Assembly (NCBI GenBank): GCA_013298845.1
Contig: JAAFJN010000029.1
Location: forward strand, 1-64,000
DNA: 64,000 nucleotides
Reading direction: 5' to 3'
From: Chitinophagales bacterium
GTDB lineage: Bacteria > Bacteroidota > Bacteroidia > Chitinophagales > Saprospiraceae
Part shown: in pieces, positions 1-64,000 of the stretch
Numbering within the stretch: position 1 is the first letter of the stretch
Layout of the letters: each line of letters begins with the position of its first letter
Translations under genes and position numbers: made by a program
Notes under the pieces: model-generated
What the model was told of the DNA's origin: nothing
The model's input: only the letters and a program-made list of their open reading frames with translations
Database searches by the model: none

Positions 1-82
1 CCGGGATGCACATCTCACCGCTGGGCACGCTGCGGCGGGGAAGAAATCCTGAAAATCCTGATTCAGACAATTTTGCCGGATA

Positions 83-1081
83 CTATTCCATCACCCGCGC
101 CCAGTTGTCTTGGGGCAAGTAGTGAATGGCTTCTTTTACACCGAGGGTCATGAGTAATAAGGCCAACCATTCCTGGGTGGTTTGGTCGTTGCCTCCGAAG
201 AGGGGTTTGCCGTTGATTAATTCAAATTTTACTTCGCCGCCCCAATGAATAAACTCCTCGAAACGGATACTGACCGGATCGGGTGCCAGACGCGGCACAA
301 AAGGGCAAGGCCGCTCTGCCGTTGTGCCGATTTTTTGCGGTTGCTTCATCAGGCTGTTCGGCACCGTAAAAATATCCAATGGAAACATGCCCGACTGCTC
401 CATACCTTCAAAAATACGCTCGTATTGTATGGAAAAACCGGGAATGGTTATAGACGCAAATCCCGCATTTTCGACGGGCGGGGCTTCATAAGCACCGTTT
501 TTTAGGTAAAATGGCCGGAAATGCCGTTTTTCAAAGTCAATCATCCATACTTCCGGCACCCCAGCCGCAGCATAACGCTGGAGCCGGGTTCCAAAATCGA
601 AAACACGCATATTAGGCGATACTACCTCCATGATAAAGTCGGGTGCTCCATCAAAATATAGATCATGCTGGCGGTGCTGATTTTCGGGCCGATACACGTA
701 AATATCGGGCATAAAAACGTCGGTGCCCAATTTGACCGCCATCGTCCCTCCCCACGCGTTGACCCGTTGCAGGTACAGGTCCATGCGCAGGTCGGCGGCC
801 AATTTTTGAACGCGATAATGGGGTTCAACAACGCCAAAATCCGCCAACGGCCCTGGCCCATCGCTCCGCCCAAATACATCAATCATGGCATCTTTTAATA
901 CCTCGCGGGGCACGAGTGCGGCTACTGCTTCAGCCCCTAACTGCTGCACCATAAAAGCCAATGCCATCGCCGATTTGTGCAGGCTACCACCGAGAATGAG
1001 GCGGCCGTCCACTAATTCGGCCTTGTGCTTGGGGAGCGCTTCGTGGAAACGGTAACGGTTTTGCATGGTTATTTTTAGCAT
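83..1081 (-). CDS. Uma2-family (DUF820) PD-(D/E)XK nuclease-like protein with an extra C-terminal domain
   Basis: The middle of the protein (about residues 120-195) carries the Uma2 core: PDIYVY, then PDFIMEVVSP, then RLQRYAAAGVPEVWMID, as in the restriction-endonuclease-like DUF820 family. Usual members are about 190 residues; this one has 332. The last 60 residues (RFEEFIHWGGEVKFELINGKPLF...) resemble the N-terminal Uma2 segment that defines the 'ELVDGRLILGG' strand near residue 23, so the protein looks like one complete unit plus the start of a second. Initiation is at codon 1 or at Met6. A possible promoter lies just upstream. The biological role of Uma2 proteins is not settled; they are often present in many copies per genome. 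Confidence 0.8.
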   Translation of the reverse strand: MLKITMQNRYRFHEALPKHKAELVDGRLILGGSLHKSAMALAFMVQQLGAEAVAALVPREVLKDAMIDVFGRSDGPGPLADFGVVEPHYRVQKLAADLRMDLYLQRVNAWGGTMAVKLGTDVFMPDIYVYRPENQHRQHDLYFDGAPDFIMEVVSPNMRVFDFGTRLQRYAAAGVPEVWMIDFEKRHFRPFYLKNGAYEAPPVENAGFASITIPGFSIQYERIFEGMEQSGMFPLDIFTVPNSLMKQPQKIGTTAERPCPFVPRLAPDPVSIRFEEFIHWGGEVKFELINGKPLFGGNDQTTQEWLALLLMTLGVKEAIHYLPQDNWARVME

Positions 1082-1103
1082 GAATGTAGCGATAGAATGG
1101 GTG

Positions 1104-1111
1104 CAAAGTTA
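1104..1111 (-). promoter_or_regulatory. Bacteroidota -7 element for the Uma2 gene
   Basis: TAACTTTG on the minus strand fits the TAnnTTTG consensus, about 22 bases upstream of the first start codon. No clear -33 TTTG is seen at the right distance. Confidence 0.45.
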
Positions 1112-1506
1112 ATTCTTTTTGGTGTTGATAAAATCGGGGACATCTGTTATTCTGACCAATATTACCTTATGTGCCGCCAAAGCATGGGTTTGGTAAAAAT
1201 TTGTTCTTTTTATGCCAACTTCCTACTTTTTGAGGCCAAAAAGTAGGCAAAAAGCCCGCGGCTGACGAAAAATCCTACGATTTTGCTTTCCGTTTCCGGC
1301 CGCGCCAAAAAAACTCGCCGGTCACACTCACAGGGGCTTACGCCCCGCTAATGACGTTTGGCTCAAACAGTTTTTGGCTTCATCGGCCTCCAACGGAGCA
1401 AAATCGGGATTTTTCTAAGGCCGCACCGGTAAAGGACGGATGGGGATTAGTAACGCTGCCCAGATTTTGTTATACTCGCAGATATAACTTTGTGAAAAAG
1501 TTGGAC
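1112..1506. repeat. Gene-free stretch with a palindromic interspersed repeat
   Basis: The stretch holds a perfect 11-bp stem at 1222-1247 (left arm CCTACTTTTTG, loop AGGC), followed by a GC-richer sequence that reads like a dispersed element rather than a gene. The open frame running through 1351-1506 has no domain character and contains part of this element, so it is not called coding. Confidence 0.5.
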
Positions 1507-1722
1507 ATGGATATAATTTGGGACTTGCCAGATGTTTTAGAAAAGGAATCCGGACACCTGACGGAGGATGAACACCACGAACTCCTGCTGCTGACCAATC
1601 TGGTTGAGGTGGCTCACGCGGTGCGCATGAAGCATTTATTCAACTTGGCGGCACTTCGCGGGACGGATATTCTTCCATTGATGCAGTCATTTGGAATTAA
1701 TCACCGGGCCGAGTATGCGTAA
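1507..1722 (+). CDS. Small hypothetical protein, 71 aa
   Basis: An acidic, helical-looking protein starting MDIIWDLPDVLEKESGHL and ending MQSFGINHRAEYA. The frame stays open for 52 codons further upstream, but those codons overlap a repeat-like region, so the ATG at 1507 is preferred. The gene is convergent with the LRR-ROC-CHAT gene and ends 20 bases from it. Family not recognised. It could be a real small gene or the tail of a degraded one. Confidence 0.4.
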   Translation: MDIIWDLPDVLEKESGHLTEDEHHELLLLTNLVEVAHAVRMKHLFNLAALRGTDILPLMQSFGINHRAEYA

Positions 1723-1742
1723 AAGCCATAATAGCCACTTTT

Positions 1743-4637
1743 TCAATGGGGCATACCGCCGCACAAAGTATATTGTAGCACCCGTTCGTCGTCACTGATG
1801 TACAAGCCCCAGGGAAATTCATCGGCGGGGTTGGTATCATCAAAACCAGTATCTCGCAGGATTTTACCCCAATGTTGAAAACGCTTTTCGTCGTTTCCGG
1901 TTTTTGCAAAATTGGCGGCACTTTTGTAAGCATCTTTCAAGGTATCGCCTTTCGCTAAATTTTTATAAAACCGGATAGCGAATTTAGTAGCAAGTGCATC
2001 GTCCACGCTGGACGAAGTGGCAATTACCGCTTTTACCCCCTTTTCTAGCAATCCTTGAACGTGCGCCTGAGTGGAACAACCATTGAGTACCACCACGCAA
2101 AGTGACTCCTCATTGCGCGACACCAGTTCATCGGCCAACGGGCCAAAATCGGCGTGAATATCCTGCAAAGACAGGCCCTTGTGGTTGGCGTGTCCGGCGT
2201 AGTGGAACAGGGAAATGCGGTTTTGCCAATTTAGCAAATAATCAAAATACTGTTCCTTGCCAATATCTGCCCGGTCGGTGTAATTAATTTTTCCGTCGGC
2301 CAATAACGTTTGTAAGGCATCTTTGATCTCATTCTGCTCTTTTTTCAGGCTTTGCAGGTCATTTTTCGGATTGGCAAAGGCGGTGAAAACAGTAGGAATT
2401 TTGGAAGAAAAGGGAAATGTTTTAACATGGCTATCCCCTTCGATTATTATCCGATCAATGTCACTTTTTTCCGAAAAAACATTACCCAAAAGCGCATGTA
2501 TCGAAACCATTTCAAAATTGGGGGGATAACCACATTCAATGGTTTTTCGCTGCACACTCAATCTTGTTTCCAATTCCGACAAATTAAAATACCACTTGTC
2601 CTCCACCTTTTCGCAACGCGTACACACGCAGGGAATTTTCTTTTCCACCTTCAAGCCCGCCCCAAAAGGTTTGTGTAACTCGTCCATTTTCCCATTAACA
2701 ATTGTCATCAAATCGCGGCGTTTGCGGCCCTGAGCGCGAATACCAATGGTTTGCTTACCGTTGCGTTTTTGCAAAAGCACCTCGGCGCGGGCATCACCAC
2801 CGGTAAGTTCGAGCACGGCTCCGTCGCGCCATACAAGACGGCGCTCTTCGGCGATAAGCAGATGGCACTCTACGATGAGTTGCGACATAAGGCCCAGCGG
2901 CATAAAATCGTACTCAAAGTACATGGTCAGGTCTTGTTCCGGCTGCCAGCAATAGCCCTCCGGCGGATTGGGTGGCAGCAACTGCGGCGCGATAAACTCG
3001 CCATCTGCTTTGAGCGGGTAGCAGAGGCGGAAATGCTTCATTAATTGCAGCAATTGCAGGCGCATTTTGCGGTATTCGGGTTGGCACCAAATGCGCGGCA
3101 GGTCGGTTTTTTGATAAAAAAGCCCTTGTCGCTCCGCAATTTCGGCATCGTCAATGACCCGATATGCCGCATCGGTGGCCCATTCATTTTTAACAATGAC
3201 GTATTCCCGCAAATCGCTGTCTTGTTGATAATGCAGGATAATGCCAATATCGTGCAAATAGGCCGAACAGCGCAAGGCACGGGCTTCATCCATGCCGCCA
3301 TTTTCGGGCAAAGCGCATAGGGCCAAATAATCTTCCATATCAATGACCTGCTCTTCGCGACGGGCCAGCAGGGCACGACGGACATTGGCCCAGGATTTGG
3401 GTATTTCCTCGTGTACATGGGGCAGGCGCGAGGCATAATACTCAATTCCGCTTTTGACTTCGTCCCAGCGCCGATCGGCAAAATCACCCAAATTCACGTC
3501 CAAACTATCCTTGATGATCTCGCCAAATCGCTCGTATTTGGCGCGGCTAAACTTGCTGCGCACATCGCCAAACAGGTTATGTACGAGCAACAAAGGGCTG
3601 TTTTGACCAAACAACTGTGCCGTATCCAACCAATAATCAAAGTCATTGGTAGCAGCATCGCCATTGAGGCTGACCATGACGTAGAGCGTATTTTTGGAAT
3701 AAAAAAAGTGGTGCAGCGGTTTATAGTGGTCTTGTCCGCCAAAGTCAAATACGTTTAGGCGCATTTGCTCCCCACCCGGTATTTCGTAAACATATTTTTC
3801 AATTTCAATGTCCAAACCCTTTGTACGGTCTTTCTTATTGGGCAAAGCAGTGCCCGGACGCAGCAGACGGGTGAGCAAAGAGGTTTTGCCCGCCTGTCCT
3901 TCACCGATGAGTACGACCTTGGCTTCAAGGCTTTTTTCGGTACCGCTGCGCTCTTTTTCCGCAAAGTAGTTCAGTATCGCCTCATTTCCCTGTTCCACAA
4001 TTTCGCGGGGTGGATTGGTGAGGGAGCAGTCTTCGACCAGAATACCACCAATTTCGTATTTTGCCCATTTTACAGGCACCCCTTTTTTAATCAAAGGCAA
4101 AAGCGGCGACAAATCGCTCACTTGCGTGTCGGAGCAGTCAAGCATCCGCAATTGGGACAACGCGGCCAAAGGATACAAATCGCTCACTTGCGTTCTGGAG
4201 CAGTCAAGCATCTGCAATTGGGACAGCCCGGCCAAGGGTGACAAATCGCTCACTTGCGTGATGGAGCAGTCAAGCATCTGCAATTGGGACAACGCGGACA
4301 AGGGTGACAAATCGCTCACTCGCGTGATGGAGCAGTAAAGCGCCTGCAATTGGTACAGCCCGGCCAAGGGAGACAAATCGCTCACTCGCGTGGCGGAGCA
4401 TTCAAGAATCTGCAATTGCGACAGCCCGGCCAAGGGAGACAAATCGCTCACTTGTGTAGAGTAACAGAAAAGCGTCTGCAATTGCGACAGCCCGGCCAAG
4501 GGAGACAAATCGCTCACTTCCGTAGAGGAGCAGAAAAGCGTCCGCAATTGAGACAACGCGGACAAGGGAGACAAATCGTTTAGTTCCCATTTTTCTACCG
4601 AATCAGCATAATGCTTTGCCACCACCAATTTTTTCAA
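1743..4637 (-). CDS. LRR-ROC-COR-CHAT protein (ROCO GTPase fused to a caspase-like protease), downstream part of a frame split by a stop
   Basis: Domains in order, numbered from the TTG at 4637: seven 22-residue leucine-rich repeats (about 21-180); a Roc Ras-like GTPase with P-loop GEGQAGKT (245-252) and switch motif DFGGQ (298-302); a COR-like region (about 390-700); and a C-terminal CHAT domain with the dyad His816 (YAGHA) and Cys854 (LNGCS). The usual NKxD motif is only loosely kept (LVHN). CHAT domains are caspase-superfamily proteases, and ROC-COR GTPases are nucleotide switches, so this looks like an LRR-sensing, GTP-gated protease (inference). The frame continues upstream of 4637 to an in-frame TAA at 4704-4706, beyond which the true N-terminus is coded (separate entry). 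Unless the stop is a sequencing error or is bypassed, the protein lacks its N-terminal cap. Confidence 0.85.
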   Translation of the reverse strand: MKKLVVAKHYADSVEKWELNDLSPLSALSQLRTLFCSSTEVSDLSPLAGLSQLQTLFCYSTQVSDLSPLAGLSQLQILECSATRVSDLSPLAGLYQLQALYCSITRVSDLSPLSALSQLQMLDCSITQVSDLSPLAGLSQLQMLDCSRTQVSDLYPLAALSQLRMLDCSDTQVSDLSPLLPLIKKGVPVKWAKYEIGGILVEDCSLTNPPREIVEQGNEAILNYFAEKERSGTEKSLEAKVVLIGEGQAGKTSLLTRLLRPGTALPNKKDRTKGLDIEIEKYVYEIPGGEQMRLNVFDFGGQDHYKPLHHFFYSKNTLYVMVSLNGDAATNDFDYWLDTAQLFGQNSPLLLVHNLFGDVRSKFSRAKYERFGEIIKDSLDVNLGDFADRRWDEVKSGIEYYASRLPHVHEEIPKSWANVRRALLARREEQVIDMEDYLALCALPENGGMDEARALRCSAYLHDIGIILHYQQDSDLREYVIVKNEWATDAAYRVIDDAEIAERQGLFYQKTDLPRIWCQPEYRKMRLQLLQLMKHFRLCYPLKADGEFIAPQLLPPNPPEGYCWQPEQDLTMYFEYDFMPLGLMSQLIVECHLLIAEERRLVWRDGAVLELTGGDARAEVLLQKRNGKQTIGIRAQGRKRRDLMTIVNGKMDELHKPFGAGLKVEKKIPCVCTRCEKVEDKWYFNLSELETRLSVQRKTIECGYPPNFEMVSIHALLGNVFSEKSDIDRIIIEGDSHVKTFPFSSKIPTVFTAFANPKNDLQSLKKEQNEIKDALQTLLADGKINYTDRADIGKEQYFDYLLNWQNRISLFHYAGHANHKGLSLQDIHADFGPLADELVSRNEESLCVVVLNGCSTQAHVQGLLEKGVKAVIATSSSVDDALATKFAIRFYKNLAKGDTLKDAYKSAANFAKTGNDEKRFQHWGKILRDTGFDDTNPADEFPWGLYISDDERVLQYTLCGGMPH
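4111..4572 (-). repeat. Seven tandem 66-bp units coding the leucine-rich repeats
   Basis: The string AAATCGCTCA recurs at 4111, 4177, 4243, 4309, 4375 and 4441 and again at 4507, exactly 66 bp apart, with a variant at 4573. Each unit codes one 22-residue LRR of the form DLSPLAGLSQLQ. Identity between units is high at the DNA level, which favours copy-number change by slippage or recombination. Confidence 0.85.
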
Positions 4638-4703
4638 ATTCGGCAGTTTTTCTACACCTTTGATGGAGGTGATGTGGTTGGATTTGCCTTTGTTTTGGCT
4701 TAT

Positions 4704-4904
4704 TTAAGTTTCCCATTGCTTTTTCTCCAAATCATACTCCTCCCACCTATTACTCAAAATCAAAGTCTCCACCCAAACACATTCTTCCAACTCGGGAGGC
4801 AGGTGCTTAAGGCCGCAGCGGCCCAGTTCGAGGTATGTGGCATCTTCACCGCGTTGGTGTTTTTTTATATTTTCCCGGATAAGTTGTAAGGCGAGGTCGG
4901 ACAT
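4704..4904 (-). pseudogene. Severed 5' end of the LRR-ROC-COR-CHAT gene
   Basis: A 66-residue frame, MSDLALQLIRENIKK... to ...EEYDLEKKQWET, ends in TAA at 4704-4706. It is in the same frame as the large downstream gene (4904 to 4637 is 267 bases, 89 codons). The codons after the stop continue sensibly (ISQNKGKSNHITSIKGVEKL), giving the N-terminal LRR cap expected of this protein type. The simplest reading is a single nonsense change, or a base-call error, in one original gene starting at 4904. Confidence 0.75.
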
Positions 4905-4962
4905 GTCAACTAGGATTTTCTTGATTTTTTATGGATGTAAAGGATTTTTTAAACATGTAGTC

Positions 4963-5043
4963 GCCACAAATTTCACGAATTTTCACGAATTTTTATGATT
5001 GTGGTCATTTCCGTAATTCGTGTTAATTCGTGTAATTCGTGGC
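4963..5043. repeat. Imperfect inverted repeat built from ATTCGTG units
   Basis: The left half contains CACGAATTTTCACGAAT and the right half contains ATTCGTGTTAATTCGTG, bounded by GCCAC and GTGGC. It lies in the divergent gap between the LRR-ROC-CHAT gene and the membrane protein gene. This gap (4905-5228) otherwise shows only the promoter noted next. Confidence 0.6.
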
Positions 5044-5213
5044 TAAAAATGCGACCAACGCCACGAAAAAAGATTGCACATTGCATCATTCTTCGGAGAC
5101 TTTGTACGGCAACATTCCACCGGCAAATATGCCACTTTTTATCACACTATCCAAAAAATCTTTTTGTGTTTTTGATCAAAAAACTGGCCGGTTTTGTTCA
5201 ATATGTTTTTTAA

Positions 5214-5221
5214 TACCTTTG
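5214..5221 (+). promoter_or_regulatory. Bacteroidota -7 element abutting a start codon
   Basis: TACCTTTG fits TAnnTTTG, and a TTTG at 5193-5196 could be the -33 element (17-base spacer). Only seven bases separate it from the ATG at 5229, so the transcript would be nearly leaderless. Confidence 0.55.
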
Positions 5222-5228
5222 CGCCACT

Positions 5229-6842
5229 ATGCTACAACGATTTGATCGCTACGAACCTTTTATTTTTATCGCTTTATTGCTGCTGTGGTTGCTGCCGGTG
5301 CTCGGTCATGATTATTTCGTTACGGGCGACGGGCCGTGCCATTTGTACAATTCGCGGTTATTACTGGATTGGTGGACGAGCCGCAACCGCGATTTTTTCC
5401 TGCATTTTTACAGCATTAACAAAAATATTGATCCCAACCTTATTTTTAACCTGATCACCACTCCCCTGCTCGCTGTTTTTAGTCCCACGACCACCGAGAA
5501 GATTTTTTTTGGGGTCTACGTGGTGACCTTTTGCGCGGGTTTTCGGTATTTTATTGGTCAAATCAATCCCTCAGCGCGTTTTTTGGCGCATATAGGGTTG
5601 CTGTTTTGTTACCACCGTTTACTGATGTCCGGTTTTTTAAATAACGCCATGAGTTTGGCCGTGTGGTTTTGGGTAGCGGGTTGGTGGTGGAAAAACAAGG
5701 ACCAAAGCGGTACGCGGATGCTGCTCATTGGTACGTTGTGGTTTTTGCTGCTGTACACGACCCATCCGATGGGATATTCCTATGCCTTGATGACGATTGG
5801 CGGGCTGTTGACGGGTGCTTTTGCGTTGGATATGCGCCAAAATACCGTTGGGGCGGCTTGGGCAACGGCCTGGAATCGGGGTAAAAAACTGCTCCTGATG
5901 ACCTTGCCTTCCCTGATTTTGTCCGTGCAATTTGCACTGCGGCGTAGTTGGTCGCAAGACACGCGGGTGCACGATATCAACGCGACGTTGAACGGTATTG
6001 GCCATGCGTCTTCGCTGCGCACGATGGATTCCAGCGAACGTCATTTGGCTTTTGCGGTGGCCATTACCTGCGCGGTGTTTTTAATTATGGCCATTTACCA
6101 GCGGTTAAAGGCCCGCGTTTGGCATCCCGCCGATGGACTTTTGCTGTTTATTGGACTGGTGGTGGCGACAACTTTGGTTCCGCCGAGTAGTTTTTCGGGC
6201 GGCCTGGAGGTTCCGTTGCGCATGGGCATGATTCCGTTTTTTGCTTTTTTGATGTGGAGTGCCACGGCAACGTTTTCGGATTGGGCCAAATGGCTGGGTT
6301 CGGTTGCCGCTACGGTATTGGTCCTTGGATTTTTGTACGTGCGCATGCCTTTGTACGAACGGGCTTCGGTGTACGCGGCGGAAGTGCGGACTTGTGCTCG
6401 TTTTATCCACGACCGTTCTACTTTATTGGCGTTGAACTACAATTGGAGCGGTATTTTACCCAACGGACAACCCCTCAACGACGGGGCCTGGTTGTTTAAC
6501 CACGTGGATTGTTACCTCGGTACGGACCGGACGATGGCGATTTCGGATAATTACGAAACGAATTACGGGTATTTCCCCATTATTTCGAGGGGCGAAACGG
6601 AGATGTACCAACACACTTCGGAGGGGGGCATTACTTTTGACCACCGTCCGCCGCGCGCGAATATTTTGGATTATAACCGCCGAACGGGTCAATTCATTGA
6701 CTATGTTTTGTTGCTGTGTTATACCGATGCGGATCAAAATCACCCTTACACCCAGGAAATTAGGACGCAATTGGCGCAGGGATACGATAAGATATTTACT
6801 TCGGAGCAGGGGCGTGCGGTGTTGTATAAGGCGAAACCGTAG
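5229..6842 (+). CDS. Polytopic membrane protein, glycosyltransferase (GT-C)-like
   Basis: The protein has 537 residues. The first transmembrane helix (FIFIALLLLWLLPVLG) is followed by a loop with GDGPCHLYNSRLLLDWW, then about nine further hydrophobic segments to residue 380, then a soluble C-terminal part of about 150 residues. An acidic loop after helix 1 followed by many helices is reminiscent of lipid-phosphate-sugar dependent GT-C enzymes, but no diagnostic motif is certain, so the function stays open. It is monocistronic and is followed by a palindromic repeat module. The start is fixed by the promoter seven bases upstream. Confidence 0.7.
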   Translation: MLQRFDRYEPFIFIALLLLWLLPVLGHDYFVTGDGPCHLYNSRLLLDWWTSRNRDFFLHFYSINKNIDPNLIFNLITTPLLAVFSPTTTEKIFFGVYVVTFCAGFRYFIGQINPSARFLAHIGLLFCYHRLLMSGFLNNAMSLAVWFWVAGWWWKNKDQSGTRMLLIGTLWFLLLYTTHPMGYSYALMTIGGLLTGAFALDMRQNTVGAAWATAWNRGKKLLLMTLPSLILSVQFALRRSWSQDTRVHDINATLNGIGHASSLRTMDSSERHLAFAVAITCAVFLIMAIYQRLKARVWHPADGLLLFIGLVVATTLVPPSSFSGGLEVPLRMGMIPFFAFLMWSATATFSDWAKWLGSVAATVLVLGFLYVRMPLYERASVYAAEVRTCARFIHDRSTLLALNYNWSGILPNGQPLNDGAWLFNHVDCYLGTDRTMAISDNYETNYGYFPIISRGETEMYQHTSEGGITFDHRPPRANILDYNRRTGQFIDYVLLLCYTDADQNHPYTQEIRTQLAQGYDKIFTSEQGRAVLYKAKP

Positions 6843-6897
6843 GAACCGTGCGCACCTTCCGGCTCTCAACAACCGCGCACTCCGGGGTTCCCGGCAG

Positions 6898-7045
6898 AAA
6901 CCTGCCAAATCTTTCAGATTTTGCAGGTTGGCACGATCGTGGAGGCGGGCCAACTAAGGAACGCGGGATAAAATTGGGGCAGGGTGCCTTGTTTCCCGGT
7001 ATTATCTCCTTAACGAGGGGTTTGAAACCCCTCGTTAAGGAGATA
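6898..7045. repeat. Repeat module, copy 1 (hairpin element plus 43-bp perfect palindrome)
   Basis: It contains the element AACCTGCCAAATCT-TTC-AGATTTTGCAGGTT with its tail GGCACGATCGTGGAGGCGGG (6898-6952), then a GCGGGATAAAATTGGGGCAG segment, then a 43-bp palindrome at 7003-7045 with 21-bp arms (TATCTCCTTAACGAGG...). All three parts recur at 7775-7984. Confidence 0.85.
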
Positions 7046-7052
7046 GATGCAC

Positions 7053-7619
7053 TTAATCGTCCCGCGTACTTTCCGCCGCTATACGTTCGCGCAGCAGCCC
7101 GATGAGCCGTTCCATTTCCTGATCCCAGTTGGGATTATAATGCTGTGGCTCCACTTTTTGGTAATAAGCCACGGTGCCGTACTCCCGCGCCAGTTCCAGG
7201 ATTTTTTCGGAGAGGAGCAGGAGTACCTGGTAAAAGTGGAGGAGCGGGACGACTTCGTATTCGGGTTCAATAGGATCAAATGCAATCAATATCTCATTTC
7301 GCCTGATATATAAAAGTTCACCATTCCTTTCATCACTATCCCAATCCCACTCGCAAGGACCTTTGACAAGTAGGCAAGACCCATTGTATAAGCCAGGCCA
7401 TTCATATCCCGGTGTTTCAACCAAGGCGTTTCCAATTAAATCTGGATATCGACTGGGCTTGAACATAATGAAAAAATATTTCAGAACTGGATGTTCTATA
7501 TTTTCTATGAAAATGCCGTTAAGTACATAAAAGCACTTGTTATTTATATTTATTGAATTGATAACAAAGTCATTTGTGTGCAATACTGTCAAATCGATTT
7601 TTATATTTCCAGATACCAT
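7053..7619 (-). CDS. Hypothetical protein, 188 aa, bracketed by repeat modules
   Basis: Family not recognised. The protein begins MVSGNIKIDLTVLHTND, has a beta-rich first two thirds with many aromatic residues, and ends in a helical stretch with LLLLSEKILELAREYG and MERLIGLLRERI. The region coding the first 110 residues (about 7290-7619) is visibly richer in A+T than the rest and than neighbouring genes. The stop lies eight bases from the palindrome of module copy 1, which could act as its terminator. Repeats on both sides and the odd base use suggest an acquired cassette (inference). Confidence 0.6.
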   Translation of the reverse strand: MVSGNIKIDLTVLHTNDFVINSININNKCFYVLNGIFIENIEHPVLKYFFIMFKPSRYPDLIGNALVETPGYEWPGLYNGSCLLVKGPCEWDWDSDERNGELLYIRRNEILIAFDPIEPEYEVVPLLHFYQVLLLLSEKILELAREYGTVAYYQKVEPQHYNPNWDQEMERLIGLLRERIAAESTRDD

Positions 7620-7774
7620 GTTTTTATATTGTTGTTTAAATCCATGAAACCTACATAGTTAGAACCATTGATTGTCACGTCGAACTTATATCGGTTTGGT
7701 AACAGTTGGAAACTGTTATTTTCCATCCCCTCTTTAAAAATCCGATGACCCAATTCTTTGACGGATTGTTCCGA

Positions 7775-7984
7775 TGCGGGCGCGGGATAAAATGGGGTAA
7801 GGTACCAGTTTACCGATATGTATCTCCTTAACGAGGGGTTTGAAACCCCTCGTTAAGGAGATACATACCGGGAGAATTGTTCCTGCTGCGCGGGACAAAA
7901 TTGGGGCAAGGTTCCGGGGTTCCCGGTAGAAACCTGCCAAATCTTTCAGATTTTGCAGGTTGGCACGATCGTGGAGGCGGGCCA
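7775..7984. repeat. Repeat module, copy 2
   Basis: The 43-bp palindrome recurs at 7821-7863, here with arms that extend a little further (TATGTATCTCC.../...GGAGATACATA). The CTGCCAAATCT hairpin element with the GGCACGATCGTGGAGGCGGG tail recurs at 7929-7984. The order of parts differs from copy 1. The remaining gene-free DNA (7620-7774 and 7985-8146) shows nothing else; short frames across it are judged non-coding. Confidence 0.85.
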
Positions 7985-8146
7985 CCGGAATTTGATTTGG
8001 AGCAATGGACGCAGCCGAAGCATGATAAAAAACAATGTAGGTTTGTACATAAGTTTACCAAACCAATTTGCACAAGTTTTCAGATTGAGCCAACTTTATC
8101 CTCCGGCGGAAAAAATCCTTTCTAACCATTTAAAATCAAGAAAATC

Positions 8147-8638
8147 CTAATCCCCCGGTGTATCCCTTACTATCTCCGCCACAATATCTTCGGGTGTATT
8201 TTCGGCGGAAACACGCGTTACATCCTCCGAATATTCCAAAATATCAAACTGCGATTGTAGTAACGCCGGTGGCATATAATGTCCTTTTCGGGCCTGCAAA
8301 CGGCCCATAATCAGGTCAAAACTACCGTCTAACAGGATAAAACGGGTGTGTTGCTCCAGTCCCGAAGCGAGCATTGCGCGGTATTGCGTTTTTAGGGCCG
8401 AGCAGGCAAATACAGCCCCCTTACTTGCGGCTTCGGTTTGGGCCTGCCGGTGCAGTGCAGCCAGCCAACCGGCGCGATCCTGGTCGTCCAAAGGGATACC
8501 AGCGCGCATTTTAGCAATGTTTTCGGATGGGTGAAAATCATCGGCATCAAAAAAAGGAAGGGAAAGTTGTTGGGCCAATAACTGCCCGACGGTGGTTTTC
8601 CCACTGCCCGACACCCCGGCAATCCAATAAATCGTCAT
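8147..8638 (-). CDS. gntK: Gluconokinase (gluconate to 6-phosphogluconate)
   Basis: A P-loop kinase of 163 residues, the usual length for GntK-type gluconokinase (EC 2.7.1.12). It starts MTIYWIAGVSGSGKTT, so the Walker A motif lies within the first 16 residues. It is followed by DADDFHP and NIAKMRAGIPLDDQDR, family signatures around the gluconate pocket, and later CSALKTQYR and MPPALLQSQF. The ATG at 8638 is preferred over the TTG two codons earlier. The product feeds gluconate into the pentose phosphate pathway. It has its own promoter 17 bases upstream, and no gluconate transporter is adjacent. Confidence 0.93.
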   Translation of the reverse strand: MTIYWIAGVSGSGKTTVGQLLAQQLSLPFFDADDFHPSENIAKMRAGIPLDDQDRAGWLAALHRQAQTEAASKGAVFACSALKTQYRAMLASGLEQHTRFILLDGSFDLIMGRLQARKGHYMPPALLQSQFDILEYSEDVTRVSAENTPEDIVAEIVRDTPGD

Positions 8639-8654
8639 GTTCAACTATTTGCCC

Positions 8655-8662
8655 CAAAGGTA
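8655..8662 (-). promoter_or_regulatory. Bacteroidota -7 element for gluconokinase
   Basis: TACCTTTG on the minus strand, 16 bases upstream of the ATG at 8638, matches TAnnTTTG. Confidence 0.55.
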
Positions 8663-9340
8663 TAAAAAGAATAGCAGCAACTGAACGTATCAGTCACTGC
8701 TATTACTCTCCGGTCAGGGCAACGGTAAAATTTTTGTTACACAGTTAATCGGTTTAATAAAAGGAGTTTAGCCGTGTACATTAGATTTTGGTTTTTTGAG
8801 TTGTTTTCAAGATCAGGTTGGAATAAACAAGTTTAATTTTTTTTCAAAAGGTAATTTGAGATTGTTCACTTGCATTTAGTGTTTTCTCAGCAATATGTAG
8901 GTTTAATTTTTCAGGTTAATTGGGGTATTTTCAAGGTTTTTCAGGGCAATTCTTCAAGGTATTAGAGGGGTATTCTCTTGATTTTCGGGGGTATTTTCAA
9001 GGTTTTTCGGGGCCATTTCCTGGCGTTTGGGGGTGCTTTCTGGTTGAATGGCGTGTTTCACGCGGTAATTTTGGGGGTCTTCATCGTAATCGGTTATTTA
9101 GCGTTATCACAAGGTTCTCCGGGGCTATTTTCATGGTATGGTTGAGTCAACCTTCATTCAGTAATTTGGGGTTATGTTTTCCGGTCTTCAATGTCTAAGT
9201 GTTGTTTTCACTCCGTGTGTTCACTTGTTTCTGATTGATGATACAAATGTACGTTCGCCCCGATACACCATACAAGTGTACCGGGGCGAAAGGTGCGTAT
9301 CGGCGGGTGAATTGTTGGGTTTGGGAGGGTGAAAAAATTC
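8663..9340. repeat. Gene-free stretch with an imperfect 66-bp G/T-rich repeat
   Basis: The string GGGTATTTTCAAGGTTTTTC occurs at about 8922-8943 and 8988-9008, 66 bases apart, amid related GGGG-TATT-TTC segments to about 9060. The open frame across it (8920-9198) is Phe/Gly-rich low complexity and reads as a by-product of the repeat. No convincing gene or structured RNA is seen in the rest. Confidence 0.5.
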
Positions 9341-12300
9341 CTACTTTACCGCATCCGCTAAAATTTGTTCCAGTTCCGTTAAAGCGTAATAACTAATGTG
9401 ATCCGTGGCGACTTCTTCAACGCGGTCGAAACCACCCGGAACCGCCTGCATACTGTTTACCCGCACGGCCATATCGTTGGGTTCGTTGCCAAAAATGGCG
9501 TAATCGGCCAAAATATACACGCCGCGTTCTTTTAAACCCGTGAGCACTTGTTTAAAGACCGATTCGTCTTCGCCCGCCGATGATTCAATAATGGAGGTAT
9601 TACCGGCCACTAACCAATACGGAATATCGCTGCTGCGTTGTCCGCCGTTGAGTTGTTGTAAAAATTCGGACTTGGGGTCCATTTGTTTTAAAGTGCGGAA
9701 TACGCTGCCGTCAATGCCTTTCCACAGTTGGCTGAGCAAACCTAAATACGGTTTTATTTTGCTAATGCCGTTTAAACCCAATGTTATCCAGCCAAATAAC
9801 CGCTCCCGGAATTCATTGACCTCCGAACCGCCGTTGGGCGTACCCAACAGGACTAATTTGGAGACCAATGACGCAGCGTCCAATTGCTCCATCATGTAAC
9901 GGGAGACCAGACCTCCCATCGAATGGGCCAATACCACGAGACTTTTGTCAGGAACGCCAGCGTTGCGCAACAATTGCAGCAATTTGCCCGCCGTTTCTTC
10001 GATGGGGGTATCCAAGTTTTCGTATTCGTAGGTCAAAATGGCCGAAAATTGCCGCCGCGTCAATTCGGATTTTTGAATAAACGCCAACGGATTGTCCAAA
10101 TCGCCAATAATCCCGTGTACCATCAGCAAAACCGGACCGGCGGCGACTTTGGCTTTAATCTCGGCGAGAGCGGCCTGATCGGCGGCGTTGTTCGGATGGC
10201 CGCGATAAACGCTCGAAATTTGGCCGCTTTCGTCCAACAACGACAAGCGGTTAATATTGGGCCGACCGGTGAGTTTGCTCCACACCAATTTTTGGAAATA
10301 CATTTTAAAGGCCGTTCCCAACGAGCGCTGGCCTTCCACTTCCTGCCCCAACGAACCCGACGTTTCCGCCGGTAACTCGTTGATACACACGCGGCCCTGT
10401 TCGTCGGTGTAACCAATGGGGTAATACACCTGATGCTCTGGGTCGTAAGCCATGGGCAAAATGGATTCGTCCACTTCCAATGCGTCGGCGGGTGTAATGA
10501 CCAGCGGCGCATCTTTCGAGATGGTGCCCTGTACGTTGGTTAATTCCACAATGCTGATATGGGTATCGGGCGAGGCTGCTACTCCACGCGCAAATACTTC
10601 GGGGCGGGTATCGGCTTCGGCCCAAAAACTGAGCGGCGGTACACCCGTTAAACCGCGTTTTTGCCCGGAATCTTTGGGTGTAATGGCTTCCACGGTGGCC
10701 GAAAAACCGCCGGGAGCCGATATGCTAAAAGCCCCAAATGATTTGGTCAAACCCTCGGTGAGTTCTTGTTTGGGTTTTGGAATGGCAATTTGGAGGGGTA
10801 TTTTTATGGTGTACCAATCGTCTTTTTGCAAAGGTTCGTCGCTGTCGAAACCCGCCGAACGGGTAATATCGAGTTGGATGCCCGATTGCTGGTATTTAGA
10901 GAGGTCAAATTGACGGGTAGAAACGAAAATAATGAGGTAGTCCTGCACTTCGGTGACCCCTACTTTGGCCCAATCTTTATCAATTGTGAGCGGAATGGCG
11001 CTGTACGATTTACCCCCGGTATTAAATTTCAAGTCCACAAAAGGAGATTCTCCGTCGCCGCCAATCTTTTGCACCCGCAATAAACCGGGATCAATGGCGC
11101 ATTTGGCATCGCAATACAAGGCACCCACCCAACACGGTTCTCCCTGCGGCGAAATCCGCACTTTGATGGCGGGTTGTTGCATTTTGCCGTTGGCTAAGGC
11201 TTTAGCGCTTACCCGAACCACTTCGGGATAAGGCAAACCGAGCGATGCAGGTTGCACCACGTTAAAACTGCTTTCGGGGATACTGTTGAGCGTATCTGGC
11301 CCAAAAGACACGCCTTCGAGGGTTTTTATATCCACTTTTACCGAGTTTCGGGGTAATTCAGTTTGTGGATTATCCAATTTTAGCACGTATTCATACCGCA
11401 GAACTTTGGCCAAATCGCCCATAAACGCTTGCGCGCTGGGCGTGCGCATAAAGAGCGGAGTCAGGCTGCCGGGACGGGTTAATACGTAACAATCGGAGCC
11501 GCTGCGGTCTTTTAATACGCTGATATTCAAACCCGCGACTTCCTTGGGTTTGGCCAAACGACCATACTGGGGTTTGTGTTCGGAAAATGCAGCGGTGATA
11601 GTTGCCCGCATCGTTTCGGGCATTTCGGGGCTGATTCCGATTTTTATTTCGGGAAATGGCATTTGGTGCACCGTGGCCATCAGGGTGAGGTTGGCCTCGT
11701 CATCGGGGGAAAAAGAACCGCTATCGAGGACGCTGTACGTACTTTCTACCCGCACAATGGGAATGATACGGCCATCATCGAGGCGCAGGGATGCCGGGCC
11801 ATAATCGGGGCTGATCCAGCCGTTAATAGTACCGGCGTTCACGCGCCATTCGCCACGTTCAAACATGACCTGATAGCGCAATTCGGGCGTTTTTAACTCG
11901 TTACGCAGAAAATAAAGGTTTTCATCGTCCATTTCGGTGCTGCCCAACTGCGGAATTTGGTTATCCACCCGGGCGCGCACCGACATTTCGGCGCGGCGGA
12001 TCAGTTCACCGTACGTGATATTCACCCCACCCTGGCGCAAGGTTTCCAAAACGCTCCAGGTAAACACCCCACGTTTGCGTTTGCGGCCGCTGGGGTCTTC
12101 AAAAAATATTTCGTAAGCGCTTTCACTGTCCCGCGCCCCGGAAATATTGATATAACGAGCGTGGCGCAAACCACCTTCGGGGTTCACCGTGGTGCGGCCG
12201 TTGAGGGGCGCGTAAAAGCAATTGCCCTTGGGATCAAAACCGTGAATGGTGGACAAAGGTGGCCCTTGCACCGCCATCCGGGACACTGGTGCCTCGTCGT

Positions 12301-12838
12301 TCATGCTGCGGGTGACGGTGCCGGAGTGACAACAGTCAATAAAAGCGAGAAAATGCACACCTTTTTGCGTCGCCGAAGGTTCTTTCCCTTCCAATGCGCT
12401 GGCAATGAGGTAGCCCAATTCTTTGTCCAACAAATCGGGAACACTCTTAATGCGGCTGTCCACGCAACAAATGGTTTGGAGCATATCGCCGGGCGCGTAC
12501 CCTTTAAATTCGGCGGGCGCGGTTACGGTCGAGCCGTGTCCGCTGTAATAAAGCAGGCAAAAATCGCCGTCCTGGGCCTGTTTAAAATGGTCAAAAGCCG
12601 CAATGATGTTTTGGCGGGTTGGTTTTTGAAAGTCAACGTTACTCAATTCGTCAATATTGCCAACATCTTCACCGTTGGGGGCGAGGAGATACAGCGGTTT
12701 CCACTCCAAATCCCCTTGGCTTTTGCACAGGTGTTGGAAATAATCGGCTACGTCTATGGCATCGTTCACGCAGCCGTTCAACGGCATGAAAGGGTAAGCG
12801 TTGATGCCGATAATAACAGAATAGAGTTTTTTTGACAT
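9341..12838 (-). CDS. Caspase-fold protease (peptidase C14) fused to a C-terminal alpha/beta hydrolase, 1165 aa
   Basis: The N-terminal 300 residues form a metacaspase-like domain: YSVIIGINAYPFMPLNGCVNDA at the start, His101 in YYSGHG and Cys170 in DCCHSG. Residues about 330-880 are a long beta-rich region not recognised. From residue 902 an alpha/beta hydrolase follows: VLLMVHG oxyanion strand, nucleophile Ser973 in AHSMGG, LLGTPNGG, a likely acid in NDMAVRVNS (Asp1121) and His1147 in TDHISYY, like triacylglycerol-lipase/PGAP1-type enzymes. No signal peptide is seen, so it is probably cytoplasmic. It lies 61 bases downstream of the methyltransferase gene on the same strand and may share its transcript. 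Protease plus esterase suggests a proteolytically controlled lipase or a self-destructive effector (inference). Confidence 0.85.
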   Translation of the reverse strand: MSKKLYSVIIGINAYPFMPLNGCVNDAIDVADYFQHLCKSQGDLEWKPLYLLAPNGEDVGNIDELSNVDFQKPTRQNIIAAFDHFKQAQDGDFCLLYYSGHGSTVTAPAEFKGYAPGDMLQTICCVDSRIKSVPDLLDKELGYLIASALEGKEPSATQKGVHFLAFIDCCHSGTVTRSMNDEAPVSRMAVQGPPLSTIHGFDPKGNCFYAPLNGRTTVNPEGGLRHARYINISGARDSESAYEIFFEDPSGRKRKRGVFTWSVLETLRQGGVNITYGELIRRAEMSVRARVDNQIPQLGSTEMDDENLYFLRNELKTPELRYQVMFERGEWRVNAGTINGWISPDYGPASLRLDDGRIIPIVRVESTYSVLDSGSFSPDDEANLTLMATVHQMPFPEIKIGISPEMPETMRATITAAFSEHKPQYGRLAKPKEVAGLNISVLKDRSGSDCYVLTRPGSLTPLFMRTPSAQAFMGDLAKVLRYEYVLKLDNPQTELPRNSVKVDIKTLEGVSFGPDTLNSIPESSFNVVQPASLGLPYPEVVRVSAKALANGKMQQPAIKVRISPQGEPCWVGALYCDAKCAIDPGLLRVQKIGGDGESPFVDLKFNTGGKSYSAIPLTIDKDWAKVGVTEVQDYLIIFVSTRQFDLSKYQQSGIQLDITRSAGFDSDEPLQKDDWYTIKIPLQIAIPKPKQELTEGLTKSFGAFSISAPGGFSATVEAITPKDSGQKRGLTGVPPLSFWAEADTRPEVFARGVAASPDTHISIVELTNVQGTISKDAPLVITPADALEVDESILPMAYDPEHQVYYPIGYTDEQGRVCINELPAETSGSLGQEVEGQRSLGTAFKMYFQKLVWSKLTGRPNINRLSLLDESGQISSVYRGHPNNAADQAALAEIKAKVAAGPVLLMVHGIIGDLDNPLAFIQKSELTRRQFSAILTYEYENLDTPIEETAGKLLQLLRNAGVPDKSLVVLAHSMGGLVSRYMMEQLDAASLVSKLVLLGTPNGGSEVNEFRERLFGWITLGLNGISKIKPYLGLLSQLWKGIDGSVFRTLKQMDPKSEFLQQLNGGQRSSDIPYWLVAGNTSIIESSAGEDESVFKQVLTGLKERGVYILADYAIFGNEPNDMAVRVNSMQAVPGGFDRVEEVATDHISYYALTELEQILADAVK

Positions 12839-12899
12839 TGTTTTTGCAGTTTTGAAGGCTGTACAGCGATGGAGTAACGTTATTGCAGCCCAACTGCGA

Positions 12900-13460
12900 T
12901 CAAACCGTGCACGTAATCACCAAAGCAGGCGGCAAATTGAGCGGAATAAAATCCGTATCAGTGTTGCCAAACACCCGGCGGTACAGTGGAATGAGCAGCG
13001 GGGAATAATGAAATTGTATAAACATGCCACCCGCCCGAAGCCAATTTCGGCACTTGGTGGTAATATCTAAGGTAAGGGCTTCGGGCAGCATCACAAATGG
13101 GATACCCGAAACGAAATAATCCACTTTTTCGACGGCATACGTTTCAAAATAACGCTCCATTTCGGTCGCTGAATCGTGGATGAGCACCAGCCGAGGTTCG
13201 TTAGCAAACGCTACTTTAAGATGTTCGATAAAAACATCGTTAATTTCAAACACAAATAACCGCGCATCGGGGCCGATCCGATCCAAAATATACTGCGTAA
13301 TCACCCCATCTCCCGGCCCCAATTCTACCACAACTTTGGTTTTTTTGGGGTCAATTTTTTGCACAATAGCCTGACACAAATAACGCGAACTACGCGCTAT
13401 ACTTCCCGTATTCCGCAGGTTGCGGATACTTTCTCTCAATAATTGAAACCGATCCGCCAC
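12900..13460 (-). CDS. SAM-dependent methyltransferase, phospholipid N-methyltransferase-like
   Basis: A class I methyltransferase of 186 residues with motif I VVELGPGDGVITQYIL (about 43-58) and acidic motif II LFVFEIND. Similarity of layout (short, GPGDG..T, later YFVSGIPF, RAGGMFIQFHYSP) points to the PmtA/rRNA-dimethylase-like group that methylates phosphatidylethanolamine or related lipids; an rRNA target is less likely because there is no C-terminal domain. The start is GTG at 13460, one base after the nadC stop, so translation is probably coupled to nadC. Confidence 0.75.
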   Translation of the reverse strand: MADRFQLLRESIRNLRNTGSIARSSRYLCQAIVQKIDPKKTKVVVELGPGDGVITQYILDRIGPDARLFVFEINDVFIEHLKVAFANEPRLVLIHDSATEMERYFETYAVEKVDYFVSGIPFVMLPEALTLDITTKCRNWLRAGGMFIQFHYSPLLIPLYRRVFGNTDTDFIPLNLPPALVITCTV

Positions 13461-13461
13461 G

Positions 13462-14322
13462 TTACTTTACAATCTTCAAACTAAGGTCAAGTGGTTGTGC
13501 AGAATGCGTCAGAGCGCCCACGGAAACATAATCAACGCCGGTATGGGCGTATTTGCGCACCGACTGGAGGGTAATCCCGCCCGATGCTTCGGTCTCAAAC
13601 TTGCGATTTACCGTCGAAACGGCTTCGGCCAGAATGGGAATTTCGAAATTATCAAACATAATACGGGTTATTCCACCGGCTTCGAGCACTTCGTGTACTT
13701 CTACCAAATTGCGCACTTCCACCGTGATATTGAGTTGGAGGTTGTGTTCTTTTTGGTATTGGTGCGCCAATTGAATCGCCTTTGTAATGCCCCCGGCGGC
13801 GTCCGAGTGGTTGTCTTTAATCATCATCCAATCGTAGAGGCCCCAGCGGTAGTTTTCGCAACCGCCAATTTTGACCGCCCATTTTTCCAAAAAACGAATC
13901 AAAGGGGTGGTTTTGCGGGTATCGAGGATTTTAACGGGCAAATCGCCCACTTCAAAAGCAAACCGGCTGGCCAGGGTGGCAATACCACTCATGCGCTGCA
14001 TGGTGTTCAGCACGAGTCGTTCGGCCTGTAAAAGAGCGCGAGTATTGGCCTCCACTTCAAAAGCCACTTGCCCGAAAAAAACATCTTCGCCGTCTCTTTT
14101 GTTGATTTTAATGGAACAAGTGGGGTCAATATATTGAAAAATGCGCTCGGCCAGTTCTACCCCGGCTAATACGCCATAATCTTTAATTTTTAAAACGGCC
14201 CGGCTACGGCTGTCCGGAGAAATGCAGGCCATTGCAGTATGGTCGCCATCGCGGATATCTTCGTACAAACCTGCTTTGATAAAATCGGTAACCTGCTGCT
14301 CTGTTATTTGTGGGAGTAACAT
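13462..14322 (-). CDS. nadC: Nicotinate-nucleotide pyrophosphorylase (quinolinate phosphoribosyltransferase)
   Basis: The protein has 286 residues, the standard NadC length (EC 2.4.2.19). It makes nicotinate mononucleotide from quinolinate and PRPP in NAD synthesis. Signatures include GDHTAMACI near the N-terminus, ERLVLNTMQRMSGIAT, the DTRKTTP phosphate/quinolinate-binding motif, KIGGCENYRWGLYD, MIKDNH and, near the end, EASGGI and VDYVSVGALTHS. It is the first gene of a probable three-gene unit with the methyltransferase and the caspase fusion. nadA and nadB are not in the window. Confidence 0.96.
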   Translation of the reverse strand: MLLPQITEQQVTDFIKAGLYEDIRDGDHTAMACISPDSRSRAVLKIKDYGVLAGVELAERIFQYIDPTCSIKINKRDGEDVFFGQVAFEVEANTRALLQAERLVLNTMQRMSGIATLASRFAFEVGDLPVKILDTRKTTPLIRFLEKWAVKIGGCENYRWGLYDWMMIKDNHSDAAGGITKAIQLAHQYQKEHNLQLNITVEVRNLVEVHEVLEAGGITRIMFDNFEIPILAEAVSTVNRKFETEASGGITLQSVRKYAHTGVDYVSVGALTHSAQPLDLSLKIVK

Positions 14323-14386
14323 GCCTGTGTGTATGGTGAGTTTTGAAAAGTTGTGAATAACAAGTTATTGCTGTCTCTTGGCGGCC

Positions 14387-14394
14387 CAAATGTA
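14387..14394 (-). promoter_or_regulatory. Bacteroidota -7 element for nadC
   Basis: TACATTTG on the minus strand, 64 bases upstream of the nadC ATG, matches TAnnTTTG. No clear -33 box is visible. Confidence 0.4.
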
Positions 14395-14546
14395 GGGACA
14401 AATGTTTATTTTTACCTGTTGATTTCGTTATTTCTTGCGTTTGCACGATATAATGTAGCAAATTTGCGCAAAATTATAAAAACGCGACCGCTCCCTTTTT
14501 GGTCAAAAATGGTTCGTTTTTACACCAAACTTTATTTTAACACACC

Positions 14547-15902
14547 ATGCACTTGTCATTTTTCAAACACAGTATCATCCCGTTTTTAAGTCTTTTTATC
14601 ACCTTTTTTGTTGGTTCAACGCCCAATTTTGCGCAAACCGCCGCTCCCGCCGCCGCCGAAAAGTATATATTTTATTGGGGCGAATTGCAGGCTAATCTCA
14701 TTGTGGAGGAAAAATACACGGGGGAAATCCGAACGACCTACAATACATTTCGCAAAACTATTTTTAGCACGCCATCCATGTGGAATGGCAAAGCACTGGT
14801 GCGCCAATTGCAGTTTCAAGTGGGCGATATACCCGTAAAAACGACCAATGCCGCCGATTCTTACAGCGCTTTTATTGTTGATTTAGACCAAAAACTGGGC
14901 CGTTCGCTCGTCAACGGGGACACCGTTCGGGTGACCAATATTTTGCTGGATGGTGGTGTCGTGGGGCAATTTAATATCATTTTGGAAGAGGCTAGAAAAC
15001 AACCTAACCAACCGCCCAATTGGAATAATTTCACGTCGTCGTACAGCGAAAACCTGAACATTATTCAATCGTTGGAATGGGGAAAATGGCTTAAAACCCA
15101 AAATAACAGCGAATTGAAGGAGTACTACACCGTCGCCGAATTTGAAGAAACCATCAAACTTTTGCCCAATCTCAAGTTCAACAACGACTCTTTGGGTCAG
15201 GATATGGTGTTATTTGTGTATTTCCGGCAGGAACAGACCGATCTGAACAGCATTAAGGTATCCCTAAAACCCGACCAATACCACCCACAAATGAAAAAAT
15301 TTATGCTGCCGTACCAGCACTTGATTCAGCCGGGCATGAGCGTTATGTTTGAATTTGCGGAACGCACCCCATCCAATACCGAAATCCGGTGGATGCTGAA
15401 TATTGTGGCCGATGACGATCCGCGCCTGCTCCTAAAACTTCCCCAAGATGCCCATAATGTACAAATTGAATGGGGCCAATTCCGGGGCAGTTATGTCAAA
15501 TACCTCAAAGGTTTTCCCGACCAAAACGGTAAAATGCGATACGCCGACCGCCCCAGCACCATGCGCCTGACGCAACAGGTCGTGAGCAGCGGTCCTTTTG
15601 CGGAGGAGGATAATTTTTCCAGAAGAAAAAACCTGGAAACCATGATCAATACCCGCCCCGTTTTGCGCGTGGATAACAAAGAAATCTGGCCATATTCGTT
15701 CACCATCCACTATTCCGGAACGGATTACGCCATCGGGGAAGCCGAATTATTGCCCAATGAACTCAAAGAAGGTTTGCTACAAATCAAGGCTGCCCAAGAC
15801 CAGCGCAACGTAGTGCGTTCGGTCACCATCAAAAATATTAAAAGCAAATCGGGGCACGAGTTCGGGCCTTTGGAGTTTCATTTGTTTATTCCGGTGTATT
15901 GA
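14547..15902 (+). CDS. Secreted hypothetical protein, 451 aa
   Basis: The N-terminus has a signal peptide (IIPFLSLFITFFVG, cleavage likely near FAQ/TAAP). The mature protein starts KYIFYWGELQANLIVEEKYTGEI and shows no catalytic motif. It appears to be two beta-rich halves: a middle segment with LKEYYTVAEFEETIKLLPN, and a C-terminal part that mentions ordered strands (VQIEWGQFRGSYVKYL, NKEIWPYSFTIHYSG). No T9SS sorting tail is present, so it is probably periplasmic or outer-membrane associated. Family not recognised. It is divergent from nadC. Confidence 0.75.
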   Translation: MHLSFFKHSIIPFLSLFITFFVGSTPNFAQTAAPAAAEKYIFYWGELQANLIVEEKYTGEIRTTYNTFRKTIFSTPSMWNGKALVRQLQFQVGDIPVKTTNAADSYSAFIVDLDQKLGRSLVNGDTVRVTNILLDGGVVGQFNIILEEARKQPNQPPNWNNFTSSYSENLNIIQSLEWGKWLKTQNNSELKEYYTVAEFEETIKLLPNLKFNNDSLGQDMVLFVYFRQEQTDLNSIKVSLKPDQYHPQMKKFMLPYQHLIQPGMSVMFEFAERTPSNTEIRWMLNIVADDDPRLLLKLPQDAHNVQIEWGQFRGSYVKYLKGFPDQNGKMRYADRPSTMRLTQQVVSSGPFAEEDNFSRRKNLETMINTRPVLRVDNKEIWPYSFTIHYSGTDYAIGEAELLPNELKEGLLQIKAAQDQRNVVRSVTIKNIKSKSGHEFGPLEFHLFIPVY

Positions 15903-15949
15903 TTTTGAAAACAGAAGACTTTAGACGAAAGACCTCAGACTTTTAGAAT

Positions 15950-16136
15950 GCCCGTCGTAGAGTGCTTTTACCACTAAGGGCGTAAGAAAATGTAAGAAAC
16001 ACTAAGCGTAGTGAAAAGTGTAGAGTGAAAAGTGAAAAATATTTTTCTTTAAAACCTTTAAAATGAGCACTCTACGCTTAGTGAATCTTAGTGTATCCTT
16101 ACTTTCTTAGTGGTGAAAGAACACCCTACGACGGGC
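15950..16136. repeat. Long imperfect inverted repeat
   Basis: Outer arms are GCCCGTCGTAG (15950-15960) and CTACGACGGGC (16126-16136). Inner arms hold ACCACTAAG.../...CTTAGTGGT and ACACTAAGCGTAG/CTACGCTTAGTG. GAGTGAAAAGTGAAAA lies near the centre. It sits between convergent genes and could form a cruciform or act as a bidirectional terminator. Flanking AGACTTTAGAC-type motifs (15911-15940 and 16243-16276) recur near 57980. Confidence 0.7.
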
Positions 16137-16147
16137 AAAATAGTGGC

Positions 16148-16195
16148 ATAAATCTGCCAAATCTGATAGATTTTGCAGATTGGCACGCCCGCAAT
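16148..16195. repeat. Dispersed hairpin element (CTGCCAAATCT family)
   Basis: AATCTGCCAAATCT-GAT-AGATTTTGCAGATT followed by GGCACGCCCGC. It is the same element as in modules 6898-6952 and 7929-7984 and at 40252-40290. Confidence 0.75.
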
Positions 16196-16279
16196 AGTGA
16201 GATAATTCAACCCTAATACGCGTAATCTACGAGGGCACAAATGTCTTTTGTCTAAGGTCTTTTGTCTAAGGTCTTCCCT

Positions 16280-17128
16280 CTAATACTTCACCTTCATTTT
16301 TTTCTTGGGCCGGTTGCGGTCGTAGAGTACGACCTCGTAGTTACCGGGCGGGAGTTTGGTGGTTTTAAAAAAGAAGGAATATTTGCCTTGGCCGGGCGGA
16401 TGCGGGTATTGATCAAAAATAGTACGCACGGTATCGCCTTTTTCGTTCAGCACCAACACCGAAATGAGGGTGGAATCGTTGGTGTGGTAAATAAAATCAC
16501 CTTCTACGGAAAGCGGTTCGCGGGTCATAACCGGACGTGGCCGGGCCACCCGGCGGGGCGGCGGCGGGGCCGTTGGTCGGGCGTAATTCACCTTGTATTC
16601 GGGTTTGGAGATATTTAACAACTGGCAGGCGGTACTGAGCAAACCCGGGTGGCGCAAACCGGCGGGATTCATACTATCGGTCATGCACCAAATGGCCAAT
16701 TGCGCCTCTTCGTGTGCCCATAGTTTTTGACCGGCGATGTATTCGGCCATTTTCAGGGTGTTTCCCTGCGCCATTTTCCCCAATTGATAGGCCATTTCTT
16801 TGATGGGGGAACCATGGGAGGCTTCGGCACAAACGCCGTTCAAACGGATGAATTGCTTTTTGGCTTTTAGGGCAAATTCTTCGCTTTTTAGCACAATAAT
16901 GTCCTGATAAGCACTGTCGGCGCACTCAAAAATGTGCCCGGCGGGGATTTGTATCCGAATGGGATCGTCGGTGAGGCGTTCAAAATGCACCGAAATGCAC
17001 TGGCCGGAGTGCCCACCCTGGCTTTTGACCGATACCAAAATTTTACCCTCGGCAAGTGCTTGGGTGAAAAGTTGGGCTTGTGCAAACAGGGCATTGGGTA
17101 AAAACAAAAAAAAGAGTAAAAATCGCAT
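16280..17128 (-). CDS. Secreted hypothetical protein with a Pro-rich linker, 282 aa
   Basis: Starting at the ATG at 17128 gives a clean signal peptide (MRFLLFFLFLPNALFAQ). The first 170 residues include the helical KEMAYQLGKMAQGNTLKMAE and the Cys/Trp-rich AIWCMTDSMNPAG. A Pro/Arg linker (PPPPRRVARPRP, about 200) leads to a C-terminal beta-sandwich of about 80 residues (ISVLVLNEKGDTVRTIF, LPPGNYEVVLYD) like bacterial FlgD/Ig-type add-on domains. It is probably a cell-envelope protein; function unknown. A 51-bp minisatellite sits directly upstream. Confidence 0.7.
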   Translation of the reverse strand: MRFLLFFLFLPNALFAQAQLFTQALAEGKILVSVKSQGGHSGQCISVHFERLTDDPIRIQIPAGHIFECADSAYQDIIVLKSEEFALKAKKQFIRLNGVCAEASHGSPIKEMAYQLGKMAQGNTLKMAEYIAGQKLWAHEEAQLAIWCMTDSMNPAGLRHPGLLSTACQLLNISKPEYKVNYARPTAPPPPRRVARPRPVMTREPLSVEGDFIYHTNDSTLISVLVLNEKGDTVRTIFDQYPHPPGQGKYSFFFKTTKLPPGNYEVVLYDRNRPKKKMKVKY

Positions 17129-17138
17129 GTAAACCATT

Positions 17139-17254
17139 TATTTCCAAATATAAAACTCTATTTGGAAATAACGTACAATTCAAACCACTTATTTCCAAAT
17201 ATAAACCCATACCTGGAAATAACGCTCTTTTTTTACCACTTATTTCCAAATATA
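17139..17254. repeat. 51-bp tandem minisatellite with internal hairpins
   Basis: TATTTCCAAATATA starts at 17139, 17190 and 17241, exactly 51 bases apart. Each of the first two copies is followed by its inverse partner (TATTTGGAAATA at 17159-17170; CTGGAAATA at 17213-17221), giving an 11-bp stem in the first unit. It lies in the upstream region of the 282-aa secreted protein gene. Confidence 0.8.
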
Positions 17255-17357
17255 GCCGCGCAAGCACCCAAAAAAGCACAAAAAAAGGGGTACGACACCC
17301 GACCAAATGCCGGATATAGTACCCCAAAAGGAATGAGGTTACGTTTTGTTAGATGAA

Positions 17358-17696
17358 CTAACGTTCGATCCCAATTACTTCCACAAACTTGGCTTCGGTG
17401 AAAAACCGGGTTTGTTGTTCGGAAGTGATATTATCGGAATAATACTTCCCGTCGCAGGAAATAGGATTAACGATAATATCCACGCAAGGTGAATTAAGAC
17501 CAAAATAAAGAACGCCATTAAGTTGATACACATTCAATGTGAGTTTGCATCCTGCATCCCCACCGGGAAAAGGATTCATATCAAAACGTTCTAGCATGTC
17601 ACGATAGCACTCGTTATCCGGGAGTTCAGCATCTGATTTACACGTCTGAGACACGAATAGAAATAGTGCAATGATCGAAGATAAAATGTATTTCAT
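17358..17696 (-). CDS. Small putative lipoprotein, 112 aa
   Basis: The N-terminal hydrophobic stretch ILSSIIALFLFVSQTC places a cysteine where a lipobox Cys is expected (FVSQTC). The mature part has five further cysteines (NECYRD, DAGCKL, SPCVD, ISCDG), suggesting disulfides in the periplasm. It ends TEAKFVEVIGIER. Family not recognised. It is a single gene, with a 227-base gap on its upstream side in which nothing is seen. Confidence 0.6.
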   Translation of the reverse strand: MKYILSSIIALFLFVSQTCKSDAELPDNECYRDMLERFDMNPFPGGDAGCKLTLNVYQLNGVLYFGLNSPCVDIIVNPISCDGKYYSDNITSEQQTRFFTEAKFVEVIGIER

Positions 17697-17923
17697 GACG
17701 GGGAAACTTTAATACTGTACAAAACTGAGAGAGAATTACATTATGCCAACAAAGATACGGGTGTTTCACAAATTAGGTTTGGTTTAATCCAAAATTTAAC
17801 ACAGTAAAATATGGGAAACCCCACATAATGCCCGCATATTACATTGATAACCAATGAGTTGGCGGTAACTTTTTCAGGGTATTTATTCCCTTAAAAAAGC
17901 CGAAATTTTCGACGAAATTAATT

Positions 17924-18784
17924 TTACAACGCAAGAATACCGACCAAAATCAGGCAGGAACCGATCAAACGCTCTTTAAAATTCTCTTCGGTTAATAATT
18001 TGGCACCAAAAATCACGCCAAAAACAATACTCATCTCCCGCGTTGGGGCAATTAAATGCACCGGTGCGTGTTTCATGGCGTATAATACCATCAAAAAGGA
18101 GATGGGACTAATAATGGCCACGATTAAAATACGACCGTAATATTGGTGCCAAAGTGCTTTTATCTCGGGCCATTTCTGAAAAGCGACCGGTGCCAATACC
18201 GCTACCCGCAACGGGTGCGAAACAAATTCAATCAGTACCGGCGTAATGCCCATGACTTTTACCGCGTAGCCGTCCAATACCGTGTAAGCCGCAATCATTA
18301 CGCCCGTAGAAATGCCATAAATGATGCCTAAACGCCGTTTCTCCGGGTCCGAGACGGTTTGTCCGCCAATCATGCCCGACACCAACAACACCCCCACAAT
18401 AACCAGTATCAGGCCACCTACTGAACGCAACGCCACCGTTTCGCCCAACAACAATACCGCCCCGAACGTAGAAAAAATTGGGCCACTGCCCCGCGCCAAA
18501 GGATACACTACGGACAAATCACCCACCGAATACCCTTTTTGCAACACCATGAAATACACCAAATGCATTAATCCCGACACCACTAACACGACACAATTGA
18601 CCAAAGACCAGTCAAAACCAAAATACCATACCCAACCAATGGCAAAAGGAGCCAACACCAGACTCATGATGACCGCCAGTAGCCACACAAACTGCCCCCC
18701 GCCGGGGATGGTTTTGGCAAAATAATTCCAAGTGGCGTGGATAAATGATGACAACAATACCAGGAGAAAAATATCAAAGGGCAT
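17924..18784 (-). CDS. EamA/DMT-family inner-membrane transporter
   Basis: From the ATG at 18784 the protein has 286 residues and about ten hydrophobic helices in two repeats, the normal EamA (drug/metabolite transporter) design. Typical features are the N-terminal SSFIHATWNYFAK, the end of the first repeat GPIFSTFGAVLLLGETVALRSVGGLILVIVGVLLV, and the matching second-repeat end MSIVFGVIFGAKLLTEENFKERLIGSCLILVGI. The substrate cannot be told. The 21 extra upstream codons are rejected because they cover the promoter. It is divergent from the 18930 gene. Confidence 0.88.
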   Translation of the reverse strand: MPFDIFLLVLLSSFIHATWNYFAKTIPGGGQFVWLLAVIMSLVLAPFAIGWVWYFGFDWSLVNCVVLVVSGLMHLVYFMVLQKGYSVGDLSVVYPLARGSGPIFSTFGAVLLLGETVALRSVGGLILVIVGVLLVSGMIGGQTVSDPEKRRLGIIYGISTGVMIAAYTVLDGYAVKVMGITPVLIEFVSHPLRVAVLAPVAFQKWPEIKALWHQYYGRILIVAIISPISFLMVLYAMKHAPVHLIAPTREMSIVFGVIFGAKLLTEENFKERLIGSCLILVGILAL

Positions 18785-18812
18785 AATTCGTGCGGTGTTT
18801 TTTATTAAGCCA

Positions 18813-18820
18813 CAAAGGTA
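18813..18820 (-). promoter_or_regulatory. Bacteroidota -7 element for the EamA transporter
   Basis: TACCTTTG on the minus strand, 28 bases upstream of the ATG at 18784, matches TAnnTTTG. Confidence 0.55.
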
Positions 18821-18903
18821 CCCGACCAATGCACGGCCAACGGACAATTGGATGTTTTTTTAGTTTTTTGAACAAAAATTGTTGCGCATTAAAAAACAGG
18901 CAT

Positions 18904-18927
18904 TAACTTTGCACCTCAAAGTACTTT
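18904..18927 (+). promoter_or_regulatory. Promoter -7 element with an adjacent palindrome
   Basis: TAACTTTG (18904-18911) matches TAnnTTTG, with TTG at 18882-18884 about 19 bases upstream. Immediately downstream is the perfect palindrome AAAGTACTTT (18918-18927), a possible operator for the winged-helix regulator coded in the same unit (inference). Confidence 0.5.
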
Positions 18928-18929
18928 TA

Positions 18930-19553
18930 ATGGAAGATAATAACTACCTTGAACATTTACAAGGCATCAAAGGAATCTTGGAAGAACGCACCAAATTCAA
19001 AGCATTAAGCGGCCTTTCGGGTGTATTTGCGGGAATTTGGGCACTGGCTGGTGCCTACGTTGCTAACGACATTATTTACAACGCGCCGCAGATCATTTAC
19101 ACGGATGTGAAAGAATACGACGTGTCCTCGCCCGACCTTCGTTCCCTGCTGCTGGTGAGTTGTATCACGTTGGTGGGGGCCGTCAGCACCATTATTTTGT
19201 TCAGTTACCGCAACGCCCGCCGGAGCAATACGCGCTTTTGGAGCCGGGCGGCGGCAAAACTGGTGCTCAATTTCAGTATCCCGATGGCAATGGGTGGTGT
19301 TTTTGTGTTTGCGTTGCTTTATCGGCATGATTTTGGCTTAATTGCGCCCTCGTGCCTCGTTTTTTACGGTTTGGCCGTGGTAAATGCGTCCCATTACACG
19401 TTTTCGGACGTGCGGGCATTGGGCATTGCGCTGCTCATCACCGGCAGTATTGCGCTGTTTGTACCGGGTTGGGGGCTGTATTTATGGGCATTAGGTTTTG
19501 GGGTATTGCACATTATTTACGGTGCCATCATGTATTTTAAATACGAAAAGTGA
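18930..19553 (+). CDS. Polytopic membrane protein of the CreD-linked operon, 207 aa
   Basis: Start at the ATG at 18930 (MEDNNYLEHLQGIKGILEERT); the longer frame would run through the promoter. A soluble N-terminal helix is followed by about six membrane segments (FAGIWALAGAYVANDIIY, LLLVSCITLVGAVSTIILFSY, and others). This type of protein is commonly found before a winged-helix regulator and creD in Bacteroidota (recollection, not searched). Its stop overlaps the start of the next gene. Function unknown. Confidence 0.75.
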   Translation: MEDNNYLEHLQGIKGILEERTKFKALSGLSGVFAGIWALAGAYVANDIIYNAPQIIYTDVKEYDVSSPDLRSLLLVSCITLVGAVSTIILFSYRNARRSNTRFWSRAAAKLVLNFSIPMAMGGVFVFALLYRHDFGLIAPSCLVFYGLAVVNASHYTFSDVRALGIALLITGSIALFVPGWGLYLWALGFGVLHIIYGAIMYFKYEK

Positions 19554-19849
19554 ATATAGACGCATTAAATAAGGCTTTTGAAAGCAGGGTCCGATTGGGA
19601 ATCATGGCCCTGCTGCTGGTAGAGGACAGTGTTGAATACAACACCCTAAAGGATGCGCTTGACCTCACCGACGGCAATTTGGCCAGCCACATTAAAGCGT
19701 TGGAAAAAGAGGCGTATATAACGGTGCAAAAAACGTTTTTGGGCAAAAAACCAAATACCCGCTACGCTGTAACGCCATTGGGGCGCGAAGCCTTTAACCA
19801 GCACCTCAAGGCTTTGGAAAATTTGCTCCAATCGTTTAAACCCACTTAG
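19550..19849 (+). CDS. Winged-helix transcriptional regulator, 99 aa
   Basis: A compact winged-helix domain of the PF13601 type: FESRVRLGIMALLLVEDSVEYNTLKDALDLTDGNLASHIKALEKEAYITVQKTF with the wing (KPNTRYAVTPLG). The recognition helix is the NLASHIKALE segment. Starts with GTG at 19550, overlapping the preceding TGA (GTGA), so it is translationally coupled. It probably controls its own operon and creD (inference). Confidence 0.88.
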   Translation: MNIDALNKAFESRVRLGIMALLLVEDSVEYNTLKDALDLTDGNLASHIKALEKEAYITVQKTFLGKKPNTRYAVTPLGREAFNQHLKALENLLQSFKPT

Positions 19850-19862
19850 TCATTCCATTTAC

Positions 19863-19884
19863 GCCCGTTCGCGGGCTTTTTTTT
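19863..19884 (+). terminator. Rho-independent terminator between the regulator gene and creD
   Basis: GCCCG-TTCG-CGGGC followed by eight T. It lies 13 bases after the regulator stop and 52 before creD, so creD is either read-through or has its own promoter. A palindrome CTTTGAA-T-TTCAAAG at 19895-19909 sits between terminator and creD. Confidence 0.85.
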
Positions 19885-19936
19885 CATCTTTTCACTTTGA
19901 ATTTCAAAGCGCTTTTAAACAACAATATTTTAAATT

Positions 19937-21256
19937 ATGGAACAGAACTTCAGTATTGCCCCCAAAGACCAAAGAAACCTTATGCTAAAAATTGGTTTTA
20001 TTTTACTCCTCACCCTCCTACTCATGATTCCCATGGCCTGGATTCAATCGCTGATTGACGAACGCGCGGTACTTCAGGATCAGGTTGCCGCCGACGTAGC
20101 GGCATCGTGGGGCAAAGAGCAAATGGTGCAAGGCCCGGTGTTGTGTATTCCATACACCGAAACTATCCAAACGCAGGGAAAACCGTACGGCAGCGACCAT
20201 TTATTGTTTGTTACGCCCGATGAGTTAAAAGTGACGACCAAAGTAATTTCGGAAATACGCACCAAAGGCATTTTCAACACGGTGGTGTACACCAGCAACA
20301 ACCGGCTGACGGGGGCTTTTAGCCTCGAAAACATCCCCAAAAAACCCGAAATCACCTACCATTGGTCAGATGCGATCCTGATTACCGGCATTACCGACCC
20401 GGCGGCTATCTCCGACAAAATCACGACTCAATGGAACAATACCGAGGTAAAAACAATGCCCGGCGTACAGCACCAGGGCTTTACCACATCGGGCTTTCAC
20501 AGCGCGGCCCCTATCACTACCCAAACGGGCAATTTTTCTTTTTCACAGGAATTTTCAGCGCGGGGAACGGCCGGACTTCGGTTTTTACCCACCGGAAAAA
20601 CAACCGATATTGACATGAGTTCCAACTGGCCATCGCCCTCGTTTACGGGCCGGATTTTGCCGCAGGAACGCAATATCAGTACCAACGGATTTGAAGCGCA
20701 TTGGGATGCCAACGAATACAATCGCAAATTTCCCGACCATTGGAGCGACACCGATTCGGGCATTCAGGCCGGAGGAAACGAGCATAGTTTTGGGGTTAAT
20801 TTTATCCAAACGGCCGATCATTACCAAAAAAATATGCGCTCGGCCAAGTACGCCATTTTGGTAATTACCCTCAGTTTTTTGGTGTTTTTCTTTTACGAAA
20901 TTCTTTTAAAAATCCGGATTCACCCCATTCAATACATGATGATCGGGTTTAGTTTGGCCATTTTTTACGCGTTGCTATTGTCTTTTACCGAACACATTGG
21001 ATTTAACACCGCCTATCTGATTTCGGCCGGTGCGGTGACGGTGCTGATTACGATGTACGCATACGCCATTATCCAAAAAGCCAAAATGATTGCGTGGTTA
21101 ACCACCCTTTTTGTGATGTTGTACGGTTATATTTTTATCCTGCTCCAATTGGAAGACTACTCCCTGTTGGCGGGCACCATCGGGTTATTTGCCATTTTGG
21201 CGGCCGTTATGATGTTGTCGCGTAAAATGGATTGGTACAAAATTGGGCAGGGATAA
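19937..21256 (+). CDS. creD: CreD-family inner-membrane protein
   Basis: The protein has 439 residues, as is normal for CreD. One N-terminal transmembrane helix (IGFILLLTLLLMIPMAWI) is followed by LIDERAVLQDQVAADVAASWG, the family hallmark, then a periplasmic domain of about 270 residues and five or so C-terminal helices (YAILVITLSFLVFFFYEIL, PIQYMMIGFSLAIFYALLLSFTEHIGF). CreD is linked to envelope stress and colicin tolerance in enterobacteria; in Bacteroidota its role is not established. The gene follows the winged-helix regulator. Confidence 0.93.
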   Translation: MEQNFSIAPKDQRNLMLKIGFILLLTLLLMIPMAWIQSLIDERAVLQDQVAADVAASWGKEQMVQGPVLCIPYTETIQTQGKPYGSDHLLFVTPDELKVTTKVISEIRTKGIFNTVVYTSNNRLTGAFSLENIPKKPEITYHWSDAILITGITDPAAISDKITTQWNNTEVKTMPGVQHQGFTTSGFHSAAPITTQTGNFSFSQEFSARGTAGLRFLPTGKTTDIDMSSNWPSPSFTGRILPQERNISTNGFEAHWDANEYNRKFPDHWSDTDSGIQAGGNEHSFGVNFIQTADHYQKNMRSAKYAILVITLSFLVFFFYEILLKIRIHPIQYMMIGFSLAIFYALLLSFTEHIGFNTAYLISAGAVTVLITMYAYAIIQKAKMIAWLTTLFVMLYGYIFILLQLEDYSLLAGTIGLFAILAAVMMLSRKMDWYKIGQG

Positions 21257-21275
21257 TTGCCCGTTAAAAGCATAT

Positions 21276-22220
21276 TTAAACCATTTTTTGGCGTTTTACC
21301 ATCCAGGTCTGCAAAACGGGGAAAAAACCTTTTTCAATATCGGCTTCTACGAAGTCAATATTGTATTGCAGGCAACGCACTTTCAGTTGTTCCATAAATT
21401 TGGCAACCTGGGTGGTATAATATTCCTTTACCTGATTGGGGAGCAGTTTCACCTGCTCTCCGGTTTCCATATCCACAAAAACGTAGGGGCGATTTTCGAA
21501 CTCAAAATCAAGTTCGTGTTTGCGGTCAGTGACGTGAAAAAGAATCACTTCGTGTTTGTTGTGTTTCAAATGCTGCAACGCCGAAAATAGTTGATCGGCC
21601 TGGTCGAGGCGCTCCACTACATCGGTAAAAATAACAATCATGGAGCGTTTGTGCACCGAATCGGCGACCATATGCAGGCTTTGCGCGAGGTCGGTGGCTT
21701 TGTTCAACTCCGGGTTTTCGATGCGTTTGCTCAGGTGCGTGAGCAATTGGCGGTAGTGGGTGGTGGTCGATTTGCAGCCCGTTGCCACCCGAATTTCGTT
21801 GTCGAACAAGGTCAGCCCAAAGGCATCGCGTTGCATTTTGAGGGCATTCATTAATACTGCTGCCGACTGCGCCGCGAAACAAAATTTATTCTGGTATTTA
21901 TTGGCCTCTACCTTTTTTTCGTCGTACGGGTAGTACATGGTAGAAGAGGCATCTACCACGATTTGGCAACGAAGATTGGTTTCTTCCTCGTATTTTTTGG
22001 TAAATAGTTTATTGGTCCGGCCAAATACCTTCCAGTCAATATTACGGGTTGATTCGCCGGGATTGTAGAGTCGGTGTTCGGCAAATTCCACCGAAAAACC
22101 GTGAAAAGGGCTTTTGTGTAGGCCCACAATAAAGCCTTCCACCACCTGAGAGGCTAACAGTTCGAGATTAGAACCTAATCCGCGCACTTCGCGGCTTTCC
22201 AGAACATTGCTTGAAATCAT
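21276..22220 (-). CDS. DUF58 / vWA-like protein of the MoxR-associated type, 314 aa
   Basis: From the ATG at 22220 the N-terminus reads MISSNVLESREVRGLGSNLELLASQVVEGF. It contains the DUF58 core: GFSVEFAEHRLYNPGESTRNIDWKVFGRTN, then CQIVVDASSTMYY (a degenerate MIDAS DxSxS) and later IVIFTDVV. Relatives act with MoxR AAA+ ATPases in protein assembly at the envelope; no MoxR gene is adjacent here. The start is fixed by a -7 element only six bases upstream. Convergent with creD, with a 19-base gap. Confidence 0.9.
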   Translation of the reverse strand: MISSNVLESREVRGLGSNLELLASQVVEGFIVGLHKSPFHGFSVEFAEHRLYNPGESTRNIDWKVFGRTNKLFTKKYEEETNLRCQIVVDASSTMYYPYDEKKVEANKYQNKFCFAAQSAAVLMNALKMQRDAFGLTLFDNEIRVATGCKSTTTHYRQLLTHLSKRIENPELNKATDLAQSLHMVADSVHKRSMIVIFTDVVERLDQADQLFSALQHLKHNKHEVILFHVTDRKHELDFEFENRPYVFVDMETGEQVKLLPNQVKEYYTTQVAKFMEQLKVRCLQYNIDFVEADIEKGFFPVLQTWMVKRQKMV

Positions 22221-22226
22221 AGTGTG

Positions 22227-22234
22227 CAAAGGTA
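22227..22234 (-). promoter_or_regulatory. -7 element abutting the DUF58 start codon
   Basis: TACCTTTG on the minus strand is separated from the ATG at 22220 by CACACT only, so the mRNA would be nearly leaderless. Confidence 0.55.
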
Positions 22235-22257
22235 GTATTTTTTCAATGGAGGATGGA

Positions 22258-22623
22258 CTATGTTTGGCACAAATAGCGTACAAATGCAAAACCCACGAGG
22301 CAAAACGCCAGGTTAAGGATAATGTTTAGGCCAGCCAGGAACCAATGACCATTTTGTGCGAGCGAGGTTGTCTCGGCGGCAAAAGTAGAGAAGGTGCTAA
22401 ACCCGCCGCAAAAGCCAGTGGTGAGCAACCATTTTTGGGCATCGGAGATATAATTTTTTTCGAAAAAGGCCAACGCCGCGCCCATGATACAGGCGGCAAA
22501 AAAATTAGCCAGTAGTGTAGCCAACGGAAAACGCAGGGCGAAAGGAGCCAAAGTAACCCCAATAAAGTAGCGGCAAAGACTACCTAATCCGCCACCGATG
22601 AATATAAGTAAGGGTACCGGCAT
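22258..22623 (-). CDS. crcB: Fluoride channel CrcB/FluC
   Basis: From the ATG at 22623 the protein has 121 residues and four hydrophobic helices. Hallmarks are the N-terminal GGGLGSLCRYF, the pore segment LATLLANFFAACIMG, and TTGFCGGFSTFSTFAAET with the Phe-box residues lining the fluoride path. Dual-topology dimers export fluoride. No fluoride riboswitch was found upstream. The gene follows the L27/L21 operon and its probable terminator. Confidence 0.94.
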   Translation of the reverse strand: MPVPLLIFIGGGLGSLCRYFIGVTLAPFALRFPLATLLANFFAACIMGAALAFFEKNYISDAQKWLLTTGFCGGFSTFSTFAAETTSLAQNGHWFLAGLNIILNLAFCLVGFAFVRYLCQT

Positions 22624-22655
22624 AAAAAAAATAACCCCGACTCGTACAGCCGGGG
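22624..22655 (-). terminator. Terminator downstream of the L21/L27 operon
   Basis: On the minus strand CCCCG-11-base loop-CGGGG is followed by TTATTTTTTTT, ending at the crcB ATG. It lies about 110 bases after the L27 stop. Its location directly before crcB could also attenuate crcB. Confidence 0.65.
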
Positions 22656-22766
22656 CCACAACTAAAAAATTAAGCTATGAAAACAAAAACTTCTTTAGTG
22701 GAAAAATTGACCGTGCAATATTAGGGGATTTCGTGGAAACACACCCAACATTTTGACTAAAAAAAA

Positions 22767-23486
22767 TTATTCAGTCACGTCACGGCCACCGATAAGCATC
22801 TCTTGATACTCTTTCAACTCGTCAAATTTACCTTCCGCCGCGAACTTCGCCTGTGCGGGCCAAGTGGTTGGATTGTGAATTTGGTAACGAGGACCGGCTG
22901 CATCCAAAATTTCTTTCAGGCGATCAACTTCGGCTTCTGCGAGTTCAGCCCAGGTATTAAAACCACCTTCTTTGAGTAATTGTTCAATTTTCGGGCCAAC
23001 ACCTTCGATGATTTTAAGATCGTCGAGTTTTGGACCGCCTTTTTTCGCGGGTGCCTTTTCTTCAGCAACTTCAGCAACGGCTTCTACCACGGGAGCAGGA
23101 GCAGCAACTTCAGCGGCGGCTTCCACTACGGGAGCGGCTTCGGCAACCGGAGCAGCAGTTTCCTTTTTAGGAGCGGCGACTTTAGCGGGTGCTTTTTTTG
23201 CGTCAGAAACTTTTGTCAACACTTCAGCCGCAGTTGCTGGCTTGATGCTCACGTATGTACGGTCGTCTTTACGTTTTGTAAACGTTACGATACCGTCAAT
23301 TGCAGCGTGAATCGTGTAATCACGACCCAGGTACACGTTGTCGCCGATGTGGAAACGTGTGCCACGCTGACGAACGATAATATTACCGGCGATTGCTTTT
23401 TGACCGCCGAACAATTTTACACCGAGACGTTTACTTTTACTATCCCGGCCGTTATCGGTACTACCGACACCTTTTTTGTGTGCCAT
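22767..23486 (-). CDS. rpmA: Ribosomal protein bL27 with an Ala-rich linker and helix-hairpin-helix tail, 239 aa
   Basis: Residues 1-85 are canonical bL27 ([24 protein letters not shown]..., [28 protein letters not shown]). bL27 normally ends near residue 90. Here a Lys/Ala/Val/Glu-rich linker (about 90-150) leads to a helix-hairpin-helix domain: [21 protein letters not shown], then [25 protein letters not shown]. The same HhH type occurs as a tail on ribosomal proteins in other Bacteroidota as far as I recall. bL27 sits at the peptidyl-transferase centre; the tail would extend from the 50S surface (inference). It is transcribed with rplU. Confidence 0.95.
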
Positions 23487-23538
23487 TTTTTCTTAAATCT
23501 TGATATTGTGAAAAACTGAGAGGATAACGCAGCAGCGA

Positions 23539-23850
23539 TTATCCGGCGATGCTATCGATTTTTACCTGTGTAAAGGATTGGCGGTGACCGTTTTTCTTGC
23601 GGTAACCTTTGCGGCGGTTCTTGTGGAATACCACCACTTTATCACCTTTAAGGTGCGTGATAACACTCACTTTTACGCTGGCACCTTTAATATTGGGTTC
23701 GCCAATACGAACAGAGCCGTTGTTGTCAATGAGGTGTACGGTGTCGAAGGAAACTGAATCTCCTTCATTCGCTGCCAGCCGGTGGACGAAGATCTGCTGA
23801 CCTTCCGTAACTTTAAACTGTTGACCGGCGATGGAAACAATTGCAAACAT
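23539..23850 (-). CDS. rplU: Ribosomal protein bL21
   Basis: The protein has 103 residues, full bL21 length: MFAIVSIAGQQFKVTEGQQIFVHRLAANEG, the VVVFHKNRRKGYRKKNGHRQSFTQVKI signature and the C-terminal IDSIAG. It binds 23S rRNA near bL20. It is the first gene of the L21-L27 operon, 52 bases ahead of rpmA, with a good promoter and a leader hairpin. Confidence 0.97.
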   Translation of the reverse strand: MFAIVSIAGQQFKVTEGQQIFVHRLAANEGDSVSFDTVHLIDNNGSVRIGEPNIKGASVKVSVITHLKGDKVVVFHKNRRKGYRKKNGHRQSFTQVKIDSIAG

Positions 23851-23881
23851 TGTTCAATCAATTATTTATGTGATGAAATAA

Positions 23882-23902
23882 AACACCATAAGTCATGGTG
23901 TT
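23882..23902 (-). promoter_or_regulatory. Hairpin in the rplU leader
   Basis: AACACCAT-GACTT-ATGGTGTT, a perfect 8-bp stem in the about 65-base 5' leader between the promoter and rplU. It is not followed by a T-run, so it is not a classic terminator; it could bind bL21 for autoregulation (speculation). Confidence 0.4.
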
Positions 23903-23915
23903 CCTTAAAAGCCCG

Positions 23916-23947
23916 CAAAGGTACCCATTAATACAGTATTAGCCAAA
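23916..23947 (-). promoter_or_regulatory. Promoter of the rplU-rpmA operon
   Basis: -7 element TACCTTTG (23916-23923) and -33 element TTTG (23944-23947) with a 20-base spacer: the best consensus Bacteroidota promoter in the window. Confidence 0.75.
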
Positions 23948-23972
23948 TATTTTCCAAAAATAAACGGAAAAA

Positions 23973-24659
23973 TTAATCGGCCAACAATTCCAGGTACCGT
24001 TCGATGTACGCTAACTTCTCTTTTGATTTGTATTGCATCACAAATCGGGGGTGCTCGAGTGGTATTAACTGGTCAAAATACCCTTTTTCGCGGTTAAGTT
24101 TGTCCAAAAACTTAAAATTCTGCCCCGATCCCATGCAAAACGCCTTGTCGCGCCGCACGCCGAGGGTCAGGTGTTTGTCCATGCTATCGAGTATAAAATC
24201 ATATACGGCGGCGGTGAGCGCTTTGCTGTCGTAATAGTTGTAATTGACCTCTTTTCCTTGCTCATTGGTTTTGGTAAAACCCAAAGGACAGGGCGAATTG
24301 ATGTAAAAATCGCCAAAAAACGCCTCCAAACCACCGTAGGCCGCCACTACCTCGTACACAAATACCGAAGACGGTTCGTGGGCTTTGGGGCCACTAAACG
24401 GAATTCCGCACTGCTCGGCCAAGCGCTTGGGATCGGTGAACGGAATGCCGGTTAATCCCGCACCGTGCCGCCCGGGGTTAATCCCCAAAATCAGCCGACG
24501 GGGGCGGTTATCGGCGTAAAACTTGTGGTAAAACTGCGAAGACAGGTCCAAAACCGCCGGATTTTCGCGAAAAGGGTTCATAATCTGGATACCATCGGGC
24601 AAAGAGCCGGTGTATTCCAGTTGGGTATTAAAGGCAATTACTTTATCGGCAAACGTCAT
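23973..24659 (-). CDS. SMUG2-type uracil-DNA glycosylase family protein (DUF4918)
   Basis: The protein has 228 residues. The water-activating motif of the UDG superfamily is seen as LILGINPGRHGAGLTGIPFTD (about 56-76), and the second active-site loop as EHPRFVMQY near residue 205. FYINSPCPLGFT and CMGSGQNFKFLDKLN are also typical of this subgroup. It would excise uracil or damaged pyrimidines in base-excision repair. Alone in its transcription unit, divergent from the peroxidase gene. Confidence 0.85.
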   Translation of the reverse strand: MTFADKVIAFNTQLEYTGSLPDGIQIMNPFRENPAVLDLSSQFYHKFYADNRPRRLILGINPGRHGAGLTGIPFTDPKRLAEQCGIPFSGPKAHEPSSVFVYEVVAAYGGLEAFFGDFYINSPCPLGFTKTNEQGKEVNYNYYDSKALTAAVYDFILDSMDKHLTLGVRRDKAFCMGSGQNFKFLDKLNREKGYFDQLIPLEHPRFVMQYKSKEKLAYIERYLELLAD

Positions 24660-24719
24660 TTTTTGTAAGATTAAGGTATATATACAACCAATCGCCCAAT
24701 TGTTTGTTGCACGCTTACC

Positions 24720-25343
24720 ATGAATGCAATAAATATATTCACCAAACAGATGCTTGTTATTATCGCCGGGCTATTGGCAACGGTTGTTCTAACGGGTTAT
24801 TTCTTATATTTTAAAGGCGGCAGCGCCATACATCAACCACCCAACATTATGGCACAAGATTCAGTACCCTCTATTTTCCCCAACTTTTCACTCAAAACTT
24901 TGAATGGAACACCCTTGGAAACCAGTCAGTACAAAGGTAAAAAGATAATTGTACTCAACGTAGCATCCGAGTGTGGATACACCCCGCAGTACGCCGATTG
25001 GCAAAAGTTTTACGAAGCCAACCAGGAATTTGTGGTAGTGATTGGTTTTCCCAGCAATGATTTTGGTGCGCAGGAACCCGGGAGCGGAGAACAAATTCAG
25101 CAGTTTTGCCAAAAAAACTACGGGGTTACGTTTCCCGTCGTGGAAAAAGTAGCGGTAAAAGGCTCCAACCAATCACCAGTGTACAAGTGGCTATCGGACC
25201 CCGAATTAAACGGCTGGAATAAAGAACTGCCTTCTTGGAATTTTTGCAAATACCTGATTGATGAAAACGGCAAGTTGGTGCGCTTTTTTGGGTCAAATAT
25301 TAAACCCGATCACCCAGAGTTTTTAAAGGCGTTGGGGTTGTAG
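24720..25343 (+). CDS. Glutathione peroxidase-family thiol peroxidase, membrane-anchored
   Basis: A 20-residue N-terminal anchor (MLVIIAGLLATVVLTGYFLYF) is followed by a full GPx fold. The peroxidatic cysteine is in NVASECGYTPQY; the Gln and Trp of the catalytic tetrad are in FGAQEPGSG and SWNFCKYLID. Bacterial Cys-GPx enzymes usually use thioredoxin rather than glutathione. The anchor predicts an extracytoplasmic enzyme. The family's CNQF loop is changed to SNDF, so the resolving Cys may be elsewhere (the FCQKNYG or FCKYLI cysteine). Confidence 0.92.
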   Translation: MNAINIFTKQMLVIIAGLLATVVLTGYFLYFKGGSAIHQPPNIMAQDSVPSIFPNFSLKTLNGTPLETSQYKGKKIIVLNVASECGYTPQYADWQKFYEANQEFVVVIGFPSNDFGAQEPGSGEQIQQFCQKNYGVTFPVVEKVAVKGSNQSPVYKWLSDPELNGWNKELPSWNFCKYLIDENGKLVRFFGSNIKPDHPEFLKALGL

Positions 25344-25404
25344 TGCCCCTTTTATCTGTCAAACAAAGAAGTATCCTTCCTATCACAAAATCGGTTGTGA
25401 AATT

Positions 25405-25466
25405 AGTCCAAAATATTTTTGTTGGGGTTCTTGCCAAACAACAACTCCAACAAAAAATATTTTTAA
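25405..25466. repeat. A/T-rich imperfect stem between genes
   Basis: AAAATATTTTTGTTGG pairs with CCAACAAAAAATATTTTT across a 26-base loop, with one bulge. It lies after the peroxidase gene and may terminate it. Confidence 0.45.
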
Positions 25467-25506
25467 AACAAAACAAAGAAATTTTTTGTTTTAAATAATC
25501 AGTATG

Positions 25507-25514
25507 TACCTTTG
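25507..25514 (+). promoter_or_regulatory. -7 element for the Rpn gene
   Basis: TACCTTTG, 22 bases before the ATG at 25537, with TTTG at 25485-25488 (18-base spacer). It overlaps the first codons of the longer frame and so supports the later start. Confidence 0.6.
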
Positions 25515-25536
25515 CCCCATCAAACTTACCTATCCG

Positions 25537-26538
25537 ATGTATCTTGACCTCATAGACAAAATACCGTCCGATTTTGGGCCCCATAAACATGACCGTTTCT
25601 TCCGTTATGCCATGCAGCATAAAGAACTTGCGACTGCCCTTATTCAATTTGCTTTACCGGCGGAACTATGCGCAGTGCTTGACTTTGACACACTAACGCA
25701 CACCGAAGAAAGTTTTTTGGATGATAAGTTGAAGCAGCATTTTACGGATATTTGTTACTCTTGTTTAACAAAAGATCGAAAACCCGTAAAAGTTACCATC
25801 ATTATCGAGCACAAAAGCCGGATACCGCTTAAAGGCACTATTATCGAACAGTTGCACCGTTACACTGGAAATGTTTGGGCCAACGACATCCGGCAGCAGC
25901 GGCCGTTGAGTGTTACGTTGCCCATCCTTATTCATCAAGGCAAAACCAAACTCAAACAGGAAAATACTGCCTCTTACTTTGAGGGTATTCCAGAATATTT
26001 AACCCGATTTATCCCTAAATTCGACTACATTTTAGTGGATTTATCGCAATTAGATGACAAGCAAATAGCGCAGATCAACAACATCATGTTGTATCGCTTT
26101 TTACTCGCATTAAAAGGTGCTAAAGATGCCGTTTTTTTGGAGCAACATATCGAAAAACTGGTTATTTTTGCACCAGAATCCACAGAATCAGAAATAGTTG
26201 TGAAACTTCATCTGGTCTGCATATCTTATTTAATTGATACTTCCAATACATTTCACCAAAAATTAAAAACTATGGGTACTCCAGAAGCATCATTGCCCGC
26301 ATCAAAAAAACAGAAAAAATCGTCAAACTTATTGTTGCAATTAGTGACCGAAAGTATGGAAAAAGGCATGGAAATTGGCGTAAAAAAAGGCGAGGAAATT
26401 GGTGTAGAAAAAGGCGTTCAAAAAACCATTTTGGCTTTTTTGAAAAAAATGCCCCAAATCACGGATGAAGAAGCCGCTGAATTGTTTGAAGTTTCGACTA
26501 ATGATATTAAAAATCTGCGGAACGAAATTCAACCCTAA
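25537..26538 (+). CDS. Rpn/YhgA-like PD-(D/E)XK nuclease family protein
   Basis: From the ATG at 25537 there are 333 residues. The N-terminal layout HDRFFRYAMQHKELATALIQFALP, then LKQHFTDICYSC and VTIIIEHKSRIP, is that of the Rpn (recombination-promoting nuclease, PF04754) family; the E-x-K pair in IEHKS is the catalytic pattern. The tail has a degenerate repeat of GMEIGVKKGEEIGVEKGVQK, typical of these proteins, and a final helical DNA-binding-like segment (ITDEEAAELFEVSTNDIKNLRNE). Such genes are often multicopy and move DNA in a RecA-independent way. Confidence 0.85.
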   Translation: MYLDLIDKIPSDFGPHKHDRFFRYAMQHKELATALIQFALPAELCAVLDFDTLTHTEESFLDDKLKQHFTDICYSCLTKDRKPVKVTIIIEHKSRIPLKGTIIEQLHRYTGNVWANDIRQQRPLSVTLPILIHQGKTKLKQENTASYFEGIPEYLTRFIPKFDYILVDLSQLDDKQIAQINNIMLYRFLLALKGAKDAVFLEQHIEKLVIFAPESTESEIVVKLHLVCISYLIDTSNTFHQKLKTMGTPEASLPASKKQKKSSNLLLQLVTESMEKGMEIGVKKGEEIGVEKGVQKTILAFLKKMPQITDEEAAELFEVSTNDIKNLRNEIQP

Positions 26539-26544
26539 TTTAAA

Positions 26545-26664
26545 ATGAAGCAGATGAAAAACATCGTAAAAACTGCTATTTGTGTGGCCTTGTCCAACAT
26601 TGACAAAAACTACCAAAATAAAATCAAGCAAGGAAAGAACCCCGACAAAACTTACTTTCCATGA
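26545..26664 (+). CDS. Possible 39-aa small protein coupled to the methyltransferase gene
   Basis: ATG at 26545, six bases after the Rpn stop, opens a 39-codon frame (MKQMKNIVKTAICVALS... ending KNPDKTYFP) whose TGA at 26662-26664 overlaps the methyltransferase ATG (ATGA). The tight packing on both sides suggests translation, at least for coupling. The sequence is Lys-rich and not recognised; it could be a chance frame. Confidence 0.35.
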   Translation: MKQMKNIVKTAICVALSNIDKNYQNKIKQGKNPDKTYFP

Positions 26665-27356
26665 ACCTTCAACGGGCGTTTTTCAAAACCTTTTGGCTGC
26701 CATTTTACCGCTATTATAGCCTGCGTTATATTCAGAGCAACCAAAAATGGCGCAGCCACGGGCTTTCTCTCCGGGTGCCCAGCGGTGTGTTTCACCCCGG
26801 TGTATTTTTCAGCACGCCCATCTTTTTGGATTTTTTGGCTTCCGTGGATTTTACAAACAAAACCGTACTCGATGTTGGCACCGGAAGCGGCGTATTGGCG
26901 TTGTTTGCCACCCAAAAAGGTGCCCGCACAACGGCCATTGATATTAACCCATTGGCCGTACAAACCACCCGGGAAAATGCCCGCCGGATGAATGTTTCGG
27001 TTGATTGCGTGGAAAGTAATTTGTTTCAAGCCCTATCCCCTGCCCTTTTTGATCTGGTGTTGGTGAATCCGCCGTATTACAAAAAACAGCCAAAAACCCT
27101 TACCGAAAATGCTTTTTTTGCGGGTGAAAACTTAGCGTATTTTCAACATTTTTTTTGCGAAATACAGCCTTATTTGGCTAAAAATGCGGCCATTTGGATG
27201 ATTTTATCCGAAGATTGCGATTGGGACTTCATCACAACCGAGGCCCAAAAAAATGGATTTATCCCCTCGGTGCCCTACGAGCGCCGCCACTGGGGGGAAC
27301 GATTTTTTGTGGGACAATTTACGATTGCGGCATTTTCGCCAATTGACCCAGCCTAA
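26661..27356 (+). CDS. Class I SAM methyltransferase of the HemK/PrmC-like type
   Basis: The protein has 231 residues. Motif I is VLDVGTGSGVLALFATQKGA, followed by AIDINPLAVQTTRENARRM and the catalytic NPPYY (LVLVNPPYY), which is used for methylation of planar nitrogens such as glutamine amide or adenine N6. The N-terminal helical part WLPFYRYYSLRYIQSNQKWRS and HPGVFFSTPIFLDFL position the substrate. The target is not known. Its 3' end overlaps the convergent radical SAM gene by 38 bases. Confidence 0.85.
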   Translation: MNLQRAFFKTFWLPFYRYYSLRYIQSNQKWRSHGLSLRVPSGVFHPGVFFSTPIFLDFLASVDFTNKTVLDVGTGSGVLALFATQKGARTTAIDINPLAVQTTRENARRMNVSVDCVESNLFQALSPALFDLVLVNPPYYKKQPKTLTENAFFAGENLAYFQHFFCEIQPYLAKNAAIWMILSEDCDWDFITTEAQKNGFIPSVPYERRHWGERFFVGQFTIAAFSPIDPA

Positions 27357-28767
27357 ACGCATCCCAACGGGCCATTGGAGCGTAGTAAAACGTTAAAGCA
27401 GCCCGGCGAAATGGGGCTTTTTGGCCGTTTATTAACGATTTTATGGCCAATTTGCCTTGTTTTAGCCGGAAACGTTTGTGCACCAACCGGTGCAGGCGGC
27501 GGTAATAATCGGGTGAAAAAGTAGCCGGATACATCATATCCAAATCATCGCTGTCGGTCCAGTTTTGTTTTTCACCCAACATAGACTTTACTTTTTCGTA
27601 AAACTTAGTACCCGGCAGGGGGTAACTCACCGATATACCAATGTCGTGCGGCACCAATTCCTCCACCATCGCAATGGTTTTATCAATGTCTTCCTGGGTT
27701 TCGCCGAGGTAGCCAAATTGCAGAAAAAAGCAGACTTCTACCCCTTTTTTCTTCAAAATCCGGGTGGCTTCGTAAATTTCTTCCACTTGAGTACCCTTGT
27801 CCATAGCATCCAGAATTTTTTGCGAGCCGCTTTCGGCCCCTACCCACACCTGCCGCAGGCCACTTTCCACCAGCGCATCAATATTATCCTCTTTTAACAA
27901 AAGATCCACCCGACTCTGGATTTTATAACTAATGTTCAGGTTGCGGCGCTGTACTTCGGCCCGAAAAGCCTGCACCCATTTGGGCTGCAACCCAAAAATA
28001 TCATCCGACATCCAGAAATAGTGAACGCCGTAGCGCTGCCCGAGCATTTCTATTTCGGCGGCAACCCGTTCGGGCGAGCGGGTATTGTATCGGTTGCCGT
28101 AAATGGGTTTGGCGCACCAATTACATTTATACGGGCAACCGCGCGTGGTGGCGATATTTAAAGAAAAATGGCCGTGTCGCTGCATCCAAATGGCCCGATA
28201 TGCCTCAATATCCACCAAATCCCAGGCCGGGTCGGGGAAAGCATCCAGGTCAGTTGCCACGGGCCGGGGCGAATTTTTTTGTACAGTTGTACCGTTGTTA
28301 AACGCTATTCCCAGCGTATCGGACACCCCGCGGCCCGCATCAAGGGCCGTAATGAGTTCGCGCAAGGTCACTTCTCCTTCGCCCAAAATAACGTAATCGG
28401 CCCCATTGGTGAGGTATTGCTCGTAATGATCGGTGGAGTCGCTACTGCACACCACTACCGTACAACCGTGTTGTTTGGCCATTTTGGCCATCGCAAAAGC
28501 CGCTTCGCGCATACGCGTGAGGCACATTTTGGTCAGGTAGTTAAAACCGTCGTCGTAAATAATCAGGTACGAGGGTTGATCCTGCACGAGGCGTTGTTGC
28601 AACCCGTCTATTCGGTCCAATAATCCCGTGTCGAACAGGCCCACTTCGTAACCGCATTCGCGCATGACCGCCGCCGCGTAAATGGTCCCGTAAGGCGGGT
28701 ACGGCTGAGCAGTACGCCACTGTTTGGCGTCGAAAGGATAAAAATAGGAGTGGGTGAAAAGTAACAT
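27319..28767 (-). CDS. B12-binding-domain radical SAM protein
   Basis: The protein has 482 residues. The first 140 form a cobalamin-binding Rossmann-like domain (PPYGTIYAAAVMRECGYEVGLFDTGL; GADYVILGEGEVTLREL). The radical SAM cluster motif CPYKCNWC (Cx3Cx2C) lies near residue 210 in TRGCPYKCNWCAKPIYG. Further elements are YFWMSDDIFGL, VWVGAESGSQKILDAM and YPLPGTKFYEKV. The reaction is unknown; relatives build lipid, bacteriochlorophyll or antibiotic groups. It begins directly after the permease stop and reads as its downstream operon partner. Confidence 0.93.
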   Translation of the reverse strand: MLLFTHSYFYPFDAKQWRTAQPYPPYGTIYAAAVMRECGYEVGLFDTGLLDRIDGLQQRLVQDQPSYLIIYDDGFNYLTKMCLTRMREAAFAMAKMAKQHGCTVVVCSSDSTDHYEQYLTNGADYVILGEGEVTLRELITALDAGRGVSDTLGIAFNNGTTVQKNSPRPVATDLDAFPDPAWDLVDIEAYRAIWMQRHGHFSLNIATTRGCPYKCNWCAKPIYGNRYNTRSPERVAAEIEMLGQRYGVHYFWMSDDIFGLQPKWVQAFRAEVQRRNLNISYKIQSRVDLLLKEDNIDALVESGLRQVWVGAESGSQKILDAMDKGTQVEEIYEATRILKKKGVEVCFFLQFGYLGETQEDIDKTIAMVEELVPHDIGISVSYPLPGTKFYEKVKSMLGEKQNWTDSDDLDMMYPATFSPDYYRRLHRLVHKRFRLKQGKLAIKSLINGQKAPFRRAALTFYYAPMARWDAFRLGQLAKMPQS

Positions 28768-30069
28768 TTACCGGAAACGAATGGCTTTTACGGGTGCAAT
28801 TTTAGATACAACCAAAGAGGGAATCAAAAGGAATAGCAGCGTAATGAGCAATGTCCCGATATTGATGGTGAGCAAAGTCATCCACTCGAACCGCACGGGC
28901 GCGTAGGAGAGGTAATAATCGGCTTCGTTGAGGCGGATAAATTTAAATTTTTCCTGCAAAAGACAAAGCCCGATACCAATCAAATTGCCCCAAAACATGC
29001 CATTGAGGGTAATTACCGCCGCGTGATACAGAAAAATTTGGCGAATGCGGGCGTTTTTTTCACCCAACGCCTTCAAAATGCCAATCATGTTGGTGCGCTC
29101 CAACACCAACACCAACAACGCCGTAATCATGTTAATAATAGCCACCGCCAGCATCAGGCCCAAAATAACAAATTCGTTCAGGTCTTGCAGTTGCAGCCAT
29201 TCAAAAATGGCCGGAAACCGCTCCCGAATACTGGCCGATACCAAATCCGGCGGGATGATTTCGTTGTAAATATGGTTATTAAAAGCGTCCAAATCGCGAA
29301 TATCGTCGAGCCAAACCTCAAAACCCGCCACTTGTCCGGGTTCCCAATTGAGTAGTTCCTGCACTTGACGCAGATCGCACAACGCAAATTTGCGGTCGTA
29401 TTCTTCCAGCCCCGTTTTGTAAATGCCACACACCTGAAACAACCGTTTGGCTTGTTGGTCGCCTTTTACAAAATGCACAATAAACTTGTCATTTACGCCC
29501 ACTTGCAGGCGATTGGCCGTTTGGCGACTCAATAAAATATCTTGCGAAGCGGCAGTATCGCCCACGGTTGGGGCGCGTCCTTCTTCGATGTAGGGTTTTA
29601 AATTCTCCCAATCAAACGAACGCCCTACACCTTTGAGCACAATGCCCTCCATTGCGGTTTTAGAACGAATAATGCCCGGCTTTAAGGCAAATTCCTGAAT
29701 ATGGCGAATGCCGCCGTGGGTGGTGTGCGGCACTTCTTCTTCCGTTTCAAACCCCAAAATGGTGCGCGGAGCATCGTATTCAATTTGGCCGAGTTTCCGC
29801 AAATCGGCCACAAAAGGCAAACTATCGGAAACGGGTGTTGCATCGGCGGAAGGGGAATCGGTAATGGCAGATGAAATGTGGATATGCCCCCAAAACTCGA
29901 ATATTTTTTTGCTAATTTCGGTTTTAAAACCCGAAATCAGGGCCGAAGCGGCAATCATAACCGCTACGCTGAGCGATACCGCCACGATGGCAATACGAAT
30001 AATGACGCTGGAAAAATTGCGCTTTCCGGAAAAGGCAATCCGGCGGGCGATAAAAAAAGGCAGGTTCAT
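28768..30069 (-). CDS. ABC transporter permease of the LolC/LolE (FtsX-like) type
   Basis: From the ATG at 30069 there are 433 residues. One N-terminal helix (IIRIAIVAVSLSVAVMIAASALISGF) leads to a periplasmic MacB_PCD-like domain, then three C-terminal helices (FVILGLMLAVAIINMITALLVLVLERTNMIG, IFLYHAAVITLNGMFWGNLIGIGLCL, LLITLLFLLIPSLVVSKIAPVKAIRFR). ARRIAFSGKRNFSSVI at the start is typical of LolE in this phylum. It should release lipoproteins from the inner membrane with an ATPase coded elsewhere. The ATG overlaps the xseB stop (ATGA). Confidence 0.9.
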   Translation of the reverse strand: MNLPFFIARRIAFSGKRNFSSVIIRIAIVAVSLSVAVMIAASALISGFKTEISKKIFEFWGHIHISSAITDSPSADATPVSDSLPFVADLRKLGQIEYDAPRTILGFETEEEVPHTTHGGIRHIQEFALKPGIIRSKTAMEGIVLKGVGRSFDWENLKPYIEEGRAPTVGDTAASQDILLSRQTANRLQVGVNDKFIVHFVKGDQQAKRLFQVCGIYKTGLEEYDRKFALCDLRQVQELLNWEPGQVAGFEVWLDDIRDLDAFNNHIYNEIIPPDLVSASIRERFPAIFEWLQLQDLNEFVILGLMLAVAIINMITALLVLVLERTNMIGILKALGEKNARIRQIFLYHAAVITLNGMFWGNLIGIGLCLLQEKFKFIRLNEADYYLSYAPVRFEWMTLLTINIGTLLITLLFLLIPSLVVSKIAPVKAIRFR

Positions 30070-30272
30070 GGTTTTTCCGGTTGTTGGGTCAATAATTGAA
30101 CGGCTTCCTCGGTTTGGCGCAACCGCTCCCGACAAATGCGCACCAAAGCGTTGGCGCGCTCTACTTTGGCCGTCAGTTCATCCATACTAACGTTGCCCTC
30201 CTGCATTTCGGCGAGGATGGCGCGCAGTTCGGCGTAAGCCGCTTCATAACCGGGTGTATCTGTTTTTTTCAC
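30066..30272 (-). CDS. xseB: Exodeoxyribonuclease VII small subunit
   Basis: The protein has 68 residues: YEAAYAELRAILAEMQEGNVSMDELTAKVERANALVRICRERLRQTEEAV matches XseB (L..I...LE.GE..L......YE.G..L...C...L...E). It starts with GTG at 30272 and is coupled to the permease gene by a four-base overlap. It partners XseA to degrade single-stranded DNA; xseA is not in this window. Confidence 0.93.
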   Translation of the reverse strand: MKKTDTPGYEAAYAELRAILAEMQEGNVSMDELTAKVERANALVRICRERLRQTEEAVQLLTQQPEKP

Positions 30273-30276
30273 GGGG

Positions 30277-30284
30277 CAAAAATA
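30277..30284 (-). promoter_or_regulatory. Possible -7 element abutting the xseB GTG
   Basis: TATTTTTG on the minus strand fits TAnnTTTG and lies four bases before the GTG start. Nearly leaderless if used. Confidence 0.35.
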
Positions 30285-30288
30285 GCAT

Positions 30289-31857
30289 TTAGGCGGTCAG
30301 CAACATGGTATTTTCCCCAAAATAATCCTTAAAAGCCATTGAGAACTGGCCGGGATTGGAAAAACCGACCATTGCCGAGATGGCCTGCGGGGTTCCGGCG
30401 CGTTTTTCGAGCAGGAAACGGGCCTTTTCGAGGCGCAATTCGCGGATGAGTTGGGCCGGTTCTTTGCCGGTGAGTGCCCGCAGTTTGCGCACAAAAAGCG
30501 GATTGGTCATTTGCATTTTGCGGGCTATTTCGTCGGGCATGAGGTCAATATTGGCCAAATCCGACTCGATATAAGCCATTGTATCGGCTATGAAACGGTT
30601 TGGAATAACCGGCCGGGCATCGGTGAAATAGAGTTGGAGGAGGCGGGCAAAATCTTCGTGCCGCGATTTTTGTCCGTCAATGAGGTGCCGAACGGTGACA
30701 TTGAACTCGTCGCTGTGCATGGGCCGGGTAAACCAGGCATCGGCACCGGCTCGCAGGGCATCGAGGCGGCCGTCGTTGCCGTGGTGTCGGCTCAAGAGCA
30801 CCACCGGGATGTGGTTGGTGCGTTCGGAGAGTTTGATTTGCCGGACAATATCAATGCCTTCCTGCCCATTGAGGTGCGCGTCGCACACGATGAGGTCGGG
30901 AATGGTTTCGTGGGCCATTTTGAGGGCTTCGGCGGCCGTATCTACGGTCGTCACTTCAAAATTACTACTGAGCAGCGAGCGTACATAAATGGCAATTTGG
31001 CGATTGGGTTCCACGACCAGGGCCACTTGCGGCTCTTTTTCGTACATGGAAAAATAGTCGCGGCGGTTGGGTTCATAGGCCGAAATGGCATTGGCGGCGG
31101 CAGTGGCCGAAACCACGCTGGTACCGGTATTGGTCGCCGTAGAAACGGTTGCGTTCGGCGTTTCGGAGGGCGGCGGCAGGGTACGTCCCGCCGTGCTTAG
31201 TTCCCATTCGGTTTCGCGTTGCTCCCACTTGCGTTTCCAGCGGTTATTCAGGCTCATTTGAGCCACAATTAGACCCAAAATCACAAAAGCGGCGGCGGCT
31301 CCCAGCCCCAGGGCTTTGTATTTATCAAGGGTAACCGTATTGCTTTTTACGGCGGTAATAGCGGTAAGTTCTTGTTGTAAGGAGTCAATTTTTTGTTCAA
31401 AATGCCGGGTTTTTATACTCAAACGGCGGGCATTGAGGGTATCCTGGGCATTGGTGAACAATTGCCGCACTTGTGTAGCGCGTTCTTCGTTGCCCCAGCG
31501 TTCGTGTTCTTTAAGAATAGCGGCCAGCAGGGTAGATTTTGTTTCGGGGTTTTTATCGCGTTGCGCATCCTGTTCGGCATCGGCGAGCATTTGCATGGCG
31601 CTGATACGGTCTTTGTTGTGCCAATAAATGCCGGAAACCAGCCCAAGGGTGGCGGGCGGGAAATAAATCACTTTGTCTTTCATCCAGGTGCGCAAAGCGG
31701 TGGCCTCGATTTGGGCATCCTCGTAATTTTGCTCTTGCACCAATTCGCGCAGCAATTTGGTTTTTTGAAACAAACTATCGCGCCAGGCAATGCTCGACTG
31801 CGCGGAGAGCGCAATGGAACAGAACAAAGCAAGAACCAGTAATAGTGATCTGGGCAT
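30289..31857 (-). CDS. Membrane-anchored receiver-AraC regulator lacking a kinase, 522 aa
   Basis: Order: signal peptide (1-20); periplasmic helical region with TPR-like content (20-180); one transmembrane helix (183-203); a Ser/Thr/Ala-rich cytoplasmic linker; a receiver domain (about 277-390) with phospho-acceptor Asp326 (VCDAHLNG); and an AraC DNA-binding domain (about 415-520, PDEIARKMQMTNPLFVRKLRALTGKEP). This is the C-terminal half of a hybrid two-component protein with the kinase part missing. The conserved receiver Lys is Arg378 (FTRPM), and the acidic pocket keeps only Glu283, so phosphotransfer may be weak or absent. It is followed downstream by xseB and preceded by the OmpR-type regulator gene. 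Confidence 0.85.
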   Translation of the reverse strand: MPRSLLLVLALFCSIALSAQSSIAWRDSLFQKTKLLRELVQEQNYEDAQIEATALRTWMKDKVIYFPPATLGLVSGIYWHNKDRISAMQMLADAEQDAQRDKNPETKSTLLAAILKEHERWGNEERATQVRQLFTNAQDTLNARRLSIKTRHFEQKIDSLQQELTAITAVKSNTVTLDKYKALGLGAAAAFVILGLIVAQMSLNNRWKRKWEQRETEWELSTAGRTLPPPSETPNATVSTATNTGTSVVSATAAANAISAYEPNRRDYFSMYEKEPQVALVVEPNRQIAIYVRSLLSSNFEVTTVDTAAEALKMAHETIPDLIVCDAHLNGQEGIDIVRQIKLSERTNHIPVVLLSRHHGNDGRLDALRAGADAWFTRPMHSDEFNVTVRHLIDGQKSRHEDFARLLQLYFTDARPVIPNRFIADTMAYIESDLANIDLMPDEIARKMQMTNPLFVRKLRALTGKEPAQLIRELRLEKARFLLEKRAGTPQAISAMVGFSNPGQFSMAFKDYFGENTMLLTA

Positions 31858-31893
31858 TCGGTATTTGATTTTGTTGATGTTGAACCGTATTCT

Positions 31894-32577
31894 TTACTCC
31901 ACAAATTTATAGCCAACCCCGCGCATGGAATGGAAATGCTGCGGATTTTTCGGATCGCGCTCAAAGTATTTCCTGAACGCCAAAATAAAGTTGTCAATTG
32001 TACGGGTACTGGGAAAAACATCGTACCCCCAAACAGCCTGCAAAATTTGATTACGGCTCACCACTTCGTTTTTACGCTCCACGAGTAATTTGAATAACAT
32101 GGCTTCTTTTTTGGTCAAAACAATGTGTTCGCCGCGCCAGGTAGTGGCTTCAAAATGTTCAAAATGCACTTTATTGCCCCCAAATTCGTAACTATCAACG
32201 GCTTCGCCGCGCACCCGTTGGCTCCGGCGCAGGAGATTTCCCACGCGCAGCAACAACTCTTCGAGGTTGAATGGTTTGGTTAAATAATCGTCGGCTCCTT
32301 TTTTCAAGCCCATAATCCGGTCTTGGGCCTGGTCTTTGGCGGTTAACATTAATATAGGTGTGTCCTGGTTACTCAGGCGAACCTGTTCGGCAATGGAAAA
32401 GCCGTCCATTTCGGGCAGCATCACATCGAGGATGAGCAGGTCAAAATGCTGCCCTCCCACCATTTCGACGGCTTGGCGACCGTTACCGCAGGGAACAACC
32501 TCGTACCCCTCCAATTCCAAATTGAGTTTCACCGCGTCGCGGATGGACTCTTCGTCTTCAACAAGTAATATGCGCAT
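31894..32577 (-). CDS. OmpR/PhoB-family response regulator
   Basis: The protein has 227 residues. The receiver has ILLVEDEESIRDAV, the phospho-acceptor in LLILDVMLPEMDG (Asp51) and DDYLTKPF with the conserved Lys. The winged-helix effector runs from about 130 to 227 (LTKKEAMLFKLLVERKNEVVSRNQILQAVWGYDVFPSTRTIDNFILAFRKYFERDP, GVGYKFV). No histidine kinase gene lies in the window. The gene is 36 bases upstream of the membrane receiver-AraC gene on the same strand, so they may be co-expressed. Confidence 0.94.
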   Translation of the reverse strand: MRILLVEDEESIRDAVKLNLELEGYEVVPCGNGRQAVEMVGGQHFDLLILDVMLPEMDGFSIAEQVRLSNQDTPILMLTAKDQAQDRIMGLKKGADDYLTKPFNLEELLLRVGNLLRRSQRVRGEAVDSYEFGGNKVHFEHFEATTWRGEHIVLTKKEAMLFKLLVERKNEVVSRNQILQAVWGYDVFPSTRTIDNFILAFRKYFERDPKNPQHFHSMRGVGYKFVE

Positions 32578-32599
32578 ATTTAATTGAGTGCTTTATGGT

Positions 32600-32941
32600 T
32601 TACGCAACGCGCTCGGATTCCGCCCGTCGGTGATTTGGAATAAATCCTAAAATAATGTCACTTTGTGGTACTCCACGCCGTGCTAATTCTTCGGCAATGG
32701 GAATATCCGTGTTATTTTGATAAAGCCACACTTGTCCATCCGGTTTGATTTCAAAATGAAACAATATGGTATAATCAAATGCACCTTCATACCACCCGGA
32801 TTGCACCACTTGATAGTGATGTTTCTCTTTATCCGCAATAACCACTGATTTCATATCAGTTTGCGTTGCGTGACGCTCCCACGCAAATTCGTTGAGCAGA
32901 TCGAGCAAAATATGCTCATATTTTTTTATCTTCCTATCCAT
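32600..32941 (-). CDS. xisI: XisI-family protein
   Basis: The protein has 113 residues with the XisI pattern: MDRKIKKYEHILLDLLNEFA, then YQVVQSGWYEGAFDYTILFHFEIKPDGQVWLYQNNTD and GVPQSDIILGFIPNHRR. In Anabaena XisI works with XisH to control excision of the fdxN element by XisF. The gene overlaps xisH by 16 bases. No XisF recombinase is present here, so a different job is likely (inference). Confidence 0.93.
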   Translation of the reverse strand: MDRKIKKYEHILLDLLNEFAWERHATQTDMKSVVIADKEKHHYQVVQSGWYEGAFDYTILFHFEIKPDGQVWLYQNNTDIPIAEELARRGVPQSDIILGFIPNHRRAESERVA

Positions 32942-33345
32942 TTAACAATAGTGTGATGAATTGAATCGTAAACCAAAATTTGAATATCAAAAGCCTTACA
33001 AACTTCGTCAATATCAGGCAAGGAGAATTGTTGATCATAAACATCCGCTGGTACAGCCAAAAATGGTTTCCTTTCAGCATCTCTCGTTTGAAGAAAAAAC
33101 CTGTAAATTGAATATTGACCAAACGCACTATTGAACTCATAGGTAAATGACGATTCTCGAAAACCTTTCACTTCAACCACAATTTTTTCGGTTTGACGTT
33201 CGGCAGCTATAAATCTTTCCGCGCCCAAATCTATTTCCCTTCTACGATTAGCCCCAAATTTAAGAATGTACGGATCATGTGTAATGACCCAACCATCCTT
33301 TTCCAAGGCTGCCCTAACAATTTGATGATCAATATCTCTTGCCAT
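32926..33345 (-). CDS. xisH: XisH-family protein (PD-(D/E)XK fold)
   Basis: The protein has 139 residues and the XisH pattern: ALEKDGWVITHDPYILKFG, REIDLGAERFIAAERQTEKIVVEVKGF (Asp and E-x-K of a PD-(D/E)XK-like site), then FGQYSIYRFFL and AVPADVYDQQF. The first gene of the XisHI pair, with the possible -7 element TACTTTTG at 33359-33366 upstream. The catalytic residues look intact, so a nuclease function is possible. Confidence 0.93.
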   Translation of the reverse strand: MARDIDHQIVRAALEKDGWVITHDPYILKFGANRRREIDLGAERFIAAERQTEKIVVEVKGFRESSFTYEFNSAFGQYSIYRFFLQTRDAERKPFLAVPADVYDQQFSLPDIDEVCKAFDIQILVYDSIHHTIVKWIGR

Positions 33346-33358
33346 ATTATTTTACCTA

Positions 33359-33366
33359 CAAAAGTA
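33359..33366 (-). promoter_or_regulatory. -7 element for xisHI
   Basis: TACTTTTG on the minus strand, 13 bases upstream of the xisH ATG. Confidence 0.4.
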
Positions 33367-33453
33367 CAACAATTCTACAAAATCCTTTTTTTCTCAACAA
33401 CCAAAACAATAAGAGTGTTTAGGTATATAAGGTAAATTCAACGATACGCTATC

Positions 33454-33461
33454 TATCTTTG
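33454..33461 (+). promoter_or_regulatory. -7 element for the PQQ dehydrogenase/MbnP operon
   Basis: TATCTTTG, 25 bases before the ATG at 33487, matches TAnnTTTG. Confidence 0.5.
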
Positions 33462-33486
33462 CCGTAAATTTTCGATTCACAACATT

Positions 33487-34887
33487 ATGATAAAATACGT
33501 TTTTCCGCTGTTCGCAGCGCTTTTTGTTTTAGCCCAATGCAACCGGGGCACTTCTGCCGAACAAATATTGGCGCGTAGCAAAAAACATTACCAAAAAGAA
33601 TGCGCCTCCTGCCACGGCACCGAGGTAGCGACTTTTGTGCAAAAGCCCTGGAAATACGGTAATTCGCGCCTTGACCTGATCAAAAGTATCAAAACCGGAG
33701 TGCCGGATGTACCGCAGCATAGTTTTGCCGGTCGCCTCAACGACAACCAAATCCTTCAGTTGGCCAATTATTTGCTGCAAAACATGACGGAACAAAAGGA
33801 GTCCCGTATCCAAAATGCAGCCCCCAAAGATAATAAATTTGTATCGGAAGGCATGACCATTCGCTTGGATACCGTGGCTACCGACCTCGAAAACCCGTGG
33901 GGAATGGTCTTTTTGCCCAATAACGACCTGGTTTTCACCGAACGCTCCGGGAAATTGTGGCGCTTGGGCAGCGACCGGAAAAAAACCGAAATTAAAGGCG
34001 TTCCGCCCACGTTGGTCGAAAGCCAGGGTGGTCTTTTGGACGTAGAACTGCACCCCGATTTTCCCAAAAATGGCATTATCTACCTGAGTTATTCCAAATT
34101 TAAAGAAACATCCGACGGAAAACTCAGCACCACCGCCGTATTCCGCGCCAAACTGGAAGGCGATACCCTCACCTACGGCCGCGATATTTTTGTGGCCGAA
34201 CCGTACACCAAAACCCGTTACCACTACGGGAGTCGCCTCGAATTTGACAAAAAAGAATACCTGTTTGTGAGCGTGGGCGATCGCGGAATGCAGGATTCCT
34301 TCCCCCAAATTTTGAGCAATTATCCCGGAAAAATCCACCGAATTAAGGACGATGGCAGCATCCCGCCCGACAACCCGTTCTTATACCAAACCGGTGCGTT
34401 GCCGTCCATGTGGTCGTACGGACACCGCAACCCGCAGGGACTGGCATTGCACCCCACCACGGGCGAACTTTGGGAAACCGAACACGGCCCGCGCGGTGGC
34501 GATGAAGTAAACCTGGTTCAACCGGGCAAAAACCACGGCTGGCCCGTGGCCTCGTACGGGACCCACTACGATGGACGGTCATTTACCGATATTACGGGCC
34601 GCAAAGACATTGTGCCACCCCTCGATTATTGGGTGCCGTCCATTGGGCCTTGCGGATTGGCGTTTTGCACCAGCGACCGCTACCCGGCCTGGAAAGGCGA
34701 TTTATTGGCCGGTTCCTTGCGTTTTAAATACCTCGATCGTTGCGATATTGAAAACAACAAACTCGTAAAACACGAAATGTTGTTGCCCAATATCGGCCGG
34801 ATGCGCTGTATTGCCACCGACCGCGAAGGATACCTGTACATTGCGGTAGAAGAACCCGGTATGATTTTCCGATTGTTACCCGAATAA
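33487..34887 (+). CDS. Cytochrome c domain fused to a PQQ-dependent sugar dehydrogenase, lipoprotein
   Basis: The lipobox FVLAQC gives a lipoprotein. Residues about 25-100 are a small cytochrome c with the heme motif CASCH (residues 39-43) and a distal Met in the ENMT segment. From about 115 the soluble aldose-dehydrogenase fold (PQQ-dependent, six-bladed propeller) follows: ENPWGMVFLPNNDLVFTERSGKLWRL, QGGLLDVELHPDF, YHYGSRLEFDKKEYLFVSVGDRG, GHRNPQGLALHPTTGELWETEHGPRGGDEVN and GKNHGWP. It would oxidise an aldose or alcohol and pass electrons to the attached heme. First gene of a five-gene redox operon. Confidence 0.92.
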   Translation: MIKYVFPLFAALFVLAQCNRGTSAEQILARSKKHYQKECASCHGTEVATFVQKPWKYGNSRLDLIKSIKTGVPDVPQHSFAGRLNDNQILQLANYLLQNMTEQKESRIQNAAPKDNKFVSEGMTIRLDTVATDLENPWGMVFLPNNDLVFTERSGKLWRLGSDRKKTEIKGVPPTLVESQGGLLDVELHPDFPKNGIIYLSYSKFKETSDGKLSTTAVFRAKLEGDTLTYGRDIFVAEPYTKTRYHYGSRLEFDKKEYLFVSVGDRGMQDSFPQILSNYPGKIHRIKDDGSIPPDNPFLYQTGALPSMWSYGHRNPQGLALHPTTGELWETEHGPRGGDEVNLVQPGKNHGWPVASYGTHYDGRSFTDITGRKDIVPPLDYWVPSIGPCGLAFCTSDRYPAWKGDLLAGSLRFKYLDRCDIENNKLVKHEMLLPNIGRMRCIATDREGYLYIAVEEPGMIFRLLPE

Positions 34888-34897
34888 AGATATTTTT

Positions 34898-35743
34898 ATG
34901 AAAAAAAACGTAAACCGCCCGATGGCGGTGCTGTTGGTGGCCGCAATGGCCTTGTGTTTCTGGCGTTGTGAAACCCCCAGCCGGGGTTGTTTGGACATTG
35001 AAGCCACCAACTTTGCCTTCGCGGCGGATAAACCCTGCGAAGACGGTTGCTGTACCTACCCTAATTTAATTTTGGTATTCAACCAAGAGTTTGACGGCGA
35101 GGTGTGGCTTCAGGATAGCGTGTACGTGAATAATTTGGGGCACCCGTTTATTATTCGGGGCACGGCTATGTATTTTTCGGATTTTCAACTGGGGCAACAA
35201 GGGCAGCAATACGGCGTCGCCGATACCATTTCGCTAAAAACCTGGACCGGCAGCGATTCGGTGACCATTAATTTTGTGGATGATTTTGTTTTAGGCCGAC
35301 GCATACCACTCGAATACACGGTGGGTACCTTCAAAAAAAGTGGCTTTTTTGACGAATTTCGTTGCCAATTGGGCCTTTCTGCAACCGCTAATACCATTGT
35401 TTCGTCTAAAACACCGTCGGGGCATCCTTTGAACAAACAAAACGATAGTTTGTGGCTAAACAATACCGATAAATTTGTGTGGCTGCAAATTGCGTACAAA
35501 AAAGATACACTTTCCAGCACCCCGACCGATACTTTGCGGTTTGGAGCCAGTGATTTTGGCGGGCAACCGTTTATGATTTCCCGCACGGGAAACTTTGAAC
35601 ACCAAACCGGTACCGATTTCCGAATTTCAATGACGCTTGATTATGCTTTATTGTTTAAAGACGTCAATTTGGCTAATATTGGTCAATCGGAACTGAAAGC
35701 AAAAATCATTTCTGCCCTTAGTGGTACTTTTGAGGTAGAATAA
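34898..35743 (+). CDS. MbnP-like lipoprotein 1
   Basis: The protein has 281 residues and N-terminal MALCFWRCE as a lipoprotein-like signal. It carries the motif CLDIEATNFAFAADKPCEDGCCTYP (a GC.D..A.NY..DA....C.Y type motif often found on secreted proteins of this phylum). The remainder follows the MbnP-like layout: YVNNLGHPFIIRGTAMYFSDFQL, then GHPLNK. The Trp-rich stretch normally following HPLN (as in MbnP2) is replaced by LWLNNTDKFVWLQI, so it diverges from the canonical form. Co-transcribed with the PQQ enzyme (10-base gap). Confidence 0.75.
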   Translation: MKKNVNRPMAVLLVAAMALCFWRCETPSRGCLDIEATNFAFAADKPCEDGCCTYPNLILVFNQEFDGEVWLQDSVYVNNLGHPFIIRGTAMYFSDFQLGQQGQQYGVADTISLKTWTGSDSVTINFVDDFVLGRRIPLEYTVGTFKKSGFFDEFRCQLGLSATANTIVSSKTPSGHPLNKQNDSLWLNNTDKFVWLQIAYKKDTLSSTPTDTLRFGASDFGGQPFMISRTGNFEHQTGTDFRISMTLDYALLFKDVNLANIGQSELKAKIISALSGTFEVE

Positions 35744-35785
35744 AGTTTACTTTTCTTCTTTTTTTTAACAAACAACTCAACAACA

Positions 35786-36544
35786 ATGCGTTACATAAAA
35801 TTTTTATTTGCACTATCTACGCTTTTTTTCTTTGCGGCCTGCGATAAACACCACGAAGACGGTGAAACAACCGAACTCACCATTACTTTTAAAGCACTGT
35901 ACGACGGTCAGCCATTAGAGAAAAACAAGTTATACGATTACAGTACTTACAAAGTAGAGTTTTCGCAATTTAACACGTATTTATCCGACATAAAACTGCT
36001 CAAAGGAACGGCCGAAACGTTGGTTTCCGAAATTGAATGGGTGAACTTCACCCCCGATTTTGCCACCGATAACAAAGCCGTGGACGTAACCATTAAAGCC
36101 ACCGTTCCGTCCGATCATTACACCGGGATTAAAATGGGCTACGGCGTAAAACCCAGCCTGAACGCCAAACGCCCCTCCGATTTTGCGGCTGGTCACCCAT
36201 TGAACAAAGAAGTAGAATTTTGGCCCGGTTGGAAATCGTATATCTTTAACAAAATTGAAGGCCAGGGCGACAGCGACAACGACGGCACTCCCGATATTTT
36301 TATGCTGTTCCACTGCGGCTCGGATAAAGTGTACCGCGAATACAGTTTTGAAAAAGAAATTCACGTGCACGATGCCACCTCCAGTGTAGCGGTTGAATTT
36401 GACCTGAAAAACCTGTTTTACACCAATAATACCTGGTGGGATATGACCGCCAGCGGAAACCAAGCCACCTCTAATCTGGCCACGGACGTGCGGGTTGCGC
36501 AGGTTTTGATGGATAACTTTGACGAAGCCACCACTCTAAAATAA
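35786..36544 (+). CDS. MbnP-like lipoprotein 2
   Basis: A lipoprotein (LFFFAACDK) of 252 residues of the MbnP family: TITFKALYDGQPLEKNKLYDYSTYKVEFSQFNTYLSDIKLL, GIKMGYGVKPSLN, and GHPLNKEVEFWPGWKSYIFNKIEG with a conserved tryptophan pair. In MbnP one tryptophan is converted to kynurenine by the partner diheme enzyme MbnH and the protein binds copper. The partner gene follows nine bases downstream. A calcium-like loop (GDSDNDGTPD) is also visible. Confidence 0.88.
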   Translation: MRYIKFLFALSTLFFFAACDKHHEDGETTELTITFKALYDGQPLEKNKLYDYSTYKVEFSQFNTYLSDIKLLKGTAETLVSEIEWVNFTPDFATDNKAVDVTIKATVPSDHYTGIKMGYGVKPSLNAKRPSDFAAGHPLNKEVEFWPGWKSYIFNKIEGQGDSDNDGTPDIFMLFHCGSDKVYREYSFEKEIHVHDATSSVAVEFDLKNLFYTNNTWWDMTASGNQATSNLATDVRVAQVLMDNFDEATTLK

Positions 36545-36552
36545 GATTCGCC

Positions 36553-37692
36553 ATGCAAAAAAGTCTCATTTTTTCCGTTTTTGCGCTGCTTCTTGGACTC
36601 ATCGCCTGTGACCAAAGCGATCCCAACCCACCCGAAGAAGTGGGCGACTTGGTGCAATACCCGTACGAACCAAAAGCGTACACCATCAAAAAACCCGACC
36701 ATTATCCGGCCGTTCCGGTGCCTGCCGATAACCCCATGACGTACGACGGGGTCCAATTGGGCCGCCGTTTGTTTTACGACCCCATGTTGTCGGCCAACAA
36801 CACCATGTCGTGCGCATCGTGCCATTTACCCGCCAAAAGTTTTACCGACGGCAAGCAGTTTTCGACCGGTATTGACGGTATTCAGGGCAAACGCAGTTCG
36901 ATGAGTTTGATGAATATTGCCTATATCGTTCCCGATAACCCGGCAGATACGTTCCTTTTGTTTTGGGACGGTCGCACTAAATCGTTGGAAAGCCAGGCTT
37001 TATTGCCAGTGGAAGACCCTATCGAGATGCACCACCAATGGATAAACGTCATTGAAGACTTCAAAAACCACCCGGATTACCCGGTATTGTTCCGCAAAGC
37101 ATTTGGCATCGCGGACCGCAGCCAAATTACCAAGGAATTGGCCGCGAAAGCCATGGCGCAATTTGAACGCATCCTCATTGGCAGCGGCACCTCGGTGTAT
37201 GACCGCTATTTGAACGGCGAAATCAGTCTGCTGCAAGACGAGGCATTGGACGGCAAACTGATGTTTTTTGACGAAGGCAACCCCTTTGGTTTACCCGATG
37301 GCGAGTGCTTTCACTGCCACGGAACGGGAACCTTATCGGGGCGGGGCTTTTTTAACAATGGCCTCGATCCGTTCGATTTGATTGTGGATAAAGGCCGCGA
37401 AAACGTCACCGGAAACCCCAATGACCGGGGTAAATTCCGCGCCACAACGCTCATGAACATCGAATTATCGGCACCGTACATGCACGACGGGCGCTTCTCG
37501 AACCTCAACCAAGTGGTTGATCACTACCTGTTCGATGCGCACCCCACGCCTTACGCCAACCCGAATTTGAATTTGCTGATTAACAAACGCCAGATTTATA
37601 CGTCGTACCACCGAACGGCGCTTGTAGAGTTCCTGAAAACCTTAACCGACACTGCATTTATCAACAACCCCGATATCCAATCGCCGTTTTAA
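36553..37692 (+). CDS. Diheme cytochrome c peroxidase / MbnH-MauG-like enzyme, lipoprotein
   Basis: Lipobox LGLIACD. Two c-heme motifs are seen: CASCH (near 90) and CFHCH (near 254), as in CcpA/MauG/MbnH enzymes. Other marks are VQLGRRLFYDPMLSANNTMSC, ADTFLLFWDGRTKSLESQALLPVEDPIEM and LMNIELSAPYMHDGRF. Next to MbnP-like genes it most likely acts as MbnH, oxidising a Trp in its partner through a bis-Fe(IV) state; a plain hydrogen-peroxide peroxidase is the alternative. Confidence 0.9.
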   Translation: MQKSLIFSVFALLLGLIACDQSDPNPPEEVGDLVQYPYEPKAYTIKKPDHYPAVPVPADNPMTYDGVQLGRRLFYDPMLSANNTMSCASCHLPAKSFTDGKQFSTGIDGIQGKRSSMSLMNIAYIVPDNPADTFLLFWDGRTKSLESQALLPVEDPIEMHHQWINVIEDFKNHPDYPVLFRKAFGIADRSQITKELAAKAMAQFERILIGSGTSVYDRYLNGEISLLQDEALDGKLMFFDEGNPFGLPDGECFHCHGTGTLSGRGFFNNGLDPFDLIVDKGRENVTGNPNDRGKFRATTLMNIELSAPYMHDGRFSNLNQVVDHYLFDAHPTPYANPNLNLLINKRQIYTSYHRTALVEFLKTLTDTAFINNPDIQSPF

Positions 37693-37698
37693 ACAACT

Positions 37699-38445
37699 AT
37701 GCGTTACCTGATTATTATTGCACTGTTTTGGGCCTGTTCGCCCCCCAAAACCAAATTTTCCGCCAATCCGGCCGCACCGGGTTTTGACGCTCCAGGCTCC
37801 GATATTCGCGCCATTACCATTGCCGACGAGGTGATGCAGGCGCAGGGAGGCCGCGGTGCCTACGACGCTGTTCGGTATATTTCCTGGAATTTTTTTGGGG
37901 CGCGGACCCTTGTTTGGGATAAATTCACCGGCAATGTGCGCATTGACTGGCTGAAAAAAGACCAAAAAGTAGTGGTCAACATTCAGAACAATACCGGTCA
38001 GGTAATGCTCAACGGTGTGGCGCAAACCCACCCGGACTCCATTGCCAAATACCTGAATATTGGCAAAGAAGTGTGGATCAATGACTCCTATTGGTTGGTG
38101 ATGCCGTTTAAACTGAAAGACAGCGGCGTTACGCTGAAATACCTCGGCGAAGGCAAAACCGAAAGTGGCCTCGACGCGGATATTTTACAAATGACCTTTA
38201 AAAGCGTAGGCGTTACCCCCGATAACAAGTACCATATTTGGGTGGATAAGTCGTCAAAATTGGTGCGTCAGTGGGCATTTTTTGAAAAATTTGCCGATGA
38301 AAAACCGCGCTTTACCACGCCGTGGGACGACTATAAAACATTTTCCCCAATTCCCGTCAAACTATCGGGGAACCGGGGAAAAAACGCGTTGGAGTCCATT
38401 CAAACGCCCCAAACCGTGCCGGCCGGGACGTTTTTATTGTTTTAA
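37699..38445 (+). CDS. Putative lipoprotein (DUF6503-like), 248 aa
   Basis: The N-terminus MRYLIIIALFWACSPP is a short lipoprotein signal. The mature part has a single beta-rich domain: DEVMQAQGGRGAYDAVRYISWNFFGARTLVWDKFTGNVRIDW, then DSYWLVMPFKLKDSGVTLKYLG and YHIWVDKSSKLVRQWAFFEKF, which look like a LolA/LppX-type half-barrel. The gene is last in the redox operon, 6 bases after the diheme enzyme, and is closed by a strong terminator. Role unknown; a lipid or cofactor carrier is a guess. Confidence 0.75.
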   Translation: MRYLIIIALFWACSPPKTKFSANPAAPGFDAPGSDIRAITIADEVMQAQGGRGAYDAVRYISWNFFGARTLVWDKFTGNVRIDWLKKDQKVVVNIQNNTGQVMLNGVAQTHPDSIAKYLNIGKEVWINDSYWLVMPFKLKDSGVTLKYLGEGKTESGLDADILQMTFKSVGVTPDNKYHIWVDKSSKLVRQWAFFEKFADEKPRFTTPWDDYKTFSPIPVKLSGNRGKNALESIQTPQTVPAGTFLLF

Positions 38446-38483
38446 GAACCAGCAGCCTTAATGCGTGTCTGCCAATAAAAAAA

Positions 38484-38517
38484 CCGGATCAGAGCAAGTC
38501 TCTGATCCGGTTTTTTT
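38484..38517. terminator. Strong Rho-independent terminator, bidirectional
   Basis: CCGGATCAGAG-CAAGT-CTCTGATCCGG (11-bp perfect stem) followed by TTTTTTT, and preceded by seven A, so it can serve both strands. It ends the redox operon from the left and the 38573 gene from the right. Confidence 0.93.
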
Positions 38518-38572
38518 ATGACATCTCCCCAAAAACACCTTGAGCGGGGTAATATCTCGTTCTGTGGATTGC

Positions 38573-39079
38573 TTATTCGCCGCGATTAAAATATCGAATG
38601 GCTTCCCGGCGATACTGATTACTTTTTGTGCCGTAAATTATTCCGGGAATTAACGATCCTAAGGTGAGCAACGACAGACCGTTATTGATCTGCGCGTTCC
38701 ATGAAGGACTGCTGAACGAATTATTAGCCAAAGAAGCGGCATACCCAACTTGCATCCAGCGAGTGGCCTTTTGGCTGTATTGTTCTGCTCTCTCCAATTC
38801 GCGATTGGCTTTAGGATATGGTCTGAATTGGGCCTTTAACGCCGGACTATACACAACGGGAAGCCACGGCTCGCGGTACAAATCAACTTGTGGCGGAATG
38901 CCGTTTTGCCAATTCCCAAGATTGAGCCACTGCGGGCGAATAACGTAATTGGAGTCAATGAGCGCCGGTGCAATAACTACCGGACGGTAAAAATGCGGGC
39001 GCACATACTGCGCCATTGCCGAATGGGTAGTAGAGGCCATAACGGCGATTAATGTGCATTGAAAAAAAAATTGTCTCAT
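38573..39079 (-). CDS. Envelope hypothetical protein, paralog A, 168 aa
   Basis: From the ATG at 39079 (MRQFFFQCTLIAVMASTTHSAMAQ) there is a clear signal peptide; the 60 extra upstream codons are rejected. Shared block with its neighbour: PALKAQFRPYPKANRELERAEQYSQKATRWMQ, followed by a hydrophobic pair of segments. It looks like a small membrane-associated protein with an N-terminal extracytoplasmic part. Function unknown. Confidence 0.65.
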   Translation of the reverse strand: MRQFFFQCTLIAVMASTTHSAMAQYVRPHFYRPVVIAPALIDSNYVIRPQWLNLGNWQNGIPPQVDLYREPWLPVVYSPALKAQFRPYPKANRELERAEQYSQKATRWMQVGYAASLANNSFSSPSWNAQINNGLSLLTLGSLIPGIIYGTKSNQYRREAIRYFNRGE

Positions 39080-39141
39080 GAATTTGCTGTTTAAGGAAGT
39101 TAATTTTGCTTCGCGGCCAATGAAAACAACGCACGTAGCGA

Positions 39142-39663
39142 TTATCTGCGATAATTTAAGTGATCTACGGCCCGTTCCAATGCCTCGTTGCTCCGGACAC
39201 TGTACAACGTAACTGGGATTATCATGCCGAGCGATGCTATGGTTAAACCCGAATCCCAAACTTCAAGCCGAGGATTATTTATGCTACTGATGCCAACAGC
39301 CAACCCAACGGCGGTGGTGGCCAACAACGCGTACATCCACCGATTTGATTTTATATTGTATTGCTCGGCGCGCATCAGTTCCCGAGCGGCTTGCGGATAC
39401 GGATTGAAATGCGCTTTTACGTTCGGCGAATAGCGCCCCACCCATACGTTCCGATAAACCCTGGCAACTGGTTTTTCTCCTTTTTGCAATTGCGGAGGTG
39501 ACCAAAATCGGTACTTGATTGAATACAAGGTGTCGGTCGGTGCGTACGCGCCGGTGGTAACGGCATTGTTAAGACTGGACTGACGGAGAAACTGTGCCGA
39601 TACTTCATGCGTGAAACCCAGAAGTATCCAAAGCGTTAAAAGACTGAAAAGATGCTGTTTCAT
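39142..39663 (-). CDS. Envelope hypothetical protein, paralog B, 173 aa
   Basis: From the ATG at 39663 it has a signal peptide (MKQHLFSLLTLWILLGFTHEVSAQ). It shares with paralog A the segment PNVKAHFNPYPQAARELMRAEQYNIKSNRWMY and the C-terminal SL(G/T)xxIPxxxYxxxSNxxxxRAxxxxN pattern. The two genes are 62 bases apart on the same strand and clearly arose by tandem duplication. Function unknown. Confidence 0.65.
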   Translation of the reverse strand: MKQHLFSLLTLWILLGFTHEVSAQFLRQSSLNNAVTTGAYAPTDTLYSIKYRFWSPPQLQKGEKPVARVYRNVWVGRYSPNVKAHFNPYPQAARELMRAEQYNIKSNRWMYALLATTAVGLAVGISSINNPRLEVWDSGLTIASLGMIIPVTLYSVRSNEALERAVDHLNYRR

Positions 39664-40348
39664 AGTGATGTTTCCTTTTTTACGTTCCCAAGCCAATAAA
39701 CCAATAGGGGCGCTTTCTTCGATGCCATTGAATCCATTGGCAAAGGATCTTATGTTCATTATTTATATACAATAGTGAACAGAAAAGGAGGAGGAATGTT
39801 TGGAAAAGCACTGTTAACAGCGGGGCTTTTTTCAAAAAAAATATAAAACAGTTTACGGAGTGAATGCACATCTCAAAGCGGTACAGATTTCTGGCCAAAG
39901 ACATTCGCTCTTGTGTCAGATAATACAAGGGACACGGATTTTTTGTTGCTTCGGAAAAATCCGTGTCCAATCCGTGTAAATCCGTGTCCAATCATTTTCG
40001 GGCTGTGCCGAAAGCAGCATGTAGCGACTTTTTTTGCGTATTTTGTGGGCTATGCCAGTGTGTTTTTTGATATATGATTGATGATTTCTGATATCAGATA
40101 GCAGAAGTGTCCCGGAGGTACGAAGTGGATGACATCTCAAAGTGAACGGTAAGGAAGACATTGGACAAAAGATGGAATGGAAAACCGCCGGATGTAGCAC
40201 TTGACGGATGCGCACCGGGGTTGCGGTGCCGGTGGCGTATATTTTCGGCTAAAATCTACCAAATCTTACAGATTTTGCAGATTAGCCCACCTGAACCTTG
40301 TGCGTTTATTCACTCGCTTTTTTAAAAAAACTACCGATATCTAAAAAA
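39664..40348. repeat. Gene-free stretch with dispersed repeats
   Basis: It includes a hairpin GACACGGATTTTT/AAAAATCCGTGTC (39930-39968) followed by two more CCGTGT units, an echo of a CATCTCAAAG string (39867 and 40132), and at 40252-40290 another copy of the hairpin element TCTACCAAATCT-TAC-AGATTTTGCAGATT. No gene is supported. Confidence 0.6.
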
Positions 40349-41677
40349 CTACAACTTGGTCAAACTGGCGCGGTCAAAAATATCGGCACTGCCGTTTTCC
40401 AAACGCAAAACACCACGTGGACACACGGCCGAACATACGCCACAGCCTACGCAGGAAGCCCGAACGATGTCCTGCCCGCGTTGGGCGTACGCTTTTACAT
40501 CAATGCCCATTTCGCAATAGGTGGAACAGTTGCCGCAACTAATGCACTGTCCGCCGTTGGTGGTAATGCGAAAACGCGAAAAATATTTTTGAAAAATACC
40601 CAAAATGGCGGCTTGTGGGCAGCCAAAACGGCACCAGGAACGATTGCCCAAAATGGGATAAAAACCCGTGCCCACCACACCCGAAAACATGGAACCGATG
40701 ACAAACGAATAGGTTTTGGAGACGGTTAACGACCATTCGCCCAAAACACCGCCTTGCGAATAGGAATTTACCCACAACAAAATCGTTACCAGCGTAATAA
40801 ATACCAATACGCTGTAAATGAGGTAACGCTCAATTTTCCAGGCGCGCAACGATTTATCGCTCAGGGTTCGGAAACTATCGCCCGTGGTTTCGGCCAGTGC
40901 CCCGCAACCGCACACCCACGAACAATACCATCTTTTTCCAAAAAAATAAGTCAGCACCGGAGTGGCAATAAATGTCATCACGACGCCCCAAAATACCAAA
41001 AAGATGCCCAAATTTGTGCTATTTTTCAACCACGACACCGTTGAAGGAAACAAATAATCGTATTTCAGCGGCCAAAAATACGTGAAATAAAACTCCGGTT
41101 GGTTCATCATTAACATCCAGGCGGGAATGAGAAAAGCAAACATCAACTGGAAAAACATAACTGATAAGGTGCGGATAATCTGATAGCGGTTGTGCCGATA
41201 CTTATAGATAAATTTGACGCCCAATACCAAAACACCCAGGGTGTACAAACTGCCGTACACAAACCATTGATCGGCGGGACGGTGGCGAAAAAACTGGCTC
41301 AAAGGGTCGAATAATTGAATAACGCCCGTCATGTACTCGGCGTACCAATACAGGCAAACGTAAAATCCGGTGAGCAAAATACCGGTCAAATACGCCCAAA
41401 CGCCGCGATTACTAAGGCTACTGAACATCACCCCGTTGTTTTTGATGCCTTCCGGCAAATGGCGATAGGTAAAATGCGCGTAACCGATAACGCCCGCCGT
41501 AATGGTCAACAGCGACAAAGGCAACGCCAAACCGGGTGCAAACAGCGGTTGTTGCCCCCACCACGACAACAAAATGATGAGTAGACCAGTGCCGCCCAAA
41601 GCAATGGATATTTTTTGTGGAATGCTCAAATGGGTGGTTTCCACCAAAGCCAGCGAAGTGTCCGTTTGTTGTTTCAT
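40349..41677 (-). CDS. NapH/CcoG-like polyferredoxin membrane protein
   Basis: The protein has 442 residues, with about seven or eight transmembrane helices and four cysteine clusters: CSWVCGCGAL and CRFGCPQAAI in cytoplasmic loops, then two ferredoxin-type [4Fe-4S] motifs, CISCGNCSTYCEMGIDV and CVGCGVCSAVCPRG, at the C-terminus. It could pass electrons between the quinone pool and the FAD oxidoreductase encoded one base upstream. The exact partner is unknown; NapH, NosR and RdxA/CcoG families all share these parts. Confidence 0.88.
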   Translation of the reverse strand: MKQQTDTSLALVETTHLSIPQKISIALGGTGLLIILLSWWGQQPLFAPGLALPLSLLTITAGVIGYAHFTYRHLPEGIKNNGVMFSSLSNRGVWAYLTGILLTGFYVCLYWYAEYMTGVIQLFDPLSQFFRHRPADQWFVYGSLYTLGVLVLGVKFIYKYRHNRYQIIRTLSVMFFQLMFAFLIPAWMLMMNQPEFYFTYFWPLKYDYLFPSTVSWLKNSTNLGIFLVFWGVVMTFIATPVLTYFFGKRWYCSWVCGCGALAETTGDSFRTLSDKSLRAWKIERYLIYSVLVFITLVTILLWVNSYSQGGVLGEWSLTVSKTYSFVIGSMFSGVVGTGFYPILGNRSWCRFGCPQAAILGIFQKYFSRFRITTNGGQCISCGNCSTYCEMGIDVKAYAQRGQDIVRASCVGCGVCSAVCPRGVLRLENGSADIFDRASLTKL

Positions 41678-41678
41678 A

Positions 41679-43022
41679 CTAATCTGCCAGATTTAAAAAA
41701 GCCAAAACTTTGTTTAAACTTCTTTTTGAGGTTAATTTTAGTTGTTTGTTGTTCATTTGATTGTATTGCTGCACCAAAAACGATTCATATTCGTCGAAAA
41801 ACTCGGGGTCAAAATTGGCCAATGACAACTGTTGCAGCACTTCTTCGATGGGCGTATGGTGTTCGAGCCAACGTTCACAAACCTCGTGGCGGTACCGGAT
41901 GCCCATGAGGTTAAACCCGGTGACGTGCCCCAAGTTGGTTTCGTAGTTGATGCGCACCGATTTTTTACCGCCGGGATGCTCCCAATACAGGCTGCGGATA
42001 TTGTCGGGCAAACGGGTGGGAATATCGCCGTATACCTGGTATTCGATGTCGAGGAATTTGGCGGAATTGAACCACAAACGCGGCACGTAAGGCGTTGGGG
42101 TACCACAAATCGTGTGTGCGACGGCGCGGCCCATCATGCGGCCCGTATACCAAATGGCTTCGATGGGGCGGCGACCGGCCGTGGGGCGACGCAGTTGAAC
42201 ACAATCGCCAATGGCGTACACGTCTTTTGCCGAGGTTTCGAGAAATTCATCGGCCAATACGCCCCGGTCGAGTTCGATACTGCTGTTTTTCAAAAAATCA
42301 ACGTTGGGGCTTACGCCTACGGTAATTCCCACAAAACCGCAGTCAATCCGTTCCCCCGATTTGGTGATGACGGCGGCGGCTCTTCCGTTGGCATCGGGGA
42401 GAATTTCCTGTAATTCAGAAGAAAGTCGCAAATCAAACCCATGTTCCCGAATGTGGCGGTTAATCATGGCACTTTCTTCGGCGGGCAGCACATTGTTCCA
42501 AAAACTATCTTCGCGCACTAGTAAAGTAACCGGAATGTGGCGCGAGTGAAACATCTCGGCCATTTCGATACCGATGAGACCGCCGCCCACCACCACGGCG
42601 CGTTGCAAACCGGGGCTATAGCGCTCCATTCCTTCGAGGTCTTGTAAATGGTAAAGCCCCTGGACACCTTTCAGATCTTGTCCGGGCCAGCCGAATTTAT
42701 TGGATTTGGAACCGGTGGCAATAATGAGTGCATCGTAAGAGATTTGGGTACCGTTGCTGAGATAAACCCTTTTAGCGTCGGTTTGCACATTTTCGACCCG
42801 CGCCAATACACGTTGGATGCGATTTTTGGCCCAAAACCAATCTTCGTACAACTCGGTATTTTCCTGCTTGAGGTGGCCCATGTACACATACATCAGGGCA
42901 GTACGCGAAAACGGCTGTAACGTTTCCTCGGAGATCATGGTGATCTCATGGTCGGATAGTTTTCGGATTTGGCGGGCGGCATTCGTTCCGGCAACGCCAT
43001 TACCGATAATAACGATGTGCAT
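41679..43022 (-). CDS. NAD(P)/FAD-dependent oxidoreductase
   Basis: The protein has 447 residues. FAD-binding GxGxxG is at the N-terminus (IVIIGNGVAGTNAARQI), the NAD(P)-binding one is near 150 (AVVVGGGLIGIEMAEMF), and the second FAD motif is VYAIGDCVQL. It belongs to the NirB-N/rubredoxin reductase-like pyridine-nucleotide-disulfide group but lacks a redox-active disulfide. The C-terminal 120 residues are variable (LEHHTPIEEVLQQLSLANFDPEFF). It is the upstream operon partner of the polyferredoxin gene (start one base after its stop). Confidence 0.93.
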   Translation of the reverse strand: MHIVIIGNGVAGTNAARQIRKLSDHEITMISEETLQPFSRTALMYVYMGHLKQENTELYEDWFWAKNRIQRVLARVENVQTDAKRVYLSNGTQISYDALIIATGSKSNKFGWPGQDLKGVQGLYHLQDLEGMERYSPGLQRAVVVGGGLIGIEMAEMFHSRHIPVTLLVREDSFWNNVLPAEESAMINRHIREHGFDLRLSSELQEILPDANGRAAAVITKSGERIDCGFVGITVGVSPNVDFLKNSSIELDRGVLADEFLETSAKDVYAIGDCVQLRRPTAGRRPIEAIWYTGRMMGRAVAHTICGTPTPYVPRLWFNSAKFLDIEYQVYGDIPTRLPDNIRSLYWEHPGGKKSVRINYETNLGHVTGFNLMGIRYRHEVCERWLEHHTPIEEVLQQLSLANFDPEFFDEYESFLVQQYNQMNNKQLKLTSKRSLNKVLAFLNLAD

Positions 43023-43052
43023 AATTTGTCAAGCGTGTTTTAGAGGAGCAAT

Positions 43053-43160
43053 AGGTAGAGTGAAAAGTGAAGAGTGAAAAGTGAAGAGTGAAAAGTGAAA
43101 AGTGAAGAGTGAAGAGTTTATTTTTCACTATTCATTTTTCACTATTCATTTTTCACTCAA
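43053..43160. repeat. Tandem GAGTGAAAAGTGAA / TTTTTCACTATTCA inverted repeat
   Basis: About five GAGTGAAAAGTGAA-type units are followed by three TTTTTCACTATTCA-type units, which are complementary, so the region can fold as one hairpin between convergent-tailed genes. The same GAGTGAAAAGTGAAAA string occurs inside the inverted repeat at 15950-16136. Confidence 0.8.
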
Positions 43161-43163
43161 TTT

Positions 43164-43577
43164 TTAGTTTAATTCGGCGATGCCAAAAAGCACCGAGAAC
43201 TGTTTGCACCAAATTAAAACGAGGCGCTTTTTATCGGTATCGGTGCCGGCCGGAACTTCCAATTCATAACTGCCGTTATTTACTTCGGTAGAGACTTCGG
43301 TGTAATCGGTCGCGTTTTTATCTGCCGAAAGATATACCCGCAGATCCGGGCCATTGTCGGTGGTGAAATTTTCAAAAACCAGGCTCAATTTGTTATTTTC
43401 GCGCAGTACCAACTTTACTTTACCCGAAGTGGAGTGCGCTACACCGGTAAAACTACCCGTCATTAAAATGCTATCGGCGGCGGTGAGTACCGGCGGATTA
43501 TCCACCACGTTAAGTTCTTTGGAACAAGAGGTTGCGAAAATCAACAGGCCGAAAGCAAAAAATAGTAAATTTTTCAT
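43164..43577 (-). CDS. DM13-domain lipoprotein, 137 aa
   Basis: From the ATG at 43577 the signal ends in a lipobox (LLIFATSCSK). The rest is a DM13 domain: TGSFTGVAHSTSGKVKLVLRENNKLSLVFENFTTDNGPDLRVYLSADKNATDY, ending with YELEVPAG and LIWCKQFSVLFGIAEL. DM13 domains carry a conserved Cys and are proposed electron-transfer modules. It lies next to the redox pair at 40349-43022, though on the same strand upstream of it and separated by a repeat. Confidence 0.9.
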   Translation of the reverse strand: MKNLLFFAFGLLIFATSCSKELNVVDNPPVLTAADSILMTGSFTGVAHSTSGKVKLVLRENNKLSLVFENFTTDNGPDLRVYLSADKNATDYTEVSTEVNNGSYELEVPAGTDTDKKRLVLIWCKQFSVLFGIAELN

Positions 43578-43756
43578 AAAAATTGTATTAAATTGAATGT
43601 TTAAAAAAATCGGTTTACAAAATAGACGGCTAAAGTAGCGCATAAGTTTGGAATAGATTGTGTTAGCGCGGACATTTTAGCGTTAATCCTCGGATGGGGA
43701 GGCTTTTTTTTGTATTTTGGAATAATACCGCTACTTTTGTCGCGCTTTTACAGCAA

Positions 43757-43828
43757 GGTCCCGTAGTTCAATGGATAGAATAGAAGTTTCCTAAACTTTA
43801 GATATGGGTTCGATCCCCGTCGGGACCA
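43757..43828 (+). tRNA. tRNA-Arg (anticodon CCT)
   Basis: Cloverleaf fits: acceptor stem GGTCCCG/CGGGACC with discriminator A, D stem GTTC/GAAT, anticodon stem GAAGT/ACTTT (one G-T pair) around loop TTCCTAA (anticodon CCT), T arm ATGGG-TTCGATC-CCCGT. No CCA is encoded. Reads AGG codons. Confidence 0.93.
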
Positions 43829-43847
43829 CTAATTTTCGACCAACCCC

Positions 43848-44876
43848 TTGCGTTTTCCATTTCTTTCCTTTGCCAAAGGCTACGCCATTTTTACCATTAT
43901 GTTGTTTCACGCGATGCAACGGGTGGCTTTGCCTGCTTTTGCCCAAAAAGCCATTGTTTTTGGTGGAACGGGGGTACATCTCTTTTTTTTATTATCGGGC
44001 TTTGGGTTGGCGCTGTCCAAACACAACGACAGCGTTGGGGGCTTTTACCGGCGGCGACTGTTGAAAGTATGGTGGCCGTATGCCGTAGCACTCACCCTGA
44101 GTTGGGGGCTGGCCGCCGGGTTGCATTTATTCCCCGATGGCGGCGCGGCCTGGCTGGCGGGCGTATTGGGATACCAAATGTTTTTCCCGGCCTACATGGA
44201 GAGTTTTGGGGGACATTTTTGGTTTATTAGTACCATTTTGCAGTTTTATCTCGTGTTTCCCGGCTTGCTGTGGTTATTCCGGCGCTGGGACAACGGCCGG
44301 TATTTTACGGCTTTCTGCCTCTTGGTATCTGCGGTATGGTGGGTAGTGGTTTTTGCATTGGGCAAAGGTAGTATCCGCACGTGGAACAGTTTTTTTATGC
44401 AGTTTTTGTGGGAATTCGGGCTGGGTATGGCGTTGGCGCACGCCGTTACCAACCAAAAAATGCCGGAGTGGGCGGTTCGATGGTGGCAACCTGCAAAATG
44501 GTGGCTCTGGATCTTGGGCGGATTGATCGGTGCCGCCGTGATGTTGTTACTGGTGTTAAAAACCGGACAATTAGGCCCCATTTTTAACGATATTCCGGCC
44601 TTAACGGGTTACGGAATGCTGTGCGTGGGGGTTTATTGGTTAGCCGTGCGTTACGCGCCGGTGGTTGAGCGTTTTTTTACGTGGTTGGGAGAAATATCGT
44701 TTTCAGTGTATTTGGTGCATATCATTGTATTGGAATTGTTTTTATTAATTTTACGAATCAACGGTTACACCTTTCAAATATTTTGGATACCTTTGTTTTT
44801 GACACTGGCCTGTTTGGCAGGTTATGGCTACGAAAAAATCACTAAAAACATACCTATTTCCAACAAAAACAACTAA
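43848..44876 (+). CDS. Acyltransferase 3 (OafA/YrhL-type) membrane protein, TTG start
   Basis: The protein has 342 residues and about ten helices with the acyltransferase-3 marks: SFAKGYAIFTIMLFHAMQR (catalytic His in LFH), GGTGVHLFFLLSGFGLAL, FYRRRLLKVWWPY, then FWFISTILQFYLVFPGL. It transfers acyl groups to sugars or lipids at the periplasmic face. The only in-frame start that keeps the conserved N-terminus is TTG at 43848, after an in-frame TAA at 43830. It begins 20 bases after the tRNA-Arg gene. The alternative ATG at 43899 would remove the first helix. Confidence 0.88.
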   Translation: MRFPFLSFAKGYAIFTIMLFHAMQRVALPAFAQKAIVFGGTGVHLFFLLSGFGLALSKHNDSVGGFYRRRLLKVWWPYAVALTLSWGLAAGLHLFPDGGAAWLAGVLGYQMFFPAYMESFGGHFWFISTILQFYLVFPGLLWLFRRWDNGRYFTAFCLLVSAVWWVVVFALGKGSIRTWNSFFMQFLWEFGLGMALAHAVTNQKMPEWAVRWWQPAKWWLWILGGLIGAAVMLLLVLKTGQLGPIFNDIPALTGYGMLCVGVYWLAVRYAPVVERFFTWLGEISFSVYLVHIIVLELFLLILRINGYTFQIFWIPLFLTLACLAGYGYEKITKNIPISNKNN

Positions 44877-44879
44877 ATT

Positions 44880-46349
44880 ATGCTAAAAAAACTACTTCTC
44901 ACGGGTTGCTGCGCCCTCGGTTTGTTAACCGCAAAAGCACAATTATTTATTGATCCCAACTACACCATCGAGCAAATGATCAATGGCTTTTTTGGTAGTA
45001 CGGGCGATAGCATTTCAAATATTGCATACACCGGATCGCCCGTTTCTTTGGCATTTTTTGAAGGCAGCCAGTCCAATATTGGTCTCAACGCCGGGCTTTT
45101 TATCAGCACTGGCGAGGCCATTAGTGCCGTTGGTCCAAATGTTTCGGAAAGCACTACGGGGAACCTTAGTAATTCGGGCCACGCTTGGCTAAATGCCCTA
45201 ATTCCTGGTTATGATACCCATGATGCGCGTCTTGTGCGATTGTCCATTACGCCCGTGACAGACACGCTGCGGTTCAAGTACGTTTTTGCGTCAGAAGAAT
45301 ACCAGGAATTTGTGAATACCCAATTCAACGATGTTTTTGCGTTTTTAATAGATGGCCCGGGATTGCCCGCCAACGATTCCATTTACGTCGCTCCGGATGT
45401 CTTATACATTGATGTTTATTGTACTGAATGTGTAGATACATTTTTGATTGTGAGCGAGCCATTTTGCACCTCAGTTTCGATAGACTCGATTATTTGTTAC
45501 GAGGTAGGTGATACTTTATTGACGTATTGCAGCTCAATTATTTGCGGCCTTGACAGCATCGTTTATCCTGAATATTGGTATTACTCGCCGGGCGGCCTCA
45601 ACATTGCTATGGTGCCCAACACCAACCTTCCGGTGGCCATCAACAACCTGAACCAGTTTATTAACACGGCCTATTTTGTGGAAAACGACGGCGGCCAAAC
45701 GGTAGAGTTCGACGCATTTACTACCCCGCTGTGGGCAGAAGTGCCCGTAATTCCGGGCGAAACCTACAACATCACCATTGCTATTGCCGATGCCGGGGAC
45801 TGGTCCTTTGATTCCGGTATATTCCTGAGTATTGAAAGTATTGGCGGCGACTCATTGCTGCCCGTAAACGTCGCTTTTGATGCGCTGGTCCCTCCACCCG
45901 GCGGCGGCAATACCGTTAATTTTGAAAATAACACGTTTTGGGCCACCAATTGGTCTTGGGATTTTGGCGATGGCGCTACCAGCACCGAACGCACGCCCGA
46001 ACATACGTACGCTGCACCCGGCACGTACACCGTTCAACTGAAAGCCAGCAACTGGTGTTCGTCGGAGACCTTTACCCAAACGGTTCAATTGGGCGTTTCC
46101 AACACCCAAGAACCCGCCGAAAACGTATTTCAACTCAGCCCCAACCCTACCCAAGGCGTGGCCGTTTTGCAACTGAAACAGGGCGAAAACGCACGCGTGC
46201 GGGTGACGAACCTGGAAGGTCGTACGGTGGCGGATCGTTGGATGACCAATGGTGCCACCTTGTCGTTGGCCGACCAACCCAAGGGCATTTACACGGTGCA
46301 GGTCGTGAGCGAAGGGCAAATATTTACGCAAAAACTCGTTAAAATATAA
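44880..46349 (+). CDS. Secreted T9SS cargo protein with choice-of-anchor-L and PKD domains
   Basis: The protein has 489 residues. Signal peptide (LLLTGCCALGLLTAKAQ); a choice-of-anchor-L-like domain (about 20-310), with NAGLFISTGEAISAVGPN, RFKYVFASEEYQEFVNTQFNDVFAFLIDGPG and the typical end PGETYNITIAIADAGDWSFDSGIFL; a PKD domain (about 320-400, SWDFGDGATSTERTPEHTY); and a C-terminal type A T9SS sorting domain (QLSPNPTQGVAVLQL ... GIYTVQVVSEGQIFTQKLVK). It would be exported and anchored on the cell surface. An insertion with eight cysteines (VYCTECVDTFL...) is unusual. It is 3 bases after the acyltransferase gene. Confidence 0.9.
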   Translation: MLKKLLLTGCCALGLLTAKAQLFIDPNYTIEQMINGFFGSTGDSISNIAYTGSPVSLAFFEGSQSNIGLNAGLFISTGEAISAVGPNVSESTTGNLSNSGHAWLNALIPGYDTHDARLVRLSITPVTDTLRFKYVFASEEYQEFVNTQFNDVFAFLIDGPGLPANDSIYVAPDVLYIDVYCTECVDTFLIVSEPFCTSVSIDSIICYEVGDTLLTYCSSIICGLDSIVYPEYWYYSPGGLNIAMVPNTNLPVAINNLNQFINTAYFVENDGGQTVEFDAFTTPLWAEVPVIPGETYNITIAIADAGDWSFDSGIFLSIESIGGDSLLPVNVAFDALVPPPGGGNTVNFENNTFWATNWSWDFGDGATSTERTPEHTYAAPGTYTVQLKASNWCSSETFTQTVQLGVSNTQEPAENVFQLSPNPTQGVAVLQLKQGENARVRVTNLEGRTVADRWMTNGATLSLADQPKGIYTVQVVSEGQIFTQKLVKI

Positions 46350-46354
46350 AAGTT

Positions 46355-46840
46355 TTGACCAAAAAGTCATTTTTATCGCTGCTGAATTCAACCTGGAAAA
46401 TGGGATTTTTCCTGTTTTCCAGGTTACCCGGTGCCTGGTTTATGGGCGTACGGGTGCGCCGTTGCGACGGCCACACTGCCGAAGTTGCCCTACCTTACGG
46501 TTGGCGTTCACAAAATCCTTTTAAAAGTATTTATTTTGCCGCTCAGGCGGCGGCCGGTGAATACAGCACGGGTATTTTGGCCATGTACGCCATGCAGGAA
46601 CTACCGCCGGTATCCATGCTGGTGACGCGGGTAGAATGCGAATTTTACAAAAAAGCCAGTGAAACCCTCGTTTTTACCTGCGACGAAGGGCCTTTGGTGC
46701 AGGAAACCATTGACCGGGCATTGGCCACCGGCGAACCACAAGTGCTGCGCATGAGTTCGGTGGGGCGTTTACCCGATGGCACCGAAGCCAGCCGGGTGTG
46801 GATTACCTGGTCGTTTAAAGCCAAAAAAATAGTTTCTTAA
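46355..46840 (+). CDS. DUF4442 hotdog-fold (thioesterase-like) protein
   Basis: The protein has 161 residues, typical for DUF4442: LLNSTWKMGFFLFSRLPGAWFMGVRV, AEVALPYGWRSQNPFKSIYFAAQAAAGEYSTGILAM, and MLVTRVECEFYKKASETLVFTCDEG. The fold is that of acyl-CoA thioesterases, with no proven activity. The start is TTG at 46355, kept because the family's N-terminal LLNS segment precedes the only ATG. The stop codon overlaps the convergent UPF0158 gene by 4 bases. Confidence 0.88.
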   Translation: MTKKSFLSLLNSTWKMGFFLFSRLPGAWFMGVRVRRCDGHTAEVALPYGWRSQNPFKSIYFAAQAAAGEYSTGILAMYAMQELPPVSMLVTRVECEFYKKASETLVFTCDEGPLVQETIDRALATGEPQVLRMSSVGRLPDGTEASRVWITWSFKAKKIVS

Positions 46841-47238
46841 AATTGATCGCGTACCATCATTTCCAGATACGCCATTTTATAGTCGTACCAACTATCCAAT
46901 ATATCCAGGTCTTCTACCGCTTCCCGAAAGGCTCGAAACGGTTTTCTTTCGCGCAAAGCACCCCGTATTTTTTCAACGTGGGTGTCGTTGTTCACCGTAT
47001 CGGCAAATCCTTCCATCACTTTAAAGGACTCGGAAGAGGTTAAAGGCCGGAACCGGATATAACTGTCGGGATCCATATCCACAATATCCATAACTTCTCG
47101 CATTAAATAGTCGTACTCGTCGCCCGCTTGGTCGAGGTCGGGGAACGATAATATTTCGCCGGTTTCGCGGTGCACGTACACAATTTCGCCGGAGTCAATA
47201 ATTTGAGCGACTTCGTTGATGATTTCGTTGATATTCAT
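46837..47238 (-). CDS. UPF0158-family protein
   Basis: The protein has 133 residues and is acidic: MNINEIINEVAQIIDSGEIVYVHRETGEILSFPD, DEYDYLMREVMDIV, then FVKVMEGFADTV-type and FREAVEDLDILDSWYDYKMAYLEMMVRDQF. This is the UPF0158 layout (a cleaned-up toxin-antitoxin-like or hypothetical group). The ATG at 47238 sits 4 bases after a -7 element, which supports this start over the longer frame. Confidence 0.9.
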   Translation of the reverse strand: MNINEIINEVAQIIDSGEIVYVHRETGEILSFPDLDQAGDEYDYLMREVMDIVDMDPDSYIRFRPLTSSESFKVMEGFADTVNNDTHVEKIRGALRERKPFRAFREAVEDLDILDSWYDYKMAYLEMMVRDQF

Positions 47239-47242
47239 GGTG

Positions 47243-47250
47243 CAAAAGTA
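47243..47250 (-). promoter_or_regulatory. -7 element abutting the UPF0158 start codon
   Basis: TACTTTTG on the minus strand, with only CACC between it and the ATG at 47238. Nearly leaderless if used. Confidence 0.45.
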
Positions 47251-47263
47251 GCAATAATGAACC

Positions 47264-47307
47264 AAAAAACAATGCCCCGGTTTCCCAACGAAGGAACCGG
47301 GGCATTG
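47264..47307 (-). terminator. Terminator of the DUF2911 gene
   Basis: CAATGCCCCGGTT/AACCGGGGCATTG, a 13-bp perfect stem with a 12-base loop, followed on the minus strand by TTTTTT. It lies 50 bases after the DUF2911 stop. Confidence 0.9.
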
Positions 47308-47356
47308 CTATGATTTACCCTGAAAAAGAGCCAATTGGCCCATTTCGGAGGTTAAA

Positions 47357-48214
47357 TTACATTTTTTTCTTCCACTCCGCGATAGACTTATCGTTCATAG
47401 CGGGGTAATCTTTGTTACCTTCTTTGGTAGCCAGGGCGCTGCTGGCCTCGGCTACTGAAATAGCGTCTTTATAACGGCCAAGTTCCGCGAGAATTTGCGC
47501 TTTGAGGCGCAGAATCCAGAACTTGTCACCACCTTTTTCGAGGGATTTGTTTACCCATTCCAACGCCGATTTCATGTCTTTTTTCTCGTCGTAGTAGTAA
47601 CGGGCAGAAGCATAATACGTGCTGGCCGATGGGCCGTCCATTTGTGATTTGATATCGGCCATTACCTTAGAATCAGTGTCCAATTTCACTGGAATAGATA
47701 CTTTGGTGTTTTCCCAAGAGATTTCGAGATCGGCACCGTTGCTGCGCAGGTTGTCGAGTGAAATCGTGAAAGATTCCACGTTATCGGCCACTTTTTCAAC
47801 GTTTACGTCAAATTTGGCGGCTACTTCTTCCTCTTTGTAGTTCTCGTCGGGGGTGCCCCAGTAAGACGTGTTAGAGTAAAAAATAATTGTCCATTTGTCT
47901 TTGTTGGGAATGGTGTAAATGGCATAAGTACCTTTGGTGAGTTTGCTACCGGCTGGTCCAACCATTACATCGTCGCCAAAAGTAATTTTAGAAGAAGCAT
48001 TAGCGCCGGTACGCCACATTTCGCCGAAACGAACGAGTTCGCCAAAGATTTTACGACCTTTGGTGCTAGGGCGAGAATATTCGAGATCAATTTTTGTTAA
48101 ACCAACTTCCTGAGATACTTTGGCAACGGGACTTGGTTGTGGTGTTTTGAGTTGGGCGAAGGATACTTGTGCGCACAACAATAAAAAGGAAAGTAAATAA
48201 AGTACTTTTTTCAT
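47357..48214 (-). CDS. Secreted DUF2911 protein, 285 aa
   Basis: Signal peptide VLYLLSFLLLCAQVSFAQ from the ATG at 48214. The DUF2911 region (about 25-180) is well kept: KVSQEVGLTKIDLEYSRPSTKGRKIFGELVRFGEMWRTGANASSKITFGDDVMVGPAGSKLTKGTYAIYTIPNKDKWTIIFY. The last 90 residues are helical with TPR-like character (AEWVNKSLEKGGDKFWILRLKAQILAELGRYKDA). Function unknown; widespread in Bacteroidota. It is preceded by a -7 element and ends in a strong terminator, so it is monocistronic. Confidence 0.92.
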   Translation of the reverse strand: MKKVLYLLSFLLLCAQVSFAQLKTPQPSPVAKVSQEVGLTKIDLEYSRPSTKGRKIFGELVRFGEMWRTGANASSKITFGDDVMVGPAGSKLTKGTYAIYTIPNKDKWTIIFYSNTSYWGTPDENYKEEEVAAKFDVNVEKVADNVESFTISLDNLRSNGADLEISWENTKVSIPVKLDTDSKVMADIKSQMDGPSASTYYASARYYYDEKKDMKSALEWVNKSLEKGGDKFWILRLKAQILAELGRYKDAISVAEASSALATKEGNKDYPAMNDKSIAEWKKKM

Positions 48215-48250
48215 GGATATTTTTATGAAAATGTGAAATAATTTTTCGGG

Positions 48251-48258
48251 CAAATGTA
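48251..48258 (-). promoter_or_regulatory. -7 element for the DUF2911 gene
   Basis: TACATTTG on the minus strand, 36 bases upstream of the ATG at 48214. The rest of the 48215-48562 gap shows no further clear element, though CTTTGC at 48516-48521 may belong to the DUF4175 promoter. Confidence 0.5.
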
Positions 48259-48562
48259 GATATTCTGCTGCGCATTGCGTGGTTTTATGCTCCTAAATAT
48301 GGAATAATTGCCACGCAAGGTCAAAATATTGGGTTGCAAAAGGGTTTTTCGTTGTTCCATATTTCCGTTGGCAACACCCATCATTTAGTGTTTTAACACC
48401 TAATCAAAGCCATTTATAACAAGTACGTTTATAAAAGGTTGCTTGGGCGCAACCTTTTCTCCAAAAATAAGACCTTGTACGGGCAACTAATAGGAAATAT
48501 CCTTGTTTATTGCGAACTTTGCATCTTCTCTTTTGATACACTCGAATTTTCGATAAAATATA

Positions 48563-51500
48563 ATGAATAACTACAACTTACTCATTGAAAAATTAGACGC
48601 GTTCATTCGCAAATTTTACATCAACCACCTGCTGCGCGGCTCTTTGTACACCGTCGGAACGGTATTGGGTTTGTTCGTATTATTGAACGTTCTGGAATAC
48701 TATTTTTACTTTTCTACCACCGTCAGAACCGTATTTTTCTGGAGTTTTGCGGGCATTTCGGCCCTGGCACTCTGGAATTGGGTCGCCGTTCCGCTGATGC
48801 ATTATTTCCGTCTGGGCAAAATTATCAGCCGCGAACAGGCCGCTTTGATTATTGGTGACCATTTTGGCAACGTAAAAGACAAGTTGATCAATATTTTGCA
48901 GTTGAAAGAGCAAAGCAACAACGCCATTTACGCCGAGTTGATCAACGCCAGTATCAACCAAAAAAGTGAAGAAATCAAGTTGGTGCCCTTCCAGGCAGCC
49001 ATTGACCTGGGCAAAAACCGCCAACACCTGCGCTGGGCACTCCCGCCGCTGGCCCTGTTGTTGTTTTTGATGCAGTGCGCCCCCAGTATTCTCCGCGAAG
49101 GCTCCATGCGCCTGTGGAATGCCAACCAGGAATTTGAACGCCCCGCGCCGTTTAAATTCATGATCAACCCCGATAGCCTCCGCACTGTACAGTTCTCCGA
49201 TTACGTGCTGAAAGTAAAAGTAGAAGGCAATACCCTCCCCAACGAGGTATTTATTGACCTCGGTAAAGTGCAATACCGCCTCTCTAAAGATGCCGCCAAC
49301 GAATTTTCTTATAAATTTACCAACGTACAGGAAGATACCGAATTCAAATTGTTCGGTGGTGGCGTCGAAAGCCGCGAACTCACTTTGGCCGTACTGCGCA
49401 AACCCAGTATCGCCTCTTTCGACGTAAAACTCGATTTCCCCGAATACATTGGCCGCCCCGACGAACAATTGGCCAACGTAGGTGATTTGGTGGTGCCGCA
49501 GGGAACTAACCTCAACTGGGTTTTTAATGCCCAAAGCACCGAAAATATGCGCCTCAACTTCGGTGGCGATAACGGCAACGAAGCCAAACGTTTTGATGAT
49601 AATTTGTTCGCTTTCAGCCGCCGCGCCATGAAAGACGAAACGTATAAAATATTCATTTCCAATAATTTACTCCCCAACGCTGATTCGGTGGCCTATACCA
49701 TTACGGTCATTCCCGACCTGAATCCACAAATTACCGTGGAGGAATTTAAGGACAGCACCAACCGCACCCAAATCTATTTTGCGGGCGATGCCAGCGACGA
49801 TTATGGCCTCAATAATCTAACGTTTAATTATCAGGTTAAAAAAGCCAAAGGGGGCCAATTGCCCATGAATACCCTCAAAATTGAAAAAACACCGGGCAAA
49901 CAAACCGCTTACCAGTACGCCTGGGAAATAAAAGACCTGTCGCTGGAACCCGGTGACGAACTGAATTATTACTTCGAAGTACTGGATAACGACGCCGTTA
50001 ATGGTTCAAAAAGTGCCCGCACCCAGGTGATGCAGTACCGCGTTCCTACGTTGCAGGAGTTCCGCCAAGAACAAGCCGCCAACAGCGAAGAAATCAAAAA
50101 GAACCTCGAAAAAGCGCTGAAAGAGAACATTAAAGTGCAGGAAGACATCAAAAAACTGCGCGATAAAGTATTGCAGAAAAAAGAACTCGACTGGCAGAGC
50201 CGCAAGGAATTGGAGCGTCTTATGAACCGCCAACAACAGTTGCAACAGGAAATCGAACAGGCCAAAAAGTCGTTTGAAGAAAACATGGAGCAGCAAAAAG
50301 ACATGAACCAGCCCAAAACGGAGGAATTGCTGCAAAAACAGGAAGAGTTGCAAAAAATGTTCGATGAAGTGATGAGTGAAGAGATGAAACAACTCATGGA
50401 AGACATTCAAAAAATCCTGGAGGAAATGAACAAAGATCAGGCCCTCAAGGAAATGGAAGATATGCAGTTGTCGAACGAAGAATTGAACAAAGAACTCGAT
50501 CGTTTGCAGGAACTCTACAAACAGTTGGACGTGGAGCAAAAATTGGAAGACCAAATCAACCGCCTCGAGGAATTGGCCAAAGAACAGGAAAAACTGGCCA
50601 ATGACACCGAGAATAGCAATAAACCACAGGAAGAATTGGAGAAAAAACAAGAGGAATTGAAGAAAGAGATGGAAGATATTGCCAAACAACAAGAAGAATT
50701 GGAAAAGAAAAACGAAGAGTTGGAGCGGAAACAAAAAATTGAAGACGTGAAAAAAGAAATGGAGGAAACCCAGGAAGATATGGAGGGTGCTCAGGAAGAT
50801 ATGAAAGGCGGCGACGATGACAACAAACAAAAGCAGGAGCAGGGCAACAAAAGCGCCAGCAAAAAGCAGAAAAAAGCCGCCAACAAAATGAAAGATATGG
50901 CCAACAAAATGAAGGCCGGTAAAGCCAAGGGGGAAATGGAAGAGTTGGAAGAAGACCTGGCCACCATCCGGCAATTGTTGGAAAACTTGGTGGGCTTGTC
51001 GTTTGGGCAGGAACAAAACATGAAGGAAATTAAAACGGTGAACCCCGCTGCGCCGTACTACGTGCAACTCACGCAACAGCAGTTCAAACTTCAGGATGAT
51101 TTCCGCCTCGTGGAAGACAGTCTTCAGGCATTGGCCAAACGCCAGTTCAAAATTGAAGGCATTATCACCGAAAAAGTAACCGAAATTAAAGGCTCCATGA
51201 AGCGTACCCTCGCCGAATTGGAAGAACGCAATACACCGGTCGCCAACTCGGAGCAGCAGAATTCGATGAAAAACCTCAACGATCTGGCGCTCCTGCTCGC
51301 CGAAGCCATGCAAAATATGCAACAGCAAATGGCGGGTGGTATGCCGGGTAATCAGGCTTGCCAAAAACCCGGCGATAAAGGCGATGGTAAAGGCCGCAAG
51401 CCCTCGAACAAAATGTCGAAAGGCCAGGGCGAAATGGGCGAAAGCCTCGAACAAATGCGCGACCGGATGAAAAAAGGGGCCATTCCGAGCAAAGAATTTG

Positions 51501-51916
51501 CCCAAATGGCCGCCAAACAAGCCGCCATGCGCAATGCACTGCGCGAATTGCAAAAAGGCAAACAAGAGCAGGGCAAAGGCAGTAAAGTACTCGATGAAGT
51601 GATGGAGCAAATGAACGAAATCGAAAATGATCTCGTGAACAAACGCCTCACCAACGAAACCATGAAACGCCAGGAGCAAATCATGATTCGCCTGCTGGAA
51701 GAAGAACGCGCCGAACGCCAACAGGAAGAGGACGAAAAACGCGAGGCCCAAACGGCACAACAACAAAATGCCAAAATGCCGCCCGCGTTGGAAGAATACC
51801 TCAAAAAACGCCGCGCCGAAGCCGATCAGTTCCGCACGGTATCACCTGCGTTGAAACCTTATTACAAAAATTTGGTAGAAGAATACCTGAAAGGGGTGAG
51901 TGGCGGCGGTAAATAA
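48563..51916 (+). CDS. DUF4175-family giant membrane protein with long coiled coil, 1117 aa
   Basis: Two N-terminal helices (about 25-45 and 52-75) and another near 155 precede an extracytoplasmic region with an Ig-like domain (about 190-500). From about 510 to 960 the protein is extremely rich in Glu, Lys and Gln with heptad pattern (EELNKELDRLQELYKQLDVEQKLEDQINRL...), a long coiled coil, then a Gly/Lys/Met-rich part and a C-terminal helical end. DUF4175 proteins are widespread in Bacteroidota with no assigned function. The antisense strand is open for nearly 600 codons here because of the coil's codon bias; that frame is an artefact. Confidence 0.9.
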   Translation: MNNYNLLIEKLDAFIRKFYINHLLRGSLYTVGTVLGLFVLLNVLEYYFYFSTTVRTVFFWSFAGISALALWNWVAVPLMHYFRLGKIISREQAALIIGDHFGNVKDKLINILQLKEQSNNAIYAELINASINQKSEEIKLVPFQAAIDLGKNRQHLRWALPPLALLLFLMQCAPSILREGSMRLWNANQEFERPAPFKFMINPDSLRTVQFSDYVLKVKVEGNTLPNEVFIDLGKVQYRLSKDAANEFSYKFTNVQEDTEFKLFGGGVESRELTLAVLRKPSIASFDVKLDFPEYIGRPDEQLANVGDLVVPQGTNLNWVFNAQSTENMRLNFGGDNGNEAKRFDDNLFAFSRRAMKDETYKIFISNNLLPNADSVAYTITVIPDLNPQITVEEFKDSTNRTQIYFAGDASDDYGLNNLTFNYQVKKAKGGQLPMNTLKIEKTPGKQTAYQYAWEIKDLSLEPGDELNYYFEVLDNDAVNGSKSARTQVMQYRVPTLQEFRQEQAANSEEIKKNLEKALKENIKVQEDIKKLRDKVLQKKELDWQSRKELERLMNRQQQLQQEIEQAKKSFEENMEQQKDMNQPKTEELLQKQEELQKMFDEVMSEEMKQLMEDIQKILEEMNKDQALKEMEDMQLSNEELNKELDRLQELYKQLDVEQKLEDQINRLEELAKEQEKLANDTENSNKPQEELEKKQEELKKEMEDIAKQQEELEKKNEELERKQKIEDVKKEMEETQEDMEGAQEDMKGGDDDNKQKQEQGNKSASKKQKKAANKMKDMANKMKAGKAKGEMEELEEDLATIRQLLENLVGLSFGQEQNMKEIKTVNPAAPYYVQLTQQQFKLQDDFRLVEDSLQALAKRQFKIEGIITEKVTEIKGSMKRTLAELEERNTPVANSEQQNSMKNLNDLALLLAEAMQNMQQQMAGGMPGNQACQKPGDKGDGKGRKPSNKMSKGQGEMGESLEQMRDRMKKGAIPSKEFAQMAAKQAAMRNALRELQKGKQEQGKGSKVLDEVMEQMNEIENDLVNKRLTNETMKRQEQIMIRLLEEERAERQQEEDEKREAQTAQQQNAKMPPALEEYLKKRRAEADQFRTVSPALKPYYKNLVEEYLKGVSGGGK

Positions 51917-52065
51917 CCATCCCCGATTTACAAACCATTCAGGTTTTTCGCCTCAACGAACAAGGAAAATACGTCGGTATGCGCCCCGCTGTTACGGGCG
52001 ATTTACTGACTACCCCAATTATACCCAATTTGACGGTGAATGTAACGGATGTTTTTATGCTGTAA
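51913..52065 (+). pseudogene. Remnant of a Uma2-family gene (C-terminal part only)
   Basis: Directly behind the DUF4175 stop is a 50-codon open stretch with no start: IPDLQTIQVFRLNEQGKYV, then TTPIIPNLTVNVTDVFML and TAA at 52063-52065. This matches the C-terminal end of Uma2 proteins (PELQTLEVFRL..., LTSPLFPGL...LDEIF). The N-terminal two thirds are missing, so a gene or fragment was inserted and truncated. It is not a copy of the 83-1081 gene, whose end differs. Confidence 0.7.
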
Positions 52066-52204
52066 ATAACACTTAGAATTAGTACACAACCATCCACAAT
52101 AATCTCTTTACCATTACATAATATAGCGATAACGTGCGTATAACAGGTCTGCTTTTTTTAACAGAGACCTTTGTATCCTCGTTTTATTTAACGCTATATA
52201 TTGT

Positions 52205-53836
52205 ATGAAAAAACATTTAGCACTATTATCAATTGGCATATTGGGATTATTTTGTATTAGCCCACTTAGTGCCCAAAATTTCAGTTTAACCCGTAGCATT
52301 TTATCCACGGGTACCATCGTTGAAGACAGTATCTCCTTTGAAGTTTCTTCTGACGATGCCGAGCAGGAAAATGACGAAATGGATTCATTGTTTGACGATG
52401 ACCTCGATGCCGGATGGGAAGGTGCCCCCGAAGATCAAAACCGGTTATCGACGGGACTTCGTTTCCGGGACATTTACCTGCCCAAAGGTGCCACTATTGA
52501 TTCCGCTTTTTTAATACTCACCTCGCACGAAGCCAAAAATGCCGAGGATATTGCCCGCATTACGATTGTTGGTGAAGCCACCGATCATGCCCTTACTTTT
52601 GACGAACAAAATCTGATCAGTGATCGCCCCCGGACCAATGCGTCCCTTTTGTGGGAAGTAAATACCCCCTGGGAATTGTGGGGAACTTACAAAACACCGG
52701 ATTTAAAAAATATCCTTCAGGAAATTATCAACCGCAATGGCTGGAACAGCGGCAATTCGCTGGCATTGTTTCTTTTGGGTGAAAACCAGGGTGTTACGGA
52801 GGTTGAAAACGCCCGTGAATTTGAATCCTTTGAAAATATCTCCGACCCCGAAGACGGCGGCGATGGTCAAAACCATCCCGAGCGCCGACCACAGTTGCTC
52901 GTTTATTTCTCCGTAAACAACGCTTACCTCGAAATTCCGGTCGCATTGACCGATACCATTACCGAAGACGGAGTAACCTTCGAAGCATCATCCGATGATG
53001 CCGAGCAGGAAAACGATGAGATGGACTCGTTGTTCGACGATGACCTCGACGCCGGTTGGGAAGGTGCACCGGAAGACCAAAATACCCTGACCACCGGTAT
53101 TCGTTTCCGGGGCATAGGTATTCCGAAAGGTGCCGTCGTAGACTCCGCTTTTATTGTTGTTGTTTCCCACGAAGCCAAAACCGCCGAGGATATTGCCCGC
53201 ATTACCATTACCGCCGAGGCCACCGACAATGCCCAAACCTTCACCGAAAACGCCCTCATTACCGACCGCCCACGCACCTCGGCAGCGACCATTTGGGAAG
53301 TGAGCGAACCGTGGGAATTGTGGGGTACTTACCGCACGCCCAACCTCAAAAATGTGGTTCAGGAAGTTGTCAACCGCAGCGGCTGGACCATTGGCAACGC
53401 CATTGCGTTTATTTTACAAGGCGAAAACCAGGGGCTTTCGGACTTTGAAAACGCCCGTGAATTTGAGTCATTTGAAAATATCTCCGACCCCGAAGACGGC
53501 GGCGATGGCCAAAACCACCCCGAACGCCGACCTAAACTTGTGGTGTATTATACCTCCGGCACTTCTTCGGTATTCACCCCCACCGATGCGGCGGCCTTAG
53601 CCCTAAAGTTGTATCCCAACCCAACCAATACCGCTTTGGTAACCCTCGAATTGGCCAATACCGCCCCGGCCGACATTAAGGTTTTTGATCTTCAGGGCCG
53701 CTTTATCATGGCGCAATACACCGAGGGCACCGCTCAGGTTTCCTTAAATACCACTCGTTTGCAACCCGGTGTTTTTGTGGTGCAAGCCATTCAAAATGGC
53801 CGTTTGTACCGCCAGACGCTCGTAAAATCCAATTAA
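52205..53836 (+). CDS. Secreted T9SS protein with two near-identical repeat domains
   Basis: The protein has 543 residues. Signal peptide (LALLSIGILGLFCISPLSAQ), then two copies of a domain of about 210 residues (about 35-245 and 247-445). Each contains DDAEQENDEMDSLFDDDLDAGWEGAPEDQN, then LRFRDIYLPKGATIDSAFL and RPRT.A..WEV..PWELWGTY, ending NISDPEDGGDGQNHPERRP. The domain resembles DNRLRE-type beta-sandwiches. A type A T9SS sorting tail closes it (LKLYPNPTNTALVTLELAN). It precedes a TonB receptor and a phytase and may bind substrate at the surface (inference). Confidence 0.88.
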   Translation: MKKHLALLSIGILGLFCISPLSAQNFSLTRSILSTGTIVEDSISFEVSSDDAEQENDEMDSLFDDDLDAGWEGAPEDQNRLSTGLRFRDIYLPKGATIDSAFLILTSHEAKNAEDIARITIVGEATDHALTFDEQNLISDRPRTNASLLWEVNTPWELWGTYKTPDLKNILQEIINRNGWNSGNSLALFLLGENQGVTEVENAREFESFENISDPEDGGDGQNHPERRPQLLVYFSVNNAYLEIPVALTDTITEDGVTFEASSDDAEQENDEMDSLFDDDLDAGWEGAPEDQNTLTTGIRFRGIGIPKGAVVDSAFIVVVSHEAKTAEDIARITITAEATDNAQTFTENALITDRPRTSAATIWEVSEPWELWGTYRTPNLKNVVQEVVNRSGWTIGNAIAFILQGENQGLSDFENAREFESFENISDPEDGGDGQNHPERRPKLVVYYTSGTSSVFTPTDAAALALKLYPNPTNTALVTLELANTAPADIKVFDLQGRFIMAQYTEGTAQVSLNTTRLQPGVFVVQAIQNGRLYRQTLVKSN

Positions 53837-53850
53837 TTCCTTTTGTACGC

Positions 53851-53911
53851 ACCGGCGTTATGCCCGTTTTTGAAAAAAATCAAAAAACAAGCATAACGCC
53901 GGTATATTTTT
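53851..53911 (+). terminator. Long hairpin terminator before the TonB receptor gene
   Basis: ACCGGCGTTATGC and GCATAACGCCGGT (13-bp stem, 53851-53863 and 53891-53903) enclose an inner GTTTTTGA/TCAAAAAAC pairing and are followed by ATATTTTTTT. It overlaps the first codons of the longer receptor frame and supports the later start. Confidence 0.85.
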
Positions 53912-53919
53912 TTATTGCT

Positions 53920-56793
53920 ATGATTCAACGCTGTCTGGTTGGTCTCTTTACGCTGCTTTCCACAGCCGCAATCACGCCCATTTTTGCCCAAATAACCCTT
54001 ACTGGTCAGGTGTACGATGCCAGCACCAATGAACCATTGGTGGGTGCCACTATTTTTATTGTCAACTCACGCCTCGGGGCGGTTAGCGACGGAAACGGGG
54101 CTTTTAACATTCAAAACATCGAACAACGCACCGGTACCCTGCGCGTTGTTATGATTGGATACAAGGAGTCGACCGTTCCTTTTTTGGCCAAAAACAACCT
54201 TGTAACCATCAATATTCAGTTAACCCCCAATCAATCGACATTAGGTACCGTAGAAATTACCGGTAAGGCCGAAGGTCAAATCAAAGCATTATTGGACCAA
54301 AAACAAGCCGAAAGCATTAAAAACATCGTATCTGCCGAGCAAATCGCCACTTTTCCCGACATGAACGCCGCCGAGGTCATGCAGCGCATTCCGGGTATTA
54401 CCTTGCAGCGCGACCAGGGCGAAGGGCGTTTTGTGCAATTGCGCGGCACCCCGCCCGAACTCACTAATTTTAACATCAACGGAGAACAGGTACCTTCGCC
54501 GGAAGGTGGTGTGCGGTACGTAGGGATGGACATTATTCCATCCGATCAAATTGACATCATCGAAGTATCCAAAGTAATGACCCCCGATATGGATGCCGAC
54601 GGTATTGGCGGTTCGGTGAACATTAAAACCAAAGACGCCGCCGACGCCATTCCCGATGTGCGTTTCACCGCTGCCGCCGGGTACAATCATTTGCGCAAAA
54701 CCCCCAATTACCAAATGCAATACGCCTACGGGCAAAAATTTGGGGGATTTGGGTTTCACGTGAATGGCAGTTATTTCCAAAATCAGCAAGGTTCCGACAA
54801 TATCGAATACGATTTTGCCAAAGGGCCATTTTTTGGCAACCAACAGGCCGGGCAAAATAATTATTCGGTGCAAATGCGCGAGGTACAGTTGCGACATTAC
54901 AATATCACCCGCACCCGGCTGAGCGTGGCACCTACGCTGAGTTATCATTTTAGCCCAAAATCGTCCATTTTTTTACGCGCCATGTACAATCGGTTTAGTG
55001 ATAACGAGGTGCGGCGGCGAAAAATTTATGAACTCGACGATGCCTTATCGTTTGATTATTACCTCTACGGAGGAATTGTGCACGATGTACGCGCCCGTCA
55101 AAAAATCCAGGAATTATCCACGATAAGCCTCGGCGGAGAACATACATTGGGCAAAATAAGCATTGATTATCAATGTTTTGGTGCATTGGCTTCGGAACAC
55201 GAACCCGACCGCATCGAAGCGGCATTTGAAAGCCCGGGCCAAGCCATTGCCATTCGGTTCAACTTTGAAAACCCCGATTACCCGATCGCCGAGTTCCCCA
55301 ACGCCAGTAACGCGGTCAATGCAACCCGTTACGATGCCTTTGAACTGAGTGAAATGCTGCTGGAACAACGAAAAGTAACCGACTACAACCTCACGCCGCG
55401 TTTTAACGTACGTATTCCTTATTTCTTAAATAACCAACACAGCGGTTACCTGAAATTTGGCGGAAAAATAAGGGCCAAAAACAAAAGCCGCGATATTCAA
55501 TCACAGCAATACGCGGCCTATTTCAAAACCCCGTTGGGTTATCCCGGACAGGGGCCGGACCTTTCGCTGCAAACCATCAACGGCGGGTTCCGGGAGGATA
55601 ATTTACTCAATCGGGGTTATTTGCTCGAATACATGCCCGATGCCCAACAACTACGCGACTTTTACGAGTTTTATCCGCAGCATTTTGTGTATGATCGAAA
55701 TGCCACCAAAACGCAGTCGTTTGGTGAAGATTACGAAGCACGGGAGCGCATTTACGCCGGTTACGCCATGTTTCGGCACGATTTCAGGCAATTAATGGTG
55801 ATCGGAGGCATCCGATACGAACAAACGAATATTGATTACCGGGGCGCACGGATTGTGCTGGACGGCAATAAATTTAAAAGTATTGATACCCTCACCGACC
55901 AACGTACGCACGCGTTTTGGTTGCCGCAACTCCAGTTAAAATACGCAGTTACCCCCCAAATGAATCTTCGGGCAGCGGTAACGTACACTTATTCACGACC
56001 GAATTTCGACGATGTGCTGCCCTATCGGGAACAGGACCGGGAGGAAGTAAAATTTGGAAATCCAGATTTGCGGTATCCGCGCTCAACCAACGTTGACCTG
56101 CTGGCCGAGCGGTATTTTTCCACCGGTTTGTTGTCGGGTGGTATTTTTTACAAACACATTGACGATTTTATATTTTTTTTCAAACGTTTTGCCCACGAAG
56201 GCGACCCTTCCGATTTTGGACTGGTCGAAATCACCAAAGCCGCCAACGGGGAAAGTGCGTCTGTGTACGGTGCCGAACTGCAATGGCAGGCAAAATTCAA
56301 GACCCTTCCGGGAATTTGGAAAAATTTTGGGGTGTACACCAATTATACATTTACCCACGCAGATGCCCGCATCGGGAAGCGGCAACCCGCCAATTTCACC
56401 GATGCCGTAGTGGTTTTTGGCAACGACGACCTCAGTATTTTGGCCAATGCCACCGAAAAAGAACGGGTTACGCTGCCGGGCCAGGCCAGGCATACCGGCA
56501 ATTTTTCACTTTTTTACGACAACCGAAAATTATTTATTCGCCTGACGGCCAATTACCACGACGCGTTTTTATTCCGTTTTGGTGCCGATGCAGATTTGGA
56601 TGAATATTACGATGAGGAATTCCGACTTGATTTGACCGCCAACTTTGATATTAACCGAAAAACCAACCTCTTTTTTGACGCCATCAACCTCACCAATACG
56701 CCACTCCGCTACTATTTGGGCAACAAAAACCGCATTAAACAACTGGAATATTATTCCTGGTGGTGCCGGGCCGGGGTTAAATTTAATTTTTAG
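53920..56793 (+). CDS. TonB-dependent receptor (SusC-like extended N-terminus)
   Basis: From the ATG at 53920 there are 957 residues. Signal peptide ending IFAQ; a carboxypeptidase-regulatory-like domain (ITLTGQVYDASTNEPLVGATIFIVNSRLGAVSDGNGAFNI); a plug with FPDMNAAEVMQRIPGITLQRDQGEGRFVQLRGTPPELTNFNINGEQVPSPEGGVRYVGMD; then a 22-strand-type barrel ending in the terminal Phe (AGVKFNF). It should import a substrate across the outer membrane with TonB/ExbBD. The next gene, three bases downstream, is a phytase, so the substrate may be phytate or its breakdown products (inference). Confidence 0.95.
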   Translation: MIQRCLVGLFTLLSTAAITPIFAQITLTGQVYDASTNEPLVGATIFIVNSRLGAVSDGNGAFNIQNIEQRTGTLRVVMIGYKESTVPFLAKNNLVTINIQLTPNQSTLGTVEITGKAEGQIKALLDQKQAESIKNIVSAEQIATFPDMNAAEVMQRIPGITLQRDQGEGRFVQLRGTPPELTNFNINGEQVPSPEGGVRYVGMDIIPSDQIDIIEVSKVMTPDMDADGIGGSVNIKTKDAADAIPDVRFTAAAGYNHLRKTPNYQMQYAYGQKFGGFGFHVNGSYFQNQQGSDNIEYDFAKGPFFGNQQAGQNNYSVQMREVQLRHYNITRTRLSVAPTLSYHFSPKSSIFLRAMYNRFSDNEVRRRKIYELDDALSFDYYLYGGIVHDVRARQKIQELSTISLGGEHTLGKISIDYQCFGALASEHEPDRIEAAFESPGQAIAIRFNFENPDYPIAEFPNASNAVNATRYDAFELSEMLLEQRKVTDYNLTPRFNVRIPYFLNNQHSGYLKFGGKIRAKNKSRDIQSQQYAAYFKTPLGYPGQGPDLSLQTINGGFREDNLLNRGYLLEYMPDAQQLRDFYEFYPQHFVYDRNATKTQSFGEDYEARERIYAGYAMFRHDFRQLMVIGGIRYEQTNIDYRGARIVLDGNKFKSIDTLTDQRTHAFWLPQLQLKYAVTPQMNLRAAVTYTYSRPNFDDVLPYREQDREEVKFGNPDLRYPRSTNVDLLAERYFSTGLLSGGIFYKHIDDFIFFFKRFAHEGDPSDFGLVEITKAANGESASVYGAELQWQAKFKTLPGIWKNFGVYTNYTFTHADARIGKRQPANFTDAVVVFGNDDLSILANATEKERVTLPGQARHTGNFSLFYDNRKLFIRLTANYHDAFLFRFGADADLDEYYDEEFRLDLTANFDINRKTNLFFDAINLTNTPLRYYLGNKNRIKQLEYYSWWCRAGVKFNF

Positions 56794-56796
56794 AAC

Positions 56797-57975
56797 ATGA
56801 CTCGAATTTTATTTTTACTCAGTTTAATTGCCCTCGTTTTATCTAATCCGGCGTGTCACACTGGTAAAGTAGCGGCCCCCATGAGCGAAGAAGACCGTCT
56901 GGAATGGCTTGAAGATTCCGTAAAACACGCGGTTGCCCTGAAAAAACAGGCCATGATTCAAACGGCAATTACAGCGGTAGCCGAAACGCGGGAGGTATAT
57001 TCCAATTCAAAAAATGACGATGCCGCCGATGACCCCGCCATTTGGGTCAACATTGCCCGTCCCGAAAAAAGTCTGATTTTTGGCAGCAACAAAAAAGGTG
57101 GTATTGAAGCGTATGATTTATCGGGCAAAAAAACGGCTTTTTACCCCGTTGGAAGCACCAACAACATTGATATTTTGTACAATTTCCCCCTCAACAACCA
57201 ACAAAAAACGGATATTCTGGGGGGGACCAACCGCTTCGATCAGTCGTTGGATTTATTCAGTATTGATTCCGTTACCGGCCAACTCACCGACATTGCCGAC
57301 GGTAAACTGGCGTTGGACACCACCGAATTTGAGGATCTGTACGGTTTTTGTTTTTACAACGCCCCGAGCGGTCATTTTTTGTTTGTTAACGGTAAAAATG
57401 GTTTGTTACGGCAATACGCCCTAAAAAGCACGGCTTCGGGCAAAATAGCCATTGAACCGGTGCGCTCTTTGAAACTTACCACGCAAGTAGAAGGTGTGGT
57501 GGCCGACGAAGCCAACGGAATACTGTACATTGGGGAAGAAGATTTGGGAATTTGGAAATGGAATATCGAGGCCGGTCACAACACCCCGCCCACCCTGATT
57601 GCCCGTAGCGGTGCGGATAACCCTAACATTGCCTTTGACATTGAGGGATTGGCCATCTGTAAAACATCGGCCACCGATGGGTACCTCATTGCCAGTTCAC
57701 AGGGTAATTATTCCTACGCTATTTTTGACCTTTCGCCGCAAAATCGGTACATCGGCAGTTTTAAAGTGACCGATACCACGCACTGCGACGGCTCGGAAGA
57801 AACCGACGGCCTTGACATTACGACCACCGCTTTGGGCAAAGATTTTCCCAATGGGCTGTTGGTTGTTCAGGATGGTTTTAACTACGAAAAAGGTAAAATT
57901 CGCAAACAAAATTTTAAATACATAGACCTTGGCTCCGTGCTACAACACATTGAAATTTGGCAAAAAAGGCGTTAG
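56797..57975 (+). CDS. Beta-propeller (3-)phytase, lipoprotein
   Basis: The protein has 392 residues with a lipobox-like start (ALVLSNPAC). The BPP phytase pattern is complete: NSKNDDAADDPAIWVN, NGLLRQYAL, QVEGVVADEANGILYIGEEDLGIWKW, FDIEGLAIC, SSQGNYSYAIFDL, CDGSEETDGLDI and FPNGLLVVQDG. Such Ca2+-dependent enzymes release phosphate from myo-inositol hexakisphosphate (EC 3.1.3.8). It starts three bases after the TonB receptor and is clearly in one operon with it: enzyme outside or in the periplasm, receptor for uptake. Confidence 0.95.
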   Translation: MTRILFLLSLIALVLSNPACHTGKVAAPMSEEDRLEWLEDSVKHAVALKKQAMIQTAITAVAETREVYSNSKNDDAADDPAIWVNIARPEKSLIFGSNKKGGIEAYDLSGKKTAFYPVGSTNNIDILYNFPLNNQQKTDILGGTNRFDQSLDLFSIDSVTGQLTDIADGKLALDTTEFEDLYGFCFYNAPSGHFLFVNGKNGLLRQYALKSTASGKIAIEPVRSLKLTTQVEGVVADEANGILYIGEEDLGIWKWNIEAGHNTPPTLIARSGADNPNIAFDIEGLAICKTSATDGYLIASSQGNYSYAIFDLSPQNRYIGSFKVTDTTHCDGSEETDGLDITTTALGKDFPNGLLVVQDGFNYEKGKIRKQNFKYIDLGSVLQHIEIWQKRR

Positions 57976-58236
57976 ACAGAGACACAAGACCTTAGACAGA
58001 AGACTTTAGACAGTGAGACGATAGACATTGGCACAAGAAGTTACTGTGCAATGGGCAATGGGTGGAAGGGGTTAGATGGGGTCGTTGGATATTTTTCAAA
58101 GCCAATTAACCCTACTCCCGTATAAACACCTGCTCACACCCCGTCTTTATACGCTTGTACAGTATTTTTCCTTTTTTGATATTTGCCCAATTTTTTACGC
58201 GGTTTTTGCCGTTTTCTTTTATAAAATTGGTCATTT
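57976..58236. repeat. Gap with AGACTTTAGAC-type repeat
   Basis: ACAAGACCTTAGACAGAAGACTTTAGACAGTGAGACGATAGAC at about 57983-58027 is a variant of the repeats flanking 15911-15940 and 16243-16276. Nothing else is seen except a Lys-rich frame judged non-coding. Confidence 0.5.
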
Positions 58237-59658
58237 ATGAAAAAAGCATTTATTTTCATTAGCATTGCTGCTGTTATTTTCGCTTGCTCCCAACTCACCG
58301 TCAAACCAACCACCAACGGTTCTGCCGTTTGTTTTTGCGCGCAGAACTGCGCCAGTGATTCGTTGTGCGCTTACCTGCCCCGAACGCTGGTATTTGATCC
58401 CAAGGTATTTTTGCCCGGCTACCAGGCCGTTTTAGATTCTGCCCACCAAACGCCGTTTGACTATTTTTCGTGGCAAACCTTTATTGCCCTCAATTGGCCC
58501 GCCGATGCCAACGGAAAACCCACCGGTTACATTGGGCAAAACCCCGGCGCATTGCGGGTTTGGGAATCCTTCTCGGATGTTACCAGTATTTTTGGGGACA
58601 CTACCGGGTTGCCCGTGTGCGTAAAGGAAGCCCTGCGCAGCGGTAAACGGGTCCTCAGTGCCACCTCAAAAGGAGATTTTATCATTGATCCCGACGGCGG
58701 ATTTGCCGAATCTGACGGGCACGCTTTGATTGATAAAAACCTGAATTTTGTGCTCTACGACCTTCGGGTAAACAGCGACGAAGAAGCCTACATTCGCAAC
58801 AATGGCTTAAATACCTTCGCCACAAGGCAAAAATTTTTTGAAAAAGGCGGAAACATCAGTCTGCCCGGCGGCAGCAACGACACGATTGGTGCTATTGAGT
58901 TAAAAGCCAGTTGGCGCATTATTGACCAAAGCCGGGGCGACGATCCCAGCCGTTACCTCACCCGCGACGCGGTGGTGTACGTACCGGCCAAAAACAGCGA
59001 AACCGGTCAGGAACGCTGCATTCCGGTAACTGTTGGTCTGGTGGGTTTACACATTGCCCGTAAACTGAACGGCTTAAAAATTGACCCGTGGGTTTGGTCC
59101 ACTTTTGAACACGTGGACAACGCACCCGACCAAATTGAAGCATCGGCTGGCGGCGTGGACGGCAAACACTACTCTTTTTATAACCCGACTTGTGTGTATT
59201 GCGACATTAACGTGCCGCCGGCTCCCCTTCCTTCCGATAAAGGCAACCTGAAATGGGCGGCGAACCCACCTTACGCCGCCAAATACGCCACGGTGATGGA
59301 CTACGGCCCGCGTTTTGGCAAAGATTCGTTTGGCACCCAGGTCATGCGGATGTTCCCCATTTTTTCCACGACGCAACAAATTAATAAAATTTGGCAAAAA
59401 AAATTGGCCGGAACGGTGTGGGAGAACTACCAATTGGTGGGCACCCAATGGCGTACACCCAGTAATGGGGGCGCCCCTTATGAACTGGACGCCCCCATTT
59501 TATTGTCAAATACGACCCAGGAAACCTATTTCCAGGCCAAACGGATTGCTTCTTGCGCGTTTTGCCACGCTATGGCCACCGTGCCATTTATTATTACCCC
59601 CGACAGTACGGTTAAAAAAGACGCTGACCATAGTTTTATCCTGAGAAGAGCGCGTTAA
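58237..59658 (+). CDS. Cytochrome c-like lipoprotein with C-terminal CxxCH, 473 aa
   Basis: Lipobox IFACSQ. The N-terminal part has FDYFSWQTFIALNWPADANGKPTGYI, a segment seen in a family of bacterial proteins with a single c-type heme; the heme motif CAFCH lies near residue 440 (RIASCAFCHAMA). Conserved cysteine pairs (FCAQNCASDSLC; CVYCDINVPP) could bind a metal or form disulfides. A sugar- or alcohol-dehydrogenase-like electron acceptor or a heme-dependent hydrolase are both possible. Not recognised beyond the heme. Confidence 0.7.
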   Translation: MKKAFIFISIAAVIFACSQLTVKPTTNGSAVCFCAQNCASDSLCAYLPRTLVFDPKVFLPGYQAVLDSAHQTPFDYFSWQTFIALNWPADANGKPTGYIGQNPGALRVWESFSDVTSIFGDTTGLPVCVKEALRSGKRVLSATSKGDFIIDPDGGFAESDGHALIDKNLNFVLYDLRVNSDEEAYIRNNGLNTFATRQKFFEKGGNISLPGGSNDTIGAIELKASWRIIDQSRGDDPSRYLTRDAVVYVPAKNSETGQERCIPVTVGLVGLHIARKLNGLKIDPWVWSTFEHVDNAPDQIEASAGGVDGKHYSFYNPTCVYCDINVPPAPLPSDKGNLKWAANPPYAAKYATVMDYGPRFGKDSFGTQVMRMFPIFSTTQQINKIWQKKLAGTVWENYQLVGTQWRTPSNGGAPYELDAPILLSNTTQETYFQAKRIASCAFCHAMATVPFIITPDSTVKKDADHSFILRRAR

Positions 59659-59670
59659 CAACGGCTTCTT

Positions 59671-62600
59671 TTACAACACAATCACCTTCAACACCACGGC
59701 ATTAATTTCACGCTGTACGTGCACAAAATACACACCCGGTGCCAGGTTCTGAAATGGAATCTGGTACCAGGGTTGTTGCCGCAAAACGGTTGTTTGGAGC
59801 ACCCGACCGTTAAAATCGTTCAGCGAAACCAGTACATCTTTGGGTTCGGTTAACGAAATATCGAGGTTAAACGCACCGGGGGCCGGATTCGGGTACACTT
59901 CCACGTAGTCAAATACATCGCCCGGCGGTAAGGTGCGACAGGTGGCAATTTGTACGGGTTTGGCCAATGATAAATTTTCACATTCATCGCTGGTGGCGGT
60001 AAGCGTCACGTTGTAAATCCCCGGATCGGTGTACACGTGCACCGGATCGCGCTCGTTGCTGGTAGAACCGTCGCCAAATTGCCAAGAATAACTGTCAACG
60101 CCCACCAATACCGCCGAAATATCAAAAAAGTGCAGGGTATCGCCCGTGCAGGCCAATCCACTCACCAATAAATTACTGACAAATTGTTCGCCCGATTGGA
60201 TAAATATCGTGGCCGTGGCACGCTCCGAACAACCATTGGCGGCCGTCACCGTCACCGTGTAGGTCGTTTCTTCGGTAACGGTAATGGACGAGGTCGTTGC
60301 GCCGTTTGTCCACAAATACGTTTCTCCAACCACCACGGGTTGCAAACTAATTGTCCCCGATTCGCCGCAAGTAACCAATGTATCGGCCAACAGCGGCTCC
60401 GGAGCGGCGTTGATCTGGGTTTGGCTATTTACCGAAACCGTACAACCCTGCGCATCCTGATACGTATAGTTCAACGTAGCAATGGTCCCGCTGGCGAGCG
60501 ACGACGGAATAAACGTCACATCGGTGCCCGTAGGAACAAATGAACTGACTTGCGGGCTGGTGTACGAACCGCCCACCGGGCTGCCGGAAACTAAAACCGC
60601 AGCGTCGTTATTGCAATATTGGGCGGCTAAACCATTGATGATCACCACAGGTAAAGAATTAACCAATATTTGCGCAGAAGCCGTGTTGGTACAATTGTTG
60701 GCATCGGTGTAAGTGTACACCACCGTTTGGGTGCCTTGGCTGGGGTCAAAAATGCCATTATTGACGTTGTTGCCGCTAAAAACACCGCCGCCGGGTGCCC
60801 CTTGCAAGGTAATGGGCGTGGCATTTTGGCAAATGGGCGCGTAACTACCTGCGTCCACCGTGGGTAAAGCGCTCACGACAAAGGGTTGAACAATGGAATC
60901 CGTACAACCATTGGCATCGGTGTACGCGTAGGTGATGGTGTACGCATTACCCGTGGGTACCGCCGCCGGATTGAGTTGATTACCCGAAAAACCAACGGGA
61001 GCAGTGCTGGAAAAAACACCTCCGGCGGGTGCCCCGGTCAGCACCGCAGAGGCCGCACTGACGCAATAACTGGCATCTAAACCCGTCATTTGAACGGCAG
61101 GAAGGGCATTTATGGTCACATTTTGGCTCGTGGTTCCCGAACAGCCGTTGCCATCTTCGTAGGTGTATGTTAAGGTATAACTGCCCGCCGGTATAAATTG
61201 CGGTGAAAAAACGGTACCATCTAAGCCGCCCGGTGCGGTAGTGGTGAATAAACCACCGGCCGGAATACCGGTCAGCACCACCGATGGGCCTGCCGCGCAA
61301 TACACCGAATTAAGCCCCGTAAAATTGACGTTCAGTGCCGCATTGACTTCAATGGTAGCGTTGGCCGTGTTCGTACAGCCGTTGCCATCGGAATAGGTGT
61401 ACAGAATAGTTTGGGTACCTTGCGCCGGGTCAAAAGTATTGCCCGTTACCCCAATCCCGCTAAATACACCACCGGCCGGAATCCCCACCAACGGAATGGC
61501 ATTCCCCCCCAGACAGGAAGGCGCGTAAGTACCGGCATCCACCGTGGGCAATGGATAAATGACCATTTCGGTTTGAGCGCTGTTCGTACAGCCGTTGGCA
61601 TCGGTAACGGTGTAGGCAATAACTTGTGTGCCCACCGAAGGATCAAACAACGAACCAGTAACCCCTACTCCACTGAAGATACCACCGGCGGGGGTACCGG
61701 ATAACCCAATCTCGTTGGCATCAATGCAGGCGGGGGCATACGTTCCGGGGAAAACAGCCGGTAAGGAATTTACCAAAATTTGGGTTTCGTCCGTATTGGT
61801 GCAACCGTTGGCCGTGTATGTATAGGTTATTAACTGTGTGCCCACCGAAGGGTCGAAAGTATTATTGGTTACTCCAACACCACTAAAAGCACCACCAAAC
61901 GGGCTGCCGCTCAAACTAATGGGCGACGCATTTTGGCAAAGTACGGCGTAGGTTCCGGCTTCCACCACGGGTACCGGTTTCACGGTAATGACCGTTTGGG
62001 CAACCCCGTCACAGCCATTATTATCTGTATAAGTATAGGTAATAGTTTGGGTACCCACCGAAGGGTCAAAGGTGTTCCCATTTACCCCAATTCCGCTAAA
62101 TATGCCCCCGGAAGGCACGCCCGACAACAGTAAATTACCGTCATTGGCGCACACGGCCGGGTAATTTCCGGCTTCTACCGTGGGCGGCGGCACCACTGTG
62201 ATAATCGTCTGGTCACTGTTAGAACAGCCGTTGGCATCGGTGTAGGTGTAGGTAATGGTTTGGGTGCCCGCAGCCGGGTCAAACGTATTATTTACCACCC
62301 CAACGCCCGTGTATATACCACCCGCCGGAGTGCCGCTCAGGGCCACCGGAGTAGCATCCTGACAAACGGTCGAAACCGTACTGGCATCTACCGCCGGAAG
62401 TGGTGATACCGTGATGACTACCTGATCACTCACCACGCAGCCGTCGGCGGTGGATATGGTATAAGTGATGGTTTGGGTACCAACGGTGGGGTTAAAAGTA
62501 GCACCCACTACCCCATTACCCGTAAATATGCCCCCCGAAGGTGTACCCGACAAACTCAACAAGGGCGCGTTTACGCATACTATAGGGTAGGTTCCGGCGT

Positions 62601-64000
62601 TCACCACGGGGATTGAAATCACCGTAATAGTGGCTTGGTCGGTATTGGTGCAGCCGTTTGCATCCGTGTACGTGTAGGTAATGATTTGAGTGCCCACCGA
62701 TGGATCAAAGGTATTACCAACGACTCCAACGCCGCTGAATACGCCCCCCGCCGGACTGCCCAACAAGGGTATATTCGCCGCATTTTCGCAAATATTAGCG
62801 TAAATACCCGCATCCACCGTCGGCAACGGGTTCACTGTTATTGTCACCTGGTCGGTATTCGTACAACCATTGGCATCCGTAAAAGTATAGGTGATGGTTT
62901 GGGTACCAAACGACGGGTTAAACGTTGTTCCGCTCACGCCAACGCCGCTAAAAGTGCCACCCGCAGGGCTTCCGACGAGGTTGACCAATGGGCCATTCGC
63001 GCACACGGCCGCGTACGTGCCCGCGCCCACGACGGGTAAAGGATACACCACAATGGTAATTTCCGCGCTGTTGGTGCAGCCGTTGCCATCCGTGTAGGTG
63101 TACGTGATATTTTGAGTGCCAAAAGACGGATCAAAGAAATTACCCGACACCCCGATTCCGCTAAAGGTGCCACCAGCCGGGGTTCCGGCCAAGGGCACAA
63201 ATGGCGCGTTGGCGCACACCGGATTATAAGTACCCGCGTCCACCACGGGCAAAGGTTGTACGATGATGGTAAAATTATCGCTGTTCGTGCAGCCGTTGGT
63301 GTCCGTGTAAGTGTAAGTAAGCGTTTGGGAGCCTACCGATGGATCAAAACTATTGCCCACAATTCCCGTTCCGCTAAACGTTCCACCCGCTGGACTGCCT
63401 ACCAACGGCACGTTGGGCGCATCCACGCAAACGGGAGCGTACGTACCGCCGTCCACCGTCGGCAACGGGTTCACTGTTATCGTCACCTGATCGGTATTCG
63501 TACAACCATTGGCATCCGTAAAAGTATAAGTGATGGTTTGGGTACCAACCGACGGATTAAACGTTGTTCCGCTCACGCCAACGCCGCTAAACACACCACC
63601 CGCCGGGCTTCCGACGAGGTTGACCAATGGGCCATTCGCGCACACGGGCGAGTACGTGCCCGCGTCCACCACGGTTAAAGGATACACCACAATGGTAATT
63701 TCCGCGCTGTTCGTGCAGCCGTTGCCATCCGTGTACGTGTACGTGATATTTTGAGTGCCAAAAGACGGATCAAAAAAATCGCCCGACACCCCGATTCCGC
63801 TAAACGTGCCACCCGCCGGACTGCCCGCCAAGGGCACAAATGGCGCGTTGGCGCACACCGGATTATAAGTACCCGCGTCCACCACGGGCAAAGGTTGTAC
63901 GATGATGGTAAAATTATCGCTGTTCGTGCAGCCGTTGGCATTCGTATAAGTATAAGTGAGCGTTTGGGAGCCTACCGATGGATCAAAACTATTGCCCACA
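59671..64000 (-). CDS. Giant repetitive T9SS adhesin (SprB-like), 5' end outside the window
   Basis: The 1443 visible residues (the first codon, GTG, is the V of VGNSFDPSVG, so no start is in view) hold about 17 Ig-like units of 71 residues. Each has VDAGTYxPVCAN...LxGxPAGGxFSGxGVxGNxFDPSxGTQxITYTYTDANGCTN...ITVxPLP. Near the C-terminus come two wider variants, a unit without the Cys pair, a PKD domain (SYSWQFGDGSTSNERDPVHVY), and a type A T9SS sorting domain (YVEVYPNPAPGAFNLDISL ... GVYFVHVQREINAVVLKVIVL). It is probably surface-exposed and adhesive. It is convergent with the 58237 gene. Confidence 0.92.
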   Translation of the reverse strand, partial: VGNSFDPSVGSQTLTYTYTNANGCTNSDNFTIIVQPLPVVDAGTYNPVCANAPFVPLAGSPAGGTFSGIGVSGDFFDPSFGTQNITYTYTDGNGCTNSAEITIVVYPLTVVDAGTYSPVCANGPLVNLVGSPAGGVFSGVGVSGTTFNPSVGTQTITYTFTDANGCTNTDQVTITVNPLPTVDGGTYAPVCVDAPNVPLVGSPAGGTFSGTGIVGNSFDPSVGSQTLTYTYTDTNGCTNSDNFTIIVQPLPVVDAGTYNPVCANAPFVPLAGTPAGGTFSGIGVSGNFFDPSFGTQNITYTYTDGNGCTNSAEITIVVYPLPVVGAGTYAAVCANGPLVNLVGSPAGGTFSGVGVSGTTFNPSFGTQTITYTFTDANGCTNTDQVTITVNPLPTVDAGIYANICENAANIPLLGSPAGGVFSGVGVVGNTFDPSVGTQIITYTYTDANGCTNTDQATITVISIPVVNAGTYPIVCVNAPLLSLSGTPSGGIFTGNGVVGATFNPTVGTQTITYTISTADGCVVSDQVVITVSPLPAVDASTVSTVCQDATPVALSGTPAGGIYTGVGVVNNTFDPAAGTQTITYTYTDANGCSNSDQTIITVVPPPTVEAGNYPAVCANDGNLLLSGVPSGGIFSGIGVNGNTFDPSVGTQTITYTYTDNNGCDGVAQTVITVKPVPVVEAGTYAVLCQNASPISLSGSPFGGAFSGVGVTNNTFDPSVGTQLITYTYTANGCTNTDETQILVNSLPAVFPGTYAPACIDANEIGLSGTPAGGIFSGVGVTGSLFDPSVGTQVIAYTVTDANGCTNSAQTEMVIYPLPTVDAGTYAPSCLGGNAIPLVGIPAGGVFSGIGVTGNTFDPAQGTQTILYTYSDGNGCTNTANATIEVNAALNVNFTGLNSVYCAAGPSVVLTGIPAGGLFTTTAPGGLDGTVFSPQFIPAGSYTLTYTYEDGNGCSGTTSQNVTINALPAVQMTGLDASYCVSAASAVLTGAPAGGVFSSTAPVGFSGNQLNPAAVPTGNAYTITYAYTDANGCTDSIVQPFVVSALPTVDAGSYAPICQNATPITLQGAPGGGVFSGNNVNNGIFDPSQGTQTVVYTYTDANNCTNTASAQILVNSLPVVIINGLAAQYCNNDAAVLVSGSPVGGSYTSPQVSSFVPTGTDVTFIPSSLASGTIATLNYTYQDAQGCTVSVNSQTQINAAPEPLLADTLVTCGESGTISLQPVVVGETYLWTNGATTSSITVTEETTYTVTVTAANGCSERATATIFIQSGEQFVSNLLVSGLACTGDTLHFFDISAVLVGVDSYSWQFGDGSTSNERDPVHVYTDPGIYNVTLTATSDECENLSLAKPVQIATCRTLPPGDVFDYVEVYPNPAPGAFNLDISLTEPKDVLVSLNDFNGRVLQTTVLRQQPWYQIPFQNLAPGVYFVHVQREINAVVLKVIVL
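62999..63977 (-). repeat. 639-bp higher-order repeat inside the adhesin gene
   Basis: Three-unit blocks (3 x 71 residues = 213 aa = 639 bp) recur with few changes: sequence near 63040-63340 matches 63679-63979 almost base for base (for example GGTAATTTCCGCGCTGTT at 63053 and 63692). The order A-B-C of unit types repeats, so a block duplicated as a whole and probably continues past the window edge. Confidence 0.85.

Follow-up and report, generated by a model that had tools for sequence, protein, structure and literature searches.

A caspase and a lipase-like hydrolase in one chain: a candidate pro-enzyme of regulated cell death in a Chitinophagales bacterium

Introduction

What might a bacterial protein do in which a caspase-fold protease and a lipase-like alpha/beta hydrolase are joined in a single chain? 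The question is raised by a gene on contig JAAFJN010000029.1 of a Chitinophagales bacterium (GenBank assembly GCA_013298845.1), of which the first 64,000 nucleotides, hereafter the window, were analysed. Animal caspases act on the membrane via separate substrates. In the fusion, protease and putative membrane enzyme are one molecule and candidate cut sites can be read from an alignment; the wiring of bacterial death proteases to membrane attack is thereby directly testable with a few point mutants. A preliminary description had suggested that the protease frees or activates the lipase in cis, a logic that gains support, at the level of sequence, from conserved linker arginines and from the STAND and CHAT genes that neighbour it in relatives. 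The architecture, catalytic residues, spread, sensor neighbourhood, arginines of disordered segments and effector swapping described below were obtained by computation. On this basis, it is fairly probable that the fusion is the single-chain pro-enzyme of a regulated cell-death system, in which a sensor would switch on the caspase, cuts at linker arginines would follow, and the freed lipase would attack the membrane.

Domain architecture and catalytic residues

The open reading frame (Table 1) is uninterrupted by stops and, as previously proposed, encodes both enzymes. Its N-terminal region matches Pfam Peptidase_C14 (E 1.6e-22; 80.8 bits against a cut-off of 21.4), and the modelled caspase-hemoglobinase fold is closest to metacaspases, Foldseek ranks 1–21 being 3bij and metacaspase chains, including Arabidopsis metacaspases 9 and 4. 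The C-terminal region matches DUF7379 (residues 904–1064, E 1.1e-10) and PGAP1-type alpha/beta hydrolases (E 1.1e-6), with further weak Pfam matches to palmitoyl thioesterase and LCAT, while from rank 22 the Foldseek matches of the model are mainly bacterial lipases (Burkholderia, Pseudomonas, Proteus). Ser973 lies within AHSMG, the nucleophile elbow, the triad being completed by D1122 and H1147, and helices 1007–1041 may resemble a lipase lid. His101, Cys170, Ser973 and His1147 are located as first described, but residue 1121, earlier taken as the catalytic Asp, is an Asn, and the Asp is residue 1122. In alignment A3, comprising 64 of the full-length proteins, H101, C170, S973 and D1122 are present in all 64 rows and H1147 in 63; thus the fusion is not a chance product, and the absence of catalytic residues from most homologues, which had been named as evidence against the cis logic, is not what was found.

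The stretch between the two enzymes (residues ~330–860) was rightly called unrecognised: Pfam lists nothing there, and Foldseek, whose 50 listed rows are caspases, lipases and other hydrolases, gave no fold match to it. The structure prediction that had been recommended for this part models it as mostly folded, with low-pLDDT segments in MID2 at 723–744, 749–759 and 827–843. An HMM of MID built from alignment A3 also finds this part in relatives with other C-terminal domains.

Table 1. Features of the fusion gene and its surroundings in the window
Feature	Position	Strand	Remarks
Whole fusion gene	9341..12838	-	1165 aa; caspase, middle, lipase-like hydrolase
Caspase domain, residues 8-304	11927..12817	-	Pfam Peptidase_C14, Foldseek
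Caspase dyad codons	His101 12536-12538; Cys170 12329-12331	-	
Middle part (MID), residues ~330-690	10769..11851	-	Folded in the model; no known family
MID2 stretch, residues ~720-860	10259..10681	-	Contains Arg728, Arg751, Arg838
Alpha/beta hydrolase, residues 864-1165	9344..10249	-	Pfam DUF7379 and PGAP1, Foldseek lipases
Hydrolase triad codons	Ser973 9920-9922; Asp1122 9473-9475; His1147 9398-9400	-	
Arg177, candidate processing site	12308..12310	-	VTR/SMN, loop after Cys170; basic in 36/36 dereplicated rows
Arg660, candidate processing site	10859..10861	-	DITR/SAG; basic in 36/36 dereplicated rows
Arg728, candidate site in MID2	10655-10657	-	Alignment column 726 basic in 34/36
Arg751, candidate site in MID2	10586-10588	-	Column 751 basic in 33/36
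Arg838, candidate site directly before hydrolase domain	10325-10327	-	Column 838 basic in 35/36
Methyltransferase (OlsG/PmtA-like)	12900..13460	-	Upstream of fusion; NCBIfam
nadC	13462..14322	-	TIGR00078 277 bits, above cut-off; housekeeping, not part of the system
LRR-Roc-COR-CHAT protein	1743..4637	-	964 aa; Pfam COR-A, COR-B, Roc, LRR, CHAT

Candidate cleavage sites

The linker arginines of the predicted-disordered segments share an [ST]-R-small setting; at alignment column 726 the window sequence has Gln, with Arg two residues later. Outside the caspase, Arg occupies four of six conserved low-confidence positions versus 1 of 100 ordered ones (p 1.5e-5, with thresholds set after looking), an excess that holds in five of six re-runs and is weaker in the sixth; for non-cyanobacterial rows (25, at 90% identity), R660 alone remains (1/1, p 0.04). 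In the available part of a published account, cleavage by metacaspases and orthocaspases follows Arg or Lys (PMC6426788), and judged by sequence the linker arginines are consistent with this specificity of metacaspases. They are candidate cleavage sites, although they could instead be binding sites.

Family spread and sensor genes

Of 510 relatives confirmed among at least 593 stretches, the genome scan covered the best 80, and among the matches listed the whole fusion occurs in 70 of the 80 named loci fetched, in seven phyla. Removal of five of the 97 family ORFs (L034, L037, L038, L041, L042) and of 13 short ones left 79 full-length loci. Most rows of the alignment come from filamentous or aggregating bacteria, e.g. 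Nostocales, and 39 of the 64 are cyanobacterial; plasmids of Rhizobium, Deinococcus, Nostoc and Anabaena also carry the fusion. Matches of any kind occur in 17 of 60 relatives within the genus, and the whole fusion in few. A phage or prophage origin of the whole fusion was rejected: phage records gave no matches, and 32 viral-contig loci match parts of it, mostly the caspase.

The sensor-gene neighbourhood of the relatives is not random. When genes of at least 150 aa are counted, 47 of the 79 full-length loci (28 of 48 after dereplication) have a gene for a STAND protein, a CHAT protein or a second caspase no more than two genes from the fusion or in frame with it, a count leaning towards CHAT since some of the sequences behind the CHAT2 profile are themselves neighbours of the fusion. 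Such genes make up 60 of 266 at distances of up to two, against 7 of 280 at distances of four or more (p 9e-14; dereplicated, 36/160 against 3/196, p 7e-11). An nSTAND1 or second caspase ORF is found within two genes in 27 of the 79 loci, and nSTAND1 is the next same-strand downstream gene in 21 of 45 cases. For instance, in L053 one ORF of 3057 aa comprises caspase, middle, hydrolase, second caspase, nSTAND1 and a periplasmic-binding domain, and L090 likewise holds fusion and sensor part in one ORF. None of the 38 partner caspases has the strict CHSG pattern; their dyad, read by eye in printed stretches, is GHG and DCC[FY][AS]G. No recognised partner lies within two genes in 32 of the 79 loci, and the same holds for the window gene. 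Because immune-sensor genes often, and pore-forming genes sometimes, adjoin the fusion in relatives, a self-destruct device is probable; a consistent housekeeping context across genomes, also named beforehand as contrary evidence, was not observed, and the neighbourhoods vary.

Neighbourhood in the window

The window fusion gene follows nadC and the methyltransferase gene, and a gluconokinase gene adjoins it. The methyltransferase, which scores highest with the NCBIfam model for ornithine-lipid N-methyltransferase OlsG (107 bits, where the cut-off is 350), does lie upstream, as first reported, but the lipid link drawn from it found no support: among ten stretches fetched around its homologues, only that of the closest relative, G003, holds the fusion (order nadC–methyltransferase–fusion, the last cut by the contig end). 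Eight of the ten have a downstream GldH-type lipoprotein gene and seven an upstream OmpA/TPR-type gene, names taken from one locus, L182. The enzyme was rejected as lipid partner and probably stands outside the fusion's system.

The window contains no nSTAND1 or second caspase ORF, and no STAND gene adjoins the fusion. Downstream of the fusion, on its strand, 4.7 kb and three other genes intervene before the LRR-Roc-COR-CHAT gene. The CHAT subtype of this gene also occurs directly beside the fusion in relatives, e.g. L032 and L102, and the gene product is a possible sensor or protease partner. In the host genome there are four nSTAND1 and eight caspase matches, all at different places, and no STAND-caspase is known there. 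A scan of ten window ORFs surrounding the fusion gave no nuclease of the metallo-beta-lactamase fold. An EACC1-type caspase conflict system was rejected, the EACC1-associated caspase model NF047832 scoring 25.1 bits where 140 is the cut-off.

Effector swapping and a gasdermin-like neighbour

The caspase–middle chassis also occurs with a GDSL lipase, with or without Amidase_2, in place of the hydrolase (L225, L230, L231, L037), and without an enzyme beside a gasdermin-like gene (L109, L224). The three nearest relatives (L056, L104, L114) have a divergent gene of this kind immediately upstream of the fusion, which makes the earlier comparison with gasdermins an apt one; in the Pedobacter/Terrimonas locus (L104, L056) the genes are STAND-caspase, gasdermin-like and fusion. 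The gasdermin-like gene is missing from 59 relatives and from the window's genome, where profile A5 and PADLOC bGSDM find no gasdermin, and most fusion loci show none. This neighbour is likely a gasdermin: every one of the top 16 among 360 Foldseek matches is a gasdermin or gasdermin-like protein, three with E ≤0.001. On the other side, the model is poor (mean pLDDT 55.5), PADLOC bGSDM matches four of ten sequences (E 0.00096, 0.0014, 0.014, 0.049) and not the other six, profile comparison against L234, a true bacterial gasdermin, gave a probability of 0.1, and an ankyrin chain outscored gasdermin 7n50 in sequence searches of the PDB.

Proposed mechanism and alternative explanations

At rest, the caspase–middle part would hold the lipase-like domain. 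A sensor upstream in the pathway would switch the caspase on. In relatives this would be a CHAT protein or a caspase-nSTAND1-WD40 protein; candidates in the window's genome are the LRR-Roc-COR-CHAT protein encoded nearby and other STAND/CHAT proteins. The caspase or a partner protease would then cut after Arg, at R177 in its own loop and further on at R660, R728/R751 and R838, detaching MID2; the lipase thus freed would hydrolyse membrane lipids, leading to cell death or growth stop. Cleavage, activation, substrate, cell death, defence and the partner in the window's genome are what we infer from the computed features, and the system is probably directed against phages or other invaders. A more specific version is tentative and held at somewhat below even chances: a self-processing protease-lipase zymogen, with at least four Arg sites of the same consensus and MID2 as blocking module, would make up a pyroptosis-like pathway together with STAND/CHAT sensors, joined in one clade by a divergent gasdermin, and in this pathway lipase and pore-former would be interchangeable outputs of a single caspase chassis.

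The caspase might instead cut other proteins, such as the gasdermin-like neighbour, with the hydrolase acting in parallel and independently of cleavage and the arginines serving as STAND/CHAT contacts. This is unlikely, though it draws on the gasdermin-like genes upstream of the three fusions and beside the two bare chassis, and on the tails of their products, where six of nine show a basic residue in a comparable setting (by eye: LATR/S, LEKR/S, LSTK/G, LDTK/T, LSTK/E, LDVR/E); the rarity of such genes speaks against it, as does the position of the arginines in predicted-disordered inter-domain segments, off conserved surfaces. Still less likely is a death programme serving development, stress or kin recognition, in which the same molecular steps would answer an internal or social trigger. 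The many filamentous or aggregating hosts accord with it, and STAND-WD40 proteins can act in allorecognition, as the available part of PMC10907252 has it, but the plasmid-borne copies and the patchiness within the genus fit accessory conflict genes better.

The hydrolase could, finally, be a housekeeping or scavenging esterase acting on thioesters or other esters, with the caspase as scaffold. The weak PGAP1, palmitoyl-thioesterase and LCAT matches and the nadC and gluconokinase neighbours are compatible with this, but it is improbable given a caspase dyad intact in every row, variable neighbourhoods that favour STAND/CHAT genes, and a chassis on which other envelope enzymes can take the hydrolase's place. 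A regulated cell-death pro-enzyme is thus the reading preferred here.

Comparison with known systems

In openly accessible journal papers, no description of a caspase-alpha/beta-hydrolase fusion was found; the systems compared here are taken from the available parts of the cited papers. In the VMAP ternary conflict systems, a caspase in the VMAP part always has an adjacent alpha/beta-hydrolase gene, and the two are taken to co-operate (PMC7159879). This pairing and the STAND/caspase vocabulary are common to both, but there the genes are separate within a MoxR-vWA-VMAP system, whereas here one chain has a middle of ~550 residues, kept linker arginines and caspase-nSTAND1/CHAT neighbours. A Chitinophaga pinensis protein combines caspase, Amidase_2 and GDSL lipase (PMC3501461); it too fuses a caspase homologue to a lipase, and L225 and L230 share its layout on the caspase–middle chassis, yet the lipase is not an alpha/beta hydrolase, and the part of the paper at hand describes no sensor partner or processing sites. 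Likewise, the bDLD3-alpha/beta-hydrolase and EACC2-caspase systems (PMC8195603) unite caspase, STAND (nSTAND1) and lipid-hydrolase effectors in one network; there, however, adapter domains couple the effectors, and the available text describes no caspase-hydrolase fusion.

Protease-gated nucleases, including the Canu caspase-nuclease loci, protect E. coli from phage (PMC12799240). A protease freeing a gated hydrolytic effector is the shared principle; phage defence is a feature of Canu, and its effector is a metallo-beta-lactamase-fold nuclease encoded by a separate gene, whereas here a lipase is attached in cis. Bacterial gasdermin and CARD-NLR systems show protease-activated membrane attack under a STAND/NLR-like sensor, and some CARD-NLR variants have phospholipases in place of gasdermins (PMC13236601). 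The gasdermin-like gene of the three near relatives recalls them; in the window's genome no gasdermin was found, and the membrane enzyme is fused to the caspase. A common chassis with an alpha/beta lipase, a GDSL lipase, an amidase or a gasdermin neighbour would show that a single pathway can end either in lipid hydrolysis or in pore formation.

Architecture and distribution of the fusion

The fusion gene, present in one copy in its own genome, is an uninterrupted ORF of 1165 residues in which Pfam recognizes a Peptidase_C14 domain at residues 8-304 (E 1.6e-22) and a C-terminal alpha/beta hydrolase (DUF7379 at 904-1064, E 1.1e-10; PGAP1, E 1.1e-6), with no Pfam match between the two. The preliminary description had considered the catalytic residues intact and placed His101, Cys170, Ser973 and His1147 correctly; position 1121 is Asn, the Asp lying at 1122. 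Every catalytic residue is retained in 63-64 of 64 aligned rows. In the AlphaFold2 model (64 aligned rows; mean pLDDT 74.3, pTM 0.59), Foldseek relates the N-terminal part to 3bij and to metacaspases of plants and trypanosomes, and the C-terminal part to lipases of Burkholderia, Pseudomonas and Proteus, the middle being mixed alpha/beta and beta-rich. Helices 1007-1041, partly of low confidence, would occupy the lid position of lipases.

Caspase, middle, MID2 (a second middle segment) and hydrolase are all present in 80 of 97 family ORFs, two of them with nSTAND1 in frame, while 14 consist of caspase-middle only and three of caspase-middle-MID2. Among 60 relatives, 17 give some match; besides the window's own, the entire fusion occurs in G047, G021, G052 and, as two copies, in G022, and G013 shows part of it. 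A genome scan, retaining the best 80 of 510 relatives, found the hydrolase domain in 70 of the 80 loci. The 73 tree rows comprise Cyanobacteriota (39), Bacteroidota (12), Pseudomonadota (6), Chloroflexota (3), Acidobacteriota, Planctomycetota and Actinomycetota (one each) and 10 unlabelled rows, and the window fusion clusters with Terrimonas, Pedobacter and Flavobacterium (support 99, on a long branch and by a quick tree method). Plasmid-borne copies occur in Rhizobium, Deinococcus, Nostoc and Anabaena.

Coordinates of the fusion and associated features (L numbers denote fetched loci)
Feature	Location	Strand	Remarks
Fusion	window 9341-12838	-	
LRR-Roc-COR-CHAT gene	window 1743-4637	-	4.7 kb downstream of fusion, same strand
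Uma2-type putative endonuclease	window 83-1081	-	close to contig end
Spurious ORFs	window 6456-6953, 7734-7985, 7877-8125	-, -, +	common words RLHDRANLQNLKDLAGF
Intergenic ORFs	window 8920-9198, 17043-17327		short low-complexity repeats (GYFQGFSG; LYLEISG)
ORF, 1117 aa	window 48563-51916	+	very strong AT skew (0.45) over 50001-52000
Nostoc plasmid ORF, 3057 residues	L053:3491-12664		caspase, middle, hydrolase, second caspase, nSTAND1, periplasmic-binding domain
Chassis + GDSL lipase + N-terminal peptidoglycan amidase (Amidase_2)	L225:4585-8436, L230:7232-11140		
Chassis + GDSL lipase + MpaB/Lcp and DUF5995 domains	L231:7087-12165		
Divergent gasdermin-like family	L056:9213-9974, L104:9215-9985, L114:9024-9779, L109:9106-9873, L224:8114-8974		
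Divergent gasdermin-like family, further members	L225:13303-14067, L226:7927-8679, L227:6060-6842, L228:7527-8309		
STAND protein	L109:5143-9069		C-terminal stretch related to gasdermin-like family
Methyltransferase homologue (relative G022)	L182:5501-6061		
LRR-Roc-COR-CHAT relative	L182:8287-11655		37% identity over 790 residues

Genomic neighbourhood

Partner genes (STAND, CHAT or a second caspase) were identified with purpose-built profiles, neighbours being counted from a length of at least 150 aa. Such a gene lies at most two genes away or in frame in 47 of 79 full-length loci, the profile search recognizing none there in the other 32. Partner-type genes make up 60/266 neighbours at distance ≤2 vs 7/280 at distance ≥4 (p 9e-14), and after dereplication at 60% identity the enrichment persists (28 of 48 loci; 36/160 near vs 3/196 far, p 7e-11). 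In 21 of 45 cases nSTAND1 is the next downstream gene on the same strand; 38 partners in fusion loci are themselves caspase-nSTAND1 proteins, their dyad visible in the inspected stretches. The second large gene downstream in three related cyanobacteria (L091, L088, L097) encodes a Roc-COR protein on the fusion's strand.

A profile search of the window found no partner gene adjacent to its fusion. The window's LRR-Roc-COR-CHAT protein joins a Roco-type GTPase switch to a CHAT protease, whose subtype is also found next to the fusion in L032, L102 and further loci. Over its 6.37 Mb the window's genome has 11 CHAT matches, so that chance would place one within ~8 kb in roughly 3% of cases, by our estimate. 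The words shared by the spurious ORFs are an interspersed DNA repeat of intergenic stretches.

The upstream methyltransferase, previously proposed as a possible lipid link, is not supported in that role by comparison: its homologues in relatives accompany other genes, and the nadC-methyltransferase-fusion order is common only to the closest relative, G003, where the contig stops after 125 residues of the fusion. In G022 a homologue lies ~2 kb from an LRR-Roc-COR-CHAT relative, with no fusion between.

A gene of ~255 residues is the immediate upstream neighbour both in three fusion loci (L056, L104, L114) and in L109 and L224, where the caspase-middle part (the chassis) is bare. Of the 360 Foldseek rows for its low-confidence model (mean pLDDT 55.5), the top 16 are all gasdermins or gasdermin-like proteins. 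The sequence evidence is weak: PADLOC bGSDM matches 4 of 10 sequences, missing most of this divergent family at E 0.01, 7n50 is matched at E 0.065 and 0.21, and a profile comparison with one true gasdermin gives no support. The gene occurs in 6 of 395 genomes of the phylum, and a search of the window's genome and 59 relatives found none.

Candidate processing sites and effector exchange

The predicted low-confidence segments of the fusion span 162 alignment positions. With the caspase domain excluded, 36 dereplicated rows and an identity threshold of at least 80%, six of these positions are conserved (Arg 660, 726, 751 and 838, Ser839 and Asn1023); Arg thus accounts for 4/6, vs one among 100 equally conserved ordered positions (p 1.5e-5). 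The excess holds in five of six re-runs (all 64 or 25 non-cyanobacterial rows; 70, 80, 90%), the sixth (25 non-cyanobacterial rows, 90%) leaving a single position (p 0.04). The residue preceding R177 of the caspase loop and the conserved Arg is mostly Thr/Ser, less so at 838, and the one following is small; the window fusion carries R177, R660, R728, R751 and R838. Judged from sequence, the conserved Arg may be cleavage sites, in agreement with the Arg/Lys preference described for orthocaspases (PMC6426788).

The chassis also carries other C-terminal enzymes, such as a GDSL lipase in L037 (L038 likewise, below the cut-off), or none (L039, L040, L055, L109, L123, L128, L132-L134, L224). A layout of this GDSL-lipase kind had been reported from Chitinophaga pinensis in 2012 (PMC3501461).

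Interpretation and relation to known systems

The analysis shows the anatomy, conservation, neighbourhood, Arg signature and effector exchange of the family, and we read the protein as a lipase effector that proteolysis would activate within a death system under STAND/CHAT control. We infer that STAND/CHAT proteins would control the fusion, that cleavage would activate and release its lipase, and that the released enzyme would act on a lipid substrate and cause death, possibly in defence. The literature searched yielded no description of a cis fusion of caspase and hydrolase with a shared Arg consensus; related arrangements are already known, namely the pairing of caspase and hydrolase genes (PMC7159879), the network of STAND and caspase proteins (PMC8195603), nucleases gated by proteases (PMC12799240) and the gasdermin systems (PMC13236601).
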